Part shown: positions 1-63,223 of the stretch, piece by piece
How positions within the stretch are numbered: the stretch's first letter is position 1
How the letters are laid out: the number at the start of each line of letters is the position of its first letter
Source: a bacterium
GTDB lineage: Bacteria > Elusimicrobiota > Elusimicrobia > UBA1565 > UBA9628
Direction: 5' to 3'
Length of the DNA stretch: 63,223 nucleotides
Assembly (NCBI GenBank): GCA_021782205.1
Contig: JAJXVH010000012.1
Span: 1 to 63,223, forward strand
Position numbers and translations under genes: made by a program
The notes under the pieces: model-generated
What the model was told of the DNA's origin: nothing
Seen by the model: the letters and a program-made list of their open reading frames with translations, nothing else
Database searches by the model: none

Positions 1-2
1 CG

Positions 3-1604
3 ATCTCCCTGAGCCTGCGCCTGCGCGTGGCCAAGCGTCCGCCGCGGGCCGCGCCGCAGCCCGCCGCGGCGGCGGCAGACCGGGCCGGCCTGGCCGGCTT
101 GTTCGTCGCGGGTTTTTGCGGCATGGCGATGGAGGTGGTTTGGATCCGCCTCTACACGCCTTACGCAGGAACGACGATCTACGCGTTCGCCTCCATACTG
201 GCCGCGTATCTGACGGCCTCGTTTGCGGGCGCGGCGCTCTATCGCGCCGCGGCGCGCCGTGGCGCGGCGGCGGCGGCCGTGGAAATCGCGTGGATCGCGG
301 CCGCGCCGCTCAGTCTCCTGCCTCTGTCGACGGCCGATCCCGCCGTGCCGATCCCGGGCTTTTTGCGCGCGCTGGGACTGGTCCCGTTCAGCGCGGCGCT
401 GGGCGCTCTGACGCCGGCGCTGGTCGACCGCATCTCCGGCGGAGAAGGAGAAACGGCCGGTCCGGCCTACGCGGCCAACCTCGCGGGCTGCGTTATGGGT
501 CCGCTGGCGGCGGGCTTCCTGATCCTGCCGCGTTGCGGCGAGCGCGCGGCGCTGGCGCTGCTCGCGGTGCCGCTGTTCGTCGCGGGAGGTCTTGCGGCGC
601 GGGCGCGACGGCGTCCTTTGGCGGGGCGCTTCGGCGCCGTCGCGGTGTGGGCGGCGGCCGCGGCGCTGGGCGCATTGTTGCCGCTCACGACGTCGACATA
701 TGAAGAGTCCGTCGCGGCGACGCGTCCCGAGGCCCTAATTCGTCGGGACTACCAGGCGAGCGTGGTGGCCGCGGGCCGCGGTCTGAGACGCTTTTTGCTG
801 GTCGACGGTCAGCAGATGACGATCCTGACGCCGATCACCAAGGCGATGGCGCACCTGCCCGCGGCGCTTCTGGGTCGCCCGCCGCGGCGGGCGCTGGTGA
901 TCTGCTTCGGGATGGGCACGACGTTCCGCTCGCTGGTGTCCTGGGGAGCGGAGACGACGGCCGTCGAGTTGTCGCCCAGCGTGCCGGGCCTGTTCGTTTT
1001 CTACCATGAGGATGCCGCGCGCGTGCTCGCCGCGCCCGGCGCCGAAGTGGTGATCGACGACGGGCGGCGTTGGCTGACGCGCTCGCGGGAACGCTTCGAT
1101 CTGATCGCGGTCGATCCGCCGCCGCCGCTGGAGTCGGCGGGGACGGGGATGCTGTACTCAAAGGAGTTTTACGCGCAGGTCCGTGGCCATCTGACGCCGG
1201 GAGGCCTGCTGTCGCAGTGGATAGTGGAGCCTCTGGATCCGGCGACGCGGGCGTCCTTCGCTCGCGCCCTGCGCGAGTCTTTCCCTTACACGCGGGTTTT
1301 TCGCTCGTTTGTCACGCGCGAGGCTTGGGGCTGGCACGTGATCGCCGGTCTGCGCCCCATCAGAAAAGCCGACGCGGCCGAGCTTGCGCGACGCCTGCCG
1401 CCGGCCGCGGCGGCGGATTTCGTGGAACTGGGCCCTGAGAGCACTCCGCGCGCGCAGTTCGCCCGGCTACTCGCCGGAGAGACCACTCTCGACGCGCTGG
1501 CGGCGACGCCCGCGCCGGCGCTGAGCGACGACCGGCCGATCAACGAATACGACGTGCTGCGCCGGACGTTTCCGGCGCTGGCGCCGTGGCTGCTGCGCCG
1601 CTGA
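3..1604 (+). CDS. Spermidine synthase-like protein with N-terminal membrane domain (5' end cut by window)
   Basis: The C-terminal half has a class I methyltransferase-like fold of the spermidine synthase family: the motif CFGMGTTFRSL, then ELSP, DDGRRWL and VDPPPP, then a Y-x-KEFY segment typical of polyamine synthase-like proteins. The N-terminal half is hydrophobic with about six membrane segments, starting with GFCGMAMEVVWIRL, a motif that in fused spermidine synthases begins a membrane half. No stop codon lies upstream in frame to the window edge, and a GTG at 27 is the first possible start. I think the real protein begins outside the window, because full members have a second membrane half before this motif. 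The substrate is unknown; many such fusions do not make spermidine. It converges on nrdJ with a gap of only six bases. Confidence 0.75.
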   Translation: MSLSLRLRVAKRPPRAAPQPAAAAADRAGLAGLFVAGFCGMAMEVVWIRLYTPYAGTTIYAFASILAAYLTASFAGAALYRAAARRGAAAAAVEIAWIAAAPLSLLPLSTADPAVPIPGFLRALGLVPFSAALGALTPALVDRISGGEGETAGPAYAANLAGCVMGPLAAGFLILPRCGERAALALLAVPLFVAGGLAARARRRPLAGRFGAVAVWAAAAALGALLPLTTSTYEESVAATRPEALIRRDYQASVVAAGRGLRRFLLVDGQQMTILTPITKAMAHLPAALLGRPPRRALVICFGMGTTFRSLVSWGAETTAVELSPSVPGLFVFYHEDAARVLAAPGAEVVIDDGRRWLTRSRERFDLIAVDPPPPLESAGTGMLYSKEFYAQVRGHLTPGGLLSQWIVEPLDPATRASFARALRESFPYTRVFRSFVTREAWGWHVIAGLRPIRKADAAELARRLPPAAAADFVELGPESTPRAQFARLLAGETTLDALAATPAPALSDDRPINEYDVLRRTFPALAPWLLRR

Positions 1605-1610
1605 CGCGGC

Positions 1611-4100
<2,490 letters not shown>

Positions 4101-4124
4101 CGTTGTCTCCCGCCGTTGGATTCC

Positions 4125-4133
4125 AGTGTAACA
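4125..4133 (-). promoter_or_regulatory. Possible extended -10 promoter of nrdJ
   Basis: On the minus strand the bases read TGTTACACT, an extended -10 (TG-n-TACACT) about 25 bases before the nrdJ ATG. No good -35 box is visible. Just upstream is a short perfect hairpin, CCAGGC-TT-GCCTGG, at 4151-4164. Confidence 0.3.
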
Positions 4134-4212
4134 GCCCGCCGAGGCGCTTGCCAGGCTTGCCTGGGCCGGTGAGCACGTCTAATGCAATGGAGCGGCCTGG
4201 CGGCTGGAATGT

Positions 4213-4221
4213 TGCTAAAAT
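4213..4221 (+). promoter_or_regulatory. Extended -10 promoter before the hemerythrin gene
   Basis: The bases TGCTAAAAT form an extended -10 element (TG-n-TAAAAT). Transcription would begin near 4228, which argues against using the ATG at 4225 as the start codon. The surrounding sequence (GGAATGTTGCTAAAAT) closely matches one before the sulfatase gene at 32790; see findings. Confidence 0.45.
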
Positions 4222-4245
4222 GCGTTGCGCGGAGAGTGGGAACGA

Positions 4246-4707
4246 GTGCACGACATGACTGAAAAAAATACGAAAAGCGCTCTGGCGGAATTTTTTGCAC
4301 ACGACCATGACGCGCTCGACGTCCACCTGGATTTGATTGATTTCGACGACCCGTCCAGCGCTTTGCCCGCCCTGAGCGAATTCCATCGGCGTCTGGAGCG
4401 GCACATCGTGTGGGAGGAGGACGTTCTATTTCCGGCCGCGCGCCGTGTCGCTCCCGGCTACATCGATGGGCCGATCGACGTGATGCGCCGAGAACATCGT
4501 GAGATCCGCGCGCGTAAAGCGGAGGCCCTGGAACGGTTGCGCGGCGGCGACGGCGCCGGCGCGCGCGAGCGCATCGGCGTGATGCGTGCCGTGATGAGAG
4601 AACACACGGCCAAGGAGGAGCGAGTGCTCTATCCGCTCTGCGACCAGCTTCTCTCCGACGCTGAGGCGGGCCGTATTCTCAGGCTGCTGGAATCTTCTCC
4701 GGCCTGA
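4246..4707 (+). CDS. Hemerythrin-domain protein
   Basis: A small cytoplasmic four-helix protein that should bind a non-heme di-iron centre and O2, or take part in O2/NO protection. The expected iron ligands appear in order: HDHDALDVH, then FHRRLERHIVWEED (H and E), then REHREI, then REHTAKEERVLYP. The start is uncertain: GTG 4246 has GGAG about 11 bases upstream, ATG 4255 lacks a clear ribosome site, and ATG 4225 lies too close to the likely promoter. The gene is divergent from nrdJ, and its 3' end overlaps the end of the convergent radical SAM gene by 29 bases. A role in shielding oxygen-sensitive radical SAM enzymes is only a guess. Confidence 0.88.
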   Translation: MHDMTEKNTKSALAEFFAHDHDALDVHLDLIDFDDPSSALPALSEFHRRLERHIVWEEDVLFPAARRVAPGYIDGPIDVMRREHREIRARKAEALERLRGGDGAGARERIGVMRAVMREHTAKEERVLYPLCDQLLSDAEAGRILRLLESSPA

Positions 4708-5659
4708 GCGCGGCGGCACTCCGGCGGCGTCGCCGCGCTAGCCCGCGGCGGGAGATCGTCTCCTGCGTGCCGCAGGAGCAGAGATAGACGCCCAGCGTGC
4801 GGCAATTCTTCGCGGCAAACAGCAGAAGCTGGAGACAGCTCTCCAGGCTGCGCGCGGTGGGGCGCCAGAGCAGGTGAGTCGACTGTGCGACATCCTTGGG
4901 GCGTTCTCCTTCGGCCAGTACGCGCTCGTTGTTCTCGGCGCACAGGAACAGCTCGTGAATGTTGAGGTGCGGCACGCCCAACGCGTCGAGATCCAGGACC
5001 ATAGCCTTAAGCTTGGGCATGTCCTCGGGCACGACCGGAATTTCGACGGCGACTTCTTCGAAAATCTCGCGCGCCCGCCTCACCGGGGTCAGATCGTAGT
5101 CGCGGGCCGCCGCGTCGAAGCGGATCGAGTCCAGGCCCGCGTCCTTCAGGCGGCGCAGCAGCGCCGCGTCGGCGCGGTCGCCGTTGGTGTAGAGGTCCAC
5201 GCGCGGCGGCTGCGGCATGGCCTTCAGCGCCGTCAGGATGGCCAGCACGCGTTCCGGAAACAAGAGCGGCTCGCCGCCCGACAGGCCCACGCTACGCAGC
5301 CCGAAGCGCGCGACGATCTCGGGCGCCTCGCTTGGCGTATCGATGGGAATGCCGTGCACGACGAGTTCGTCCTTGCGCGGCTTCTGATTGAAGCAGAAGA
5401 AGCAGTCGCGCGTGCACAGTCCGGTGACGTACAGGTTCGTGCCCTTTCCGGCCAAGCACGGCTTGCAGCCGGCGGGCAGTCCGCGGGTAAACAAAGTCAT
5501 GCTGGCCGCGTCGCCTCGCACTCCGGCCACGCGCAGAAGTGCGAGCAAGGCCTGGACGCGCTCGACCTGCTCGGGTTCCGGCTCGATGCCGGGCGCGACG
5601 GTGGAACGCGCCGCGCGGCGCGCGTACCACGACAGGTCGTCGTTTTCCTTGAGGCTCAC
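4679..5659 (-). CDS. Radical SAM protein paired with tyrosine phenol-lyase
   Basis: A 326-residue radical SAM enzyme. The CxxxCxxC cluster site is at residues 82-89 (CTRDCFFC), followed by LSGGEPLLFP, which binds the SAM amino group. A further pair of cysteines (GCKPC, residues 65-68) precedes the cluster, and a CSC pair follows near the C-terminus, so an extra metal site is possible. The start codon overlaps the end of the tyrosine phenol-lyase gene by four bases, so the two are translationally coupled. The substrate is unknown; the close link suggests an aromatic amino acid or phenol product, or a partner step in the same pathway. It resembles the activase-like branch rather than the SPASM peptide-modifying branch. 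Confidence 0.85.
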   Translation of the reverse strand: MSLKENDDLSWYARRAARSTVAPGIEPEPEQVERVQALLALLRVAGVRGDAASMTLFTRGLPAGCKPCLAGKGTNLYVTGLCTRDCFFCFNQKPRKDELVVHGIPIDTPSEAPEIVARFGLRSVGLSGGEPLLFPERVLAILTALKAMPQPPRVDLYTNGDRADAALLRRLKDAGLDSIRFDAAARDYDLTPVRRAREIFEEVAVEIPVVPEDMPKLKAMVLDLDALGVPHLNIHELFLCAENNERVLAEGERPKDVAQSTHLLWRPTARSLESCLQLLLFAAKNCRTLGVYLCSCGTQETISRRGLARRRRRSAAALRPEKIPAA

Positions 5660-7050
5660 GCGGCGATCTTGATCGGGAGAGGCTCGAAGCGCGCCTGGAA
5701 GAAGCGCAGGTGTTTGGGCTCCTTGACGAAGCGCAGTCCAGGGAGGCTCGCCCTGCGGCGGTGGAGCGCGCCGATTTCGCGCGCGACGTAGTCCAGGTGC
5801 GTCTGCGTGTAGACGCGCCGCGGAAGGGTCAGGCGCACGAGCTCCAGCTCCGGGTGGCGGTTGCCGCCCTTGGCGTCGCGGCCCGCGGAGACGACGCCGC
5901 GCTCCATGGCGCGCACGCCCGTGGCCTCATAAATCCACGCGGCGAGGGCCTGGGCCGGCAGTTCCTCAGGGCCTAGATGCGGCAGGAAGGCGTTCGCATC
6001 GACGAACACCGCGTGGCCGCCGAAAGGCTTGACCACGGGCACGCGCTCGGCTTCCAAGCGCGCTCCCAGATAGGCGACTTGCGCCAGACGGTGTTCGATC
6101 CACTCGTCTTGGACCATCTCGCGTATGCCGACGGCAAGCGCTTCCAGGTCGCGCCCGGCCAGGCCGCCGTAGGTGTGCAGGCCCTCGAAAAGCACGCACA
6201 GGTTCTGGGCCTTTTCGCACAGTTCGGCGTCGTGCGTGGCCAGGAAGCCGCCGATGTTGACGTAGGCGTCCTTCTTGGCGCTGACCGCGATCGCGTCGAC
6301 CAGCGCGCACATCTCGCGCAGAATGACCGCGACGGGCTTGCCGAGATAGGCTTTCTCGCGGGCGCGGATCATCGCGGCGTTTTCCACGGCGCGAGCGCCG
6401 TCCATGACCACGCGCACGCCGTGGCGGCGGCAAAGTTCGGACGTTTTGCGCAGATTCTCCAGGCTGACCGGCTGGCCGCCGGCCATGTTCACGGGACAGC
6501 CGACGGCGACGTAGGCGACGTTCTTGGCACCGACGCGTTGGATGAACGCCTCAAGCTTTTTGAGGTCCACGTTGCCCTTGAACGGCGCCTCGTCTCGGGG
6601 ATCGTGCGCCTCATCGACGATGACGTCCTCGAAGATGCCGCCGGCCAATTCAATGTGCGCGCGCGTGGTCGTGAAATACATGTTGCCCGCGACGTACTGC
6701 CCAGGCGTGATCCAGGACTTGGACAGCAGATGCTCGGCGCCGCGCCCTTGGTGAGTCGGGACCACGAATTGGAACCCGTAGACGTCGCGAATGGAGGCTT
6801 CCAGGCGCTCGAAGCTGCGGCTTCCGGCGTACGCCTCGTCGCCGACCATCATTGCCGCCCACTGCGCGTCGCTCATCGCGTTCGTGCCCGAGTCCGTCAG
6901 CAAATCGATGTAGACGTCGCGGCTGTTAAGAAGGAAAGTATTCCAGCCTGCGTCCTTGAGGCGGGCTTTGCGCTGGGCCTCGGGGAGGAGGCTGATGGGT
7001 TCGATCATCTTGATCTTGTAAGGTTCGGGGACGAGGGGGATCTCTTGCAT
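5656..7050 (-). CDS. tpl: Tyrosine phenol-lyase (beta-tyrosinase)
   Basis: A PLP enzyme of the beta-eliminating lyase family that splits tyrosine into phenol, pyruvate and ammonia. The 464-residue length fits the family. TDSGTNAM, GDEAYAGSRSF, PTHQGRGAE and GNMYFTTTR are conserved, and the PLP lysine is in SAKKDAYVNIGG (about residue 260). Tyrosine phenol-lyase is favoured over tryptophanase because the segment AMERG keeps the arginine (residue 384, Arg381 in the Citrobacter enzyme as I recall) that recognises the phenol ring; tryptophanase has AVEIG here. I chose ATG 7050 because the N-terminus (QEIPLVPEPYKIK) then aligns with known family starts; earlier ATGs add only a non-conserved tail. 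It forms a two-gene operon with the radical SAM gene that follows. Confidence 0.85.
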   Translation of the reverse strand: MQEIPLVPEPYKIKMIEPISLLPEAQRKARLKDAGWNTFLLNSRDVYIDLLTDSGTNAMSDAQWAAMMVGDEAYAGSRSFERLEASIRDVYGFQFVVPTHQGRGAEHLLSKSWITPGQYVAGNMYFTTTRAHIELAGGIFEDVIVDEAHDPRDEAPFKGNVDLKKLEAFIQRVGAKNVAYVAVGCPVNMAGGQPVSLENLRKTSELCRRHGVRVVMDGARAVENAAMIRAREKAYLGKPVAVILREMCALVDAIAVSAKKDAYVNIGGFLATHDAELCEKAQNLCVLFEGLHTYGGLAGRDLEALAVGIREMVQDEWIEHRLAQVAYLGARLEAERVPVVKPFGGHAVFVDANAFLPHLGPEELPAQALAAWIYEATGVRAMERGVVSAGRDAKGGNRHPELELVRLTLPRRVYTQTHLDYVAREIGALHRRRASLPGLRFVKEPKHLRFFQARFEPLPIKIAA

Positions 7051-7127
7051 GAATGTTATGTGTAGCAACGGCATTGCCCGCGTTGAGGGCCGCAATTTTG
7101 ACGAGAGTGTCCGGCGATGTTTCGTTA

Positions 7128-7136
7128 TGGTATAAC
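7128..7136 (+). promoter_or_regulatory. Extended -10 promoter before the alkaline phosphatase-like gene
   Basis: The bases TGGTATAAC form an extended -10 element about 50 bases before the ATG at 7187. A TTGACG at 7098-7103 is too far upstream (27 bases) to be a normal -35. Confidence 0.4.
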
Positions 7137-7186
7137 GCCGTAATGCTCAAGCCGATCGCGGTGGTTGCGGCGGGCTCGGCGGAGAA

Positions 7187-9145
7187 ATGTCGGAGTTGAG
7201 CCGCTGGCGTTCGGGCGTGGCCGGGGCGGCCGCATTGCTCGCCGCGTTGGCGTTCTTGCCCGCCGCGTACGCGTCCGACCTGAGGGGCTCCGCCGATGAC
7301 GCCGCTTTTCTCAGAGCCGCGCGCGGCGTGTTGTGGTCCGACCACGTGGATTTACGCGGCGACGGCGGCTGGATTCTACGCACGTCGGGACTGGATGAAG
7401 GCGCGGTCATCCGCGTCTTGATCGGAGCGCTGGGCAGCGCCAAGACCAGCCAAGCCGTTGAAGCCGCCGCGCTTTTGGGGGAGATCGGTCCGGACGCTTC
7501 CGCGTCTCTTCCTCGCCTCATCGACGAAGTGCTTTACGGCAAAGACGCCGACCGCCGCGCCGCTTGCGCCCGCGCGCTGGGCTTCGTCGGAACCGTCGAT
7601 GGCTCGGCCATCGTTCCGCTCCTGTCGGCGCTCAGAGATCCGGACCCGTTCGTGCGCTTTTCTGGAGCGCGCGCGCTGATGCGAGTTGGAGGACGTTCCG
7701 CGTTGGTTCGGGCCGCGCTGGAATCCGCGCGCAAGGACGTCGATGCGCGCGTGCGTCTGGCGGCCGGCGGCGCGGCGGCCGCGGGGGCTGCCGCCCCTCC
7801 AGCGTCGGCGCAGGGGCCTTCGAACCGCCCGGCGGTTATCCTTATTCTCGGGGAAGGTCTGGGTTGGGGGCCACTACAGCTGCTGCACGATGAGCTTGTC
7901 CTTGAAGGGGCTCCTTCCGCGCTGGGGGATATGCTCGCCGAAGGCCGCACGGCTTACTGCGAAACGACTCCTCTGGGAAACCTGGTGGCCGAGTCGGGTG
8001 CGGGATCCTCGGCGTTGGCGACCGGGCGCAAGACGGAAAATCACAGGCTGTCGGAGCTGGCGGACGGCGAGCGTCCGGCGACGATTCTGGAACTGGCGCA
8101 TCGCGCCGGATGGGGAACCGGCCTCGTCTCGACGGGCCGAATCACGCAGGCCGGGCCGGCCGCTTTCCTGTCGCATTTGAGGGAGCGCGACGACGAGTAC
8201 GAGATTGCGCGTCAATTTGTGGACTCTGGAGCGGAGGTGATGCTGGGCGGCGGGCGCGGACGCTTCACGCCGTCCGAGTTGGAGCGCGCGGAGTCGGAAG
8301 GCTACGAGGTTCTTTTCGACGCGCGCCAGCTCGCCTCGCTGCCGCCGACGAGCCGCGGATTGCTGGGCCTCTTCGCCGATGGAGATCTGCCGTACGCCAT
8401 CGATCGCGACGCGAACCGCCCCGGAAGTTTTCCGAAGCTGGCCGACATGGAACACCTTGCGCTCACGCGGCTGTCGCGTGACGATCGGAGTTTCGTTCTG
8501 GTCGTCGATTCGCGGCTGATCGATGAGGCCGCTCACTATCACGACGCGGCGGCCGTGCTCGCGGAGATGAGGGAGACGGACCACGCGGCGAGAGTCGCTC
8601 TTGATTATCGTCGTACGCATCCCGGCACCCTGATTCTTGTGACGAGCAATCATGAGACCGGCGGCTATGGGATGGAGTATCGCGCCAACACCGCCAATTG
8701 GGGGGGAGGAGAGCAACTGCGTCGCATCGCGGAACAAACGGCGTCATTGTCGTCCCTGTTGAGTGAAGCACACGCCCGGGCGGGGGCGGGCGGATTGCCG
8801 GGCGCGGCGCAGATACGCGAGGTCGTCACGCCGCATCTCGCGGGCGACGTCGTTCTTCGCCCTTCCGACTGGGCGGCCGTCGCCGCGGCGCTGACCATCG
8901 GTCCCAAAAAGCGTCCATTCTCCTATAGCCCCGCCGTGCATGCGCTGGCGCGGGCGTTGGAGCCTTACTACTTCGCGAGTTGGGGCACGGGAACGCATTT
9001 GAGCAACCCCGTGCCGTGCTTCGGCGTCGGTCCGGGGAGCGAGCGTCTGCGGGGGATGCTGGACGACACGGAGCTATTCCAAATCATGAAGTCCGTTTTG
9101 GACGAGGCCGCCGTTACCAATAGCCATGCGAACGCAGCGCCTTGA
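7187..9145 (+). CDS. Secreted alkaline phosphatase-family protein with N-terminal HEAT-like repeats and altered metal ligands
   Basis: 652 residues. A signal peptide (about residues 1-29, ending AAYAS) is followed by two or three HEAT-like helical repeats (residues 60-190), then a PhoA-type alkaline phosphatase domain. The nucleophile serine is at residue 270 (AESGAGSS). Compared with PhoA, a metal-binding Asp is Glu at 223 (LGEGLGWG instead of GDGMGDS) and the Asp of the DH motif is Asn at 488 (TSNHETGG). The middle site (LIDEAAHYHD) and the last histidine (GTGTHLSNP) remain. It may be a weakened or re-purposed phosphatase. The start has GGAG only two bases away, but the signal peptide supports it. 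The 3' end overlaps the convergent gene by 32 bases. Confidence 0.8.
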   Translation: MSELSRWRSGVAGAAALLAALAFLPAAYASDLRGSADDAAFLRAARGVLWSDHVDLRGDGGWILRTSGLDEGAVIRVLIGALGSAKTSQAVEAAALLGEIGPDASASLPRLIDEVLYGKDADRRAACARALGFVGTVDGSAIVPLLSALRDPDPFVRFSGARALMRVGGRSALVRAALESARKDVDARVRLAAGGAAAAGAAAPPASAQGPSNRPAVILILGEGLGWGPLQLLHDELVLEGAPSALGDMLAEGRTAYCETTPLGNLVAESGAGSSALATGRKTENHRLSELADGERPATILELAHRAGWGTGLVSTGRITQAGPAAFLSHLRERDDEYEIARQFVDSGAEVMLGGGRGRFTPSELERAESEGYEVLFDARQLASLPPTSRGLLGLFADGDLPYAIDRDANRPGSFPKLADMEHLALTRLSRDDRSFVLVVDSRLIDEAAHYHDAAAVLAEMRETDHAARVALDYRRTHPGTLILVTSNHETGGYGMEYRANTANWGGGEQLRRIAEQTASLSSLLSEAHARAGAGGLPGAAQIREVVTPHLAGDVVLRPSDWAAVAAALTIGPKKRPFSYSPAVHALARALEPYYFASWGTGTHLSNPVPCFGVGPGSERLRGMLDDTELFQIMKSVLDEAAVTNSHANAAP

Positions 9146-10262
9146 TCAGGGCGGGAGAAGCCGGCTCCGGCCTACCGACGACGCCGGCGTCGACGTCGCG
9201 GATGTGGCGCAGCAGCCGTTGAGTGAGGTCCAAGGCCTTCTCCGGGTACTCGTCGGCGCGGTCATGCGTCTCGTCCGGATCATTTTTTAAATCATAAAGT
9301 TTCGCGGTTCCAGACGATTTGTCGTAGACCAGCTTCCATCCATCGTGGCGAAGCGAGAACTTTCGGGGGCCTGCATCCATCGTCCCCGCGACCGCGAAGA
9401 CGTCCCGCCGCGTTGGGCGTCGATCGACGGACAGCAGTCTCAGCGGTGCTCCCGAAAAAGCCGGTTCGGCGGGAAGCCCGGCCCAGTCGAGTAAGGATGG
9501 AGCCACATCGATGAGGCGGACGTCGCTCCTGATTCGGCCGGGGTGGACGTCGGGCAGCCACGCGAGCAGGGGCACGCGCAGCGCGCGATCCGATAGGGAC
9601 GGCGCGCCTGGGGCGCCGGCGTCGGATGTCAGGACCACGATGGCGCGACGCAAAGTCCCATCGCCGTTCCAGCGCCGCCAAAGCGTCCCAAATTCCAAGG
9701 CCGATTCGGGGGAGCTCGCCGAGGCACGGAGGAAGAGGAAGAACGGCTCATCGCGGTGGGAACGCATCCAGCGCGAAGATTCCTCGAAAAGGCCGTGCAA
9801 TGTTGCGGTCGCGGCGGCGTTCTCGTAGTGGTCGAATCCGGCGGGCGCTCCCAGCGCCGGACCGACGGTAAAAAACGCGGTGGCGTAGCCGTCGCGCCGG
9901 AGCAGCTCCGGGAGAGTCGCCGTTCCGGTCGAAAAAGCCGTGCTTCCAAATCGGACTGGGCTGGACGGAACGTAGGCGGATGTCAGCAACGACAACGCGT
10001 TCGTCTCCTTGCTGTCGCTGGGGACGAAGCACTCATCGAAGCGGACGGCGCGCGCGGCTGCGGCGGACGGAGTGGGCTGTCCGGCGTCGAGTCCATCGAT
10101 ATCCAAGAGGATGAGGTCTCGACGGACCTCCGCCCGCGGCGCGGCGGCGCACGGCCAAGCCCAGAATACAAGCGCATGCAACGCGGTCGCGAGTGTCCAG
10201 GCGCGGCGCGTGATCCGGGAGGGCGCAAAACAAACAGAGGGCGTGATATGGATTTCGTCCAT
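9114..10262 (-). CDS. Sulfatase-like (alkaline phosphatase superfamily) protein, degenerate active site
   Basis: A short member (382 residues from this start) of the sulfatase fold: LILLDIDGLD near the N-terminus, then a stretch matching the sulfatase nucleophile region (ETNALSLLTSAY), then RVPLLAWLPD, IDVAPSLLDWAG and the C-terminal KLVYDKSSGTAKLYDLKNDPDE typical of the family. The Cys/Ser formylglycine motif CxPxR is absent, a Thr sits near that position, and the usual DHG is SDAGA, so the metal site is changed. A hydrophobic segment ending in WPCAAA looks like a signal peptide. ATG 10262 is chosen because it puts that segment close to the N-terminus. It ends in HGYW, much like the sulfatase-like protein at 29708, which ends in RGYW. 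Confidence 0.7.
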   Translation of the reverse strand: MDEIHITPSVCFAPSRITRRAWTLATALHALVFWAWPCAAAPRAEVRRDLILLDIDGLDAGQPTPSAAAARAVRFDECFVPSDSKETNALSLLTSAYVPSSPVRFGSTAFSTGTATLPELLRRDGYATAFFTVGPALGAPAGFDHYENAAATATLHGLFEESSRWMRSHRDEPFFLFLRASASSPESALEFGTLWRRWNGDGTLRRAIVVLTSDAGAPGAPSLSDRALRVPLLAWLPDVHPGRIRSDVRLIDVAPSLLDWAGLPAEPAFSGAPLRLLSVDRRPTRRDVFAVAGTMDAGPRKFSLRHDGWKLVYDKSSGTAKLYDLKNDPDETHDRADEYPEKALDLTQRLLRHIRDVDAGVVGRPEPASPALIKALRSHGYW

Positions 10263-10267
10263 TCGGG

Positions 10268-10874
10268 TCACATGGCCTGTGGGTGAAGCGTGCGTAAGCA
10301 CGAGCGTGCGAGTCGCATCAGAAGACTCCGCGTTTTCGTGGCCAGAATGCGATGGCCGCGGATTCTGATTTCATTATAGCCGTCTCCCATGATAAAGATG
10401 CGGTAACCGCGAGTCCGGATGTCTTGGGTCAAGTGTTCTTTTTCGACAGAGAGCTTGGCGGAGGAATTATTGTTGCAGGATGTGTGCCGGTCCGGGCTAA
10501 GTCGTCCGGCCATTGTGTGATAGCCGTGTTTCCGGAAGGGCGTGGAGTCGTAGTATAAAAGTCGGACGGGTGTTGCCTCGCTCCATCGGGATGTCGAAGC
10601 GACGCTTGAATCTTCGCGTCCAACGCAGGGCCCGGTCGTCAGTGTCCGTGACGACGGTAAAACCGATCGGGTCGGGATTTTGCTTTGTGATGCGGGATAA
10701 CCTCTCGGCGCGCACCTCGGACCGGATAAGGTGTTCGCCGGACTGCACCAAGTTAGTGCCGAACAAACGCGGATCACTCCGGCGGGCCGTTTCGTGCCCG
10801 ACGCGCCTGGGGAGAGCGGACAAGCACCGAATGTCGGCCATCTCTTGCTGGGGATTGATGAACAGTGCTTTCAT
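10268..10874 (-). pseudogene. Remnant of a B12-binding-domain radical SAM gene
   Basis: Two reading frames together look like a decayed cobalamin-binding radical SAM protein. The first (10874 down to about 10600) begins MKALFINPQQEM, a common start of this family, and contains IGFTVVTDTDDRAL and FKRRFDIP, typical of its B12 domain. The protein then continues in another frame as HTMAGRLSPDRHTSCNNN and SVEKEHLTQDIRTRGYRIF. At the place of the CxxxCxxC motif the residues read S-PDR-H-TS-C, so two of three cluster cysteines are lost. The family half after this point is missing or scrambled. The remnant lies directly upstream of the sulfatase-like gene on the same strand. With the bases up to 11021, this fills the 760-base gap between genes. 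Confidence 0.5.
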
Positions 10875-11021
10875 GGCCGTAGCCGCGTGCGTGCGCCGGG
10901 ATGGCGGTTGCGCGTGTCCGGAACCGCGCGCGGTCGTGGCGGTCCGGTGGGGATGCGAGAACGGCCGTTGGGCGGACGTATCATTGGATCGAATTCCATC
11001 GAGGACTTCCGTTCTTTCGCA

Positions 11022-13310
11022 ATGACCTTGCCATTCGAACAACGCGCTCCGACTTTTCGGCTCCTCGTTTTAGAGGGGGTCATCGTTTTCGCCCTCCTTT
11101 TCATGACGCTCCAAACGCTTTTCGGCGTCTGCCGCTTCTCGATTTTCCTGGCGCGCGACCTTGATCGCGCGCGACTTCTCTCCGCGGGCCACCTGATTCT
11201 TTTCGGCCCCGAGGCCTCCGGAGGCGGTCATTTGCCGGGCAGCTTCTATTACTTCCTGCTGGCGGCGCCGTTGCGGCTTGGATTTGGTTGGAAAGCGACC
11301 TGGCAGTTGCAGATCGCGATGATGTCGGGCGCGTATTCGGCCCTTTGGATTTTTTTCCGAAGACGCTTCGGCCTCTTCCCCGCATGCTACGCGCTTTTCT
11401 GCGCGAGCTTCTTCAATTTCGCAACGCTTCTCTACGGCTATAATGCCGGCTACACCCCGCTCTTCACGGTCGCCGCGCTGATTTTGTTATGCCGAGCGTT
11501 TGATTCGGACTGCGAAGGACGCGGCGCGGCGTGGCTGGGTTTTTGCGTGATCTGCGGTCTCGGGATACAACTGCATTACACCTTCCTGCAGGTATTCTTG
11601 TCCGGTGTGATCCTTCAGGCAAGCTCCCCGAGTCTCAAGCTGCGCCCTCTGCCATTAAGGAAATTCTCAGCGGGGTTGCTCTCTTTTCTCTTGATGTTGC
11701 TGCCCTATGCCGTTTGGCTGGCGGGCGCGCGCCTCTCCAGGCCTATTGGACAACAGGTGTTGCCGTTTACTGGCACGCAGGCCGTGAACGTGCGGATTAT
11801 CGCGGCTCATGCGCGCTTTGTTCTCGGTTGGCTTCCCGCCTCCGTGCTGGCGCGCCGCGATCTGGGCCTGATTCCGTTCGAGGCGTTGCTGCCCGCGGCG
11901 GCGGCCATTCTCTTCTGCGCGACACAGCAGCCGGAGCTCGGTGACGAGGCGGATGCGGCGCGCCGTAGCTTGGCCGAGACGTGCGTCAAGGTCTTGGCGG
12001 TCGCGTCCGCCGCGACGCTGTTTTCCTTCGGACTGGCGCTGGCCCTGATGCCGATCCGCTATGCGGATACTCCCAGGCTTTGCCTGGACCTCCTGGCCGG
12101 TGCCGTACTCGCGCGGCATGACGCGCGCTTGAGGCGCGGTGCGTTCTATCCGGTGACGCTTGCGGGCGTTTGCCTGCTCACCGCGGCCTGGCATGGGATT
12201 TTATGGCCGGGCTGGATGCGCGCGCTCGACTTCCGGCAGACCGCCTTCGCGGTGGTCTTGGGAGCGATGCTGGCCCTCGTCGTCTATCTTAATCGCACGG
12301 CTCCGCCATCTTTTACCGAGCTCTTCACGGTACTGCTGGTTCCTTTGGTGCTGTCCTTGGCGGTCCAGGATGCATCCGCGACCTATGCGCGCTATGATTT
12401 CCCGGGCGTGTCCGACTTGGAGGCCATGTCCCGAGAAATCTACGCGCGAACCGGCTGGAGCTATGACGAAGCCAGGGTGAGGATTTTCTATGTGAACGTG
12501 CGCGACGTTCTGACGCCCGCCTATGTTTATCGAGACATCGAGGCGCGGGCGCGGCCGCCTGCGCCGAGGACCGCGGCGGCAAAGTTCGGGGCCGACGGCT
12601 ATTTCGCGGCGTTTCTTGCGGATGATCCGGATGCTGAATCCGCCATTCTGCGCCCGCGTGATTTAGTTTTAAGCCCTGGAATCGTGCCTATGCTGGCGGA
12701 TGCGATCAAGAGAGGCTCCATCCAGCTTGGCACGCCGGCGGCCGCCGGTCGCTTCGTTCTTATCCCATATAAAGTGATGGACACGGAACACCTCCCGCGT
12801 TATTTTCACAACAGCTCCGAGGGCTATGCGTTGGATGCTCTTGCCCCGGGCTTTCCGGAGGCGCCGGGCCAGAGGACCTTCCGATTCCTATTCAACGATT
12901 GCCCTCAGCACGCCGCGGCCTGCGATGTCGCCGCCGATGTGCGTTTGCGCCCGAGAAAGCGCGGTCATTGGAACGTCGATGTCGTCTTCTCGGGGCAGCC
13001 GCTCACGCAGGCCAGCGATGGGGTCAACATGATGTGGCTCGAGACCTTGTCCCATCCGTATTTTTCGGCGGCCTGTCGCGGGCGCGAACGGCGCGTTCTT
13101 CTGGCTGATTCTTTGGGCATTCACCCGTCGCGCTCACGCAACATGAACGGCGATCTTTTGGGGCCGTACGCGCGCTCTTTCGACGTGGATTGCGGCGGTC
13201 CTCCTCAGTTCGTCACCGTCGGCTACGAGTCCGCTACCGCGTTTGTCATGACGCGCGCCCTTGAGCCGCGATTGAAGGCGCGCGCTCTCTCCGCACGGAT
13301 GAACCCGTGA
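11022..13310 (+). CDS. Polytopic membrane protein, GT39/ArnT-like glycosyltransferase candidate
   Basis: A 762-residue protein with roughly 12 to 14 membrane segments in the first 500 residues and a soluble C-terminal part. After the first membrane helix comes a loop with ARDLDRARLL and GGGHLPGSFYYF, resembling the periplasmic acidic loop of lipid-linked sugar transferases (PMT/ArnT type). The C-terminal soluble region has two sections (about residues 560-660 and 670-760) that I cannot place. ATG 11022 is favoured because the membrane domain begins at once; a longer start would add a low-complexity Arg-rich tail. GAGGA lies 16 bases upstream, further than usual. Substrate unknown; a cell-surface sugar transfer role is inference. 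Confidence 0.6.
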   Translation: MTLPFEQRAPTFRLLVLEGVIVFALLFMTLQTLFGVCRFSIFLARDLDRARLLSAGHLILFGPEASGGGHLPGSFYYFLLAAPLRLGFGWKATWQLQIAMMSGAYSALWIFFRRRFGLFPACYALFCASFFNFATLLYGYNAGYTPLFTVAALILLCRAFDSDCEGRGAAWLGFCVICGLGIQLHYTFLQVFLSGVILQASSPSLKLRPLPLRKFSAGLLSFLLMLLPYAVWLAGARLSRPIGQQVLPFTGTQAVNVRIIAAHARFVLGWLPASVLARRDLGLIPFEALLPAAAAILFCATQQPELGDEADAARRSLAETCVKVLAVASAATLFSFGLALALMPIRYADTPRLCLDLLAGAVLARHDARLRRGAFYPVTLAGVCLLTAAWHGILWPGWMRALDFRQTAFAVVLGAMLALVVYLNRTAPPSFTELFTVLLVPLVLSLAVQDASATYARYDFPGVSDLEAMSREIYARTGWSYDEARVRIFYVNVRDVLTPAYVYRDIEARARPPAPRTAAAKFGADGYFAAFLADDPDAESAILRPRDLVLSPGIVPMLADAIKRGSIQLGTPAAAGRFVLIPYKVMDTEHLPRYFHNSSEGYALDALAPGFPEAPGQRTFRFLFNDCPQHAAACDVAADVRLRPRKRGHWNVDVVFSGQPLTQASDGVNMMWLETLSHPYFSAACRGRERRVLLADSLGIHPSRSRNMNGDLLGPYARSFDVDCGGPPQFVTVGYESATAFVMTRALEPRLKARALSARMNP

Positions 13311-13518
13311 CCTCGGTACCGTACGGTCGCTCGCAAGGGCAGAGCGCGTCGCGTGGGAGTCGCCCCGGCAGGCGTGTCGCCTCAAAAGGCTCGATGCTCC
13401 GCTCTTGGCGGGCGAAGGATATCACCACGTGCATCTGATCTCGTTCGTGTTTGCCTGCGTGTCGAGCGCGCTGCGCGAGGGGACGGCACACGGAAGGGGG
13501 GTCCGTTCTCGCTCACGT
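13311..13518 (+). other. Intergenic region before the binding-protein gene
   Basis: About 200 bases without a confident gene. It holds a 10-base palindrome ACCGTACGGT at 13318-13327 and a purine-rich stretch (GGAAGGGGGG) near 13490-13499. No convincing promoter or terminator is visible. Confidence 0.3.
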
Positions 13519-14652
13519 GTGAGATGCCTGCGCTGGCGTCTTGCGGCCGTAATCGTAACGGGATTTGGCTCGGTTTGCGCCGTCGATGCGGCGCAGGCCC
13601 CGAGGATCAGCACGGACGTCGTTCGCATCGGCTATTTCCACGGCGGACGCACGGCGGTGTTCTATCGAACCTGGGTCTACGGTCAATTCGCGCGGGACGG
13701 CGTCGACATGGAGCTTGTCACCAGGAATAAGGGGCGCCGTCGTTATGGACCGATGCTGGATTTGACGGCGCCTGCAAATAGGAGGATTCGCCTCGATGCC
13801 GGGCTCACGGGCATAGGAAAAGCAACGGGCCGTGAACTCCTTCAGTTGCTCGTGGACGGAAGGATTGACGGAGCGACCATCGGGGAGACGGCGTTCATTT
13901 TGGCGGCCGCCAAGGGGCTGCCCATCGTGGCCGTCGCGGAATTAGGCCACGATGCTGAAAAAAACCCGGCGCACGCCCTCGTGCTGCGTCGAGGGATAGT
14001 CTTGGACGGGCCAGATTCGCTGCGCGGCCTGCGGTTGGCGGCCCGGCGTTCCTCGGGTGGCGATGCGATCGTGCTTCAGGAATACATGTCTCAGGTGGGG
14101 CTCGATCCCACGCGCGATGTGATAATCAGATCCGACGTCTCCGAAGAGAACATGACCCGCATGATCGCGCGCGGCGAAATTGACGGTGCGTACGCGCACT
14201 TAAACGCGGTGCGGGATTGGATTCAAGATCGGCGTTACCCGGTCTATATTGCTCGTAGGCTGGACTGGATCAATCCCGAAATGAGCCAGGGTCTTCTGGT
14301 ATTTTCTCGAAAATATATAAAACAAAATGGGCCCATCGTGCGAAAAATTATCGCGGCATACATGAAGCGCATCGCGACCGAAAATGAAATGAGTTCCATA
14401 GAGCGAAGAAGAAGTGATGCCCGGGGACTCCAAATAGAAATCGATTACCAGGGGATGCATTATCCTCAATGCGATCGGATGCCCCGCGTTCGATCGGGGT
14501 TGCTATATCAATGGGAGCGGCTCATGATCAAGCATGGCGCGTTGAATCGGAGAGTCGACCTCGCGCCTTATATCGACGGCACGTATCTCGAGAGCCCTCC
14601 GGCGCAACGAAACAGCTTGCTTCCTCGGCCGAAGGCCAACATTTCGTTCTAG
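13519..14652 (+). CDS. NMT1/SsuA-type periplasmic substrate-binding protein
   Basis: Starting at GTG 13519, the protein (377 residues) opens with an Arg-rich n-region and hydrophobic core ending VDAAQA, a good Sec signal peptide. The mature part looks like the NMT1/THI5-like branch of ABC-transporter binding proteins (TauA, SsuA, ThiY): VVRIGYFHGGRTAVFYRTW, DGRIDGATIGETAFILAAAKGLPIVAVAEL, DSLRGLRLAARRSSGGDAIVLQEYMSQVGLD, and MIARGEIDGAYAHL. An upstream ATG at 13405 in frame would give 415 residues but hides the signal peptide behind 38 residues. No permease or ATPase gene is in the window, so it is an orphan or works with a transporter encoded elsewhere. It may supply a small ligand to the operon that follows. 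Ligand unknown. Confidence 0.7.
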   Translation: MRCLRWRLAAVIVTGFGSVCAVDAAQAPRISTDVVRIGYFHGGRTAVFYRTWVYGQFARDGVDMELVTRNKGRRRYGPMLDLTAPANRRIRLDAGLTGIGKATGRELLQLLVDGRIDGATIGETAFILAAAKGLPIVAVAELGHDAEKNPAHALVLRRGIVLDGPDSLRGLRLAARRSSGGDAIVLQEYMSQVGLDPTRDVIIRSDVSEENMTRMIARGEIDGAYAHLNAVRDWIQDRRYPVYIARRLDWINPEMSQGLLVFSRKYIKQNGPIVRKIIAAYMKRIATENEMSSIERRRSDARGLQIEIDYQGMHYPQCDRMPRVRSGLLYQWERLMIKHGALNRRVDLAPYIDGTYLESPPAQRNSLLPRPKANISF

Positions 14653-14686
14653 GGGCCAATGACGCTAAAGAGGGCCGTGTGGCGGC

Positions 14687-14705
14687 TATAGTGTTGCATC
14701 ATAGG
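14687..14705 (+). promoter_or_regulatory. Possible promoter before the Cys-rich protein and hxs operon
   Basis: TATAGT at 14687-14692 could be a -10. The overlapping TGTTGCATCATAGG (14692-14705) resembles the motif found in the two divergent promoter regions at 4.2 and 32.7 kb. No clear -35. Confidence 0.3.
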
Positions 14706-14748
14706 TGCGACGGTGTTGCCGTTGTGTGGAGCTCAGGGAAAGATTATT

Positions 14749-15672
14749 GTGAAAATCCAGCATATTGCGGCAATATTGTTGTCCGCGTCATGGTCGGCGG
14801 CGCAATCCACTCCTCCCTCCACGCGCACCAAGACGACGAATGTGTCGGCGGACTCCTCCGCCATTCTCGCCGCGGACGATGGTTGCCGCGCCGGGCATTC
14901 GATGCTCCTGAGCATTGCTCAGCGTCCAGCGGCCCCGGCTGATCCGTTGAAGAAGCTCATCAGCACGGCGGTGTGGGAAAACGTTGGATTCTATCAGGCC
15001 TGCCGTGCGACCGCATCCCATTTAGACGAAAGCAAGCTGTGTTCGGAACTGGGTGGGATGCCCGAGAGCGCGCGAGAGTGCCGAGAGATTGCGGGCTTTA
15101 CGAACATGGTCTGGGCCGAATTTCGCGGAGGCGACGCTCAGGCGGCTTGTCTGCGCTATACCCTGCGCGGTGAATCGGATGCGCGCGGGGGCGGCAAGCG
15201 GGCCAGTCGTGCATTTCATGAAAAGAGATGCGGGGTCTTGGTGGCCGCGCTCAAAGAGGGCCGGGGCGCTTCCGTGTGCAACGAGCTCTTATCAAAGAAC
15301 CTAATCCCGCAACGCAGTGCCGTGCAATGTCCTCTGTGGCTTTCCTACTGGGCCGGAAGCGCGCGCGTTTGCGAGGAAAGATTGCCCGTTGCCCTTCGGA
15401 GCAGCTGTCGGATGAAAGCGGAATTTCTTTCCGCTGTGCAGTCTCGCAACACGGCTGATTGCCTTGCCTCGCCGTTATGTACCGCGATGTCTGGAAGCGC
15501 GGTTGGTTCTTGTTCACCGTACCTGAGCAGTGCGGAAAAAAACTTTTGCGCTGAAGTGGCGCACGCGGCGGATGCAATTAGAAGGCAGTTCAAAAAAAAG
15601 CAGCCGATGAATAATATCGGACCAGCTCTGCAGAAGACGATGAAGGCGATCGATAAGAAGAAAAGTCCGTAG
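14749..15672 (+). CDS. Secreted Cys-rich protein of unknown function
   Basis: Start GTG 14749 is supported by AGGGAAAG about seven bases upstream and gives a short signal peptide (KIQHIAAILLSASWSAAQ). The mature protein of about 290 residues contains 14 cysteines, an even number, spread along the chain (for example KLCSEL, ARECREI, QAACLRY, KRCGVL, SVCNEL, QCPLW, RVCEERL, NFCAEV), which suggests disulfides in the periplasm or outside. The last 30 residues are Lys-rich. I recognise no domain. It lies 26 bases before hxsD on the same strand, so it may be the first gene of the operon and act on, hold or export the modified peptide. That role is inference. Confidence 0.6.
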   Translation: MKIQHIAAILLSASWSAAQSTPPSTRTKTTNVSADSSAILAADDGCRAGHSMLLSIAQRPAAPADPLKKLISTAVWENVGFYQACRATASHLDESKLCSELGGMPESARECREIAGFTNMVWAEFRGGDAQAACLRYTLRGESDARGGGKRASRAFHEKRCGVLVAALKEGRGASVCNELLSKNLIPQRSAVQCPLWLSYWAGSARVCEERLPVALRSSCRMKAEFLSAVQSRNTADCLASPLCTAMSGSAVGSCSPYLSSAEKNFCAEVAHAADAIRRQFKKKQPMNNIGPALQKTMKAIDKKKSP

Positions 15673-15698
15673 GGATTCGCCTGCGGCAGGAGAAGCAA

Positions 15699-16250
15699 GT
15701 GAGCGCCAAGTCCATCATGGAACTGAACGTGGACGCACGGCTCTATCCGCTGGAGGCCGTACAGGCGGCTGCGTATACATTCACGGACAGGGTGTTCGTC
15801 AAGATCGCTATTCGCGGCGAAAACGCGTTCACGGTCCGGCTGACGCCGAAGGAGGACTGCGCCGCTCCCCATCTTCTTCCGGACCTTTTTGAAAACGAAC
15901 TTCTGCATGAGGCGTTGCGGCTCAAGATTTCACGTGCGAACCAAAAAATACGCGAGTATGTCGTGACAAAAGCACTCGTCAGCGCCCAGGCGCCTGCTTC
16001 GGCGCCTGCGGCAGCGAGCGAGGGCTGTCCGGAGTGCCCGCCCCAAGCGGAGAATCCGCCGCTCGATCCCGCGCTTGAGAGGGATATCGCGACGCTGCTT
16101 ACGGAGATTGAAAACGCAGGAGCGCCTGGCGCGGATCCTCTCGGCGTGGCTGTTTCCTGGGAGGAGAAATACGAGGAGAAGGCGGCCGCTGTCGCGCCGG
16201 TTCAGCACAAGAGCGCGCGCAAAACCGGTCGGAAGGCGAGGTCCGCGTGA
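15699..16250 (+). CDS. hxsD: His-Xaa-Ser system protein HxsD, with a C-terminal extension
   Basis: The first 95 residues match the small HxsD family that accompanies His-Xaa-Ser peptides: ELNVDARLYPLEAVQAAAY, FVKIAIRGENAFTVRL, then FENELLHEALRLKISRANQ. Its biochemical role is not known to me; it may be a peptide-binding or assembly factor. Usual members are near 100 residues, so the last 85 or so are extra: a linker, a CPECPP motif, and an acidic to basic tail ending in KTGRKARSA. The GTG start has AGGAG six bases upstream. The end overlaps hxsB by four bases. Confidence 0.75.
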   Translation: MSAKSIMELNVDARLYPLEAVQAAAYTFTDRVFVKIAIRGENAFTVRLTPKEDCAAPHLLPDLFENELLHEALRLKISRANQKIREYVVTKALVSAQAPASAPAAASEGCPECPPQAENPPLDPALERDIATLLTEIENAGAPGADPLGVAVSWEEKYEEKAAAVAPVQHKSARKTGRKARSA

Positions 16251-17719
16251 CCCTCTCGTCCGGCGTCGTCGATCCTGCGCGCTACGACGCGGCGCGCGGC
16301 GGATTCCTGCGCTTTCGACGGCACGGGGCCGGTTATCTCATTACGAACGATTTCGGTCGCTACGCGTTTCTAACCGAGACGGAATTCTCGGCTCTTATCG
16401 AAGGGACTCTTGACGAAGCGGGCCCTTTATATCGTCGCTTATGCGAAGAGGGGTTCATCCGCGACCGGATGGATTTTGAGAAATTAGCGGCCATCTGGAG
16501 AAAGCGCAATCTCTTTCTGTGGCAGGGGCCGAATTTGCATGTGGTGGTGACGACGTTGCGTTGCAATCATCGTTGCCTTTACTGTCAGGCGAATTCGGTC
16601 GATATGAAGAGTCACGAGTGTGACATGAGCCTGGAGACCGCGGCTAAAACCGTGGAGCGAATATTTGAAACGCCCAGCCCGACGGTTACCATCGAGTTTC
16701 AGGGCGGCGAGCCGCTGGCGAACTGGCCGGTTGTCGAATTCATCGTCGACCGCGCGCGGGAAAAGGCCCGTGAGACCGGTAAAGCCGTGTGGCTTAACCT
16801 CGTCTCCAACCTGAGCCTGCTCGATGATGCGAAGTTGGCATTCTTGCTTAAGAACAACGTGAGCGTCTGCACGTCGCTGGATGGTCCGGCCGATCTTCAT
16901 AATCGCAATAGATTGTTCGCAGGCGGCGATAGTCACGCCGAGACGGTGCGCTGGTTCCGTAAGATTCACGTGAAGACCGAGGGGAAGGCGTCCCGCATCG
17001 AGGCCTTGCTGACGGTCACCCGATTCTCTCTATCGCGGCATAAGGACATTGTCGACGAGTACGTCCGTCTCGGCTCGCGGGGAGCGTTTCTTAGGAGCTT
17101 GAGCCCGCTGGGCATGGCGGGCGAGTTGTGGGAAAAAATTGGTTATAGCGCCGATGATTTTCTGAATTTTTACAGGCAGGCTTTCGATTACATCCTGGAA
17201 GTCAACAAGCACAAGCTGTTCGTCGAGCAGACGGCACGCATCTTCCTGGCGAAGATACTGACCGACGAGGATCCGAATTTTCTTGACCTGCGTTCGCCGT
17301 GCGGCGCGGGCGTGGGGCAGATCGCCTACAATTACGACGGCGGGGTCTATACATGTGACGAGGGCCGGATGTACTCCCGCATGGGCGACGAGTCGTTTAA
17401 GATCGGCAGCGTGCATGAGGGCACCTACCGTGAAAGCGTCGAGCATCCGGCGGTCCGTGCGCTCTCAGTGGCTTCCTGCTTAGACAATCAGGTCGATTGT
17501 TCGCGCTGCGCGTATAAGCCCTATTGTGGCGTCTGCCCCATCCAATGCTACGCCGAGCAGGGCGATATCATGGGTCGCATGCCGACCAACAGCCGGTGCC
17601 GCATTCATAAGGGTATTCTCGACCACCTGTTTGAAAAACTGCGGGACCCTGAAAACGAGAAGATATTTCGTGAGTGGCTACGGCCGAGAGAAGAGCCCAG
17701 CGCCTATCAGAGGCTGTAG
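16247..17719 (+). CDS. hxsB: His-Xaa-Ser system radical SAM maturase HxsB
   Basis: A 490-residue radical SAM/SPASM protein. The N-terminal 90 residues (FRRHGAGYLITNDFGRYAFL) look like a peptide-recognition segment of the HxsB family. The radical SAM cluster site is C106, C110, C113 (LRCNHRCLYC), followed by FQGGEPLANW. The C-terminal SPASM region has the expected cysteine series (PCGAGVGQ, YTCDEG, DCSRCAYKPYCGVCPIQC, SRCRIH) for two auxiliary [4Fe-4S] clusters. Family knowledge assigns it to modification of HxsA; the chemistry is not deduced here. It overlaps hxsD and lies 20 bases before hxsA. Confidence 0.85.
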   Translation: MTLSSGVVDPARYDAARGGFLRFRRHGAGYLITNDFGRYAFLTETEFSALIEGTLDEAGPLYRRLCEEGFIRDRMDFEKLAAIWRKRNLFLWQGPNLHVVVTTLRCNHRCLYCQANSVDMKSHECDMSLETAAKTVERIFETPSPTVTIEFQGGEPLANWPVVEFIVDRAREKARETGKAVWLNLVSNLSLLDDAKLAFLLKNNVSVCTSLDGPADLHNRNRLFAGGDSHAETVRWFRKIHVKTEGKASRIEALLTVTRFSLSRHKDIVDEYVRLGSRGAFLRSLSPLGMAGELWEKIGYSADDFLNFYRQAFDYILEVNKHKLFVEQTARIFLAKILTDEDPNFLDLRSPCGAGVGQIAYNYDGGVYTCDEGRMYSRMGDESFKIGSVHEGTYRESVEHPAVRALSVASCLDNQVDCSRCAYKPYCGVCPIQCYAEQGDIMGRMPTNSRCRIHKGILDHLFEKLRDPENEKIFREWLRPREEPSAYQRL

Positions 17720-17739
17720 GCGCGCGGCAGGGGGAGCGT

Positions 17740-18057
17740 TTGAGCAAAAATAAAAAGGGCTTGATACCGAAGGTGAAAAAAGACCTCGCGCGATTTCTCA
17801 CGAGCGAGGAGGGGCAGATTCTTAAAAAAGATGTCCTGAAAGCCGCGACGGTGCTGGGAATATTGGGGGCCGCGATGCTTCATACGGAGGACTTGTTGGC
17901 TCAGGCCCAACACACCAACGCCATTCATAATTCAGGAGGCTCCGTGCCCATGCATGTCAGCCACAGTTCGCACGCGAGCCACGGTTCGCACGGCTCCCAC
18001 GGCAGCCACGGCTCCCACGGCTCTCATGGCAGCCATGGCAGCCATGGGTCCTACTAG
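17740..18057 (+). CDS. hxsA: His-Xaa-Ser repeat peptide HxsA (RiPP precursor candidate)
   Basis: A 105-residue peptide starting at TTG 17740 with GGGGGAG five bases upstream. The leader is Lys-rich (SKNKKGLIPKVKKDLARF), followed by a hydrophobic stretch (LKAATVLGILGAAML), a linker, and a C-terminal tail of eleven triplets: HVS, HSS, HAS and eight HGS, then a final Tyr. Such tails define the His-Xaa-Ser family, whose members are thought to be modified by radical SAM proteins HxsB and HxsC. Serine codons within the repeats vary (AGT, TCG, TCC, AGC, TCT), so the repeat is kept for the protein, not as recent DNA slippage. The hydrophobic stretch could hold it at the membrane. The tail could bind metals; that is inference. 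Confidence 0.85.
   Translation: MSKNKKGLIPKVKKDLARFLTSEEGQILKKDVLKAATVLGILGAAMLHTEDLLAQAQHTNAIHNSGGSVPMHVSHSSHASHGSHGSHGSHGSHGSHGSHGSHGSY
17957..18052 (+). repeat. Tandem 9-base coding repeat for His-Xaa-Ser
   Basis: Eleven 9-base units of the form CAY-NNN-(AGY/TCN) encode the His-Xaa-Ser tail of hxsA. The first three units differ in the middle codon (GTC, AGT, GCG), the other eight encode Gly. Third positions differ between units. Confidence 0.9.
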
Positions 18058-19042
18058 GAGACGTCTTGCTGGGCCGCCCGAGCCACGTGTTGAAAGTCAT
18101 GAAATAATCTCCGGCACCGAGATCCTTCTTCGCACGACCACCGAATGCAACCAGCGTTGCCATTTTTGTTTCCTGCCCCCGGTCCGGCGGAGCTTTGCTT
18201 GGGAAGACATCCTGGGGGCGCTGCGTGAGGTTGCCCGTCGTCCCCAGCCTCCCAAGATTTTGACTCTCTCCGGCGGAGAGCCCACCGCGGATTCGCGTCT
18301 GCCGCGGATATTGACGGCGGCACGCCGCCTCGGCATCCGTCGCTTCGTTCTTCAGACCAACGCCGTCCGGCTGTCCGACGCCAGTTTGCTGGGTCGATTA
18401 AATCGCCTCGGTGTGGAAGGCTATGTCGTTTCATTCCATTCCCATAAGCCAGCGCGTTACGACGAGATAACGAGGAGCCGCGGACAATATTCGCGCGCGG
18501 TCGCAGGGATACGGCGCTTGATCCGTGGTCGATGCCGACTTACGATCAACGTGGTCGTCAACGCGCGGAACTATGAGGACCTGCCTGAATTGGTGGCATT
18601 TCTCGCGCGCCAAGGCGCTGGGAAGAACCGCGCGAAAGAACTCGACGTGTATTTCTCGATGATCAACGAAGCCGGCCATCAGCTCGCGCCGGACTGGGCG
18701 GTCGGCTTAGAGCGCGTCTCGGCGCCGCTACGCCGAGCGCTGGAGGTGTGCGATCAAGCGGGCATCCGTGTGGCTAAGTTCGTCGGCGGCAGCTGCTTTC
18801 CCGTCTGCCTGACGGCTCATCCCGAGCGCTACGCGTGTGAGCGCGCGTTGTCCCAGGAGCGGGTGCGCTACGCGGTGGCCTTCAGCGGTGCGTCCGGCGC
18901 GATCGGGCGCGCCAAACACCCGGACTGCCGCGATTGCGCTTACGATTCTCGCTGCCTCGGAGTTCCCGCGTCGTACGCAACGCATTACGGCGTGGCGGCG
19001 CTGCGCGTGGTGAAAATGAGTCCCTTATGCGCAACAACATAG
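18044..19042 (+). CDS. hxsC: His-Xaa-Ser system radical SAM maturase HxsC-like
   Basis: A radical SAM protein of 332 residues whose ATG lies inside the last codons of hxsA (14-base overlap), so expression is coupled. The cluster site is C35, C39, C42 (TECNQRCHFCFLPP), followed by LSGGEPTADS. A motif SFHSHKPARYDEITRSRGQYSRAVAGIRRL region places it with four other radical SAM genes downstream in this operon. The C-terminus has two Cys groups (GSCFPVCL and CRDCAYDSRC). By position between hxsA and the nitrogenase-like genes I assign it as HxsC, but it could be an ordinary paralog of the downstream radical SAM genes. The end overlaps the NifH-like gene by 16 bases. Confidence 0.7.
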   Translation: MGPTRRRLAGPPEPRVESHEIISGTEILLRTTTECNQRCHFCFLPPVRRSFAWEDILGALREVARRPQPPKILTLSGGEPTADSRLPRILTAARRLGIRRFVLQTNAVRLSDASLLGRLNRLGVEGYVVSFHSHKPARYDEITRSRGQYSRAVAGIRRLIRGRCRLTINVVVNARNYEDLPELVAFLARQGAGKNRAKELDVYFSMINEAGHQLAPDWAVGLERVSAPLRRALEVCDQAGIRVAKFVGGSCFPVCLTAHPERYACERALSQERVRYAVAFSGASGAIGRAKHPDCRDCAYDSRCLGVPASYATHYGVAALRVVKMSPLCATT

Positions 19043-19851
19043 TCGTTTTTGGTAAGGGAGGCATTGGAAAATCCACGATCTCAGCCAATCTGAGCACCGT
19101 CTACGCGCGGCAGGGGCTGAAGGTCCTCCATATCGGATGCGACCCGAAGCATGATTCCACCCTGGGACTGGTCGACGGCGGCCTTATTGAAACGTTCATG
19201 GAGAAGTATTCCCGCGTGTTCGGCGTGCGCGACCGCGCACAATTGAAGCCGGGGGACCTTCTGGTTCGGGGACGTCTCGGCATCGACTGCGTCGAGGCCG
19301 GAGGCCCCGAGCCGGGGGTCGGCTGCGCGGGCCGAGGCATCTCGCTGATGCTTGAGGCGCTGCAGGACTTGGGCATGCTGGAATCCGGAGGCTACGACGC
19401 GCGCATTTTTGATGTGCTGGGAGACGTCGTTTGCGGCGGGTTCGCGGCGCCGCTGCGCAAGGGCTTTGCGGAAAAAATAGTGATCGTGGTTTCCGAGGAA
19501 ATGATGGCCCTCTACGCGGCCAACAATATCGCGAAGTCGGTAAAAACGTATGCGTCGAATGGGGTCTATCTGGCGGGACTTGTGGCTAATCTCAAGGACG
19601 GTGTCGAAGGGCGCGAGCGCATCGAGCGCTTCGCCTCGATCCTCGGCACGCGGGTCCTCGAGTACGTGCCGCGAGACGCCGCCGTTCGTGAGGCGGAGTA
19701 CGCGCGCGAACGCACGGTCGTCGAGCGTTCTCCCAATTCTGCGTTCGTTCGGAGCCTTGAGTCCTTGGCGAAGAAGTTGCTGGCGGTGCGGCGGGAAGAC
19801 TGCCCGATTCCCAAGCCGATGGACGACCGGAGGTTCTATGCCGACTGGTAA
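19027..19851 (+). CDS. NifH-like (nitrogenase iron protein/BchL family) reductase
   Basis: A 274-residue P-loop ATPase of the NifH/BchL/CfbC family that should pass electrons with ATP hydrolysis to the NifDK-like partner. The Walker A motif is at residues 9-17 (GKGGIGKST), CDPKHDST is present, and both cysteines that hold the [4Fe-4S] cluster between two subunits are conserved: C100 (EPGVGCAGRG) and C136 (GDVVCGGF). The length is normal. It overlaps the radical SAM gene before it and the NifD-like gene after it by 16 and 14 bases. Standard nif genes (nifB, nifEN) are not present here, so it is not a nitrogen-fixation gene in the usual sense. Confidence 0.9.
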   Translation: MRNNIVVFGKGGIGKSTISANLSTVYARQGLKVLHIGCDPKHDSTLGLVDGGLIETFMEKYSRVFGVRDRAQLKPGDLLVRGRLGIDCVEAGGPEPGVGCAGRGISLMLEALQDLGMLESGGYDARIFDVLGDVVCGGFAAPLRKGFAEKIVIVVSEEMMALYAANNIAKSVKTYASNGVYLAGLVANLKDGVEGRERIERFASILGTRVLEYVPRDAAVREAEYARERTVVERSPNSAFVRSLESLAKKLLAVRREDCPIPKPMDDRRFYADW

Positions 19852-21631
19852 GACCGTCGACTCGCCGTCGGTTCCGGAGTCGACGCAAAGACATGTCACC
19901 GCCGGCCCTCGGGCGCGGGCGGCGTTTGAAATGCTACTGGGTCTGAGCCGGTCGATGGTGGGCTGGAGATTGGACGGACTGTGTATCGAGGGCGAAGTCG
20001 ACGCGAGTATTCGTGTCGGCCTAACGAACGGACGCAGGCGCATCGCTTTTCATCTGTTGACGCCTGACTCCGGCGCAGTGCCGTTGAGCTCCGGTCATTT
20101 CACCCTGGCGGCGCAATATCCCGGTTCACCGGGCGCGCAAAAGCTCCTAAGCGCGTTTGCGGCCAGGCTACATGGTCAGAGGATGCACGACCTCACCCGC
20201 CTGATCTTGGGCGATGCCGACTCCTTCAGCCAACGCGTGCGGCCCGGGTCCGGGGGCGATCGTGTCAAGGTGCCGTGCATTGGACAGCCCATCAGCCTTT
20301 TGGAGGACGGCTGGCGCAATTTCTTTGCGGACCAAGACTTCGAAGTTCTGCTGGGCGTTCCGGTCTGTTCCACGGAGAAAACCGTGAACGTCGAATACGC
20401 GGACCTGGAGTGCTTCTATTCCCGCCCGAAGCTTTCCTTCGGCAAATGGACGTTTCTTGATTGGCCGGAGCAGAGCGACGACGGCGTGCGCGGCGTCGGC
20501 GGTGAAGCCGGAGGCGCCAACATCGTGGCCGAATTGGAGGAGCGTGACATGATCATGGGTACCGGCGAGCGAGCCGAAGCCCTGGTTGAGAGCGTCCGCG
20601 CGCGGGCCGAGGCCGGAAATTTTATTCTTTTCACGCATTTGTGCACGCCGATCGTGATGGGCGAGGACCTTTCCGGGCTGGCGCGCCGCTGCGAGGAGGC
20701 GGTCGGGGGAAGTGCTGTGCGCTGGAGCCAGAAAGACCGCGATGAGAACGACAACTTTGGAGCGTATTTTCGCGCGCTGGCGGAGAAGCCTGGTTTTTTC
20801 AAAGACCCATGCGATCGCGAAGCGGTCAATCTTTTCCACTTTCCAAAGCCGCTGCGGGACCGCGAACTGCGTCCGTTTCTCACGGAGTTGGGCCTTAAAA
20901 TAAATGTCTGTGCTTTCCCGGATGTGAACTTCCCGGATCTCGAGCGGCTGCCGGAGGCTCTGTGGCAGGTGTTCTGCCAGAGAAGCTCCTACCCGACCAA
21001 GGTCCGGGAGATTCTTACCGGTGCCTCCCGATCGGTCGTCACCGTGCGCGCGCCCTACGGCGTCGAAGGCACGCGTGAGTGCCTTCGCGCAGTCGCGAGC
21101 GCGACGGGTAAAATGGGCGCCTTTGACGAGGCGTGGAGCGTGCGAATGCGGGAGTTCCTGCCCGCGTGGGACGCGTTGCGTGGCGAGGCGTGCGGTCTGC
21201 GGCTGGCGTTCGTCGTTTCCGAGGCGACTCTTCCCAGGCTTTGGACTCTGCGCTACGGACACGGAGCGCCGTTGGCGGCGATGGTCCAGGAGATGGGTTT
21301 CGGCGTCGACATTCTCTACTACGATCTTCATGGCGAACCGCCGCAACATTTTGAGTCGCTCCAGGATGCGCGCATCAGGGTGTTTCGCAGCCCTTGGGAA
21401 TTACGGGAGGCCCTGCGCGACGATGACTTCCATGCCGTGTATTCGGACATCTTCTTCGACCGCCGCCTGAACGACGCGGGCAAAGCGCGGTTTGCAAGCA
21501 GAGATTTCGAGATGGGCCTGGAGGGCGCGCGGCGGACGCTGGAGCGGCTCCTTTCGGTATGCCATCTGCCGTTCTATCGCCGCTACGCCGAGCATCTTTC
21601 CGGTCCACGGGGAAACGATCGTGGCCTGTAA
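19838..21631 (+). CDS. NifD-like nitrogenase component 1 protein with extra N-terminal domain
   Basis: 597 residues, ATG preceded by GGAGG at four bases. Residues about 41-111 form an extra domain not found in NifD (see findings). From about residue 140 a divergent component 1 protein follows: cysteines C147, C177, C192 and C269 (FTHLCTPIVMGEDL, matching the CPIGLIGDD site of NifD), LEERDMIMGTGERAEAL like the NifD VFGG region, and APYGVEGTRECLRAVA like NPFG-type strands. Near the C-terminus LPFYRRYAEHLSGP aligns with the NifD IPFRQMHSWDYSGP segment, but the FeMo-cofactor His is Tyr. The other ligand, Cys275 of NifD, is also missing (ASRSVV). It should reduce some other substrate. Confidence 0.8.
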   Translation: MPTGKTVDSPSVPESTQRHVTAGPRARAAFEMLLGLSRSMVGWRLDGLCIEGEVDASIRVGLTNGRRRIAFHLLTPDSGAVPLSSGHFTLAAQYPGSPGAQKLLSAFAARLHGQRMHDLTRLILGDADSFSQRVRPGSGGDRVKVPCIGQPISLLEDGWRNFFADQDFEVLLGVPVCSTEKTVNVEYADLECFYSRPKLSFGKWTFLDWPEQSDDGVRGVGGEAGGANIVAELEERDMIMGTGERAEALVESVRARAEAGNFILFTHLCTPIVMGEDLSGLARRCEEAVGGSAVRWSQKDRDENDNFGAYFRALAEKPGFFKDPCDREAVNLFHFPKPLRDRELRPFLTELGLKINVCAFPDVNFPDLERLPEALWQVFCQRSSYPTKVREILTGASRSVVTVRAPYGVEGTRECLRAVASATGKMGAFDEAWSVRMREFLPAWDALRGEACGLRLAFVVSEATLPRLWTLRYGHGAPLAAMVQEMGFGVDILYYDLHGEPPQHFESLQDARIRVFRSPWELREALRDDDFHAVYSDIFFDRRLNDAGKARFASRDFEMGLEGARRTLERLLSVCHLPFYRRYAEHLSGPRGNDRGL

Positions 21632-22922
21632 GATCGGCATGCGCATCAATATTCCCTATTTGCAGGGAGCCTACCTCGCGTTCAACGCCGTTCCCGACGC
21701 CTATTTTCTCGGCGACGGACCCAGCTGCATCTTCGACAAGGCCGAGCAAATCCACGGTCGCCACGACCTCTTTTCCACGTTGTTGTCCTGCGACAGCCGT
21801 CACCGCGTTCAGCACACAGGCGTCAACGTCTTTAATATGGCCGGCGACTGCGAGGGCGGCATCGCCGCGTCTCTGCGCAGCATCGCGGACTATCCGGGCT
21901 GCGGCGCGGTGTTCCTGGGTTCGATGCCCATGTGCGCGATCGTGGGAACGGACTATGAAAGGATTCTTCGCGAAGCGCTGGCGACCAAGAATAAGCCGGC
22001 ATTTCTCCTGCCGCGGCGTTCGGCGGTTTCCGGCGATTGGCTAGACGGCTATGCGGGAGTGCTTGAGGCGCTCGCCGTCGGCATGGACCTGGAAGGCGCT
22101 GGCGCGCAGTCCGAGACCGTGGCCCTGGTCGGCTATATGATGGACCGCAACGAAGGCGATCACGGGGGAAACCTTCGCGAACTTGATCGGATACTTCGCG
22201 CGCTGGAATTGCAGCCGGTCTCCATTTGGCTGTCCGGGAAACCGTATGAAGGGTTGCGCGACGTTCGTCGAGCCAGCGCGATCATCTCGCTTCCGCACGG
22301 ACGCAAGGCCGGGCAAGTCCTTGCGCGCCGTCTTGGCGTGAAGCTGGTCGAGGCGGAACTCCCCTTCGGCCTGGAAGCCACGCGGCGTTTCGTGGAGCGC
22401 CTTGGCCGCGAATTCGGCCGGGAGAGACAGGCGCGAGAATTCATCGCGCGCGAATTGGATGAGGTGATTCCGCGGCTGCAGTGGACCGTGCCGCACGCTT
22501 TTTTGAGACGGCGCTTTGCCTTCAGTGGTGATCCGCACTATGCGGCGCGCTTCATCGAGCAGATCGAGGACCTGGGCGGACGCATGGTCGGCACCCTCGT
22601 GTTGGGCGGCGAGCATCATCTCACGCCGGAAAATCGGCAGGAGCTTCAGTGCCGCGTCGGGACTTCGTTCGAGCCCGTGCCCGACGAGGTTCGAGGGGTT
22701 TGGGGGGCAATTTCCTCCGGCGGGGCGGATCTCGTCGTCGGCAGTGCGTTCGCTTTTGACCGCATCGAACGCGGCGAGCGCTGGCTGGAGTTCGGCTATC
22801 CGTCCGAGGACACACATTTCCTGAGAGACGAACCGTTCCTCGGTTTTCAGGGAGCGCTCGCGTTTCTGTCGCGCGCGGCCAATGAGTTGGTCCGGGGTCT
22901 GGGACGGCGAGGCTCCCAATGA
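21621..22922 (+). CDS. NifK-like nitrogenase component 1 protein
   Basis: A 433-residue second component 1 subunit, starting at GTG 21621 with an 11-base overlap with the NifD-like gene; GGGGAAA lies a few bases upstream. The early part resembles the P-cluster half of NifK/NifN/BchB: GDGPSC (C36), LLSC (C57), AGDC (C77) and SMPMCAIVGTDY (C105), matching the C-x-x-x-x-GDD element. Later parts (PHGRKAGQVLARRLGVKLVEAELPFGLEATRRFVERLG) match the conserved C-terminal domain, and GGEHHLTPENRQEL matches the substrate-side region. It probably forms a heterotetramer with the NifD-like protein. A four-base overlap leads into the next radical SAM gene. Confidence 0.8.
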   Translation: MACKIGMRINIPYLQGAYLAFNAVPDAYFLGDGPSCIFDKAEQIHGRHDLFSTLLSCDSRHRVQHTGVNVFNMAGDCEGGIAASLRSIADYPGCGAVFLGSMPMCAIVGTDYERILREALATKNKPAFLLPRRSAVSGDWLDGYAGVLEALAVGMDLEGAGAQSETVALVGYMMDRNEGDHGGNLRELDRILRALELQPVSIWLSGKPYEGLRDVRRASAIISLPHGRKAGQVLARRLGVKLVEAELPFGLEATRRFVERLGREFGRERQAREFIARELDEVIPRLQWTVPHAFLRRRFAFSGDPHYAARFIEQIEDLGGRMVGTLVLGGEHHLTPENRQELQCRVGTSFEPVPDEVRGVWGAISSGGADLVVGSAFAFDRIERGERWLEFGYPSEDTHFLRDEPFLGFQGALAFLSRAANELVRGLGRRGSQ

Positions 22923-24049
22923 GCGGCCCCTCGGGCGTCGAAAAACGGCACTGGGTGCGGCTGACGCGATTCTGCAATCAACGCTGCGTATTTTGCCTCG
23001 ACCGCGAAAGTCAGGACGGGGACCCCCTGTCTCTGGATTCGATCCGTCGCGATCTTGCGGACGGCCGCAGGCAGGGCATGTCACGAGTGGTTTTGAGCGG
23101 CGGAGAGCCCACGATTCACCCGGAATTCATTCAGATCGTCGGACTGGCGCGCGCGCAAGGCTATCGTCATATTCAGGCCATCACGAACGGCCGCCGCTTG
23201 TGCTACCCGGAGTTTTTGCGCGCGGCGGTCGCGGCTGGCGTCGGCGAGCTGACATTCTCCATTCACGGCCATACGCCGGAGTTACACGATCGCCTGACCC
23301 GAGTGCCGGGCTCTTTTTTACAGGCGGTGACGGCGCTACGATCCGCGCTGGCCGTGCCAGGGTTGATCGTGAGCGTGGACGTGGTGATCAATCGCTGGAA
23401 CCTGCCCGTACTGCGTGAGATTCTTGATTTTCACATCTCGTTGGGCGCGCGAGAATTCGATTTGCTGGCGTTGGTCCCTTTCGGCGACGCCTGGAAGAAT
23501 CGCGCGGATCTGTTTTGTGATTTTGAGAGGCCGGAGAATCTGGCCCAATTGCGCCGCGCTCTGGAAGTCAGCCGTCGGCCGGACCTGCACCTTTGGACGA
23601 ACCGGCTGCGGCCGGAGTTCTTGGAAGGATTCGAGTCACTGATTCAGCCGCCCGAAAAAATTCTGGACGAAGTCCGCGGCCGACGGCGCTTATTTGCGCG
23701 GGCGATAAAGGACGGTCGGCCGCCCTCATGCGCCGGAGAGGCGTGCGAGCGCTGCTTCTTAAGCGAATTCTGCCGGGACCTCTCGGCGCTCTTGCACGAG
23801 GGCTCGTTGCCGGCTCGCGTCGGTCCATTGTGCGGCGAGCGGTACGGCCGGCCCAAGCCGTTCGCTTTCGGCCCCGGCGCCCCGGGAATCGAAAGTTTCG
23901 CGCGGTTCTATATCGATTCGCGCTATTACGCGAAAGCGAGCGCCTGCCGCAGCTGCGCCCGTGGCCAGGAATGTGACGGCATGCTCGTCGCGGACATTCG
24001 TGCGAAGGGATTCAAGACGATGGCCCCGATCGAGGCGGATCGTGGCTGA
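22919..24049 (+). CDS. Radical SAM protein 1 of the operon (two Cys-rich C-terminal motifs)
   Basis: 376 residues. The cluster site is C19, C23, C26 (RFCNQRCVFC), then LSGGEPTIHPEF and TNGRRLCYPEF. The motif SIHGHTPELHDRLT-x4-GSFLQA is shared with neighbours. Two C-terminal cysteine groups, CAGEACERCFLSEFC and CRSCARGQECDGM, suggest one or two auxiliary Fe-S clusters, as in SPASM or Twitch proteins that act on peptides. The ATG overlaps the NifK-like stop by four bases. It belongs to a group of five similar radical SAM proteins in this operon. Substrate unknown: HxsA or a small molecule used by the nitrogenase-like complex. Confidence 0.85.
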   Translation: MSGPSGVEKRHWVRLTRFCNQRCVFCLDRESQDGDPLSLDSIRRDLADGRRQGMSRVVLSGGEPTIHPEFIQIVGLARAQGYRHIQAITNGRRLCYPEFLRAAVAAGVGELTFSIHGHTPELHDRLTRVPGSFLQAVTALRSALAVPGLIVSVDVVINRWNLPVLREILDFHISLGAREFDLLALVPFGDAWKNRADLFCDFERPENLAQLRRALEVSRRPDLHLWTNRLRPEFLEGFESLIQPPEKILDEVRGRRRLFARAIKDGRPPSCAGEACERCFLSEFCRDLSALLHEGSLPARVGPLCGERYGRPKPFAFGPGAPGIESFARFYIDSRYYAKASACRSCARGQECDGMLVADIRAKGFKTMAPIEADRG

Positions 24050-24980
24050 ACTGGCCTATCTGCAGGTGTCGCGGGTGTGCAATCAAAAGTGCGTTTTCTG
24101 TTCGAACCCCGACAACGGAAAGATCATCAGTTGGGAGTCAGCGACGAGTCTTATCGATTCGTTCGCGGCCGGAGGAGCTCCGGGAGTCATTCTGACCGGC
24201 GGCGAGCCGACCCTTTTTCCGCGGCTGGACGAGTTAGTCGCATACGCCGTTGCGAAAGGTCTGCCCCCGCGCTTGATCACGAATGGTCAGCGGACCTCGG
24301 ATCTCGGCTATCTCCGGTCGCTTTTCACGGCGGGGCTTGCGCAGATGCACGTATCGGTTCATTCCCATAAGCCTGAAGTCCAGGCGGCGGTCTCTCAAAA
24401 TCGGCGTTCTTTGGACGGCGTGCGCCGAACTCTGCGTAACGCGGCCGAGTTGGGCCTGCGAATAGACGTCAACACTGTAATCAACACGTCGAACGCGGAT
24501 CATTTGAGCGGCTTGGTGCGCTGGGTAGCGCAACATGCGCCGCACGTCGAACACTTTGTGTGGAACAATCTTGATCCGCTTCTCAATCGTGCCTCGCTAA
24601 ATCCGTCGATTATTCCGCGGCTCCGGGATTTTGAGGTGGAATTGCATAAGGCGATGACGTGGCTTGCGGAGACGGGCCGAACGTTTCGCGTCGAGAGGGT
24701 GCCTCTCTGCTTTATGTCCGATTTCCCGCACAGCTCCACGGAAACCCGCAAGATCATCAAGGACGAGCAGCGACGGATCTATTTTCTCGACGATAAGGGG
24801 TTGAAGGAGCAGAACCAGTCGTCATGGCATTACGGAAAGTCGGAACGCTGCTCCGGCTGCTCCGTCAATGGGATATGCGCTGGACTTTATCAGATGGACG
24901 TCTACTATTCGTCGGATGAACTGTGTCCCTTGTTCGTCGATGCCGGTGAGGTGTCCCGGCGCGTTCTCGAAAACATATGA
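24042..24980 (+). CDS. Radical SAM protein 2 of the operon
   Basis: 312 residues, from GTG 24042 with GAGG six bases upstream and an eight-base overlap with the gene before. The cluster cysteines come at once, C13, C17, C20 (RVCNQKCVFC), then LTGGEPTLFPRL. The HSHKPEVQAAV segment matches the shared substrate-site motif of its neighbours. A region VPLCFMSDF followed by CSGCSVNGICAGLY gives a short auxiliary-cluster tail. The protein almost lacks an N-terminal extension, so it has no RRE-like peptide-binding domain of its own; it may rely on HxsD or another partner. A four-base overlap with the peptidase gene follows. Confidence 0.85.
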   Translation: MAELAYLQVSRVCNQKCVFCSNPDNGKIISWESATSLIDSFAAGGAPGVILTGGEPTLFPRLDELVAYAVAKGLPPRLITNGQRTSDLGYLRSLFTAGLAQMHVSVHSHKPEVQAAVSQNRRSLDGVRRTLRNAAELGLRIDVNTVINTSNADHLSGLVRWVAQHAPHVEHFVWNNLDPLLNRASLNPSIIPRLRDFEVELHKAMTWLAETGRTFRVERVPLCFMSDFPHSSTETRKIIKDEQRRIYFLDDKGLKEQNQSSWHYGKSERCSGCSVNGICAGLYQMDVYYSSDELCPLFVDAGEVSRRVLENI

Positions 24981-26197
24981 GCGCCTTGCTTTCGTATGTC
25001 GGCTTGCTCGCGTTCGGCCTGGCCGTCTCCGTGGAAGATTGGCGGACGAAGAAGATACGCAACAGACTTATCCTTATCGGCTCCGCGTTCTGCGCGGTCA
25101 TGGTCGCATGGCTCTTGCTCAACAGCGCGCTGGGCTATCGTCATGCGCGTGTTCAGGGTCTCGGTGGAAACTATCTTCCGTGGGCTTATTATCCCGCGTT
25201 GCTCGAGCATCTTCTCGGGAGCTTCGTGGCCGCGATCGTGCTTTGGCGTTTTTCGATCTGGCCGGCGGGAGATGCAAAATTTTTTACGGTGCTGGCTGCA
25301 TTTTGCGGAATTATCGATCCGAGCTTGCCGGGCTTCCCGCGATTTTTATTTCTGCCGTTGTTGATTAATATCTTCGTTCCGGCCGGAATCGTGTTTCTCT
25401 CCGAGACTCTTATTCGATTGTCTTCGCGCCTTGCGGGCGTACGTGCGCGAGATTGGAGGGAAAAGGTCCGGTCTAAGGCCGACGAGGCGCGCGTTCGGGT
25501 TCGTGACGCCTGGCCGCACCGCTACGCCTATGCCGTGCAGATCGTCAATGTGTTCGCGCTGTTTCTCGTATTGCGCGCGGCGGGCGCCGGCTTCGGCCGA
25601 TACGCCCGCGGACCGTTGGGTTTGGTCGCCGTATTCGCGCTTATGGCCGTCGCTTGGAGACCGCTGGCGGCGGTGCTGAGGAATCGGGCGGTGGGCCTAG
25701 CGGCATTTTGCGCGATTATCGCGTGGTCGGCGGCGGGGTTGGTGTTCTGGCGTTGGGAAACCGCGCGACGCTTGGTCGACGCTCTGAAAACGATGTTCGA
25801 CTTCGGACTGTTCCTTTCCTTGTCGCGGCCGCTGCTCTCCGGCCTGATCGAGCGTGAGAGCCGTCACACTCTGGCTCCGCACGCGCTTCAGCGCGGGGTG
25901 GTTCTGTCCGATGAGACTTGGCGCCTGCTCCAGGAGGAAGGCGGTCCCGCCGGCGAGATCGAGCCGCAAGGCTCCGAAGGTCTTTCAGAGGCGGAGGCCG
26001 AGGTTGTGCGCGGTTTGCTGGAAAGGCGCGGGGCCGGCGGCTTTTCGGCCTTACGGACCATCCCATTTGCTTTCTGGATCTTTTTCGGCGCCCTCTTTAC
26101 GCTCTCCAGCCGCAGCAACATCGTTGCGGTCTTGGCCGCGCGGATCGCGCGCGTACGCGCGGAGATTCCGAGAGCTGCAGGGAGGTTCTCGTCATGA
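24977..26197 (+). CDS. A24-family (prepilin-type) aspartic peptidase, membrane-bound, with extended C-terminus
   Basis: 406 residues with about nine membrane segments. The two aspartates of the A24 family are visible: D21 in VSVEDWRTKKIRNRL (matching the D in DxxxxxIPN-type loops) and D99 in WPAGDAKFF (the GxGDxK motif, here AGDAK). Usual A24 peptidases end after about 250 residues; here extra membrane helices and a cytoplasmic Glu-rich linker (GPAGEIEPQGSEGLSEAEAE) follow, then a final helix. It sits between radical SAM genes 2 and 3 with four-base overlaps on both sides, so it belongs to the operon. It may cleave the leader of HxsA or another secreted partner, which is inference. HxsA has no clear prepilin cleavage site. 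Confidence 0.75.
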   Translation: MSALLSYVGLLAFGLAVSVEDWRTKKIRNRLILIGSAFCAVMVAWLLLNSALGYRHARVQGLGGNYLPWAYYPALLEHLLGSFVAAIVLWRFSIWPAGDAKFFTVLAAFCGIIDPSLPGFPRFLFLPLLINIFVPAGIVFLSETLIRLSSRLAGVRARDWREKVRSKADEARVRVRDAWPHRYAYAVQIVNVFALFLVLRAAGAGFGRYARGPLGLVAVFALMAVAWRPLAAVLRNRAVGLAAFCAIIAWSAAGLVFWRWETARRLVDALKTMFDFGLFLSLSRPLLSGLIERESRHTLAPHALQRGVVLSDETWRLLQEEGGPAGEIEPQGSEGLSEAEAEVVRGLLERRGAGGFSALRTIPFAFWIFFGALFTLSSRSNIVAVLAARIARVRAEIPRAAGRFSS

Positions 26198-27129
26198 TCG
26201 AAAGGGTGGACCTTAAGGTCGGATTCCGCTGCAACAATTTCTGCGTGTTCTGCGTTCAGGGCGACAAGCGGGAGCGGTTGCCCGCCAAGCCGATCGAAGA
26301 ATTGAAGCGCTCTCTCAGCGAAGGAGCGAGCGCGGGTTCGACCGGCGTGGTTTTCACGGGGGGCGAACCAACGCTCCATAAGGGGCTAGTGGAGCTTGTC
26401 GTTGAGGCCAAGAAGCTCGGTTATCGCTCGATCCAGGTGCAGTCGAACGGCCGCTCATTCTGCTATGACAAATACGTCTCAGCGCTGATTGCGGCCGGGG
26501 TGAATGAATTCGGGCCATCTCTGCATGGATCGCGGCCGGAGATTCATGACTATTTGACCGGCGCTCCCGGTAGCTTTCTCCAGACTGCGGCGGGCATCCG
26601 AAATATAAAGAAGCACGGTGCCCGGGTGATCACGAACTCCGTTGTCACCAAGGCCAACTACCGTGATCTGCCGACGCTGGCGGGGCTTCTCGTGAGTCTG
26701 GGCGTCGACCAGTATCAGTTCGCGTTCATGCATATCACCGGCCATGCCGGGGACAACAAGAATTGGTTGACGGCCCGCAAAAAAGTGATCGAGCCGTGGG
26801 TCAAGAAAGGCCTGGACGTCGCTCGACGTGCCGGCCGGCGCGCGATGACGGAGGCCATTCCTTACTGCTTCATGTCCGGCTACGAAAATCATGTGGCGGA
26901 AAGCGTCATTCCAACGACGAAGATATTTGACGCCGAGAGCGTGGTCGAGGACTATTCTTATTCGCGCCGTAAGGAAGGCAAGATCAAGGGGCCGCGGTGC
27001 GGGTCCTGCGCTTATTTCGAGGCCTGCGAAGGGCCGTGGCGGGAGTATCCGGAGATGTTCGGCTGGGACGAATTTGAACCGGTCGAAGCCCGGGCGTGCG
27101 ACGCGGCGTTGCCGGGGGCGCGGCCGTGA
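26194..27129 (+). CDS. Radical SAM protein 3 of the operon
   Basis: 311 residues, ATG with GGAGG eight bases upstream and a four-base overlap with the peptidase gene. Cluster cysteines are C13, C17, C20 (FRCNNFCVFC), then FTGGEPTLHKGL. The shared motif SLHGSRPEIHDYLT-x3-GSFLQTAAGIRNI is well kept. The C-terminus has EAIPYCFMSGYENH and CGSCAYFEACEGPWREY, an auxiliary-cluster motif also seen in radical SAM 4 and in the protein at 31276. Substrate unknown. Its HITGHAGDNKNW insert could be part of a substrate loop. Confidence 0.85.
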   Translation: MIERVDLKVGFRCNNFCVFCVQGDKRERLPAKPIEELKRSLSEGASAGSTGVVFTGGEPTLHKGLVELVVEAKKLGYRSIQVQSNGRSFCYDKYVSALIAAGVNEFGPSLHGSRPEIHDYLTGAPGSFLQTAAGIRNIKKHGARVITNSVVTKANYRDLPTLAGLLVSLGVDQYQFAFMHITGHAGDNKNWLTARKKVIEPWVKKGLDVARRAGRRAMTEAIPYCFMSGYENHVAESVIPTTKIFDAESVVEDYSYSRRKEGKIKGPRCGSCAYFEACEGPWREYPEMFGWDEFEPVEARACDAALPGARP

Positions 27130-28139
27130 GCGCTGCCAGCGGTTCTGGAGCCAGAGCGCAGAGCCGCGTCGAGCCGCGCCGCGTCGAGATTCATCTGGGC
27201 AACAGTTGCAACAATCTTTGCGTGTTCTGCATGAGCGGCGTCAATCGCGACCAACACGAGCCCTGGGCCACCCGGGATAGGGTTTTCGAAGAGTTGCGGT
27301 ACTTCCATGAGCGGGGTTGCCGCGCCGTGGGCTTCCTGGGAGGAGAGCCGACTGTCTATCCGCATATCATCGAGAGCGTCGGATTCGCCCGAGAACTCGG
27401 CTACACGAGGATTTCGATCTGTTCGAATGGGACGCGGCTGCGCGACGCTGTGTTTTGCCGACGTCTGGTTGAAGCGGGACTTACGCGCGCGACGTTGTCG
27501 GTGCATAGCCGTCATCCTGAGATCGAGGACCGTCTTGCCACGCGCGTCCCCGGCAATCTGGCGCGCAAGATCGCCGGCCTGCGCAACCTGATCGCTCTGC
27601 GGGGAGAGGGCTATCTTCGTGACGGCGTTTCGCTCAATCCCGTGTTATTTCGCCGCAATTTGTCCGATGTGGAGGAGTACGTGTCCTATTTCGGCGGCCT
27701 GGGCGTCGACGACATCCGCTTCAACTACATCTGGCCTGAGGGCGACGTGCACAGCGATCCGGCTTGGGTGCCGTCGTTGCGCGAGGCGATGCCGTCGATC
27801 GTCCGGCTGATGCTGATCAATGAGCGGAAACTAAAGAAGCGCCTAACGTTCGGGGGCGTGCCGAAGTGCGCACTGCGCTTGGCGGGCGTCTCCGGGCGAT
27901 TGCTCTCCTATCTCGCCGCCAAATACTTGGACGAGTGCGGCTTTGATCCCGCCAACGACGTCAGCATCGCCACTCGTGAGGCTGAGGACTGCGACCGATT
28001 CGTATGGCAGGAGGTCAAGCGCGACCGGTTAAAGGTGCAGGCCGCGTCTTGCGGCGACTGCACGGAACGACGACGGTGCGAGGGTGTCTGGCGAAGCTAC
28101 GCACAGCTTTACGGTCTCGCCGAACTACAGCCCCTTTGA
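27126..28139 (+). CDS. Radical SAM protein 4 of the operon
   Basis: 337 residues from GTG 27126, overlapping the gene before by four bases. Cluster cysteines are C28, C32, C35 (NSCNNLCVFC), then LGGEPTVYPH. SVHSRHPEIEDRLATRV is the shared motif. The C-terminal CGDCTERRRCEGVWRSYAQLYG resembles that of radical SAM 3, so the two may be recent paralogs with different substrates. This is the last gene of the operon; the convergent gene for a secreted protein ends only 20 bases further. No hairpin terminator is visible in that gap. Confidence 0.85.
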   Translation: MSAASGSGARAQSRVEPRRVEIHLGNSCNNLCVFCMSGVNRDQHEPWATRDRVFEELRYFHERGCRAVGFLGGEPTVYPHIIESVGFARELGYTRISICSNGTRLRDAVFCRRLVEAGLTRATLSVHSRHPEIEDRLATRVPGNLARKIAGLRNLIALRGEGYLRDGVSLNPVLFRRNLSDVEEYVSYFGGLGVDDIRFNYIWPEGDVHSDPAWVPSLREAMPSIVRLMLINERKLKKRLTFGGVPKCALRLAGVSGRLLSYLAAKYLDECGFDPANDVSIATREAEDCDRFVWQEVKRDRLKVQAASCGDCTERRRCEGVWRSYAQLYGLAELQPL

Positions 28140-28158
28140 GCGCTCCCGCGCGCGCGCG

Positions 28159-29013
28159 TTACTTCGGGCAACAGTAGGCTTGGCCGTTGCCGTGGTCGAT
28201 CTCAAGGGTGAGGGGGTCTCCGCAATTGTCGGTGGCAACGCCGGGGGAGGGGCCGCAGACCGTAAACGTCACCGCGCCGCCGGAGGTCAAAGCGTAAGAC
28301 TGCGAGCCGAGGTTCTGATAGGACCACGATTCGACATAGACGCCCGGCGTGTATGTGGCGTATTCGCCCGCGCTGCAGATCGTCGTGCCGGCGCCGCTGT
28401 CTCCAACGTAGGAAACCAGACCGCAGGCAGTGTTTGAGTTGTCAATGTAGATATAACCGCGGCCCTGGCTGCCGGCGCCGGAGACCTGGCTGTTGCCCAT
28501 GGTCGTCAACGTGCCGTTCGATTGGTTGATCAGCCGCGCGTTGAAGTCCTGTACGGGCACACCTACCAAATGAAAATCAATATAGGGCGTGCCCGTTCCG
28601 GCCACGAGGTTGTTGCCGCCAAGTTCGATGGCGCCGCCTTGATCGGGGGTAAGTACGCTGCTGTTGCCGAAAGCGAGCTGATACGGCTGTGCAATTAAAA
28701 CGGATCCGTTCTGCACATATTCTTTAACATTCGTGACGCCCGGGGGCACGCTTGGGGGGCCTCCCGGGATGGATGGCGGGGTCACGTTCGTTCCGACGTC
28801 AAGATAGCCCGAATCGCGGGCCATGAAAGAATTGCTGGTCGCGATCAGCTGGGTGTAGACGCCCGAGGGCGCCGGATAATAGGTCGTCAACGAAACGCTT
28901 TCAGACGCGACCTCCGCGGACAGGCCAGAGATCAGCAACGCAGCCAAACCGAACACACGAACGCGGGGCGAAAGCGGCATTTCAAAGCGGACGACGATCG
29001 TTTTGCTCACCAC
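28159..29013 (-). CDS. Secreted protein with TTYYPAP segment, low-complexity Gly/Ser/Asn-rich
   Basis: 284 residues from GTG 29013 (GGGGGTGAG lies upstream). A signal peptide (VFGLAALLISGLSAEVASE) is followed by SVSLTTYYPAPSGVYTQL and ATSNSFMARDSGYLDVGTN. I know this opening from many secreted proteins of Elusimicrobiota and Omnitrophota, where it precedes a surface or pilin-like body. The rest is rich in Gly, Ser, Asn and Thr with six cysteines near the C-terminus (for example TACGLV, TICSAG, TVCGPS, DNCGDP, AYCCPK). Function unknown. It converges on the radical SAM operon end. Confidence 0.7.
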   Translation of the reverse strand: MVSKTIVVRFEMPLSPRVRVFGLAALLISGLSAEVASESVSLTTYYPAPSGVYTQLIATSNSFMARDSGYLDVGTNVTPPSIPGGPPSVPPGVTNVKEYVQNGSVLIAQPYQLAFGNSSVLTPDQGGAIELGGNNLVAGTGTPYIDFHLVGVPVQDFNARLINQSNGTLTTMGNSQVSGAGSQGRGYIYIDNSNTACGLVSYVGDSGAGTTICSAGEYATYTPGVYVESWSYQNLGSQSYALTSGGAVTFTVCGPSPGVATDNCGDPLTLEIDHGNGQAYCCPK

Positions 29014-29103
29014 GGCTCACCCCCGAATTCCCCTAGTGTAGCCGCATTGGCCGTCAACATCAAGACCTATGCATTGCAACGATCCATCCCGGCGTCCCAC
29101 GGC

Positions 29104-29709
29104 TTAGCGGCCTACTTCCAGATCGACCGTGTTTGATTCGGCGCGAATATTTCCGGCCGCGTAAACGACGCGGATGCGATACTTCCCGGGCTTCGTAAAA
29201 AAATTCTTGCCGGCAATTTTTCGGAACCGGCTTGTGGGTCCGTCGGGGCGGGTGAGAAGCACTTCGCCCGGCAGCAGCGTAACGTCAAGCGCGGAGCCCC
29301 TTGCGGACACGGCCGGACACGGCAGGGGTTGTTCGGCGTCGCTTGAGTGCATGACGTTGATCAAAAAGTCGCGCTCGCCGCAGAGGCTGGAATCCTTGAT
29401 GAAGGATGGCGGGGCTTCATTGAATACAATCGGGTCTCGACCGATGTTTTTTACCTCCAGCCTATAACGGAAGTCCTCGCCAGTGCGAATGCTGGTTTTT
29501 TCGGAGAGCAGCAATATGCGAAGCGCATGGGCCGGTTGAGCGTATGTCTCCTGGTGTCGTGGCTGAAGCACCAACTCATGGCGATCGGAGGCGCCCGCGC
29601 TCGCGCTTTGGTCCTGAGGAGGCGGTGCAGGCCGACGGCATGCCGACGCGGGGCACAATAGAAAGATTCCCATCCAAACGGAGCGTGTTTGGGGTGCGCA
29701 GGCGGCCAT
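29104..29709 (-). CDS. Probable lipoprotein with Ig-like (proteinase-inhibitor-like) domain
   Basis: About 200 residues. The N-terminus (WMGIFLLCPASACRRP) looks like a lipoprotein signal with Cys after ASA. The body reads RILLLSEKTSIRTGEDFRYRLEVKN, then ALDVTLLPGEVLL and KPGKYRIRVVYAAG, the beta-sandwich pattern of BsuPI-like or bacterial Ig-like domains. I chose ATG 29709; a later ATG at 29673 would give a very short signal. It is divergent from, and overlaps the first codon of, the sulfatase-like gene at 29708, so promoters of each gene must lie within the other. Function unknown. Confidence 0.6.
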   Translation of the reverse strand: MAACAPQTRSVWMGIFLLCPASACRRPAPPPQDQSASAGASDRHELVLQPRHQETYAQPAHALRILLLSEKTSIRTGEDFRYRLEVKNIGRDPIVFNEAPPSFIKDSSLCGERDFLINVMHSSDAEQPLPCPAVSARGSALDVTLLPGEVLLTRPDGPTSRFRKIAGKNFFTKPGKYRIRVVYAAGNIRAESNTVDLEVGR

Positions 29710-31285
29710 GAATAACGGATGTCGCAACAAAACGGCTCATTCGTGGGAAAGAGTGTTGCAAAAGAACCCTTCGGTGTGGCCGCTCCTCCTAACGTTGGCG
29801 CTTGTCCCGCCCGCCGTCTCTACGGAGGCGACGAAGTCGGCTTCGGCGTCGGCGCGCTATAATCTCATCCTTATTTCATTGGGCAACGTCGGCGCGGCCC
29901 ACATGAGTCTCTACGGATACGCCCGCAAGACCACGCCGCGGCTGGATCAGTGGGCGAAGGACGCGGTCGTTTTTGACGAGGCATTTTCTCCGGCGTCCTG
30001 GACCTTGCCCGTCGGCGTGTCCCTGTTCACCTCGCTCTACCCGTACGCGCACAAGGTGACATCCCGCGGCGTGCGCAACGATCTCAACGCCTCCATCGAG
30101 ACCCTGCCTGAAATTCTGGCGAAGGCCGGCTATCAGACGGCCGCGTTCACGGGTGGGCTCGACTACTATAAGGGCTTCGCGCAAATGCGGGGTTTTGCCG
30201 AGGCTCCGGACAACCCCGACTTCTCAGGCTACCACACGACGCTGCCTCAGGCGGAACATTGGCTTGCCGGTCGCGACCAGCGGCCATTTTTTTTGTTCGT
30301 GCACGGCTACGACGCGCACTGCCCCTTTGTTCCGCCTAAGGAATTCCAGGGAGCGTTTTCCTCCGGCACCGTGACGGCGGCCGTCGCCGTTTCTCCCGGG
30401 CATTGCATTCGGGGCGTAACGGACTCGCCCGAAGGCTACTACGTCGAAGAGTGGCCGCGCTGCGACTTGGACCGCAAGACGTTGCAATGCCGCTCGGCCC
30501 CGTTCACGCCTCGCCGCGGACTGATGCTGACTCGCGGCCAGATCGACGGCCAACGAGACTTATACGATGAATCCGTGCTCGGCGTCGACGATGAGGTCGG
30601 CCGCTTCCTGTCGTCGCTGAGCTCGGCGACCCTGGCGCAGACCGTCGTGGTCGTCTATTGCGAGCACGGCGAAATGCTTGGAAAGCACGGCCGCTTCGGC
30701 CGGGTGGGGACTTTCCGCGGCACGCTCTATGACGACGTACTCCATGTGCCGCTCTTGATTCGGATACCGGGCGTGCCGGGCCGCCGCGTGCGGTCTTTCG
30801 TCGAATTGACCGACGTGATGCCCACATTGCTCGACGTGCTCGGTGTTAAGGCCGAGCCTCCGCCGTCCATGCAGGGCGAAGACCTGCGCTCGTTATTGAC
30901 GGGCCCCGATTCCTCTGTCCACCGATACGTCTATGCCGGGATGACGTTTGATCTTGGAAAACCTCGGCTGCCCGCCGGTCGCAAGGAATGCTCCTCGATC
31001 CGCGACGCGAATTGGCGTTTGATACTCGAGTCCGGCTTCGTCGGCTATGGCCCGAGAAAGCGCGTCGCGAGTCACGCGGCCTCGAAGGTTCGGCTGTTCC
31101 ACGATTCCCAGGATCCCGATGAACTGCGTGACGTGGCCGCGTCCCATCCAGACGTCGCCGCACGGATGTTGAAAAATCTGGAGCGGTGGAGAGAGGCCTG
31201 CCGTCGTTTCGTCCCGTTCGATCCGGGTACGAAAGCGATCCGCGCGGATCTCCTGCGGCACGCGCGCGAACGCGGCTATTGGTGA
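29708..31285 (+). CDS. Sulfatase-like (alkaline phosphatase superfamily) protein with changed metal ligands
   Basis: 525 residues with an N-terminal signal or anchor (VWPLLLTLALVPPAVS). The sulfatase fold is clear: MSLYGYARKTTPRLDQWAKDAVVF, ASWTLPVGVSLFTSLYP, PFFLFVHGYDAH, VPLLIRIPG, DVMPTLLDVLG. The nucleophile region has Thr where sulfatases have the formylglycine Cys or Ser, as in phosphotransferase-like relatives. The first metal Asp (usually DTLRADHL) reads GNVGAAHM, and the DHGE motif reads EHGE, so two metal ligands are altered. It ends in RGYW, like the homologue at 9114. It may be a pseudoenzyme or bind a different metal. It overlaps the convergent radical SAM gene by ten bases. Confidence 0.75.
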   Translation: MNNGCRNKTAHSWERVLQKNPSVWPLLLTLALVPPAVSTEATKSASASARYNLILISLGNVGAAHMSLYGYARKTTPRLDQWAKDAVVFDEAFSPASWTLPVGVSLFTSLYPYAHKVTSRGVRNDLNASIETLPEILAKAGYQTAAFTGGLDYYKGFAQMRGFAEAPDNPDFSGYHTTLPQAEHWLAGRDQRPFFLFVHGYDAHCPFVPPKEFQGAFSSGTVTAAVAVSPGHCIRGVTDSPEGYYVEEWPRCDLDRKTLQCRSAPFTPRRGLMLTRGQIDGQRDLYDESVLGVDDEVGRFLSSLSSATLAQTVVVVYCEHGEMLGKHGRFGRVGTFRGTLYDDVLHVPLLIRIPGVPGRRVRSFVELTDVMPTLLDVLGVKAEPPPSMQGEDLRSLLTGPDSSVHRYVYAGMTFDLGKPRLPAGRKECSSIRDANWRLILESGFVGYGPRKRVASHAASKVRLFHDSQDPDELRDVAASHPDVAARMLKNLERWREACRRFVPFDPGTKAIRADLLRHARERGYW

Positions 31286-32700
31286 GCGCCGTTCTCGGCC
31301 ATCAGTGGATCCGCTGAAAAATAATCTCCAGATGCGCGCCAGGCCAGGTAGCGGTTTCCGCCCAGGCAGTCCTTGAGATGCGGGCATTTCGAGCAACCGC
31401 TCGGAAGGCGCCGCAGAGAGCGCAGTGCGCGCAGGAACGGGTGGCGCTGCGCCCGCGCAAGATCGTCGCCCAGATTGATCGCGATTTGGTAGGTGGGCTT
31501 GTAGAATCCGCGGCAGTCATAGACGAGACGGCAGTGTCCTTCGGTCACGGCGTTGGCATGGAAAAGAAAGCTTTGGTTGAAGTCCGCGCTGACGCAGAAT
31601 GGAACGGCGTTGCCGACGCGCGCCGCGATCCCTTGCGCGTGCAGCCCGGCCAAGAATTCAAGAGCGGCTCTAAACTCTTCCGGCGTCAGGTCATATTCGT
31701 CGCTGGGCCCCGTCGTGCCTTCGGCGCTCATGGGGCGGTTGAGAATCCAGTGTCGAACTCCCGCGCCCCGCAGGATTGAGACGTAGCGCTCGCGGTGGCG
31801 TAGCAGCGTCCGAGAGAGGATGGTGTCCATGCGCAGCGAGGGGATACGCGAGGTGGCCAACGCCTTGAGATGTTCGATTTTGTCGAGAAAGCGCTTCCCG
31901 CCGCCCGTCAGTTTTTGCTCGGACTGCGGATCGTGGCCCTGGACCGAGAGCAGGACGCTGTCGACGCTCTTTTCCAGTCGAGAGATCGTGCGGGCGTCGA
32001 CGCGCGTCCCGTTCGTGTTCAAGTAGACCGTTAATCCGCGCTGCTTGGCGTGGTCCATCAGTTCGAAGAGATCCTTGCGCAGTAGCGGTTCTCCGCCAGT
32101 GAAGCGCACCGTCGGCACGCCCGCGGCGGCGGCCTCGTCGATCACGCGGCGCACTTGGACCGCGGAAGGCTCGCGGCGGCGTGACTTGTGGATTAGACAG
32201 ATTCCGCATTTCAGATCGCAGGCGCTTGTGACTTCGATGGCGATTTCTTCGAGAGCGTGGGAAATCGGCCGTAGCCCGTCTTCAAGCCGTATCGGCGACG
32301 GGGCGGCGCTTCGGGCGGCGGGGACTCCCGGGCAAGTTGTTTTAAAGCGGCACGCGCCGCAGATGTTCATCCGCCGACAAGAGTTCGCGCCCGCGGGGTG
32401 CAGCATGAAGCCGTGGGCGCCGGGCATGAAGCAATACGGAATTCCATGAATGCGCAGGTGCCATGCCGCGTCCAGCCGGTCGAGCAGGGCGTAAATTATG
32501 CGTCGCGCGCCGTGCATCCGGGACCGCGCGTCGCGTGCCGCGAAAAAATCCTCGCGGGCTTCGACGCGGAGGTCTTGCCCCTCGCGCGCGAGGTTGAGTC
32601 CGAGCCGCGCAAGAACACGCTGCGCCGAGGTCAAGACGGCCTCGTCGTGCTTCGTGGGAACGTGCGGCATTGTGTGCCCCGTCATCTGCAGTGGCGTCAT
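31276..32700 (-). CDS. Radical SAM protein with an N-terminal half-copy of a radical SAM C-terminus
   Basis: 474 residues from ATG 32700 (a second ATG at 32670 is also possible). A complete radical SAM domain begins near residue 185 with ACDLKCGICLIHKS, then FTGGEPLLRKDL, TNGTRVDART and LLSVQGHDPQSEQKLTGG, ending with CSKCPHLKDCLGGNRYLAW. Before it lie about 150 residues with HGIPYCFMPGAHGF and CGACRFKTTCPGVP, which match the C-terminal tail (IPYCFMSG ... CGSCAYFEACEG) of radical SAM 3 in the operon. So the protein looks like a tail fragment joined in frame to a whole radical SAM enzyme. It is divergent from the sulfatase gene at 32790. Substrate unknown. Confidence 0.8.
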   Translation of the reverse strand: MTPLQMTGHTMPHVPTKHDEAVLTSAQRVLARLGLNLAREGQDLRVEAREDFFAARDARSRMHGARRIIYALLDRLDAAWHLRIHGIPYCFMPGAHGFMLHPAGANSCRRMNICGACRFKTTCPGVPAARSAAPSPIRLEDGLRPISHALEEIAIEVTSACDLKCGICLIHKSRRREPSAVQVRRVIDEAAAAGVPTVRFTGGEPLLRKDLFELMDHAKQRGLTVYLNTNGTRVDARTISRLEKSVDSVLLSVQGHDPQSEQKLTGGGKRFLDKIEHLKALATSRIPSLRMDTILSRTLLRHRERYVSILRGAGVRHWILNRPMSAEGTTGPSDEYDLTPEEFRAALEFLAGLHAQGIAARVGNAVPFCVSADFNQSFLFHANAVTEGHCRLVYDCRGFYKPTYQIAINLGDDLARAQRHPFLRALRSLRRLPSGCSKCPHLKDCLGGNRYLAWRASGDYFSADPLMAENGAHQ

Positions 32701-32720
32701 CGGTCGCCCCGAGGGCCACT

Positions 32721-32785
32721 TAACTAATGCAACATTGTGGCCTCTCTGGCGGCGGTTCTTGCGGCCGGAATGTTGCTTAACATAC
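32721..32785. promoter_or_regulatory. Divergent promoter region with inverted GCAACATT/AATGTTGC
   Basis: Arms GCAACATT (32729-32736) and AATGTTGC (32769-32776) form an 8-base inverted repeat with 32 bases between. On the plus strand TGCTTAACAT could be an extended -10 very close to the GTG at 32790. The arrangement repeats one at 4.18-4.22 kb. Confidence 0.4.
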
Positions 32786-32789
32786 AAAA

Positions 32790-34196
32790 GTGCTTGCGTT
32801 TTTAGAACGCCGCGACAAATCTCCGTGTCGGGCACACGCGCGCGTCGCGCGGCTTCTGCTGATGGGGGCTCTGGCTTACGCGCCCGCCGCCGCGACTGAA
32901 AACCCCGCGCGCCGTCCGCCGAACGTCTTGATCATCGGCGCGGACACGCTGCGCGCCGATCACCTTGATTTGTACGGTTACCGCCGTCCGACCAGTCCGA
33001 ACCTTGATCATTGGGCGGCTCAAGCCGTCGTATTCGAGAAGGCATTTTCGCAGGGGTCGTACACTCTGCCGAGCTTCGCCAGTCTTTTTACCTCTCGCTA
33101 CCCCGAAGAGCATGGAGCGCTTTACTGGGGGGATGCGCTTGCGCAGACGGAGACGACGCTCGCCCAGGTCTTTCAGCGCGCCGGCTATCAAACGGCGGGC
33201 TTCACCGGCGGCCCGTACCTCTCGCCGCAGTACGGCTTCGGTCGGGGCTTCGACGAGTACGTTGGGGGCGATCTGCCCCGGCCCATGAGCGCTTACGCGC
33301 GCGAAGCCCTGAAGTGGATCGATCGACATCGCACGAAGCCCTTTTTTCTATTCGTGCAGCCCATGGACGTGCACGATCCATTCGATCCTTGGGATATTCC
33401 CCAGGTCGAGCGTAATCGTTGGGATCCGGATTACCGAGGAACCATCGAAAACTACGCGGGCAGTTTTTTCTTCTTTCGCGCGCTGAACGGAGAGTCATCG
33501 AAGACGAACCCGCCGAGATTAACCCCGGAGATGAAGAAGGAGATAGATGATTTGCGATCGGACCCGCGGGCTCTGCGGCATCTCGCGTCCATGTACGACG
33601 ACCGCGTCGCTCATTTTGATCGGAGTCTGGGCGCCTTCTTTGAGGAGCTGCAGCGTCGGGCGATCCTGAACGACACCATCATCGTTCTCCTCTCCGACCA
33701 CGGGACGTTGTTCGGCGAAGGCGGAAAATTCGCGCACGGAGTCCATGATTCGACTTTGGATGCGATTTTCCATGTGGCGCTGGTGATCTGGGTTCCGGGC
33801 CGAACGCCGCGGCGCGTCGCCTCGCCGGTCCAGTTGGTCGACGTCGCGCCGACGCTTGCGGCGCTGGCCGGCGTGCCGCGCCCTGGCGCCTTTGAGGGAA
33901 GGGATCTCTCTGCGTTGATCGACGGCCGCGAGGACTCTCCGCCGCTCCCGGTCTTCGGCGTGGCGTCGGCCGAGCAGATCGAATCGGGTCCGCGCCGTCA
34001 TTTCATCCGCGACGGCCGCTGGAAGCTGGTATTGACCACGCCGCGGGGGCGAATCTCGCTTTACGATTTGACGAAAGATCCCGATGAGCTCCGCGACGTC
34101 TCGGCCGCACATCCCATCGAGACGAAGCGGCTTGCCGCCGCCTTGGCGCACCATCTGCAGCGCCTGGCTCGGGATCGGCGCGCGTCGGGTGAGTGA
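32790..34196 (+). CDS. Sulfatase-like (alkaline phosphatase superfamily) hydrolase, intact metal site
   Basis: 468 residues with a signal-like N-terminus (RLLLMGALAYAPAAA). The metal ligands appear normal: IIGADTLRADHLDLYGY, VQPMDVHDPFDP and LLSDHGTLFGEGGKFAHG. The nucleophile region SYTLPSFASLFTSRYP has Thr in place of Cys or Ser, so it may act as a phosphoesterase or phosphotransferase, not a formylglycine sulfatase. The C-terminal RDGRWKLVLTTPRGRISLYDLTKDPDELRD is the usual family end. If the -10 at 32778-32783 is used, transcription starts almost at the GTG, so the mRNA may be leaderless. It overlaps the glycosyltransferase start region only if GTG 34189 is used. Confidence 0.8.
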   Translation: MLAFLERRDKSPCRAHARVARLLLMGALAYAPAAATENPARRPPNVLIIGADTLRADHLDLYGYRRPTSPNLDHWAAQAVVFEKAFSQGSYTLPSFASLFTSRYPEEHGALYWGDALAQTETTLAQVFQRAGYQTAGFTGGPYLSPQYGFGRGFDEYVGGDLPRPMSAYAREALKWIDRHRTKPFFLFVQPMDVHDPFDPWDIPQVERNRWDPDYRGTIENYAGSFFFFRALNGESSKTNPPRLTPEMKKEIDDLRSDPRALRHLASMYDDRVAHFDRSLGAFFEELQRRAILNDTIIVLLSDHGTLFGEGGKFAHGVHDSTLDAIFHVALVIWVPGRTPRRVASPVQLVDVAPTLAALAGVPRPGAFEGRDLSALIDGREDSPPLPVFGVASAEQIESGPRRHFIRDGRWKLVLTTPRGRISLYDLTKDPDELRDVSAAHPIETKRLAAALAHHLQRLARDRRASGE

Positions 34197-34200
34197 TCGG

Positions 34201-35388
34201 ATGGCGTCAAATCGGAGTGCGCGGACGGCCGCCATGCGCTTCTGCCTTGCGCCGTCCATGATGCCGGGGCACGTGCTTGCCTTCCTGCCGCTGGTGCGAG
34301 AGCTTGTGGGGCGCGGCCACTGCGTTCTTTTCTGCGCGGAGCCTTGGGCGGCGCGGCTCGGCCGCGAGGCCGGCGCGGAGGGCGTCGACGTGGTCGACTA
34401 TTCGGCCACGCGGCGGCTGTCCGCGAAGGATTCTCGAAAGGGGCGCGGCCATGTCGCGGCCGAGTTCGCCCGCCGCGGCGCGTGGCGGCTGATGCGCACG
34501 CTTGAACGCGAGCCGGTGCACGCGGCACTCGTCGATCAAATGAATCCCGGAGCCGCGCTGGTCATGAGACGGCTCGACGTCGCCTGGGCTTCGCTCGCGA
34601 TCGGGCCGGCGTTGTCGAGCCCAACAATGCGCGATTGGCCGAGCGCGGTGCCGCTGGGCGCGTTGCGTCGAGAACTGGGCCTTCCGGCGTCGCACCAAGA
34701 CAGCCTCCTTCAAGGCCTGTCGCCGCGGCTTCATTTTCTTCCTTGGGTCGCGTCGCTTGATGTTTTCCCGGCGCCGCCTCAGGGGCTCCATGTCGGAACC
34801 ATGACGGGCGAGAACGCCGGACGTCCGCCGCGCTGGCTGAGCGACCCGGCCGACGTCCGTCCGCGCCTGCTGGTCTCGTCGAGCACCTCTGCGGCCCGTA
34901 ACCTGCGGCGCAAGACCGGCGAATTCGTCTCGCGCCTCCTGAGCGAGCTGGACGGCTTTGAATCCCGAGTGCTCGTCACGGGTGAGGCGCCTCTCGGCGG
35001 ACGCCGCGCGCGCGGCGTCGAACTGCGTTTTGCCGCCTTCGCCGACCACTCATCGCTGATGCCGCACTTCGATCTCGTCGTCACTCATGGGGGCTGGGGC
35101 ACGATCATGAGCGCGCTGCGCCACGCCGTGCCGGTTCTCGTCGCGCCGTTCGAGCGGGATCAGCCGTTCAACGGACGCCTCTGCCGCGAGCGCGGCCTGG
35201 GCCTGGTGGTCGATCCGAGGCGCGCGCCCCGGGGAAGCGTGCGCCGTGCCGTCGAGGAATTGCTTACGTGGCGGCGCTCGCGGCGTGCGGCGTTGGACAA
35301 AACGGCCCGCGAAATCGCCCGAGCGGGCGGGGTGCGCGTGGTGGCCGACGCGTTGGTCGCTCTGGCCGGAGGCGCGCGTGGCGTTTGA
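34201..35388 (+). CDS. Glycosyltransferase, GT1/MGT-type
   Basis: 395 residues with a GT-B fold. The N-terminus FCLAPSMMPGHVLAFLPLVRELVGRGH is the acceptor-side Rossmann start, and FDLVVTHGGWGTIMSALRHAVPVLVAPFERDQPFNGRLC is the sugar-nucleotide binding motif of the UDP-glycosyltransferase (erythromycin/vancomycin) family. Such enzymes glycosylate small lipophilic molecules or peptides. The start could be GTG 34189, ATG 34201 or ATG 34234; I take 34201, with GGTGAG seven bases upstream. The end overlaps the next radical SAM gene by 11 bases, so both act together. It may decorate the product of the cluster; this is inference. Confidence 0.8.
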   Translation: MASNRSARTAAMRFCLAPSMMPGHVLAFLPLVRELVGRGHCVLFCAEPWAARLGREAGAEGVDVVDYSATRRLSAKDSRKGRGHVAAEFARRGAWRLMRTLEREPVHAALVDQMNPGAALVMRRLDVAWASLAIGPALSSPTMRDWPSAVPLGALRRELGLPASHQDSLLQGLSPRLHFLPWVASLDVFPAPPQGLHVGTMTGENAGRPPRWLSDPADVRPRLLVSSSTSAARNLRRKTGEFVSRLLSELDGFESRVLVTGEAPLGGRRARGVELRFAAFADHSSLMPHFDLVVTHGGWGTIMSALRHAVPVLVAPFERDQPFNGRLCRERGLGLVVDPRRAPRGSVRRAVEELLTWRRSRRAALDKTAREIARAGGVRVVADALVALAGGARGV

Positions 35389-36310
35389 AATCAAGAACGG
35401 GAGCGTGCTTTCGGATTCTCTCGAAGTGCACGCCGTCGATCATTGCAACCTGTCCTGCCTGTCCTGTAGCCATCTTTCTCCCCTTTCACCGAAGCGCCGG
35501 CCCGCGCTGGCGTCGATCGAGAGGTCCTTGGCTCGGCTGGCCCGCGTCTATCGCGCGAAAACCGCGAAAGTCCTCGGCGGCGAGCCGCTGCTGCGCGGCG
35601 ATCTTCTCGCGCTGATTCGCGCCATTCGCAAGACGCGCGTCGCGCAGTCCGTGCGTATTCTTTCGAACGGGACGCTTCTATCGCGGTTCGACGGGGAAAT
35701 TCTTGACTCGGTCGACAGCGTGGAACTGTCCGTCTACCCCGAGCATCCCATCGCTCTGCCGGTGATGCGCCTGTTTCACGAGCGGTGCCGTCAACGCGGC
35801 GTACGGCTCTATCTGCGGGCCTACACGCATTTTCGCGCCAGCGGTTCCCGGCCCGGCACGCGCGTACTCGCTCTGGTTCAGCGCCTTTATAAAGCCTGCT
35901 GGTATGCGCACGCGTGGGGTTGTCATCGCGTCGACGCCGGGCGGTTTTATAAATGCCCCCTCGCCGCTTCGACGGATCGCCTGGTCCGCCCACCTCGTGC
36001 GCCTTCGTCCGGCATTCTCATCTCGGATGATCCGTCGTTTTTCAAGACCTTGGCCGACTATCTCGCCGCCGCGGACCAGGCGCTGCCGGCCTGCTCTCAT
36101 TGTCTGGGGGTCGCGGGATTGAAATTTCGTCACCGGCAGGCGACGCGCGCGGAGTGGAAGGCGTTTCACGCGCGCCCGACGGAATCTCTTGTCGATTACG
36201 AATTTCTGGAACGCATCGAGGCGGGGAAGGTGGACGACCGTCCGGACTGGTGCGGTCCATACGGACCGGAGGGGGAATTCGAGATGGGCAACGGAACCGA
36301 CTCGGTCTAA
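35378..36310 (+). CDS. Radical SAM protein coupled to a glycosyltransferase
   Basis: 310 residues from GTG 35378 with GGAGG five bases upstream. The cluster site is C23, C27, C30 (DHCNLSCLSCSHLSP), typical of a radical SAM family with CNLxCxxCSHxSP that often sits beside glycosyltransferases. It lacks the GGEPT/HSHKPE signature of the operon group, having KVLGGEPLLRGDL and LSVYPEHPI. The C-terminus has WGCHRVDAGRFYKCPLA and ACSHCLG, probably for an auxiliary cluster. It converges on the radical SAM gene at 36313 with two bases between them. Confidence 0.8.
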   Translation: MAFEIKNGSVLSDSLEVHAVDHCNLSCLSCSHLSPLSPKRRPALASIERSLARLARVYRAKTAKVLGGEPLLRGDLLALIRAIRKTRVAQSVRILSNGTLLSRFDGEILDSVDSVELSVYPEHPIALPVMRLFHERCRQRGVRLYLRAYTHFRASGSRPGTRVLALVQRLYKACWYAHAWGCHRVDAGRFYKCPLAASTDRLVRPPRAPSSGILISDDPSFFKTLADYLAAADQALPACSHCLGVAGLKFRHRQATRAEWKAFHARPTESLVDYEFLERIEAGKVDDRPDWCGPYGPEGEFEMGNGTDSV

Positions 36311-36312
36311 CG

Positions 36313-38337
36313 TCAGCCGAGCAATCGCCGCAGAATGGGCTCGTAGATGCGCCGATGTATGCCGGCGTCCCCGTCCTGGCCGGTGACGCGCGCAACCAGC
36401 GCGCGGCCGTCTCCGGCGTGGCTAAGCCGCGCCGTAAAAGGCCCATCGACGTCCACCAACTCCAGCTCAAAATAGAGGGGGCTGTCCGTACGGAGGCTGC
36501 GCGCGCGCAACCCGCGCTTTCTGCGCAAAGCGTCCGCCGCCGCGGAAAAGACCGGGAGGAGCGGCCGGCGCATGAGGGCCAGCGCAAAAGCCGACGCCCT
36601 CGGCTTTTCATTTTTGCGCGTGAGTGTTTTCAGAAGAGCCGCGGCAAGTTCTCCGAGCGCGGCTGCTTCAAGCACGCTCTCCGGCAGGCTGAGGCGATAG
36701 GCCAGCGCGATTTTAAGATCCGAGATGCTGAAGAGTTCAAAGAACGTGCGGTCAGAAAACGGGCCGGTCGGGCCGTTTGCGCCGAGGAAAAAAAGTTCCA
36801 CGAGAAATCCGTCGGGCGACGAGACGTGGAGCCGGAGCGCGGAGTCTTTGGTGACGTCCATCCCCGTGACGCTCCAGCGTCCGAAGCGGGCCGGTCCGGG
36901 CCAAAGCGATGGCCCAAATAGCTCCCACAGCCGCTCCGCCGTCCGCGCCGAGGGCATGTCGAATCCGGGATAACGATCCCAGTCGCTCAGCTTGGGCAAC
37001 GCTAGGCGGGCCAGGGCGCGCAGGGCCGCGTGACGCGCGGCTTCGTCGGTATCGTGGGCTTCGAATCGTACGGCGAGGTATTGCACGAGGTGTCCGACGC
37101 TTTCGTTTGGACGGGGGTGGGATAAATGCAGCATGACTCGGCGTCCGGCGGACCGGAGGACGACGCGGAATATGGGGACGCGATCGCAGGTGAGAGATTC
37201 GACGACGGGGCCCTTGGCGGGAAGGCTCGCCAGCGCGCGGCGCAATGCGTGCTCCGGCAGGGGGAGCCTTCGCAGTCTGTCGCCCCGGGCGCGGATGCTG
37301 CGTCGCACCTGCTCCGCGTCCGGTAGTGCGTCGTGCGTCAATATCTTTCTAAGCACGGCATCGGCGGCGCGAGCCCCGGACGGTATGAACTTTTGATCCG
37401 GCGTCGGAAGAAAGCTCTCGTGCTTCCATGAGCATCGGGCGGCCGGGCAAAGCGGGAGGAAGCCGCAGTCGCGGCAAACCCAGCGATAAGGATTTTCGCG
37501 ATAATAATTGAAGTAGTCGTGCATGTCGCCGACCTGGTCCTTGTCTTCGAAGTTGCTCTTGACTCGGACGTCGCCGGCGATCATGCGTGCGTCGTAGGAG
37601 TAGTGCTCCCAGCCCGGGATCAGGCACAGCGGCACCATGGAGAACCAAAGATCGATGTCGTGTTCCCAGCGCTGCATGAAGTCCGCGAGTTCCGCCCTTC
37701 TTTGCGCCAAGGGTTCCAGAAGGCTCTCCGCGGTGGCCGACACGGTGGAATTGACCGAACTGATCATGTAGCCGACAAACGCATCGCCCAAGAGTCCGCG
37801 CAGCAAATGTTTGATGTCCATCAGCCTTCCGGCGTTGTAGCGAAACAGCAGCGTCTTCGGCGCGATGCGAAGGCGCAAATCCGGCATTCTTTTGTTGTGC
37901 GCCGCGACGTTCTCCAATCCTCGACAATAGCGTTCGAAGAATCGCGGAGACGTTCGCGTGCCCAGCGCGAAGCTCTCGGCGTCCGAGTAATGGGCGGAAA
38001 GCTGATAGTCCGTCAACCCCGCCTGCGCGAGTTCCTCCAAGAAGTCGGCGCGCGTGAAAGCCTGGCCGTTGGTGAACGCGGCGGTTTGGAGCCCGAGCGA
38101 CCGCGCGTAGCCCACGACTTCGACGATGTCACGCCTCAGCAGAGCCTCGGCGCCCATGAAGATGACGCGCTTCTCCCAAACGGCGATTCGGCGCAGCCGT
38201 TCCTTGACCTCATCAAGCGTCGGCTCGTCCCAGTCCCGACGCGAACCTTCAAAGCAGAAGACGCAGCGTTGATTGCAGCGCTTGGTGATGTTAAGCGCCG
38301 TATGCGGGTAGGGAAACCCGGACTTATAGAGTTTCAT
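36313..38337 (-). CDS. Large radical SAM protein with C-terminal accessory domains and GAE in place of GGE
   Basis: 674 residues. Cluster site C21, C25, C28 (KRCNQRCVFCFEG). The SAM-binding GGE motif reads FMGAEALLRRDI. VPLCLIPGW and CRDCGFLPLCPAARCSW supply a SPASM-like Cys tail near residue 340. After about residue 400 come two or three extra regions; one (about residues 535-620: FGRWSVTGMDVTKDSALRL, VELFFLGANG) resembles the C-terminal domain of the PP-loop protein and the N-terminus of the NifD-like protein. A last region (YFELELVDVDGPFTARLSH) may repeat it. The ATG overlaps the PP-loop gene stop by 14 bases. Likely acts with the PP-loop ATPase on a shared substrate. Confidence 0.75.
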   Translation of the reverse strand: MKLYKSGFPYPHTALNITKRCNQRCVFCFEGSRRDWDEPTLDEVKERLRRIAVWEKRVIFMGAEALLRRDIVEVVGYARSLGLQTAAFTNGQAFTRADFLEELAQAGLTDYQLSAHYSDAESFALGTRTSPRFFERYCRGLENVAAHNKRMPDLRLRIAPKTLLFRYNAGRLMDIKHLLRGLLGDAFVGYMISSVNSTVSATAESLLEPLAQRRAELADFMQRWEHDIDLWFSMVPLCLIPGWEHYSYDARMIAGDVRVKSNFEDKDQVGDMHDYFNYYRENPYRWVCRDCGFLPLCPAARCSWKHESFLPTPDQKFIPSGARAADAVLRKILTHDALPDAEQVRRSIRARGDRLRRLPLPEHALRRALASLPAKGPVVESLTCDRVPIFRVVLRSAGRRVMLHLSHPRPNESVGHLVQYLAVRFEAHDTDEAARHAALRALARLALPKLSDWDRYPGFDMPSARTAERLWELFGPSLWPGPARFGRWSVTGMDVTKDSALRLHVSSPDGFLVELFFLGANGPTGPFSDRTFFELFSISDLKIALAYRLSLPESVLEAAALGELAAALLKTLTRKNEKPRASAFALALMRRPLLPVFSAAADALRRKRGLRARSLRTDSPLYFELELVDVDGPFTARLSHAGDGRALVARVTGQDGDAGIHRRIYEPILRRLLG

Positions 38338-39991
38338 GTCTTTTGATGCGAGGACGGCCGAGTTCCCGCTGAGCGTCCGCAAGCGCGGAGACCACGCCGC
38401 GCACCGCCTGCCGGACCGCCGCCTGGGCGGGCGGGTGCGGGTCGAAGGCAAATCCCAGGCAGCCCGCGCGAACGAGATATTTGTCCTCGGGCTGCGTGAT
38501 GCGAAACAAACGCATGAAAATCTCGTCTCCGTCGGCCTTGAGGCGCAGCCACACGGAGGGATCGCGCGCGCGCAGGGAGATGTCTTCCAGCGTATAGGGC
38601 CCCCAGCGCAACGGAGGGCGCGTCGTCAGTTTGGATGAAAGCAGTTTGAAGAGAGCCGTCGTTTCGCGCGGCGGGCCCGAACCTGGCGCCGCGATTCCGG
38701 CGGCCGGGCGAGGTCTGCGCTCGGTGAGCGCGGGCGCGTGCAGAGGCGGCACGTCGAGTTGTTCAAAAGCCCGAGTCTCGCTTGGGCTCATGGTCGCGAC
38801 CCATCGGCCGATATTCTCCCGGACGACGTCGGCATAGGCGCCCGCCATCGCGTTCGCGGCGTTGGGGTACCATTTTTCAAGGACCGAGAGATCGGGGCCT
38901 TTTTCGGCCTGCTTCTTTAATTCCACCGCGAACCAATGCCGGCACCGCATGCGTTGAAACAGATAGAACCAAACGTGGTGCCAGTCGAAAAAGGGCCGTG
39001 TAAAAATCGCGGCCAGGTGCGGCATGCCGAGAAAGTGCTCGAACAACGATTCCGGCACCTCTTCATCATCGGCGACGTGACGCAAAATCATTTTCTTAAA
39101 GCATTTGTCGCAGCGCAGGCAGAATGCGCCGTCGGCCGGGTAATAACAGGAAAAGGACTTGCCGCGATGGCGGCTGCGCGCGACGATGGCCGTCGTCGCC
39201 ACCTCGGAAAGGCCGCCGATGGAGTTTGCCGTTTCCAGCCCGATCCCCCGACCCGAGTCGGCGGGCTGTTCCAGCGGCTTCATGCGCCAGTGCTCCCGCT
39301 GGCCGGGATGGTAGCCGCCGAAGTACATGCAGTCGAGCACGTTTCCCGTGTCGAGGGTGCCGAGGCCGAGCGAATCGGCCAGGTAGAGCGCGGACAGCGG
39401 CGCCATGTCGGAATGCCACATCGGATAAGGCTCGAAGAGATATTCGTGATCGTCGGCCGTCCGATGTACCGGGCGGCCGGCGGCGCGCACCGCCGTGCAG
39501 GCCGCGCGTTGGCGTTTCAAGTCGACGAGGCCGTCTTGTGCCGGAGACGGATGCGGTATGCGGTCCAAAAAAAGATGGTGGGTTTGAGCGGGCAGCAGCA
39601 GGCTTGCGGCCATCGAATCCATGCCGCCGGAAAAAAGAAGAGCGGGGGCGGGCGCGCGCGGGCGACGGCGCGGACGCTGTCGTTCGCCGACTCGCGCCAA
39701 CCGCGGACCGCGGTTCTTGATCAGCCATTGCGCCAGGTCCGGCGAGGTTTCAAACGGCAGGTCCAGCCGCGAGCCGACGACCGGTCCGATCGCGTGCCAG
39801 ATCGCCAGCGCGTGGGTATCGGGATGGATCCAGCGGAAGGACGAAGGCACGACCACTCGGTAGCCGCGACGGACTAATCGGAAAGGGGTGGGGCAGTCTT
39901 CGAATTTCCGCCGGCCTTCAGCCGGGTCGTCGCTTTCAGGGTGCAGCTGATATCGAAAAGTGCGGCCCTGCCGGACGAGAGTCACGCGCAT
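38324..39991 (-). CDS. PP-loop ATPase (DUF6395-like) with shared C-terminal domain
   Basis: 555 residues from ATG 39991. The PP-loop SGGMDS motif lies near residue 125 (LLFSGGMDSMAASLL), as in enzymes that adenylate a substrate (asparagine synthetase, QueC, TilS). FCLRCDKCFKKMIL is a Cys pair seen in DUF6395-type proteins, which I think this resembles. An N-terminal 100 residues (TLVRQGRTFRYQLHPES, VVVPSSFRWIHPDTHAL) precede it. The last 100 residues (RWGPYTLEDISLRARDPSVWLRL, IFMRLFRI) form the domain discussed in the findings. It may activate a carboxylate or carbonyl for amide or ring formation. It is in an operon with SGNH, radical SAM and mutY genes. Confidence 0.7.
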   Translation of the reverse strand: MRVTLVRQGRTFRYQLHPESDDPAEGRRKFEDCPTPFRLVRRGYRVVVPSSFRWIHPDTHALAIWHAIGPVVGSRLDLPFETSPDLAQWLIKNRGPRLARVGERQRPRRRPRAPAPALLFSGGMDSMAASLLLPAQTHHLFLDRIPHPSPAQDGLVDLKRQRAACTAVRAAGRPVHRTADDHEYLFEPYPMWHSDMAPLSALYLADSLGLGTLDTGNVLDCMYFGGYHPGQREHWRMKPLEQPADSGRGIGLETANSIGGLSEVATTAIVARSRHRGKSFSCYYPADGAFCLRCDKCFKKMILRHVADDEEVPESLFEHFLGMPHLAAIFTRPFFDWHHVWFYLFQRMRCRHWFAVELKKQAEKGPDLSVLEKWYPNAANAMAGAYADVVRENIGRWVATMSPSETRAFEQLDVPPLHAPALTERRPRPAAGIAAPGSGPPRETTALFKLLSSKLTTRPPLRWGPYTLEDISLRARDPSVWLRLKADGDEIFMRLFRITQPEDKYLVRAGCLGFAFDPHPPAQAAVRQAVRGVVSALADAQRELGRPRIKRHETL

Positions 39992-40033
39992 GTGTGGGCC
40001 TCGGCCCCGCAACCAGCGATGCAACGTATCGTC

Positions 40034-41293
40034 CTATTTCTTCTTCTTCGCGGGGCCGATAATCCTTGCCGAGAGAATCTTGGCGAGCGCGCTGTTGAGT
40101 TTCGGCTTGGGATGAAAATCCTTGCCGTACCAATTTTCATCGGCATAGCCCGGACAGCGCAGTCCGTCCGAAAGATCGACGGTTTCGATGGGTGAAGGCA
40201 GGGAAAACCCTTGGGAGGGCGGCGTATAGGTCAGGAAAAGTAGGCGGTAGCCGCGTGCCTCGGCCTTATGCGCAAAGTGGGCATACAACGCGCGGAAATA
40301 GGCGTCGCTTTGGGCGGATCGCCAAAACGCCGCCGCGCGCAGAACCGAGGCCTCGTGAAGCCACTGCGCGGCCTTGAAGTTCAGAAGAAAATTTCTCAGT
40401 GGACCCGCAGACGACAGTCCATCCATCAACGCTTGCGGATCCAGTGGATCATGATCGGAAAAACCTAAATAACCCACGATGACGACGTCCGGCGACGCCA
40501 GCGCAGCCAAGGCGTCGACAAAGCGGCTGTAACCGTAAAGTCCCAAGCCGGGGTATGCGGCGCTCATGACCTCGTAGCGCCCGGGAGCCGTGCGATTCAG
40601 TTCGGCGCGTAACCGGCCCGGGAGGGTCTCCTCGTTCGTGGGGATGCCGTCTCCCCAGATGTAGGAATCGCCGACGATGAGAACGCGGCGCCGGCCACGC
40701 TTCGGGCCGAACGCGGGCGGCTCGTCTCGGTATCCGAGATGATTGTAACGGAAGCGGCAGACGGGGTAGTGGTCCTTGTTGCGCTGGCCCCGATAATCGA
40801 GGATCTGAACGGAATCCGGCACCGCAGAAATCAGTCCTAATTCGTTGACGCGCGTGGCAATATGCGCGGGCACCGCCGCCATAACGCACGCGCCGATGAT
40901 GAAGGCCCAGGCGGTCATCACCACGGCTCGTGGTGGCGCCCGGCGGCTTCGTCGGGCGAGCGCCGCCAGAACGAACGGCGCGGCAAGCGCCGGCGCCGCG
41001 GCCGCGGCGGCCAGGAGACGGATGCCACCCCACGGCTGACGGACATCCAGGAAAGAGAGAACCGCCGCGGCGAGCGCGAGGGCCCCGCGTTTCAACGCGC
41101 TCATGCGGCCGAATTTGGACGTCTGCAGAGCCAGGAGGCCGAGAGCCGCCGCCGAGAGCGCGAGAGGATCAAAAAGTAGCACCGCGGTTCCGAGCGGGCC
41201 CGTTCTTCCTCCCGCCGACAAAAAGAGAAGCAACGCCTCCGCGCTTAGGCGAAGCAGTATTGCGGCGGTAAGCCCGGATAAAATGAGGGTCAA
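40034..41293 (-). CDS. SGNH/GDSL-type esterase with N-terminal membrane helices
   Basis: 419 residues. About five membrane segments in the first 150 residues, then an SGNH hydrolase domain: the serine block VLIVGDSYIWGDG, an Asn-poor middle, and the DFHP block near the C-terminus (KDFHPKPKLNSAL) holding the Asp and His. Similar membrane-tethered proteins add or remove acyl groups on cell-wall or exported sugars; the target is unknown here. It overlaps mutY by four bases and is followed by the PP-loop gene after 42 bases. The last four residues are lysines. Confidence 0.75.
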   Translation of the reverse strand: MTLILSGLTAAILLRLSAEALLLFLSAGGRTGPLGTAVLLFDPLALSAAALGLLALQTSKFGRMSALKRGALALAAAVLSFLDVRQPWGGIRLLAAAAAAPALAAPFVLAALARRSRRAPPRAVVMTAWAFIIGACVMAAVPAHIATRVNELGLISAVPDSVQILDYRGQRNKDHYPVCRFRYNHLGYRDEPPAFGPKRGRRRVLIVGDSYIWGDGIPTNEETLPGRLRAELNRTAPGRYEVMSAAYPGLGLYGYSRFVDALAALASPDVVIVGYLGFSDHDPLDPQALMDGLSSAGPLRNFLLNFKAAQWLHEASVLRAAAFWRSAQSDAYFRALYAHFAHKAEARGYRLLFLTYTPPSQGFSLPSPIETVDLSDGLRCPGYADENWYGKDFHPKPKLNSALAKILSARIIGPAKKKK

Positions 41294-42303
41294 GAGGCGA
41301 TCTTGGCGGAGGGCGCTCTTTCAAAGACGCGCGCGCGCAGCAATTTGAGCCACAGCGACGAAACCAGTCGCTCCTTGAGCCGCGAGCGCGGCGTCCAATC
41401 GGCCTCGGGGGGCAACAAGGCGTCCGAGGCCAGCGCGCCCGCGTGTAGTTCGACGTCCAGCGCGTGATGCGTGATCGTGTGGGACGCGCGCGCAAGCAGT
41501 CGTCCGGCGGTCGCCGTCACGCGTCCGACCTCCGGCAGGCCCCACAGATTCTTGAGCAGACGCTCGCGCGCGGAGCGTTTCCAGAGCAGAACTTGGCCGT
41601 TGCGCTCGATCCACAGGCAGGACCAGCGTACGTCCTCAGACGGGCGGCGCTTCTCGGGTAGCGGCAGTTTGTCTTGAAGTTTCTTCTTGAAAGCGACGCA
41701 GTCTTTCGAAACCGGGCACGCGCCGCAGGATGGGGACTCCGGCGTGCATACGGTCGCGCCGAGCTCCATTAAAGCTTGGTTCCAGTCGCCGGGATATTTT
41801 TTCGGTACCAGCGCCGCCGCTTTCCGCCATATCCTTGCGGTGAATGCGGGGTCCTTGGGGCGGCCGCGCAGGCCGAACAGCCGCGAAAACACACGGATGA
41901 CGTTGCCATCGACGACTGGATACGGCTTTCCATAGGCGATCGATAGGATCGCCCCGGCGGTGTAGCGCCCGATGCCGGGCAACGCCAAGACGGATTCGTA
42001 GTCGGTCGGAAAGCGTCCGTCGTGCCGCGTCATGATCTCGCCGGCCGCACGCCGCAGATTTCGCGCCCGCGAGTAGTAGCCCAAGCCCGCCCAGGCCGCG
42101 AGGACATCCTCCTCCGTCGTGGCGGCCAGCGTCGCGACGTCCGGAAAGCGCCGCAGGAAGGCTTCGTATTTCGGCACGACGGCCGCGACCGTGGTCTGCT
42201 GGAGCATGATCTCCGACACCCAGGTACGGTAGGGGGAGACCTGGCGCCGCCAGGGCAAGTCCCGCATGCCGCGACGGTACCAGCGCAGGAGCGCGGCCCG
42301 CAC
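41290..42303 (-). CDS. mutY: A/G-specific adenine DNA glycosylase
   Basis: MutY removes adenine mispaired with 8-oxoguanine. 337 residues, GTG start. The catalytic Glu is in SEIMLQQTTV, the helix-hairpin-helix is LPGIGRYTAGAILS and the catalytic Asp is in VVDGNVIRVF. The [4Fe-4S] cysteines have the exact spacing C-x6-C-x2-C-x5-C (CTPESPSCGACPVSKDC). The C-terminal 120 residues form the Nudix-like 8-oxoG domain. The stop of the BON gene lies two bases from the start, so these are in one operon. A house-keeping gene that marks the edge of the accessory region. Confidence 0.95.
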   Translation of the reverse strand: MRAALLRWYRRGMRDLPWRRQVSPYRTWVSEIMLQQTTVAAVVPKYEAFLRRFPDVATLAATTEEDVLAAWAGLGYYSRARNLRRAAGEIMTRHDGRFPTDYESVLALPGIGRYTAGAILSIAYGKPYPVVDGNVIRVFSRLFGLRGRPKDPAFTARIWRKAAALVPKKYPGDWNQALMELGATVCTPESPSCGACPVSKDCVAFKKKLQDKLPLPEKRRPSEDVRWSCLWIERNGQVLLWKRSARERLLKNLWGLPEVGRVTATAGRLLARASHTITHHALDVELHAGALASDALLPPEADWTPRSRLKERLVSSLWLKLLRARVFERAPSAKIAS

Positions 42304-42304
42304 G

Positions 42305-42598
42305 CTATTCCCCGATGACGACGTTCTCGATGATCTGATCGACGCCGGACACTCGGTCGATCAGGTGTTTGAGGACCTTGAGTTGAGAATCCTCGGGCAG
42401 GACGCCGGTGATCGTGACCACGCGCGAATAGACGTCGATGGTGATGTGGCTTAGGTCCAGGTCCGCGCGGCCGCGAACCTGAGTTTCGATGCGCGCCCGG
42501 ATGCCCGCGTCGGAGTCGTCCTCGGGCTGAATCGGTCGGGCGCAGGCGGCGGCCAAGAACAGGGCGGCCGCGGCGCACGCGCATCGGATCGCTTTCAC
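42305..42598 (-). CDS. BON-domain lipoprotein
   Basis: 97 residues. GTG start, then a lipoprotein signal (AAAALFLAAAC, Cys at about residue 20). The remainder is one BON domain: GIRARIETQVRGRADLDLSHITIDVYSRVVTITGVLPE, QLKVLKHLIDRVSGVDQIIENVVI. BON proteins sit at the outer membrane and help with membrane integrity. It is divergent from rdgB with only six bases between the start codons, so any promoter is inside one of the genes. It seems co-transcribed with mutY. Confidence 0.8.
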   Translation of the reverse strand: MKAIRCACAAAALFLAAACARPIQPEDDSDAGIRARIETQVRGRADLDLSHITIDVYSRVVTITGVLPEDSQLKVLKHLIDRVSGVDQIIENVVIGE

Positions 42599-42604
42599 GG
42601 CAAA

Positions 42605-43246
42605 ATGATAACATACCGCCCCGTGACCCGCCAGGTCCGCCTCGTGCTCGCGACGCGCAACGCGCACAAGGCCGGAGAAATCGCGCGCCTGCTCGACGGC
42701 TCGGGCGTATCCTGCGTCGGCCTCGACGCGTTTCCTGAAATGCACGAGGTCGTCGAGGACCGCGACACGCTGGAAGGCAATGCCGCCAAGAAGGCCGTGG
42801 AGACGGCGCGCGTCTGCCGGGCATGGGCCTTGGCCGACGATACCGGCTTGGAGGTGGCCGCCTTGCTCGGCGCTCCCGGTGTGTTCTCCGCGCGCTGGGC
42901 GGGGCCGGGCTGCACGGACGCCGACAACCGCGACAAACTTGTGCGCGAGCTGGCGGGGGTTGCGCCGCGCGACCGCGCGGCCCGCTTTCGCACGGTGCTG
43001 GCGCTCTCGTCTCCGGACGGCCGCGTGCGGACCGCGGAGGGGCGCCTGGACGGGAGCATCGCCGAGGCGCCGCGCGGACGCGGCGGCTTCGGTTACGATC
43101 CTCTCTTCGCCCTGCCGGACGGGCGCACGCTGGCGGAACTCGCGCCCGAGGAGAAGAACGCCCTGAGCCACCGCGGACTCGCACTGCGCGCGATCCTGCC
43201 GGACCTGCGCGCGCTGGGTGCGGCGACGTCGGGAGAGAGGGCGTGA
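42605..43246 (+). CDS. rdgB: Non-canonical purine NTP pyrophosphatase (RdgB/HAM1)
   Basis: A 213-residue enzyme that clears dITP, ITP and XTP. Motifs: LATRNAHKAGEIARLL, ADDTGLEVAALLGAPGVFSARWAG, GRGGFGYDPLF and LSHRGLALR. The ATG at 42605 gives a short N-terminal tail (ITYRPVTRQ); GTG 42623 could be the true start. The stop overlaps the next gene by four bases. House-keeping function, high confidence. Confidence 0.93.
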   Translation: MITYRPVTRQVRLVLATRNAHKAGEIARLLDGSGVSCVGLDAFPEMHEVVEDRDTLEGNAAKKAVETARVCRAWALADDTGLEVAALLGAPGVFSARWAGPGCTDADNRDKLVRELAGVAPRDRAARFRTVLALSSPDGRVRTAEGRLDGSIAEAPRGRGGFGYDPLFALPDGRTLAELAPEEKNALSHRGLALRAILPDLRALGAATSGERA

Positions 43247-45099
43247 ACACCGTCGCGCGGGTTCTGGCCTTGACGCTGGCGCTGGCCGGGGCGGCGCGCG
43301 CCGATAAAACGGACCCGGAGCCCGGCTCGCAGACCATTTGGGATCAGATCATGGCCGCGCAGGCGCACAACGAGCTCAACGAGGCCAGCGACGACCTCTC
43401 GCGCAAGAACTACGGCTCGGCGCTCCACATCGCCCGTCATGCGGTCGCCGTCGATCCCCGCGATCCCGCGGCGCGCATGATCCTGGGCGTCGCGCAGTAC
43501 TGGAACGGCATGGTCGACGAGTCGATCGACTCGTATAAGACCGCTCTGACGCTGGACCCGAACAGCTCCCAGGCGCATCTTCTTCTGGGCATCTCCTACG
43601 GCTGGAAGGGCGACTCCGCCGGCGCCGAAGCCGAGTTCCGCCGCGCCACGGAACTGGACCCGACGCGCGCCGACGCGGAGATGGACCTGGGCTCGGTCAT
43701 CGAGGGACGCGGCGACTACCAGGGGGCGCTGGAATGCTTCCGCAAGGCGCTGGAGCTCGACAAGAAGAACGCGCTGTACCATTTTCAATTGGGCACGCTC
43801 TATCGCAAGCTGGGCCGAGATCCCGACGCCGCGACGGAGTTTTCGGCCGCCCTGCGCGAGCAGCCCAACTACGAGGACGCCTTGCTGGAGCTGGGCTGCG
43901 CCCAAGACCGCATGGGCCAGAACAAGGACGCGATCGCCACTCTTCAGCGCGCGGTGGACCTCAAGCCCGGCGACGCGGTCGCGCGCATGCGCCTGGCGCG
44001 GCTCTATGTCGAGGAGAATCTGCACAAGAAGGCGCGCGCGGTGCTGGTCGACGCGTTTCGCCTGACCCCGGAGGGCAACGGCGGGGGGCTTCAGCTCTCC
44101 GTCGCCTACTCCGGCGGCCAGAATCCGAAGCCGGCGCCCAACGCCGACGGCAAGAAAGGCCCGCCGCCGGACAAGAAGCCGGACTCCGCGAAGGCCGCCG
44201 ATCCCAACGACCCGCTGTCGGTCTTCGAGAACAATCTGCGCCGGGTGCCTCTGAATCAATCCGCGGTGCTGCACGTGGACGCGATGTTCCTGCCGCGGCC
44301 GAAGCTGGTCAAGGAGGGCCCCGGCGAGACGTCCAGCCTCAAGCGCGCGCTGGCGCAGGCCAACGGCGGCGGCGGGGAGACGGCGAGCGCCAAGTCGGTG
44401 CGCCGCGACTACCCGCTGACCGCCACCGACGAGGCGGGCCGCGAACAGCAGATCCAGAAGATCATGTCCGACCTGCGCTCCGTGATGAAAAGCGCGCCGG
44501 CGGACTCGGACGCGCGGCTGGGCATGAACCTGACCTATTCTCACCCCACCGACGAGGCGCGCTCGGACGCGGCCAAGCCGCCGAAGGTGATCTACGAGCC
44601 GCGCCAGGTGGGCAACGACATGGGCCTGTGGGTGATCGGCTCCGGCTGGATGGCGCTGGTCGCCGAGGTCCTGCCCGAGCGCGGCGACAAGCCCGAGCAT
44701 CCGAACGACTCCGATTGGTGGACGGCGATGGGCCTGGCGCACGTGTCCGTGGGCGAAGGCCAGCGGGCGGGCGCGGCGTTCATGCGCGCCACCGACCTGG
44801 ACCCACGCTCGGTGCCGGCGTGGCTGGGCCGCGGCGTGGCCGCCGCGATCAGCGGCGACGAGCCCGGCGCGATCGCGGCACTCAAACGCGTGCTGGCCAT
44901 CGACCCCATGAACAAGGCCGCCGCCGACGGCATCGCCTGGCTCAAGCGCCCGGCCAGCGTGCCGCGTAGCGCGGCGTCCGACGCGGATGCGGGCGCGGAT
45001 TCCAGCTCGGAGAGCGCGCCTTCTTCGGGTGACGGCTCGGGCGACGCGCCGGATGGGTCCTCGCGCGTCGGCGCCGACGACGACGGAGACGGCCAGTGA
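43243..45099 (+). CDS. Secreted TPR-repeat protein
   Basis: 618 residues from GTG 43243. A signal peptide (VLALTLALAGAARA) then about six or seven TPR repeats (for example NYGSALHIARHAVAVDPRD, AGAEAEFRRATELDPTRAD, YQGALECFRKALELDKKNA), a Pro/Lys linker, a middle region of unknown fold, one more TPR region (RAGAAFMRATDLDPRS) and an acidic Ser/Asp tail (SSSESAPSSGDGSGDAP). It probably scaffolds an envelope complex in the periplasm. Overlaps rdgB and murC by four bases each, so part of one operon. Confidence 0.8.
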   Translation: MNTVARVLALTLALAGAARADKTDPEPGSQTIWDQIMAAQAHNELNEASDDLSRKNYGSALHIARHAVAVDPRDPAARMILGVAQYWNGMVDESIDSYKTALTLDPNSSQAHLLLGISYGWKGDSAGAEAEFRRATELDPTRADAEMDLGSVIEGRGDYQGALECFRKALELDKKNALYHFQLGTLYRKLGRDPDAATEFSAALREQPNYEDALLELGCAQDRMGQNKDAIATLQRAVDLKPGDAVARMRLARLYVEENLHKKARAVLVDAFRLTPEGNGGGLQLSVAYSGGQNPKPAPNADGKKGPPPDKKPDSAKAADPNDPLSVFENNLRRVPLNQSAVLHVDAMFLPRPKLVKEGPGETSSLKRALAQANGGGGETASAKSVRRDYPLTATDEAGREQQIQKIMSDLRSVMKSAPADSDARLGMNLTYSHPTDEARSDAAKPPKVIYEPRQVGNDMGLWVIGSGWMALVAEVLPERGDKPEHPNDSDWWTAMGLAHVSVGEGQRAGAAFMRATDLDPRSVPAWLGRGVAAAISGDEPGAIAALKRVLAIDPMNKAAADGIAWLKRPASVPRSAASDADAGADSSSESAPSSGDGSGDAPDGSSRVGADDDGDGQ

Positions 45100-46490
45100 C
45101 GGCGCGCGGCCGCGGCGACGGGCCGATGCGCCAGTTCGTGCGCCGCGCGCACTTCGTCGGCATCGGCGGCGCGGGCATGAGCGGCATCGCCGAGGTCCTG
45201 CTCAATATGGGCTACGAGGTCTCCGGCTCCGACGTCAAAGCAAGCGAAGTCACCCGCCGTTTGAGCGAGCAAGGCGCGCGCGTGTTCCTGGGCCACGCGG
45301 CGGCGCACGCGCGCGGCGCGCAGGTCGTCGTGGTCAGCTCCGCGGTGCCGGCGAGCAACCCCGAGGTCGTGGAGGCGCGCCGCCGCGGCGTGCCGGTGGT
45401 CCTGCGCGCGCAGATGCTGGCGGAACTGGGCCGTCTGAAGAAAACCGTCACCGTCGCGGGCAGCCACGGCAAGACGACCACCACGTCGATGGCGGCGCTC
45501 GCCCTGCGCGCGGCGGGCGCGGACCCCACCATGATCATCGGCGGACGGCTCAAGAACATCCGCGCCAACGCGCGGCTGGGCGTGGGCGACTACCTGGTGG
45601 CCGAGGCCGACGAGTCCGACGGTTCCTTCTTGTTTTTGACGCCGCTGGCCGCGGTGGTCACCAACGTCGACGACGACCATCTGGACTACTACGGCACGGT
45701 CGCGCGCCTCCAAGACGCCTTCGTCGCGCACTTGAACCGCCTGCCTTTCTACGGCGCGGCCGTGCTCTGCGCCGACGACGAGGCGCTGATGTCCTTGCGT
45801 CCGCGCGTGGAGCGCACGATCGTCACCTTCGGGTTTTCGCCGCGCGCGGATTGGCGCGCGCGCGGGCTCAAGCTGGGCAAGGACGGCTCGTCTTGCGAAG
45901 TCCTGCACAAGGGCCGCCGCGTCCTGACCTTGCGCCTGCGCGTGCCCGGCCGCCACAACGTGTCCAACGCGCTGGGTGCGCTGGCGGCGGGCGCGTTTCT
46001 GGGCTTCAACCTCAAGCGCCTGGCGCGGGGCCTTGCGAGCTTTCGCGGCGTGGGCCGCCGCCTGGACCGTCTGGGCGAGGCCGGCGGCGCGGAGTTCGTC
46101 GACGACTACGGACATCACCCCACCGAGGTCCGCGCCACCCTGGCCGCCGTCGCCGGCCTGTGGAAAGCCAAGCGCGTGGTCGTGGTCTTTCAGCCGCACC
46201 GCTACTCGCGCACGAAACTACTCGCTAAGCAGTTCGGTCCCGCGCTGGCCGCCGCCGACCTGGTCTTCGTGACCGACATCTACGCCGCCGGCGAGAAGCC
46301 CCTGCCCGGTGTGAGCTCCAAGCTCATCGTCGACGCCGCGCGCCGCGCCGGCGTGGCCTGCGAGGCCTTCCCCGGTGCTGCCGAGCTTTCGCGGCGCCTG
46401 CGCGCCGGCGACGTGCTCCTCACGTTGGGCGCCGGCGACGTGTGGAAAATCGGAGTCGACCTTCTGCGCCGGCGGCGCGCGGAAGCTTGA
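45096..46490 (+). CDS. murC: UDP-N-acetylmuramate--L-alanine ligase
   Basis: 464 residues, catalyses addition of L-alanine to UDP-MurNAc in peptidoglycan synthesis. HFVGIGGAGMSGIAEVL is the UDP-binding start, AGSHGKTTTTSM the ATP loop near residue 125, and the EADESDGSF segment, DDYGHHPTEVRATL and FQPHRYSRTKLL are typical of MurC. It stands here away from any other mur or fts gene, unlike the usual dcw cluster. GTG start overlapping the TPR gene. Ends 16 bases before rsmA. Confidence 0.95.
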   Translation: MTARGRGDGPMRQFVRRAHFVGIGGAGMSGIAEVLLNMGYEVSGSDVKASEVTRRLSEQGARVFLGHAAAHARGAQVVVVSSAVPASNPEVVEARRRGVPVVLRAQMLAELGRLKKTVTVAGSHGKTTTTSMAALALRAAGADPTMIIGGRLKNIRANARLGVGDYLVAEADESDGSFLFLTPLAAVVTNVDDDHLDYYGTVARLQDAFVAHLNRLPFYGAAVLCADDEALMSLRPRVERTIVTFGFSPRADWRARGLKLGKDGSSCEVLHKGRRVLTLRLRVPGRHNVSNALGALAAGAFLGFNLKRLARGLASFRGVGRRLDRLGEAGGAEFVDDYGHHPTEVRATLAAVAGLWKAKRVVVVFQPHRYSRTKLLAKQFGPALAAADLVFVTDIYAAGEKPLPGVSSKLIVDAARRAGVACEAFPGAAELSRRLRAGDVLLTLGAGDVWKIGVDLLRRRRAEA

Positions 46491-46506
46491 GGACGGCCGA
46501 AGTCAA

Positions 46507-47286
46507 ATGAAAGCCAAGCTCGGCCAGCATTTCCTGAAGGATCCCGCGGCGCTGGACGCCATCGTCGCCGCCGCCGGGGTGGCGGCGGGCGACGCGGTTC
46601 TGGAAATCGGGCCGGGGAAGGGCGCGCTGACCAAGCCCCTGCTCGACGCGGGCGCGCGCGTGACGGCCGTGGAGCTGGACGACGCGCTGGCGGCGGCGTT
46701 GCCCGCGCGCGCGGGGGCGGGGGCGGCGCGCCTGACGGTGCTCAACGAGGATTTCCTGCGCCTCGATCTCGCGGTTCTGGGGCCGGGGCCGTGGCGCGTG
46801 GCGGGCAATCTGCCCTACGCGGTGGCCACCCCCATTTTGCAGAAGCTCCTGCTGTGGGACGGCTGGACGACGGCGGCGCTGATGTTCCAGAAAGAGGTGG
46901 CTCTGCGCATCGCCGCGGCAACGGGAGGCGCGGATTACGGCTTGCTGGCGCTGTCGGTACGCGCGCGCGCCGACGCCGACGTGGCCTTTGAGTTGCCGCC
47001 CGGCGCGTTCGCGCCGCGGCCGAAGGTGGACTCGGCCGTGGTCGCGCTGAAGCGCTTGGCCCGGCCGCGCCTGGCGGCCGAGGACGAGCGCCTGTTCTGG
47101 CGTCTGGCCAAGGCGGCCTTCGGCCAGCGCCGCAAGATGGCGGCGGGGGTGCTGGCCCATGCGCTCAATCGCCCCCGGCCGGAGGTGGAGGCGGCGTTTG
47201 CCGCCGCCGGCGTGGCGGCGGCCGCGCGCCCCGAGGAGATTCCGTTCGACGCATGGGCCGCGCTGGCGCGCGGCCTGCGCGCGTGA
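46507..47286 (+). CDS. rsmA: 16S rRNA (adenine(1518)-N6/adenine(1519)-N6)-dimethyltransferase
   Basis: RsmA/KsgA dimethylates two adenines in the 16S rRNA 3' end. 259 residues. AKLGQHFLKDP is the conserved start, EIGPGKGALTKPLL the SAM-binding loop, and GNLPYAVATPI the catalytic NLPY motif. The C-terminal FAPRPKVDSAVVAL and FGQRRKM are also typical. Four-base overlap with the membrane protein gene that follows. Confidence 0.95.
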   Translation: MKAKLGQHFLKDPAALDAIVAAAGVAAGDAVLEIGPGKGALTKPLLDAGARVTAVELDDALAAALPARAGAGAARLTVLNEDFLRLDLAVLGPGPWRVAGNLPYAVATPILQKLLLWDGWTTAALMFQKEVALRIAAATGGADYGLLALSVRARADADVAFELPPGAFAPRPKVDSAVVALKRLARPRLAAEDERLFWRLAKAAFGQRRKMAAGVLAHALNRPRPEVEAAFAAAGVAAAARPEEIPFDAWAALARGLRA

Positions 47287-48650
47287 GACGGCGGGCCTGG
47301 GCCGCGGCCGGTTTGGCGCTGGCCTTCGCGTTGGCCTTGCGCGTGGGCCTGGTCCGCGCGCGCTACTTCGACACCGACGAGCTCGAGCACCTGCACGCGG
47401 CCCTGCTGGTCGCTCACGGCAACGTTCCGTTTCGCGATTTCTTCGAGCACCACGGCCCGTTGTTCTGGGCGGCGCTGGCCCCCGCGGTCTCCGGCTTTCG
47501 CAGTTCTTACGCGGCGGCGCTGGCGGGCCGCGCCGCGGTGAGCCTGGCGTGGCTGGGCCTGCTCGCGCTGGCCTTGCGCCGGCGGGAAGGCGCGGACCGG
47601 CTTGAGGGAGCCGCGGCCGCCGTGTTGCTGGCCTTTTTCGGCGCGTTCGCGCAGAAATCCCTGGAAATTCGCCCCGACGTGCCCGCGGCGTTCCTGTTGA
47701 TGGCCGCCGCGTGGATCGGCGCGTCGCGCCGCAAGGACGCGGGCGCGTGGTGCGGCATTCTTCTCGGGTTGGGCGCATGGCTGTCGCCCAAGATCGTGTT
47801 CGGCGCCGCGGGATTGCTGGCCGCGGCATTGTGGCGTCGGCGCGCGTCCGATGCGCGCGCGTTCGCCCTTCAGGCGGTTGCGGCCGCCGCGGCCGTCGCC
47901 GCGCTGGGGCTCTGGTGGTTTGCCGCGCGCGGCGCGCTGCGGCCGTTGTGGGAGCTTTATGTGGTTTTCAACGGGCGCTTTCACAGCGGAGCCGCGGCGT
48001 GGCCAGCGACCTTGCGGCCGTCCTTGTTGTCCGACCCGGCGACGTGGCTGTTGGGAGCGGCGGGCCTGGCGCGCTGGCGGCGACGGCCGGAGGAAGCCGG
48101 TATATTTTCGGGCGCTTTCGCCGGGCTTTTCATTTCGCCTTCGGCGTATCCGCAATATCTTCTGTTCGTCGCGCCGGCGCTGTGCGTCTTGGCGGCGTCG
48201 GCGCTGGACGGCTGGGTGCGCGCGGGGCGCGCGCCGGCGCTGCGCGCGGCGCTGGCGGCGGGCACGGTGATCCTGGCATCGGCGGCGCCGGCGGCCGAGG
48301 CTCTGTCGCGGATCAAGCAAGGCAACGCCCTTCAGCGCGAACGCTGGGCCTGCGTGGACGCGCGCGTGCCGCCGGACGGTCCCGTCTTGGACGTCTGGAG
48401 CGGGGATTCCTTCGCGCGGCCGCACGCGGCGAAGATCTGGTTTTTGCCCGAGGACGAGCAGGCGAACCTGAACCTGGACTGGGTGGTCGACGGCCTGATC
48501 GCGGGACTGCGCGACCCCCGCACGCGCGGCGTGATCTGGTGCGAGAGCTGCTTTGCCCGCCTGCCGCCGCGCTTTTCCGTCGAGGCGCGGCGGCTCTACG
48601 CGCCCACGGGCTGCGGGCGTTTGTGGCTGCGCGCGCCGGAGCCGCGGTGA
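47283..48650 (+). CDS. Polytopic membrane protein, GT39-like
   Basis: 455 residues from GTG 47283, with about 10 membrane segments. An early loop has RARYFDTDELEHLHAALLVAHGNVPFRDFFEHHGPLFW, which looks like the acidic sugar-lipid loop (DE pair) of GT39/ArnT-type or oligosaccharyl-type transferases. The C-terminal 110 residues form a soluble part (DGPVLDVWSGDSF, WFLPEDEQANLN). The next gene, of a related kind, overlaps by four bases, so the two may glycosylate together at the membrane. Substrate unknown. Confidence 0.65.
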   Translation: MRRRAWAAAGLALAFALALRVGLVRARYFDTDELEHLHAALLVAHGNVPFRDFFEHHGPLFWAALAPAVSGFRSSYAAALAGRAAVSLAWLGLLALALRRREGADRLEGAAAAVLLAFFGAFAQKSLEIRPDVPAAFLLMAAAWIGASRRKDAGAWCGILLGLGAWLSPKIVFGAAGLLAAALWRRRASDARAFALQAVAAAAAVAALGLWWFAARGALRPLWELYVVFNGRFHSGAAAWPATLRPSLLSDPATWLLGAAGLARWRRRPEEAGIFSGAFAGLFISPSAYPQYLLFVAPALCVLAASALDGWVRAGRAPALRAALAAGTVILASAAPAAEALSRIKQGNALQRERWACVDARVPPDGPVLDVWSGDSFARPHAAKIWFLPEDEQANLNLDWVVDGLIAGLRDPRTRGVIWCESCFARLPPRFSVEARRLYAPTGCGRLWLRAPEPR

Positions 48651-50296
48651 GGCGCGGCGAACGCCTGGCGGCGGCCGCGGCGGCGCTGGCGGCGCCTCTG
48701 CCGTTTCTTCCGGCCGCGCGCGCGGGCTTTCTGGCCTGGGACGACCAGTCGAACCTGGTCTACAACGCGGCCTATCGGGGCTTCTCGCGCGCGAATATCC
48801 TCTGGATGTGGACTACGCACTTTCGCGGGCCCTGGCAGCCGCTGAGCTGGCTGACGTACGCGGCGGACTGGGCTTTGTGGGGTCTGGACGCGCCCGCGTT
48901 TAGGCGCACGAACCTTTTTCTTCACGCGCTCGCGGCCGGGCTGTGCGTGCTGGTCGCGCGGTGCCTGCTCGACGCGGCGCTGGGCGCGCGACTGCCGGAG
49001 CGCGCGCGCAATTTGGGGGCGTTTGCGGCCGGGCTCGCGTTCGCCCTGCACCCGCTACGCGTCGAGTCGGTGGTCTGGGTCACGGAGCGGCGCGACGTGC
49101 TGTCCGGCGTCTTCGTGCTGGCCGCGTGGCTGGCCTATTTGGAGGAACGCTTCGTCCTGGCGCCGTTTCTTTTCGCGGGGGCTTTGCTGTCCAAGGGCAC
49201 GGCCGTGGCCCTGCCGTTTTTTCTGCTGGCCTGCGAGTATTTCCCGCTGGGACGTCTGCGTACGGAGCCGCGCGCCGTCGCGCGGCGGCTCTTGCCGTAT
49301 TTTCTCCTGGCGCTCGCGACGGGCTTGGCGAACCTGGGCGGCTTCGGCACCGGTGACTTGGACGTTCCGTGGATAAGCCTTGGACTGCGCGGGGCGATCG
49401 CCGCGCACGCTCCGGGCTTCTACTTGTTGAAGACGCTGATTCCCTTCGGTTTGTCGCCGTATTACCCGCTGGTCGTTCCGGTTTCGCGGCTGTATGGCGC
49501 GCTCGCCTTTTATGCCGCCGTCGGCATTCTCGCGACGATCGCCGGCTATCGCTCGCGTCGGCAGGCTCCGTGGGCCTGGGCCGCGTGGGCGGCGTCCCTC
49601 GCCGCGCTGGCGCCGGTCTCCGGCTTGCTCCAAAACGGCGCGCAGATCGCGGCCGACCGCTACACGTATCTGCCCTGTCTGCCCTTCGCGCTCGTCGTCG
49701 GCGGATTTTTTGCGGCGGCCGCGGCAAAGCGCCCGCGCGCGGCCGGCGCGGGGCTGGCGGCTCTGGCCTGCGTCCTGGCGGCGCTGACGTGGCGTCAGTC
49801 CGCGTTCTGGCGCGACGACGTCGCGCTGTGGACGCGCGCGGTCGCGCTGGCGCCCGACGGTTATCTGCCGCGCTCGAATCTAGCCTCGGCGCAGCTTGTC
49901 GCAGGCGACGCGGACGGCGCTCTGGCGCAATACCGCGAGGTTCTGCGTCTGCGTCCGGACGACTTCGGCGCGCGGGTGAACGCGGGCATGCTTCTTGAAA
50001 AGCGCGGACGCCTGGCCGAGGCCGAGGCCGTCCTGCGCGCGGCGCTGACCTTGAGGCCGGGCGCGGCCGATGCGACGGTGAACCTCGCCAACGTGCTGTC
50101 GGCGCGCGGCGAGCGTGCGGCCGCGCTCACACTATTGACGGACTTGGTGACGCGCGAACCCGGCTTCGCGCCGGGACGATTCAACCGCGGGCTTCTGTTG
50201 ATCGCGCTGGGACGCCGCGCGGAGGGCCGGGAAGAACTGCGCGCCGCGGTTGCTTTGGACCCCGAATTGGCGCGACGCTTGGGCCGGACGCCGTAG
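48647..50296 (+). CDS. TMTC-like membrane protein with C-terminal TPR repeats
   Basis: 549 residues from GTG 48647. The first 380 residues have about nine membrane helices with the family signatures FLAWDDQSNLVYN, FRGPWQPLSWLTYAADWALWG, ALHPLRVESVVWVTERRDVLSG and ALLSKGTAVALPFFLL, as in bacterial homologues of TMTC O-mannosyltransferases. The last 160 residues hold about four TPR units (DGALAQYREVLRLRPDD, LAEAEAVLRAALTLRPGAAD). A role as a sugar transferase at the membrane is inferred from the family. It ends three bases before the convergent histidine kinase gene. Confidence 0.75.
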   Translation: MRRGERLAAAAAALAAPLPFLPAARAGFLAWDDQSNLVYNAAYRGFSRANILWMWTTHFRGPWQPLSWLTYAADWALWGLDAPAFRRTNLFLHALAAGLCVLVARCLLDAALGARLPERARNLGAFAAGLAFALHPLRVESVVWVTERRDVLSGVFVLAAWLAYLEERFVLAPFLFAGALLSKGTAVALPFFLLACEYFPLGRLRTEPRAVARRLLPYFLLALATGLANLGGFGTGDLDVPWISLGLRGAIAAHAPGFYLLKTLIPFGLSPYYPLVVPVSRLYGALAFYAAVGILATIAGYRSRRQAPWAWAAWAASLAALAPVSGLLQNGAQIAADRYTYLPCLPFALVVGGFFAAAAAKRPRAAGAGLAALACVLAALTWRQSAFWRDDVALWTRAVALAPDGYLPRSNLASAQLVAGDADGALAQYREVLRLRPDDFGARVNAGMLLEKRGRLAEAEAVLRAALTLRPGAADATVNLANVLSARGERAAALTLLTDLVTREPGFAPGRFNRGLLLIALGRRAEGREELRAAVALDPELARRLGRTP

Positions 50297-50299
50297 CGT

Positions 50300-51040
50300 T
50301 CAGCGCGCGGCGACCGGGTCGGCGGCGGGCAAGGTGAAATGGAAGCGCGCGCCTTCGCCGGGGCGGCTTTCCGCCCAGATTCGGCCGCCGTGGGCTTCCA
50401 CCAGCGACTTGCAGATGGCCAGGCCCAAACCCAGGCCCTGGCGTTTCTGCTCCGGGGCGCCGGCTTGATAGAAGCGCTCGAACAGGCGCGGCAGTTCCGC
50501 GGCGCAAACCCCGGGTCCGGTGTCGGCCACGGTGAAGCGCACGAACTCGCCTTCGGACTGCACCGCAAGCTCGACGACGCCGCTGGCGGGGGTGAACTTG
50601 AGCGCGTTGCCTAAAAGGTTGGCGAGCACCTGCGCCGCGCGCTTGGGATCGGCGTGGACGAGCAAGGTGCGCGACGCCGACGCGGACCAGCGCAGGCTGA
50701 TGCCGCGGCGCGCGGCCTCCAGCTCCGAAGACTCGGCGGCCTCTTGAAGCAGGGCGGCCGCGTCGCAGGCGCGCGGCTCCACGGCGGCGCCCGCGGACTC
50801 AAGCCGGGCGGTTTCCTGCAGCTGATTGATCAGCGCGATGGCGCGCTCGGCGTTGACCGTGACGGCGCGCAGGGCCTTGCGGCGATCTTCCAGGGGGAGG
50901 TCCTCGCGTTCGCGCAGGCAGGCCGCATAGCCGTGGATGACGGCCAGAGGATTCTTGAGCTCATGGGCGACGTCGTGCAGGAGGCGCGTGCGGGCCTCCA
51001 ATTGGTCCTTGAGCTCCGCCAGGCGTTCGTGGGCGCTCAT
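50300..51040 (-). CDS. Soluble sensor histidine kinase
   Basis: 246 residues with a HisKA and a HATPase_c domain but no sensory or membrane part. The phosphorylated His is H26 ([18 protein letters not shown]). The ATP lid has N box [16 protein letters not shown]1 DTGPGV, G2 GLGLGLAI. The N-terminal 20 residues are a short coiled coil ([17 protein letters not shown]). A response regulator is not adjacent. Divergent from efp, sharing an 88-base intergenic region. Input unknown; possibly supplied by a partner protein. Confidence 0.85.
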
Positions 51041-51058
51041 AATCTTTATAATAAGATT
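51041..51058. promoter_or_regulatory. TATAAT flanked by an inverted repeat between histidine kinase and efp
   Basis: AATCTT (51041-51046), TATAAT (51047-51052), AAGATT (51053-51058): a perfect -10 consensus inside a 6-base inverted repeat. A second extended -10, TGGTAAGAT, is at 51081-51089, closer to efp. Either could serve efp; the palindrome could be an operator. Confidence 0.4.
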
Positions 51059-51128
51059 CTAGCATGGAAACCGGCGGTTTTGGTAAGATCATCGTCGACG
51101 CATCCGCTGAATTTCAGGAGAAGCCCCA

Positions 51129-51692
51129 ATGATCGACACGTCCCAGTTCAAGCTTGGCTTGGTTTTCGAAGACGACGGCCAGATCGTCCAGATCATCAAT
51201 TATCAGCACCACCGCAAGTCGCAGTCGGCGGCGGTCTACCGCACGACGCTGCGCGTGCTGGCGACCAACAACGTCATCGAGCGCTCCTACGCCTCCGGCA
51301 CCAAGTTCCGCGAGGTTCCCGTCACCAAGCGCGAGAAGACCTACAGCTACGACGAGGGCGGCAAGGCCGTGTTCATGGACAACGAGACCTATGAGCAGGT
51401 GTTCTACCCGAAGGAGCTGCTGGGACCCGCGGCGAAGTTCCTGACCGAGAACATGGAGGTGCTGGGCGTCTACGTGGACGGCAAGCTGACCTCCATCGAG
51501 CTTCCCGCCAACGTCGTCTTGACCGTCACCTCCAGCGAGCCCGGCGTCAAGGGCGACTCCGTCTCCAACATGAACAAGAAGGCGACGCTGGAGACCGGCC
51601 TGGAGATCTCCGTGCCCCTCTTCGTCAAGGAAGGCGACCGCATCCGCGTCGACACCCGCAACTCCGAATACATGGAGCGCGTGAAGGAATAA
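51129..51692 (+). CDS. efp: Elongation factor P, unusual tip loop
   Basis: EF-P rescues ribosomes stalled at proline runs. 187 residues, AGGAG upstream of the ATG. Three domains: KOW-like N-terminus, then two OB domains (TYEQVFYPKELLGPAAKFL, then NVVLTVTSSEPGVKGDSV, TLETGLEISVPLFVKEGDRIRVDTRNSEYMERV). The tip loop that normally reads PGKGxA is HRKSQSAA; the lysine (K30) aligns with the modified Lys34 of E. coli, and the loop is two residues longer. No EpmA, EarP or other EF-P modifying gene is in the window. Next gene is a HAD phosphatase 17 bases downstream. Confidence 0.95.
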   Translation: MIDTSQFKLGLVFEDDGQIVQIINYQHHRKSQSAAVYRTTLRVLATNNVIERSYASGTKFREVPVTKREKTYSYDEGGKAVFMDNETYEQVFYPKELLGPAAKFLTENMEVLGVYVDGKLTSIELPANVVLTVTSSEPGVKGDSVSNMNKKATLETGLEISVPLFVKEGDRIRVDTRNSEYMERVKE

Positions 51693-51709
51693 GGACTGAC
51701 CCTAACGGT

Positions 51710-52408
51710 ATGATCAAGGGCGTCATCTTCGACATCGACAACACTCTGACCGACTTCATGAAGATGAAGCGGGCGGCCGTCGACGCCGCGGTCGAGGGGA
51801 TGATGGACGCGGGCCTGCCGGGCGCGAAGGACGAATTGGTCAAGGAAGTCTTCGAGGTCTACTGGAAAGAAGGCATTGAGGATCAGAAGATCTTCGACAA
51901 GATCCTGAAGGCCAAGCTGGGGCGCATCGACTATAAGATTTTGGCCGGGGGCATCCTCGCCTACCGGCGCGCCAAGAACGGGGCGATGACGTTGTATCCG
52001 CGCGTCAACCAGACCTTGATGGAGTTGATGAAGCTGGGCATCAAGCGCACGGTGATTTCCGACGCGCCGAAGATGGAGGTCTGGCTGCGCATCGTGAGTC
52101 TCGGCCTTCATCATTATTTCGACGACATCATCACGTCGGAGGATTTCGGGGTCAAGAAGCCGGACCCCAAGCCTTACCGACGCGCGCTGGAGGTGCTCGG
52201 CACCAAGCCCGAGGAGACCTTGATGGTGGGCGACTGGCCGGACCGCGACATCAAGGGCGCCAAGGGCGTGGGCATGCGCACGGCCTGGGCCAAATACGGC
52301 GACACGTTCGGCACCCAGGAGTCCGGCGCCGAGTTCGAACTGGACGACATCTCCCAGGTCGTGGAACTCATTCGGCGCGAAAACGGGGCGGCGGTCGCGG
52401 CCGGCTGA
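51710..52408 (+). CDS. HAD-family hydrolase
   Basis: 232 residues, haloacid dehalogenase-type phosphatase. FDIDNTLTDF gives the nucleophile Asp (D8) and acid Asp (D10), TVISDAP the second motif, KKPDPKPY the Lys motif and MVGDWPDRDIKGAKG the metal-binding motif. The cap domain lies between residues about 15 and 95. Substrate not predictable; a small phosphorylated metabolite is likely. It follows efp closely and precedes DUF192 by seven bases. Confidence 0.88.
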   Translation: MIKGVIFDIDNTLTDFMKMKRAAVDAAVEGMMDAGLPGAKDELVKEVFEVYWKEGIEDQKIFDKILKAKLGRIDYKILAGGILAYRRAKNGAMTLYPRVNQTLMELMKLGIKRTVISDAPKMEVWLRIVSLGLHHYFDDIITSEDFGVKKPDPKPYRRALEVLGTKPEETLMVGDWPDRDIKGAKGVGMRTAWAKYGDTFGTQESGAEFELDDISQVVELIRRENGAAVAAG

Positions 52409-52415
52409 ACTCCCC

Positions 52416-52784
52416 ATGGCTGGAACGGCCCCGGGGTTTATGGTAGTCTTCAACGCGACGCGCGGGACCACGCTGGCCGCGCGCGTGGCGACCGCGGACG
52501 ACGCGGCCTCCCGGTCCAAAGGCCTCTTGGGGCGCGAGTCGCTCGCGCCCGAGGAAGGGCTCTGGATCGTTCCTTGCCCGATGATCCACACGTTCTTCAT
52601 GAAGTTTCCGATCGACGTCGTGTTTCTCGACCGCGGCCTGGTCGTGCGGCGCGTGCTGGAGAACCTCAAGCCCTGGCGCGCCTCGCCGTGGGTTCTGTCG
52701 GCGCACAGCGTGCTGGAGCTCAAGGGCGGCGTGCTGCGCGGGGGCGTCGGCGTGGGCGACCGGCTGGAGATGAGACCCGCGTGA
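52416..52784 (+). CDS. DUF192 protein
   Basis: 122 residues. Core motifs RSKGLLGRESLAPEEGLWIVPCPMIHTFFMKFPIDVVFLD and ELKGGVL are typical of this small family of unknown function. No clear signal peptide here, though many members are exported. It overlaps the mutase gene by four bases. Function unknown. Confidence 0.85.
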   Translation: MAGTAPGFMVVFNATRGTTLAARVATADDAASRSKGLLGRESLAPEEGLWIVPCPMIHTFFMKFPIDVVFLDRGLVVRRVLENLKPWRASPWVLSAHSVLELKGGVLRGGVGVGDRLEMRPA

Positions 52785-54370
52785 GCGATCCCCAGGCGCC
52801 GGCGCCGGAGTTCCCGACCCCGTCGGGCATCGACGTCCGCCGCTATTACGGCCCCGAGGAGCCCGCGACCGGAGAACTGGGCCGCGCGGGGGAATATCCG
52901 TTTACGCGCGGCATCCAAAAGACGATGTATCGCGGCCGCCTGTGGACCATGCGCCAATACGCGGGCTTCGGCTCCGCCAAGCAGACCAACGGGCGCTTCC
53001 GTTGGCTTTTGGAACAGGGCCAGACCGGTCTGTCGACCGCCTTCGACCTGCCCACGCAGATGGGCCTGGACGCCGACGACCCGCGCGCCAAGGGCGAGGT
53101 GGGCCGCGTCGGCGTGCACGCGGGCACGATCGACGACATGGACCAGCTCTTTGACGGCATACCGCTGGACGAGGTCTCCACCTCGCTGACCATCAATTCG
53201 ACGGCGGCCGTCTTATTGGCCTTCTACGTGGCCGTCGCGCGCCGCCGCGGCATCGGCGCTGAAAAGCTTAAGGGCACCTTGCAAAACGACGTGCTCAAGG
53301 AGTTCGTCGCGCGCGGCACGCAGGTGTTCCCGGTGGCGCCTTCCCTGCGCCTGTGCGCGGACGCCATGGAGTGGTCCTTCAAGAACGCGCCCCAATTCCA
53401 CCCCATCTCGATTTCCGGCTATCACATCCGCGAGGCCGGCTCCGACGCGGTGCAGGAGGTGGCCTTCACCTTCGCCAACGCGAAAGTGTACTTGGAGGCT
53501 CTGCTCGCGCGCGGAGTCGACGTGGACTCGGTCGGCCCGAAGCTGGCGTTCTTCTTCGGCTGTCACAACCACTTCCTCGAAGAGATTGCCAAGTTCCGTG
53601 CCGCGCGCCGTGTCTGGGCGAAGATCATGAAGGAGGACTTCGGGGCGAAGGACCCGAAATCATGGTCCCTGCGCTTCCACGTGCAGACCTGCGGCTCGAC
53701 CTTGACCAGCCAGCAGCCGCTCAACAACGCCATGCGCGTGGCCTGGCAGGCGCTGGCGGCGGTGCTGGGCGGCGCGCAAAGCCTGCACACGAACTCTTAC
53801 GACGAGGCGCTGGCCCTGCCCACCGAGGAATCGGCCCAACTGGCCTTGCGCACCCAGCAGATCCTCGCGCACGAGACCGGCGTGCCCGCGACCGTGGACC
53901 CCGTCGCGGGCGCGTGGGCGATCGAATCCTTGACCGATGAACTGGAGCGGCGCATCACGGCCACGCTTCTGCGCCTGCGCGACTCGGGCGGCATGCTGAG
54001 GCTCATCGAGGCCGAGACGCCCCAGCGCGAGATACAGGAAAGCGCCTACCGCTACCAGCGCGACATCGAGGAAGGCCGGCGCAAGATCGTGGGCGTCAAT
54101 ACTCTACGCCTGGAGGAAGCCGAGCGGCCCGCGCCGCGCCTGAAGATTTCGCCGCGCGTCGAGGCCGAGCAGGTGCGCCGCCTCAAGGCCTTCCGCCGCG
54201 CGCGTAACGCCAAGGCCGCCGCGGCGTCGGTGGCGCGGCTGGACGCGGCGGCGCGTTCCTCGAAAGAAAATTTATTTCCGCTGATCCTCGCCGCGGTCGA
54301 GGCGAAGGCGACGATCGGCGAGATCTTCACGGCCCTGCGCGGCGCGTTTGGCGAGTTCCATGCCGGTTAA
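52781..54370 (+). CDS. Methylmalonyl-CoA mutase, catalytic (large) subunit
   Basis: 529 residues from GTG 52781. Interconverts succinyl-CoA and (R)-methylmalonyl-CoA with a separate B12-binding subunit at 57250. FTRGIQKTMYRGRLWTMRQYAGFG, STAFDLPTQMGLDADD, TLQNDVLKEF, SISGYHIREAGSDAVQEVAFTF, LTSQQPLNN and LHTNSYDEALALPTEESAQLALRTQQI are conserved. The tail lacks the B12 domain, so it is the split type. The end overlaps pilB by 11 bases. With meaB, epimerase and carboxyltransferase it forms a propionate pathway. Confidence 0.93.
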   Translation: MSDPQAPAPEFPTPSGIDVRRYYGPEEPATGELGRAGEYPFTRGIQKTMYRGRLWTMRQYAGFGSAKQTNGRFRWLLEQGQTGLSTAFDLPTQMGLDADDPRAKGEVGRVGVHAGTIDDMDQLFDGIPLDEVSTSLTINSTAAVLLAFYVAVARRRGIGAEKLKGTLQNDVLKEFVARGTQVFPVAPSLRLCADAMEWSFKNAPQFHPISISGYHIREAGSDAVQEVAFTFANAKVYLEALLARGVDVDSVGPKLAFFFGCHNHFLEEIAKFRAARRVWAKIMKEDFGAKDPKSWSLRFHVQTCGSTLTSQQPLNNAMRVAWQALAAVLGGAQSLHTNSYDEALALPTEESAQLALRTQQILAHETGVPATVDPVAGAWAIESLTDELERRITATLLRLRDSGGMLRLIEAETPQREIQESAYRYQRDIEEGRRKIVGVNTLRLEEAERPAPRLKISPRVEAEQVRRLKAFRRARNAKAAAASVARLDAAARSSKENLFPLILAAVEAKATIGEIFTALRGAFGEFHAG

Positions 54371-56162
54371 GGGCCTCCAGCGGCGGCGCACGGTACAGGA
54401 GATTCTGACCGAGCGCGGCCTGCTGGACGCCGCGCAGTGCGAGCAAGCCGCCGCCGACGCGGCGAAAACGGGCAAAAGCGTCCAGCAGGCCGCGCTGGAC
54501 CTGGGGCTGGTGGCCAAAGGACCGCTACTCAAGACCTTGTCCGAGGAGTGGGAGGTCAAGGCGGTCGATCTGGGTGCCATGGACGTGGACGCGGAGACCG
54601 CGAAGATCATCCCGGAGGCGGTCGCGCGGCGGCATGCCGCCATCCCGTTCGCCAAGGAGGAGAACGTTCTCTTCGTGGCGATGGCCGACCCGCGCGACTT
54701 CTTCGCCGCGGAGGACATCCAGCTGCGCACGGGGCTGGAGGTCCAGCCCTACCTGGCCCTGCCGCAGGACGTCCAGCTCGCGCTCGACAACACCTACGGA
54801 CGCGGCGAGGGCGCCGCGCTCAACCGGCTTATGACGGATGTGGCGGCTCAAAGTGCCGCGACCGACGCCGGCAAGGAACTGCAGGTTCAGCGCGAGGAGG
54901 CGAAGGCCGACATCACCGACGTCGACGCCTCGGCCCCGGAAGTGGAGAAGTTCGTCAACGCGATCATCCTGGGAGCGTTGTCGATAAAGGCCTCCGACAT
55001 CCACATCGAGCCGTTCGAGGACCCCGCAGGCAAGGTCTCGAAGATCCTTCTGCGCTACCGCGTGGACGGCCGCCTGATCCCGGGTCCGTTCGTGGTGCCG
55101 TGGGCCTACCGCTTCGCGATCGCGGCCAAGATCAAGATCATGACCAACTCGATGAACATCACCGAGCGCCGCATCCCGCAGTCGGGGCGCATCCAGATTC
55201 TGGCGCAGGGCAGCCCCATCGAGTTCCGCGTCGAGATGGTGCCCACCGTCTACGGCGAGTCGTGCGTGATGCGCATCCTGGACCGCAAGTCCGTCCAGGT
55301 GGACATCCTGAAGATGGGCTTTATGCCGGACACGTTGGACCGCCTGCTGGGCCTGCTCAAGGGCATCGGCGGCAAGAAAAACTTCGGTCTGATCCTGGTC
55401 TGCGGCCCCACCGGCTCGGGCAAGTCGACGACGCTCTACGCCGCGCTCAACCACGTCAACCGTCCCGACATCAAGATCCTGACGGCGGAAAATCCCGTCG
55501 AGTACAACCTCGACGGCATCGTGCAGGTTCCGGTCAACCCGGACATCAAATTGGGCGGCGAGAAGAAGTTCGACTTCGCCACCGCCCTGCGCTCCTTCCT
55601 GCGCCTCGACCCCGACGTGATCATGGTCGGCGAGATCCGCGACGAGGAGACCGCCCACATCGCGATGGAGGCGGCGATGACCGGCCATCTGGTCTTCTCC
55701 ACGATCCACACCAACGACGCGCCCTCGGCCATCTCGCGCCTGACCGACATGGGCCTGCCGGCGTTCATGGTGGCCACGACCTTGAAGGCGGTGCTGGCCC
55801 AGCGCCTGTCGCGCCGCCTGTGTTCCGCCTGCAAGGTGGAGCGCGACGCCACGCCCGAAGAAGTGAAGGTGTTCGAGGAGAACAAGGTCGCGCTGCCCAA
55901 GGGCGCCAAGCTGTTCGCCCCGCCGCCGGCCGGCGGCGCCTGCGAGGAGTGCAAGGGCCTGGGCTACCGCGGCCGCGTGGGCCTGCACGAGCTCCTGGTG
56001 ATGAGCGACTCGCTGCGCGCGACGTGCCTCAAGGACGTCGCGGCCGACACGCTCCGTCATCAGGCGGTCGGCGAGGGCATGCGCCTGATCGTGCAGGACG
56101 GCCTGGAAAAGGTCAAGCTTGGGTTGACGACCGTGCGCGAAGTCCTGGGAGGCGTCGACTAG
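54360..56162 (+). CDS. pilB: Type IV pilus/type II secretion assembly ATPase (PilB/GspE)
   Basis: 600 residues. N-terminal MshEN-like domains (QEILTERGLLDAAQCEQA, AIPFAKEENVLFVAMADP) bind the platform or c-di-GMP in relatives. The ATPase core has KASDIHIEPFED, Walker A GPTGSGKSTT, Asp box (ENPVEYNLDGIVQVPVNPD), FLRLDPDVIMVGEIRDEETA and the HLVFSTIHTNDAPSA histidine box. A four-cysteine zinc motif (CSACK ... CEECKG) sits near residue 490-530. It is unusual to find it inside a methylmalonyl-CoA mutase locus. No other pilus gene is near, apart from the A24 peptidase far upstream. Confidence 0.9.
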   Translation: MPVKGLQRRRTVQEILTERGLLDAAQCEQAAADAAKTGKSVQQAALDLGLVAKGPLLKTLSEEWEVKAVDLGAMDVDAETAKIIPEAVARRHAAIPFAKEENVLFVAMADPRDFFAAEDIQLRTGLEVQPYLALPQDVQLALDNTYGRGEGAALNRLMTDVAAQSAATDAGKELQVQREEAKADITDVDASAPEVEKFVNAIILGALSIKASDIHIEPFEDPAGKVSKILLRYRVDGRLIPGPFVVPWAYRFAIAAKIKIMTNSMNITERRIPQSGRIQILAQGSPIEFRVEMVPTVYGESCVMRILDRKSVQVDILKMGFMPDTLDRLLGLLKGIGGKKNFGLILVCGPTGSGKSTTLYAALNHVNRPDIKILTAENPVEYNLDGIVQVPVNPDIKLGGEKKFDFATALRSFLRLDPDVIMVGEIRDEETAHIAMEAAMTGHLVFSTIHTNDAPSAISRLTDMGLPAFMVATTLKAVLAQRLSRRLCSACKVERDATPEEVKVFEENKVALPKGAKLFAPPPAGGACEECKGLGYRGRVGLHELLVMSDSLRATCLKDVAADTLRHQAVGEGMRLIVQDGLEKVKLGLTTVREVLGGVD

Positions 56163-56164
56163 CC

Positions 56165-57253
56165 ATGTCCAAAGCGAAAGGACCCGGCGAGGAAATCGAC
56201 CTTGCCCTGCATCTGTTCTCGATCGCCGGCGCGCTGAACTCCACGTTGGACCTGGATTTCCTTTTGCATAAGATCGGCGCGGCGGCCGAGAAGCTGACGG
56301 ACTCCGAAGCCAGCTCGATCATGCTCGTCTCCGACGACAAGAAGAGCCTGTTCTTCCGCGTGGCCTCCGGCGAAAAGGCCAAGGCGCTCAAGACGATGAC
56401 CTTGCCGCTCAGCCAGGGCATCGCGGGCGCGGTGGCGCGCAGCCTCAAGCCGGAGATCGTCAACGACGCGGCCCATGATCCGCGCTTCGCCGGCAAGTTC
56501 GACAAGGCCAGCGGCTTCGTCACGCGCTCTTTGCTCTGCGTGCCGATGGTGTTCCGCGGGGAGTTGGTCGGCGTCGTCGAGGTGCTCAACAAGCGCTCCG
56601 GCGGCTACGGGCCCGCGCACGTGGAGCTGCTGGCCAGCCTCTCCGGCGTGGCCTCGGTCGCGATCACCAACGCGCGCATCATCGCCGAGCAGAAGAACTT
56701 TTTCTCGCACGTTTTGGAGACCTTGGTCGCGGTCATCGAGACGGCGCGGCCGGGCCTGGAAGGCTACCCGGTGCGCGCCGCGCGGCTGGCGTGCACGATC
56801 GGCCGCGCGCTGGGCGTGGAGGACTACGATTACCGCATGCTGTATTACGCCGGGCTGCTGCACAAGATCGGCTACGTCGCCTTCAAGAACCCGCGCCTGC
56901 TTTCGGAAATGGGCGTGACGAGCGCTTTCGAGGAGATGCTCCCGTCGTTCTCGGCCAAGATGCTGGACGGCATCAAGCTGGTGGAGGGCGCGCTGCCGAT
57001 GATCCGCCATTACAGGGAACGCTGGGACGGCACGGGTTATCCGGGGCGCCTCAAGGGCGCGGAGATCCCGTCGGGGGCGCGCGTGCTGGGCCTCGTCGAG
57101 GCGATGGAGGACCTGCGCGCCGCGGGCCTGTCCGGCGCGGAACTGGGCGCGCGCGCGCTGCGCGAGGCGCGGGCGGGTGCGGGAACGCGCTTCGACCCCG
57201 AGGCGGTGGAGGCGTTTGCGCAGGCGCTGGAGATGCAGGGAGGAACCTGGTGA
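56165..57253 (+). CDS. GAF-HD-GYP-like protein with degenerate HD motif
   Basis: 362 residues. GAF domain at residues about 10-175 ([48 protein letters not shown]). Residues 190-360 resemble an HD-GYP domain: [36 protein letters not shown] keeps the GYP part. But the HD pair reads LLHKIGY (not HD) and the first His is PVRAARLA (no H), and HHE reads HYRE, so metal ligands are lost. Phosphodiesterase activity is unlikely; a c-di-GMP or small-molecule sensor that works with PilB is possible. It overlaps the B12-subunit gene by four bases. Confidence 0.8.
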
Positions 57254-57654
57254 ATTCAAAACCGTTGCGAGTCTTGATCGCCAAGCCGGGCCTGGACGGC
57301 CACGACCGGGGCGCGAAGGTGATCGTGCGCGCGCTGCGCGACGCGGGCTTCGAGGTCATCTACACCGGCATCCGCCAGACGCCGGACATGATCGCGGCGG
57401 CGGCGCTGCAGGAGGACGTGGACGCGGTGGGCCTTTCGCTTTTGTCCGGTGCGCACCTGACCTTGTTTCCCGAGGTCGTGAAGACGCTGCGCAAGAAGGG
57501 CCTCAAGGACATGCTGGTCTTCGGCGGCGGCATCATCCCCGACGAGGACGCGGCCAAGCTGCGCAAGGCCGGCGTCGACCGCGTGTTCGGCCCCGGCACG
57601 CCGCTGCAGGCGATCGTCGACTATTTGAACGAGAAACTCCGCGTTGCCGCGTAA
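57250..57654 (+). CDS. Methylmalonyl-CoA mutase, cobalamin-binding (small) subunit
   Basis: 134 residues from GTG 57250, a single B12-binding Rossmann domain. The lower-ligand motif is [10 protein letters not shown] (D-x-H-x-x-G), with [21 protein letters not shown] and [14 protein letters not shown] completing the fold. Separate small subunits of this kind pair with the large subunit at 52781. It overlaps both neighbours; meaB begins ten bases before its end. Confidence 0.93.
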
Positions 57655-58588
57655 CGACGACCCGTCGGACCTGATCAAGCGCGTGCGCCGAGGCGACCAC
57701 GCCGCGGCGTCGCGCGCGCTGAGCCTGGTCGTCGACGAGGACGACGCCTCCGAAATACTGGCCAAGGACTTCTTCAAGTCCGCGGGCCGCGCGCAGAAAA
57801 TCGGCGTGTGCGGTCCTCCCGGCGCCGGCAAGTCCACCTTGACCGGCCGCCTGATCGGTCATTACCGCAAGCGCAAGCTCCAAGTCGGCGTGCTGGCCGT
57901 GGACCCCAGCTCCTCCATTTCCGGCGGCGCGTTTCTGGGCGACCGCCTGCGCATCATGGAGCATGCCACCGACCCGGGCGTGTTCATCCGCTCCCTGGCG
58001 TCGCGCGGCATGATCGGCGGCCTGACGCACACCATCTTCGGCGCCATCCACGTGCTGGAGGCGCTGGGCTGCGACAAAATCATCGTCGAGACCGTCGGCA
58101 CCGGCCAGGATGAAGTCGAAATCGCCTCCGTGGCCGACACCGTGGTCTACGTCACCACGCCCGCGATGGGCGACGAGATCCAGGCCATGAAGGCCGGCGC
58201 CATGGAGATCGGCGACGTGTTCGTCGTCAACAAGGCGGACCTCGCGGGCAAGGACAAGGCCGTGGCCGATCTGCGCGCCGCGCTGGGCCTGGGCCACTCC
58301 GCCGGCCAGGCGCCGCGCGCCTGGGAGCCGCCCATCGCCGCGACGTCCGCACTTTCGGGTGAAGGCATCGCGGAGCTGGCGCGGGAGCTTGACGGCCACT
58401 GGGAGCATCTGCAAAATTCCGGCGAGGGCCGCGCGCGTCTTAAAAAACAGCACGCCACCGAACTTCAGTTCTGGATCCAGCGCCGCGTGGTGAGGACCGC
58501 CCTCGACCGCGTCACCGACACGATTTTGGAAGAGATGGTCGCGCACAAGTCCGACCCGGCCTCTATGGGGCGCAGGTTGCTGAAATGA
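57644..58588 (+). CDS. meaB: Methylmalonyl-CoA mutase GTPase chaperone (MeaB/ArgK)
   Basis: 314 residues starting at TTG 57644. MeaB guards and reloads the adenosylcobalamin cofactor of the mutase. P-loop [54 protein letters not shown] and VVNKADLAG are conserved. Standard length. Four-base overlap with the epimerase gene (ATGA). Confidence 0.95.
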
Positions 58589-58977
58589 AGCTCCATCACG
58601 TGGGCGTGGCCGTCGCGGACCTGGATGAGGCGATCGCGCGGCACCGGCGCATGGGACTTGAGCTCGCGCACCGCGAGGTCGTTTCGTCGCAGAAGGTAGA
58701 GGTGGCGTTCATGGGCGAGGGTCCGTTCATCGAGCTGCTCGCCGGTACGTCGCCGGATTCAACGATCTCAAGGCACCTCGCGAAGCGAGGGCCTGGCCAG
58801 CACCATCTCGCTTTCGCCGTGCCGAGCATCGCCGAGGAATTGAAGCGTCAGGCCGCCGCGGGCGCGGAGTTGATCGACCGGACGCCGCGGCCCGGCGCCT
58901 GGGGGCATCAGGTGGCGTTCGTGCATCCAAAAAGCCACGGCGGCGTCTTGATCGAGCTGGTCCAGGAGTCCCGGTGA
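58585..58977 (+). CDS. mce: Methylmalonyl-CoA epimerase
   Basis: 130 residues of the VOC/glyoxalase fold. LHHVGVAVADLDEAIA, VAFMGEGPFIELLAG, GQHHLAFAV and GGVLIELVQ supply the metal-binding His, Glu, His, Glu set. Converts (S)- to (R)-methylmalonyl-CoA between the carboxylase and the mutase. Four-base overlap with the carboxyltransferase gene (GTGA). Confidence 0.93.
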   Translation: MKLHHVGVAVADLDEAIARHRRMGLELAHREVVSSQKVEVAFMGEGPFIELLAGTSPDSTISRHLAKRGPGQHHLAFAVPSIAEELKRQAAAGAELIDRTPRPGAWGHQVAFVHPKSHGGVLIELVQESR

Positions 58978-60584
58978 TGGCGAACATGGAAAACACGCAG
59001 AAAGCCGACAAGCACGATAAGAAAGACAAGCGGCCGGCGGTGAGCCCTAAGATTCAGGAACTTCATGACCGCAAGGCCAAGGCGGAGGCCGGCGGGGGTG
59101 CCGAGAAGCTCGCCGCGCAGAAGGCCTCGGGTAAGATGACGGCGCGCGAGCGCGTGGAGGCGCTGGTCGACGACGACAGTTTCGAGGAAATCGATCTGCT
59201 GGTCGAGACGCGCGCGTCGGACTTCGGCCTGGACAAAAAGTATATGGCCGCCGATGGGGTGGTCACGGGCTTTGCGCGCATCAACGGCCGGGCCGTTTGC
59301 GTGTACGCGCAGGATTTCTCGGTCGTCGGCGGCTCCTTGGGTCTGTCGCACGCGATGAAGATCTGCAAAGCCATGGACCTGGCCATCAGCGCGGGCGTGC
59401 CGGTGATCGGGCTGTGCGACTCCGGCGGCGCGCGCATTCAGGAGGGCGTCGAGAGCCTGGGCGGCTACGCGGAAATTTTTTACCGCAACGTGCAGGCGTC
59501 GGGCTACATCCCGCAGATTTCGGCGATCCTGGGTCCGTGCGCGGGGGGCGCCGTGTATTCGCCGGCGCTGACCGATTTCGTGTTCATGGTCGAGGGCACC
59601 TCGCACATGTTCATCACTGGGCCGGAGGTGGTCAAGGCCGCCACCGGGGAGACCTGCGATTTCGAAAGCCTGGGCGGAGCGGAGACGCACGCCAAGCTCT
59701 CGGGCGTGGCTCATTTCGTGGCCGGCTCGGAGCATGACTGCTTCCGCCAGATCCGCGAACTGCTCGACTACCTGCCCCAGAACTGCCGCGAGACGCCCAA
59801 GCCCGCGATGCCCGCCGACGATCCGCGCCGCGAGAGCGCGCTGCTCGATGAGATCTCCGCCCTGGACGCCAAGAAGTCCTACCGCATCCAGGACGTGATC
59901 CGCGAACTGGGCGACGGCCACCAGTTCTTGCAGGTGCACCGCAACTTCGCGCGCAACCTGATCTGCGGCTTCATCCGCCTGGACGGCGAATCCGTGGGCG
60001 TGATCGGCAACAATCCGGACGTGCTCTCCGGCGCGCTCGACATCGACGCGTCGGAAAAGGGCGCGCGCTTCGTCAACTTCTGCGACGCCTTCAACATCCC
60101 CCTGCTGACCTTGGTGGACGTGCCCGGCTATTGGCCGGGCCTGGAGCAGGAGCACGCCGGCATCATCCGTCGCGGCGCCAAGCTCCTCTACGCCTACGCG
60201 CGCGCGACCGTGCCGAAGGTGACGGTGGTCCTGCGCAAGGCCTACGGCGGCGCCTACGACGTGATGAGCTCCAAGCACATCCGCGGCGACGTGAACTTCG
60301 CCTGGCCTTCGGCCGAGATCGCCGTCATGGGTCCGCAGGGCGCGGTGAACATCCTTTATAAAGCCGAGCTCAAAGCCGCGAAGGACCCGGAGAAGCGCCG
60401 TGCCGAACTGGTCGCCGACTACACCGCCAAGTTCGCCTCGCCCTACCAGGCCGCCAGGCACGGCTACGTCGACGAGGTCATCGAGGCGCGCTTGACCCGC
60501 GCGAAGGTCATCCGCGCGCTCCGTTTCTTGAAGGGCAAGAAGGTGCAGTGCCTGCCCAAAAAGCACGGCAACATTCCGTTGTGA
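58974..60584 (+). CDS. Acyl-CoA carboxylase carboxyltransferase subunit (propionyl-CoA carboxylase beta or methylmalonyl-CoA decarboxylase alpha)
   Basis: 536 residues of the carboxyltransferase family, slightly longer than usual due to a charged N-terminal tail (ADKHDKKDKRP). KMTARERVEALVDD, LGPCAGGAVYSPAL, FITGPEVVKAATGE and VDVPGYWPGLEQEHAGIIRRGAKLLYAYA are family motifs. It either makes (S)-methylmalonyl-CoA from propionyl-CoA with a biotin subunit, or runs backwards in the decarboxylase. The biotin carboxylase and carrier are not in the window, so I cannot choose. Confidence 0.9.
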   Translation: MMANMENTQKADKHDKKDKRPAVSPKIQELHDRKAKAEAGGGAEKLAAQKASGKMTARERVEALVDDDSFEEIDLLVETRASDFGLDKKYMAADGVVTGFARINGRAVCVYAQDFSVVGGSLGLSHAMKICKAMDLAISAGVPVIGLCDSGGARIQEGVESLGGYAEIFYRNVQASGYIPQISAILGPCAGGAVYSPALTDFVFMVEGTSHMFITGPEVVKAATGETCDFESLGGAETHAKLSGVAHFVAGSEHDCFRQIRELLDYLPQNCRETPKPAMPADDPRRESALLDEISALDAKKSYRIQDVIRELGDGHQFLQVHRNFARNLICGFIRLDGESVGVIGNNPDVLSGALDIDASEKGARFVNFCDAFNIPLLTLVDVPGYWPGLEQEHAGIIRRGAKLLYAYARATVPKVTVVLRKAYGGAYDVMSSKHIRGDVNFAWPSAEIAVMGPQGAVNILYKAELKAAKDPEKRRAELVADYTAKFASPYQAARHGYVDEVIEARLTRAKVIRALRFLKGKKVQCLPKKHGNIPL

Positions 60585-60589
60585 CATGA

Positions 60590-60647
60590 GGGTCAGTCCT
60601 TGACATCTGCCCCGTCCATCGATCGGACAGATGTCAAGGACTGACCC
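60590..60647. repeat. Perfect 20-base inverted repeat (REP-like palindrome)
   Basis: Left arm 60590-60609 and right arm 60628-60647 are perfect reverse complements (GGGTCAGTCCTTGACATCTG and its complement) with an 18-base loop. It fills most of the gap between the carboxyltransferase gene and mdh. No U-run follows, so a normal terminator is unlikely, though the stem could still act at the RNA level. I recall similar GGTCAGTCCTTGACAT palindromes spread through other genomes as REP-type repeats; this cannot be checked here. Confidence 0.85.
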
Positions 60648-60668
60648 CCCAAGACTCCAGGAGGCAAC

Positions 60669-61604
60669 ATGGCTCGAACGAAGGTGACGGTGGTCGGGGC
60701 GGGAAACGTGGGCGCGACGTTGGTGCAGCGCTTGGCGGAGATGGAGGTGGCCAACGAAGTCGTCGTCGTCGACATCCCGCAGACCGAGGGGATGCCCGCG
60801 GGCAAGGCCCTGGACTTGATGGAGTCTGGTCCGGTGGTCGGCTACGACACGAAGGTCACGGGCGCGACGGCCTACGAACCGACGGCCGGTTCGGACGTGG
60901 TGGTGATCACCGCGGGGCTGCCGCGCAAGCCGGGCATGAGCCGCGACGACTTGCTGAACACGAACGCGAAGATCGTCGCGTCGGTGACCGAGAACGTGGT
61001 CAAGCACTCGCCGAACTGCGTGCTGATCATCGTCTCCAATCCGCTTGACGCGATGTGCCAGGTGGCGCTGAAGACCTCGAAGTTCCCGAAGCACCGCGTG
61101 ATCGGCATGGCCGGCGTGCTGGACAGCGCGCGCATGCGCTGGTTCATCGCGGAGGCCTTGGACGTCTCCATGGAGAGCGTGCACGCCATGGTGCTGGGCG
61201 GCCACGGCGACACGATGGTTCCCATGCCGCGCTTCTCGACGGTCAACGGCATCGCGATCACGGAGCTCCTGCCCAAGGAGAAGATCGAGGCGATCAATCA
61301 ACGCACCCGCGACGGCGGGGCGGAAATCGTCAAGCTGCTCAAGACCGGCAGCGCCTACTACGCGCCGTCGGCGGCGTCGGCGGAGATGGTGGAGGCGATC
61401 CTCAAGGACAAGAAGAAAATCCTTCCGTGCGCGGCGCTGCTGGAAGGCGAATACGGCGTCGACGGCGTTTTCGTCGGCGTGCCGTGCAAGCTGGGCGCCC
61501 GCGGCATCGAGTCCATCGTCCAACTCAACCTCACGGTCGAGGAGCGCGCAGCGCTCCTGAAGTCGGCCGGCGCGGTGAAGGAGCTGGTCGGGGCGCTCAA
61601 GTAA
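60669..61604 (+). CDS. mdh: Malate dehydrogenase
   Basis: 311 residues, LDH-like type of [20 protein letters not shown] binds NAD(H). The substrate loop [14 protein letters not shown] has the arginines typical of malate forms, the catalytic HGD is in GGHGDTMVP, and NPLDAM is conserved. AGGAGG lies a few bases before the ATG. Converts malate to oxaloacetate and fits the propionate-succinate route with the preceding genes. coaX follows after one base. Confidence 0.95.
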
Positions 61605-61605
61605 G

Positions 61606-62367
61606 TTGCTGCTCGCCGTCGACATCGGGAACACCAACCTGACGGTCGGCGCGTTCGCCGGGGATCGGCTCCTGCGCCAATGGCGCCTGGAGACCGACCC
61701 CCGGCGATCCGCGGACTGGTATGCGCGCGCGTTGAAGTGCCCCTTGCGCAAATTGCCGGCTCTACCGGACGCGGTCGTCTACGGCTCCGTCGTTCCCGCG
61801 CTGGACCGCACGTTGGAGTCCGCGGTGAAAAAAGCGTTCGGCCTGAAGGCGGAGGCAGTCGGGCCGCGTTCGCGTCTGGGGCTCAAGCTCAAGGTCAAGA
61901 CCCCCGGACAGGTCGGAGCCGACCGCGTCTTGAACGCGGTCGCGCTCAAGGCGCTGGTCGGCGCGCCGGCCGTCGCCATCGACTTCGGCACCGCGACCAC
62001 GTTCGACTGCGTGGACGCCTCCGGCGACTACGCGGGCGGGGCGATTCTTCTGGGCCCCAACTCCGCCGCGCGCGCCCTGCACCAGTTCACCGCGAAGCTG
62101 CCGCTGGTGAAAGTGCGCAAGCCCGCGCGCGCGATCGGCCGGGACACCGTGGAGTGCCTGGAGGCGGGGCTGTATTTCGGCTACCTAGGCATGATCCGCG
62201 AGGTGCTCGCGCGCACGAAGGCCGAAATGGGGGGAGAGCCCGCGGTCGTGGCGACCGGGGGGCTGGCTCCGCTGTTTCTAAAAGATCTGCCCGGCGTCCG
62301 TCACGAGCCCGATCTGACCTTGCACGGGTTGAGGATCGCCCACCAAATCTTGCATCATCCCCGGTGA
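61606..62367 (+). CDS. coaX: Type III pantothenate kinase
   Basis: 253 residues starting at TTG 61606. First step of coenzyme A synthesis from pantothenate. VDIGNTNLTVGAF (ATP-binding), TPGQVGADRVLNAVAL, AIDFGTATTFDCVD (second phosphate motif) and GGAILLGPNSAARALH are conserved. Its place among acyl-CoA genes suits its role but may be chance. Confidence 0.93.
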   Translation: MLLAVDIGNTNLTVGAFAGDRLLRQWRLETDPRRSADWYARALKCPLRKLPALPDAVVYGSVVPALDRTLESAVKKAFGLKAEAVGPRSRLGLKLKVKTPGQVGADRVLNAVALKALVGAPAVAIDFGTATTFDCVDASGDYAGGAILLGPNSAARALHQFTAKLPLVKVRKPARAIGRDTVECLEAGLYFGYLGMIREVLARTKAEMGGEPAVVATGGLAPLFLKDLPGVRHEPDLTLHGLRIAHQILHHPR

Positions 62368-62371
62368 ACCC

Positions 62372-63100
62372 ATGAGACGACTCCTCGCCGCCGCCCTCGC
62401 CGTGCTGTGCGCCGCTCCCGCCGGAGCCGTCGTCGACGAGTTCGGCGGCTTCGCGCAGTATTCGAACTCGGCCTCGCTCAAGCCCTTCACGCGCGACCTG
62501 GGCGGCCTGCTGGGCTCGGCCACGTTCAGCAGCGGCCGCTCCCTGGGGTTTTCGGGCTTCGACGTGGGGCCCTCGGTCGCCGCGCAGTTCTATCCGTCCA
62601 AGGGCGACACGATCCTGCTCAACAACGGCGTCAAGGGCTTCGGCCTGCCGTGGGTTCACGCCGACATCGGTCTGCCTTTCAAGATCGACGGCTTCATTCA
62701 CGGCATCTCCTACGACGGCCTCACGGTGGCCGGCGGCGGCCTGCGCTACGGTCTCTACGCGCCGTCCGACAAGCCCTGGACGCCGCAGGTGCTGGCCTCG
62801 CTGTCGGGCGACTCCGTCGTCCATCAGGACTTCTCGGCGAGCCACTTCAGCGGCGACCTGGTGGCGTCGATGGGCAACGCGCGGGTGACCCCCTACATCG
62901 GCGCGGGCTTCGACCGGACGCGGCTGGAGGCGCACGTTTCCAACGACGTGGCGCTCGAGGGCACTTCGGCGACCACCTGGGAAAGCCGCTTCACCGCGGG
63001 CGTGCGCGTCAAGCCGTTCCAGTTCACTTACATCGACGCGGCATTTAATTATCTGCACGGCCAGGCGGCCGCCGAGGCCGGCCTCGGCGTGCGCTTCTAG
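62372..63100 (+). CDS. Predicted outer-membrane beta-barrel protein
   Basis: 242 residues. Signal peptide (RRLLAAALAVLCAAPAGA), then alternating hydrophobic segments ending in a terminal phenylalanine (LGVRF), which marks proteins assembled by BAM. No N-terminal globular domain. Possible ligand or function unknown. It suggests a diderm cell. Ends seven bases before the next gene. Confidence 0.7.
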   Translation: MRRLLAAALAVLCAAPAGAVVDEFGGFAQYSNSASLKPFTRDLGGLLGSATFSSGRSLGFSGFDVGPSVAAQFYPSKGDTILLNNGVKGFGLPWVHADIGLPFKIDGFIHGISYDGLTVAGGGLRYGLYAPSDKPWTPQVLASLSGDSVVHQDFSASHFSGDLVASMGNARVTPYIGAGFDRTRLEAHVSNDVALEGTSATTWESRFTAGVRVKPFQFTYIDAAFNYLHGQAAAEAGLGVRF

Positions 63101-63107
63101 GCGCCGC

Positions 63108-63223
63108 GTGCCCGCCGGCGCGCGCGCACGCTTCGTCGCGGCGCGCCCGCACTTGCTCGCGGCGCTGGCGGCGGCGGCGGCGGCGGCCATCTTCATTCCC
63201 AGTCTGCATTTCGGCTTCCTGGC
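63108..63223 (+). CDS. Start of a membrane protein (3' end cut by window)
   Basis: Only about 38 residues are present, from GTG 63108. They read VPAGARARFVAARPHLLAAL, then an Ala-rich hydrophobic helix and IPSLHFGFLA. The end resembles the first helix of the TMTC-like protein at 48647 (FLPAARAGFLAWDD), so it may be another member, but this is weak. Confidence 0.4.
   Translation, partial: MPAGARARFVAARPHLLAALAAAAAAAIFIPSLHFGFL

Follow-up and report, generated by a model that had tools for sequence, protein, structure and literature searches.

A conserved pair of tyrosine phenol-lyase-type and radical SAM genes in Elusimicrobiota

Tyrosine phenol-lyase (TPL) is a catabolic enzyme that is used in biotechnology. 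On two enterobacterial plasmids (of Phytobacter and Pantoea) we found its gene beside that of an aromatic amino acid transporter. Among radical SAM enzymes, NifB and lipoyl synthase also bind clusters through residues other than those of the radical SAM motif. Here we describe a locus of an Elusimicrobiota MAG in which a TPL-type gene is directly followed by a radical SAM gene. A coupling of TPL with a radical SAM enzyme was not found in the titles and abstract openings covered by our literature search. In what follows, the window is the whole stretch of DNA that was analysed (63,223 nucleotides).

Layout and conservation of the gene pair

The lyase gene and the radical SAM gene have the four bases GTGA in common (Table 1), in agreement with the overlap described in an earlier note on this DNA, and this arrangement suggests that their translation may be coupled. 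At all ten pair loci, those of the window and of nine relatives in the genus, the gap at the junction was -4 to +1 nt, with a CTG start inferred for four of the 10 junctions. Retention of such a tight junction at every locus argues that the pair is not a product of chance. Frames of 719-791 aa in three relatives (G003, G007, G017) that resembled TPL-radical SAM fusions were shadow frames of the lyase. A convergent gene for a hemerythrin-domain protein, which shares 29 nt at its 3' end with the 3' end of the radical SAM gene, probably lies outside the lyase-radical SAM unit. G010, G012 and G006 likewise have a similar gene close to the pair.

Table 1. Positions in the window of the gene pair, its neighbour and selected residues.
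Feature	Position	Strand	Details
TPL-type PLP beta-eliminating lyase CDS	5656..7050	-	ATG start, 464 aa
Radical SAM protein CDS, uncharacterised family	4679..5659	-	GTG start, 326 aa
GTGA stop/start overlap, 4 nt	5656..5659	-	TGA of lyase and GTG of radical SAM gene
Hemerythrin-domain gene, convergent	4225..4707	+	PF01814, 66.4 bits
R384 codon, equivalent of TPL R381	5899..5901	-	mapped onto Citrobacter TPL
K260 codon, equivalent of TPL K257	6271..6273	-	mapped onto Citrobacter TPL
Radical SAM motif CTRDCFFC (C82, C86, C89)	5393..5416	-	CX3CX2C; three Cys invariant in 46 sequences
GCKPC, residues 64-68	5456..5470	-	C65 and C68 candidate auxiliary ligands; Cys invariant in 46 sequences
CSC (C294-S295-C296)	4772..4780	-	C294 candidate third auxiliary ligand, from alignment

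According to the earlier note, occurrence of the pair in this strain only would have spoken against its observation. The pair was present in 9 of the 18 other genomes of the genus, which gives ten genomes with that of the window. Lyase identity among these loci was 70-94%, and the genes flanking the pair differ between subclades while the pair and its junction are kept. Among the genomes searched, the pair is confined to one genus; according to the tree it had a single origin, within one clade of 11 lyases, in which adjacency was lost once. This distribution might be explained by a single juxtaposition in an ancestor of the genus that was retained by chance. However, the pair and its junction persist where the flanks change, and the lyase clade is found repeatedly beside other radical SAM genes (7 of 14 hand-grouped lyase contexts; binomial P ~5e-8 at the background rate). 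We therefore consider chance retention unlikely.

Across 294 Elusimicrobiota genomes, the lyase and the radical SAM gene occurred together in 17, the lyase alone in 6 and the radical SAM gene alone in 18, as evaluated with a Fisher test that ignores kinship. A full-length clade lyase was absent from 18 of the 35 genomes with the radical SAM gene, two of which (G039 and G044) hold lyase fragments.

The lyase and the radical SAM protein

The lyase scored 261.6 bits against PF01212, which is above the cut-off, and 673.1 bits against TIGR02618, the curated TPL equivalog, which is under the cut-off of 720.7 bits. Three other members of its clade reached 695.0-708.4 bits on the latter model. Because the window lyase falls under this cut-off, 'TPL-type' is a safer label than 'TPL'. 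Nevertheless, 249 of 449 aligned positions are identical to TPL of Citrobacter freundii, and the active site is TPL-like at the residues for PLP and the tyrosine ring, with T216A and M288L as exceptions. R384 and K260 correspond to R381 and K257 of the Citrobacter enzyme; we take the former to contact the ring hydroxyl and select tyrosine, and the latter to be the PLP Schiff-base lysine. The equivalents of T124, R381, F448 and F449, which together with Y71 and others presumably have PLP or tyrosine-ring roles in TPL, were kept in all 24 lyase-clade members compared.

In the tree, the window lyase (P0001) fell on the TPL side, and the split that separates the four tryptophanase-type rows had a support of 100/100. 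The tree includes one of the 14 viral-contig loci at which a scan found lyase relatives (52-56% identical); a plasmid search found relatives in 82 records, all <60% identical. The genome of the window holds a second copy of the superfamily, C60, which is 46% identical, of the tryptophanase type and likewise under its cut-off (TIGR02617). Hence, the tyrosine-selecting arginine reported in the earlier note is indeed kept, and the identification as tyrosine phenol-lyase agrees with the active site and the tree but not with the equivalog cut-off. Judging from the active site, the enzyme most likely splits tyrosine or ring-modified tyrosine to a phenol, pyruvate and ammonia.

The radical SAM protein scored 51.4 bits against PF04055 (cut-off 29.5). 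Its AlphaFold2 model (mean pLDDT 88.2, pTM 0.87) has a partial TIM-barrel fold, and 376 of 1000 chains in the fold search had a Z of at least 8; the chains shown are presumably radical SAM enzymes. Several specific identities were rejected. Scores fell far below the cut-offs for MoaA (28.5 vs 284.05 bits on TIGR02666, with no Mob_synth_C match) and viperin (27.7 vs 180 bits on NF038283). Lipoyl synthase has the auxiliary-cluster motif CX4CX5C at its N-terminus; here, only C65 and C68 precede the radical SAM motif. There was no sign of selenocysteine either: in-frame stops in some radical SAM matches fell at the very C-terminal end, in the part that runs past the gene. COG2108, a radical SAM group typified by a CxxC upstream and a Cys-Ser at the C-terminus, is a candidate label. 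In the literature search this label turned up in one paper, to judge from its title a study of gut flora.

C68 of GCKPC precedes C82 of the radical SAM motif by 14 residues. Like the three cysteines of that motif, C65, C68 and C294 were invariant in 46 of 46 aligned family members; S295 was invariant too, and C296 is Thr in some. The extra GCKPC pair, which the earlier note had called unusual, is thus a regular trait of the family. Since these cysteines are invariant, the GCKPC pair and the C-terminal cysteine probably help to bind an auxiliary iron-sulfur cluster.

Lipoyl synthase came first in Foldseek (5exi, E 3.8e-7), and S-substituted cysteines are among the compounds that PLP lyases of this superfamily can cleave. 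An alternative explanation might be, then, that the substrate of the lyase is cysteine or S-substituted cysteine, from which sulfide passes to a radical SAM enzyme that inserts sulfur. Yet, the TM-score of this match was just 0.47 on the query, VIA-align placed viperin-like enzymes first, the N-terminal motif of lipoyl synthase is absent, and the clade keeps the four TPL residues named above without exception. Sulfide delivery therefore seems very unlikely.

Radical SAM neighbours and possible functions

The neighbourhood survey suggested in the earlier note covered Elusimicrobiota, two annotated enterobacterial plasmids and one Fusobacterium record that is unannotated at that place. A radical SAM gene was the immediate neighbour of 21 of the 25 lyase-clade members, compared to none of the 38 tryptophanase-type loci in relatives (72 neighbours examined). 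The partners span several families, including RlmN-like, B12-binding and MoaA proteins. For instance, the gene order runs radical SAM, RlmN-like/isochorismatase, lyase in G032, which belongs to another genus, and in its close relative L101. Four lyase loci (L173, L175, L176, L178) lie next to radical SAM genes with matches to a B12-binding domain at E ~1e-7; the matches, scored individually for L175 and L178, are slightly below the Pfam cut-off. With the pair conserved in its genus and the lyase clade also located beside other radical SAM families, the functional coupling pointed out in the earlier note is well supported.

The B12-binding partners would fit a role of lyase-derived phenol as lower ligand of a phenolyl cobamide for B12-dependent radical SAM enzymes. 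However, PF02277, which we take to be the lower-ligand phosphoribosyltransferase family, was found in only 2 of the 24 genomes searched (G010 and G017), and the search did not find it in the window's own genome. This explanation is disfavoured as extremely improbable.

A scan of named genomes with the radical SAM alignment, based on two peptide patterns that miss distant members, yielded 60 loci. By title these were Elusimicrobia/Elusimicrobiota or 'bacterium', Coriobacteriia-type, one Anaerolineae and a weak Omnitrophota match, with two titles that look mislabelled. The plasmid search gave no relatives for the radical SAM protein. Molybdenum-oxidoreductase genes are often found close to its distant relatives in Coriobacteriia and Anaerolineae, and DMSO-reductase-family genes close to those in Coriobacteriia. 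No lyase was found in these molybdenum-oxidoreductase loci, and therefore neither tyrosine nor phenol has to take part in the radical SAM reaction. In G003 and G007, the pair is followed downstream by MoeA and MoaA genes.

Possibly, then, the two genes merely share an anaerobic regulon, in which an ordinary fermentative, tyrosine-degrading lyase is co-transcribed with a radical SAM enzyme that assists or matures an unrelated oxygen-sensitive system (e.g., a molybdenum enzyme), for no other reason than that life without oxygen requires both. The genes near the radical SAM relatives and the varied partners of the lyase clade, MoaA included, are consistent with this explanation, which we regard as nearly as likely as our best one. 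On the other hand, tryptophanase-type loci are also likely to serve anaerobic catabolism and had no radical SAM neighbours, and the junction, at the observed divergence of the lyases, is tighter than a regulon requires.

We tentatively prefer a two-gene operon whose enzymes serve a single pathway for compounds derived from tyrosine or phenol. In this operon of an Elusimicrobiota lineage, translationally coupled and probably used without oxygen, the lyase would cleave its aromatic substrate, while the second enzyme would combine the canonical cluster with an auxiliary cluster on C65, C68 and C294. Both would share one aromatic pathway and possibly a substrate, and the lyase clade would be a reusable module that relatives combine with RlmN-like or B12-binding radical SAM enzymes. 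A single pathway is suggested by the persistence of pair and junction across ten genomes with different flanks, the conserved catalytic and phenol-pocket residues of the lyase, the contrast with tryptophanase-type loci, the invariant extra cysteines and the co-occurrence in genomes. It is weakened by the many genomes with the radical SAM gene but no clade lyase, by one clade partner being MoaA, whose known substrate is GTP, by the single origin of the pair in one genus, and by the TIGR02618 score.

A bolder version, which we think rather unlikely, is that the lyase clade is a dedicated radical SAM partner in a mix-and-match anaerobic aromatic pathway of which the pair is one version. If so, the scaffold that the various radical SAM families modify would be phenolic or a tyrosine, and the lyase, working forward or in reverse, would remove or add the side chain, with unusual phenols or aromatic amino acids outside the standard set as products. 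A lyase clade that travels with several radical SAM families would suggest a kind of anaerobic aromatic chemistry with no described pathway in the titles and abstract openings covered. The pair could also provide a way into the function of a radical SAM family sited near molybdenum oxidoreductases in another phylum and, because both genes are short, it is amenable to testing.

Comparison with known systems

Lipoyl synthase, NifB, viperin-like and PFL-activating enzymes, which provide the top fold matches, have the radical SAM barrel in common with the second protein. They differ from it in their extra-Cys pattern, show 10-22% identity in the fold matches shown and give no member-level match. 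Tryptophanase (TIGR02617 / PRK13238) belongs to the same PLP superfamily as the window lyase, and C60 falls in its group. In contrast, the window lyase keeps the TPL arginine and groups with TPLs in the tree. TPL of Citrobacter freundii (TIGR02618, PDB 2ez1) is 55% identical. The window lyase differs from the Phytobacter and Pantoea loci by having no aromatic amino acid transporter beside it, and its clade differs from TPL by A181G, T183P, T216A, M288L, P289H and S290T, clade-wide or nearly so. The likeness to TPL comprises the PLP lysine and the equivalents of Y71, T124, N185, D214, R217, R381, R404, F448 and F449, all of which are present.

Conservation of the pair in the genus

The lyase stop and the GTG that opens the radical SAM gene have the bases GTGA in common, which bears out the four-base overlap claimed in the earlier note. 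The pair is neighboured by a hemerythrin gene (profile search), convergent with the radical SAM gene and overlapping its 3' end, and by an alkaline-phosphatase-like gene (ORF read by eye).

The earlier note had left room for a pair confined to one strain. Instead, the lyase stands immediately upstream of the radical SAM gene in ten genomes: that of the window and nine of the 18 others in the genus (G003, G004, G005, G006, G007, G009, G010, G012 and G017). Four of the ten junctions have a 4-nt overlap with a GTG or ATG start of the radical SAM gene, and two have its ATG one base past the lyase stop. At loci L081, L082, L084 and L020 the sequence offers no ATG, GTG or TTG close to the conserved start of the radical SAM gene; translation there probably begins at a CTG in a four-base overlap with the lyase stop (CTGA). 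The gene caller missed partners in L095, L082, L084 and L067, where pairs were counted from junction sequences. The flanks vary by subclade (hemerythrin and ribonucleotide reductase; histidine kinase, MoeA and MoaA; others).

Of 58 genomes searched, 34 carried the radical SAM gene, the window's own among them, as did 15 of the 18 other genomes of the genus. Four of these (G002, G014, G016, G018) yielded no lyase of the window's clade; in G016 the radical SAM gene reaches the end of a short contig. Both genes are present but apart in G013; in G015 the radical SAM gene is divergent and the lyase lies at another site. Neither a radical SAM family member (E 1e-20) nor a lyase of the window's clade was found in G001, G008 and G011. 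Both genes occurred in 17 of 294 Elusimicrobiota genomes, out of 23 with the lyase (E ≤ 1e-140) and 35 with the radical SAM gene (E ≤ 1e-40); this co-occurrence is inflated by kinship. Of the 18 genomes counted as having only the radical SAM gene, two (G039, G044) contain fragments of the lyase that fall short of the 1e-140 threshold. We consider functional coupling of the two enzymes in the genus well supported. No printed mention of such coupling was found in the open-access library searched, in which few subscription journals are represented.

Coordinates of the gene pair and of other features observed
Feature	Source	Position	Strand	Remark
PLP lyase CDS, 464 aa	window	5656-7050	-	PF01212 above cut-off
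Radical SAM protein CDS, 326 aa	window	4679-5659	-	PF04055 above cut-off
3' overlap with hemerythrin gene	window	4679-4707		29 nt
Radical SAM gene	window	16247-17719	+	
Radical SAM gene	window	17954-19042	+	
Radical SAM gene	window	22919-24049	+	
Type IV leader peptidase domain	window	24977-26197	+	
Radical SAM gene	window	25918-27129	+	
Radical SAM gene	window	27096-28139	+	
Sulfatase	window	29708-31285	+	
RlmN/Cfr-like-isochorismatase fusion	L101	4210-5817		
RlmN/Cfr-like-isochorismatase fusion	L102	8811-10439		
RlmN/Cfr-like-isochorismatase fusion	L174	8012-9640	-	

Other radical SAM neighbours of the lyase clade

When the ten pair loci are set aside, 11 of the 15 loci of the lyase clade have another radical SAM gene immediately adjacent. 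These encode an RlmN-like protein fused to isochorismatase (L101, L102, L174), B12-binding types (L173, L176, L178, and on both sides in L175), a SPASM type downstream of the lyase in L176 in addition to its B12-binding neighbour, MoaA (L169, L181), a protein with PapB as best model (L167, 5 nt away and facing away) and one with HxsC4 as best model (L168, opposite strand, ends overlapping). The L178 and L174 neighbours scored 24.7 and 28.2 bits, just below the 29.5 cut-off of Pfam Radical_SAM, and match BchE/HpnJ-type and RlmN-type models, respectively, again below cut-offs. The L101 and L102 neighbours were assigned from similarity to L174 plus the motif CPVGCRFC, and the upstream neighbour in L176 from similarity to L178 plus its motif. 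In some loci the gene that fuses RlmN/Cfr-like and isochorismatase domains adjoins one for a thioredoxin-reductase-like flavoprotein.

No radical SAM immediate neighbour was found for the lyases of L170, L171, L172 (gene not called; neighbours judged on flanking frames) and L177, nor for three divergent lyases that fall outside this clade (L179, L180, L222). The count leaves out L182, which is the opposite end of the broken G044 gene. Among the 35 proteins that neighbour the lyases of the 18 non-pair loci, 10 matched the Radical_SAM profile (E 1e-4).

As a control, 39 of 51 listed tryptophanase-type matches were taken, of which L209 was excluded (gene not called), leaving 38 loci. Their 72 neighbours contain no CX3CX2C motif, and Radical_SAM is absent among the best 25 of 56 families of these neighbours, below which a single weak match could lie. 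A radical SAM neighbour thus occurs in 11 of 18 lyase loci (the 15 non-pair clade loci and three divergent lyases) versus none of the 38 tryptophanase-type loci (Fisher P = 2e-7). Tryptophanase surroundings are conserved too (16 members with rotamase), and therefore the control has fewer than 38 independent points. With the lyase loci grouped by hand into 14 contexts, seven with and seven without a radical SAM neighbour, the binomial P is ~5e-8 at the background rate and 2e-4 if a rate of 10% per locus is assumed. The background rate (707 Radical_SAM matches in ~52.8 Mb, summed by hand) may be slightly low, because RlmN-like proteins score weakly.

The radical SAM family

Besides its radical SAM motif CTRDCFFC, the window protein has C65, C68 and C294-S295, all invariant in an alignment of 46 sequences, whose other 45 members are 26 to 92% identical to this protein. 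The GCKPC pair, which had been thought unusual, is therefore a family trait. The three additional invariant cysteines are candidate ligands of an auxiliary iron-sulfur cluster. The AlphaFold2 model is of good quality (pLDDT 88.2, pTM 0.87). Foldseek ranked lipoyl synthase first (E 3.8e-7, query TM 0.47) and NifB third (E 8.2e-6, query TM 0.42), and VIA-align placed viperin-like enzymes first (Z 15.1; NifB 14.0; PFL-activating enzyme 13.9). In this predicted structure the likeness is at superfamily level and names no function. No NCBIfam model matched above cut-off among the best 25 of 26. Elsewhere in the window, 16247-31285 (+) holds five radical SAM genes, a type IV leader peptidase domain and a sulfatase.

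Seventeen distant family loci (L120-L136) are labelled Coriobacteriia-type or 'bacterium' (16) or Anaerolineae (one). In nine (L122, L123, L125, L127, L128, L133-L136) a gene of one shared cluster lies near the radical SAM gene; its L136 member, the only one on which the family was tested, is a DMSO-reductase-family molybdenum enzyme. L120 has a nitrate-reductase-delta-type chaperone two genes upstream and a molybdopterin-like gene further upstream (read by eye). At the remaining seven loci no such molybdenum-enzyme gene was seen or resolved. The molybdenum-enzyme neighbours, together with the L120 chaperone, offer a lead to the function of the family. In L103-L106, from one Elusimicrobiota group, the radical SAM gene comes after a gene of a cluster whose L102 member is AhbD-like (below the AhbD cut-off).

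The lyase was found by tblastn in 11 of 60 sources searched, the window counted; L102 has it, and it was not found in the L120-L136 or L103-L106 loci. Hence, the lyase is not required for the radical SAM enzyme to work. L093 and L097, records titled Bordetella parapertussis and Burkholderiales, hold copies with 57% identity to the window protein and look like misbinned or mislabelled MAGs.

The lyase and its substrate

The window lyase shares 249 of 449 aligned residues with Citrobacter freundii TPL. It has equivalents of that enzyme's functional residues F36, Y71, T124, N185, D214, R217, K257, Y291, M379, R381, R404, F448 and F449; the arginine that selects tyrosine (R381) is thus kept, as had been claimed. 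T216 is replaced by Ala and M288 by Leu. On the TPL equivalog model the lyase scored 673.1 bits, below the 720.7 cut-off, and three further clade members scored 695.0-708.4 bits.

A maximum-likelihood tree with 36 rows places the window lyase inside an Elusimicrobiota clade of 25 rows (support 100/99; one fragment, G044, included), separate from enteric and Fusobacterium TPLs and distant from four tryptophanase-type rows. A second homologue in the window's genome, 46% identical to the window lyase, groups with tryptophanases. Among 24 clade members, M288L, P289H and S290T in the loop before Y291, as well as A181G, T183P and T216A, are fixed or nearly so, and the substrate may therefore have shifted.

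The substrate is likely tyrosine-like. That both enzymes act on one aromatic compound is a tentative guess, and it is almost as likely that their association reflects a common anaerobic regulon. The enterobacterial TPLs examined adjoin an aromatic amino acid transporter, whereas the pair in the window has hemerythrin and alkaline-phosphatase-like neighbours.
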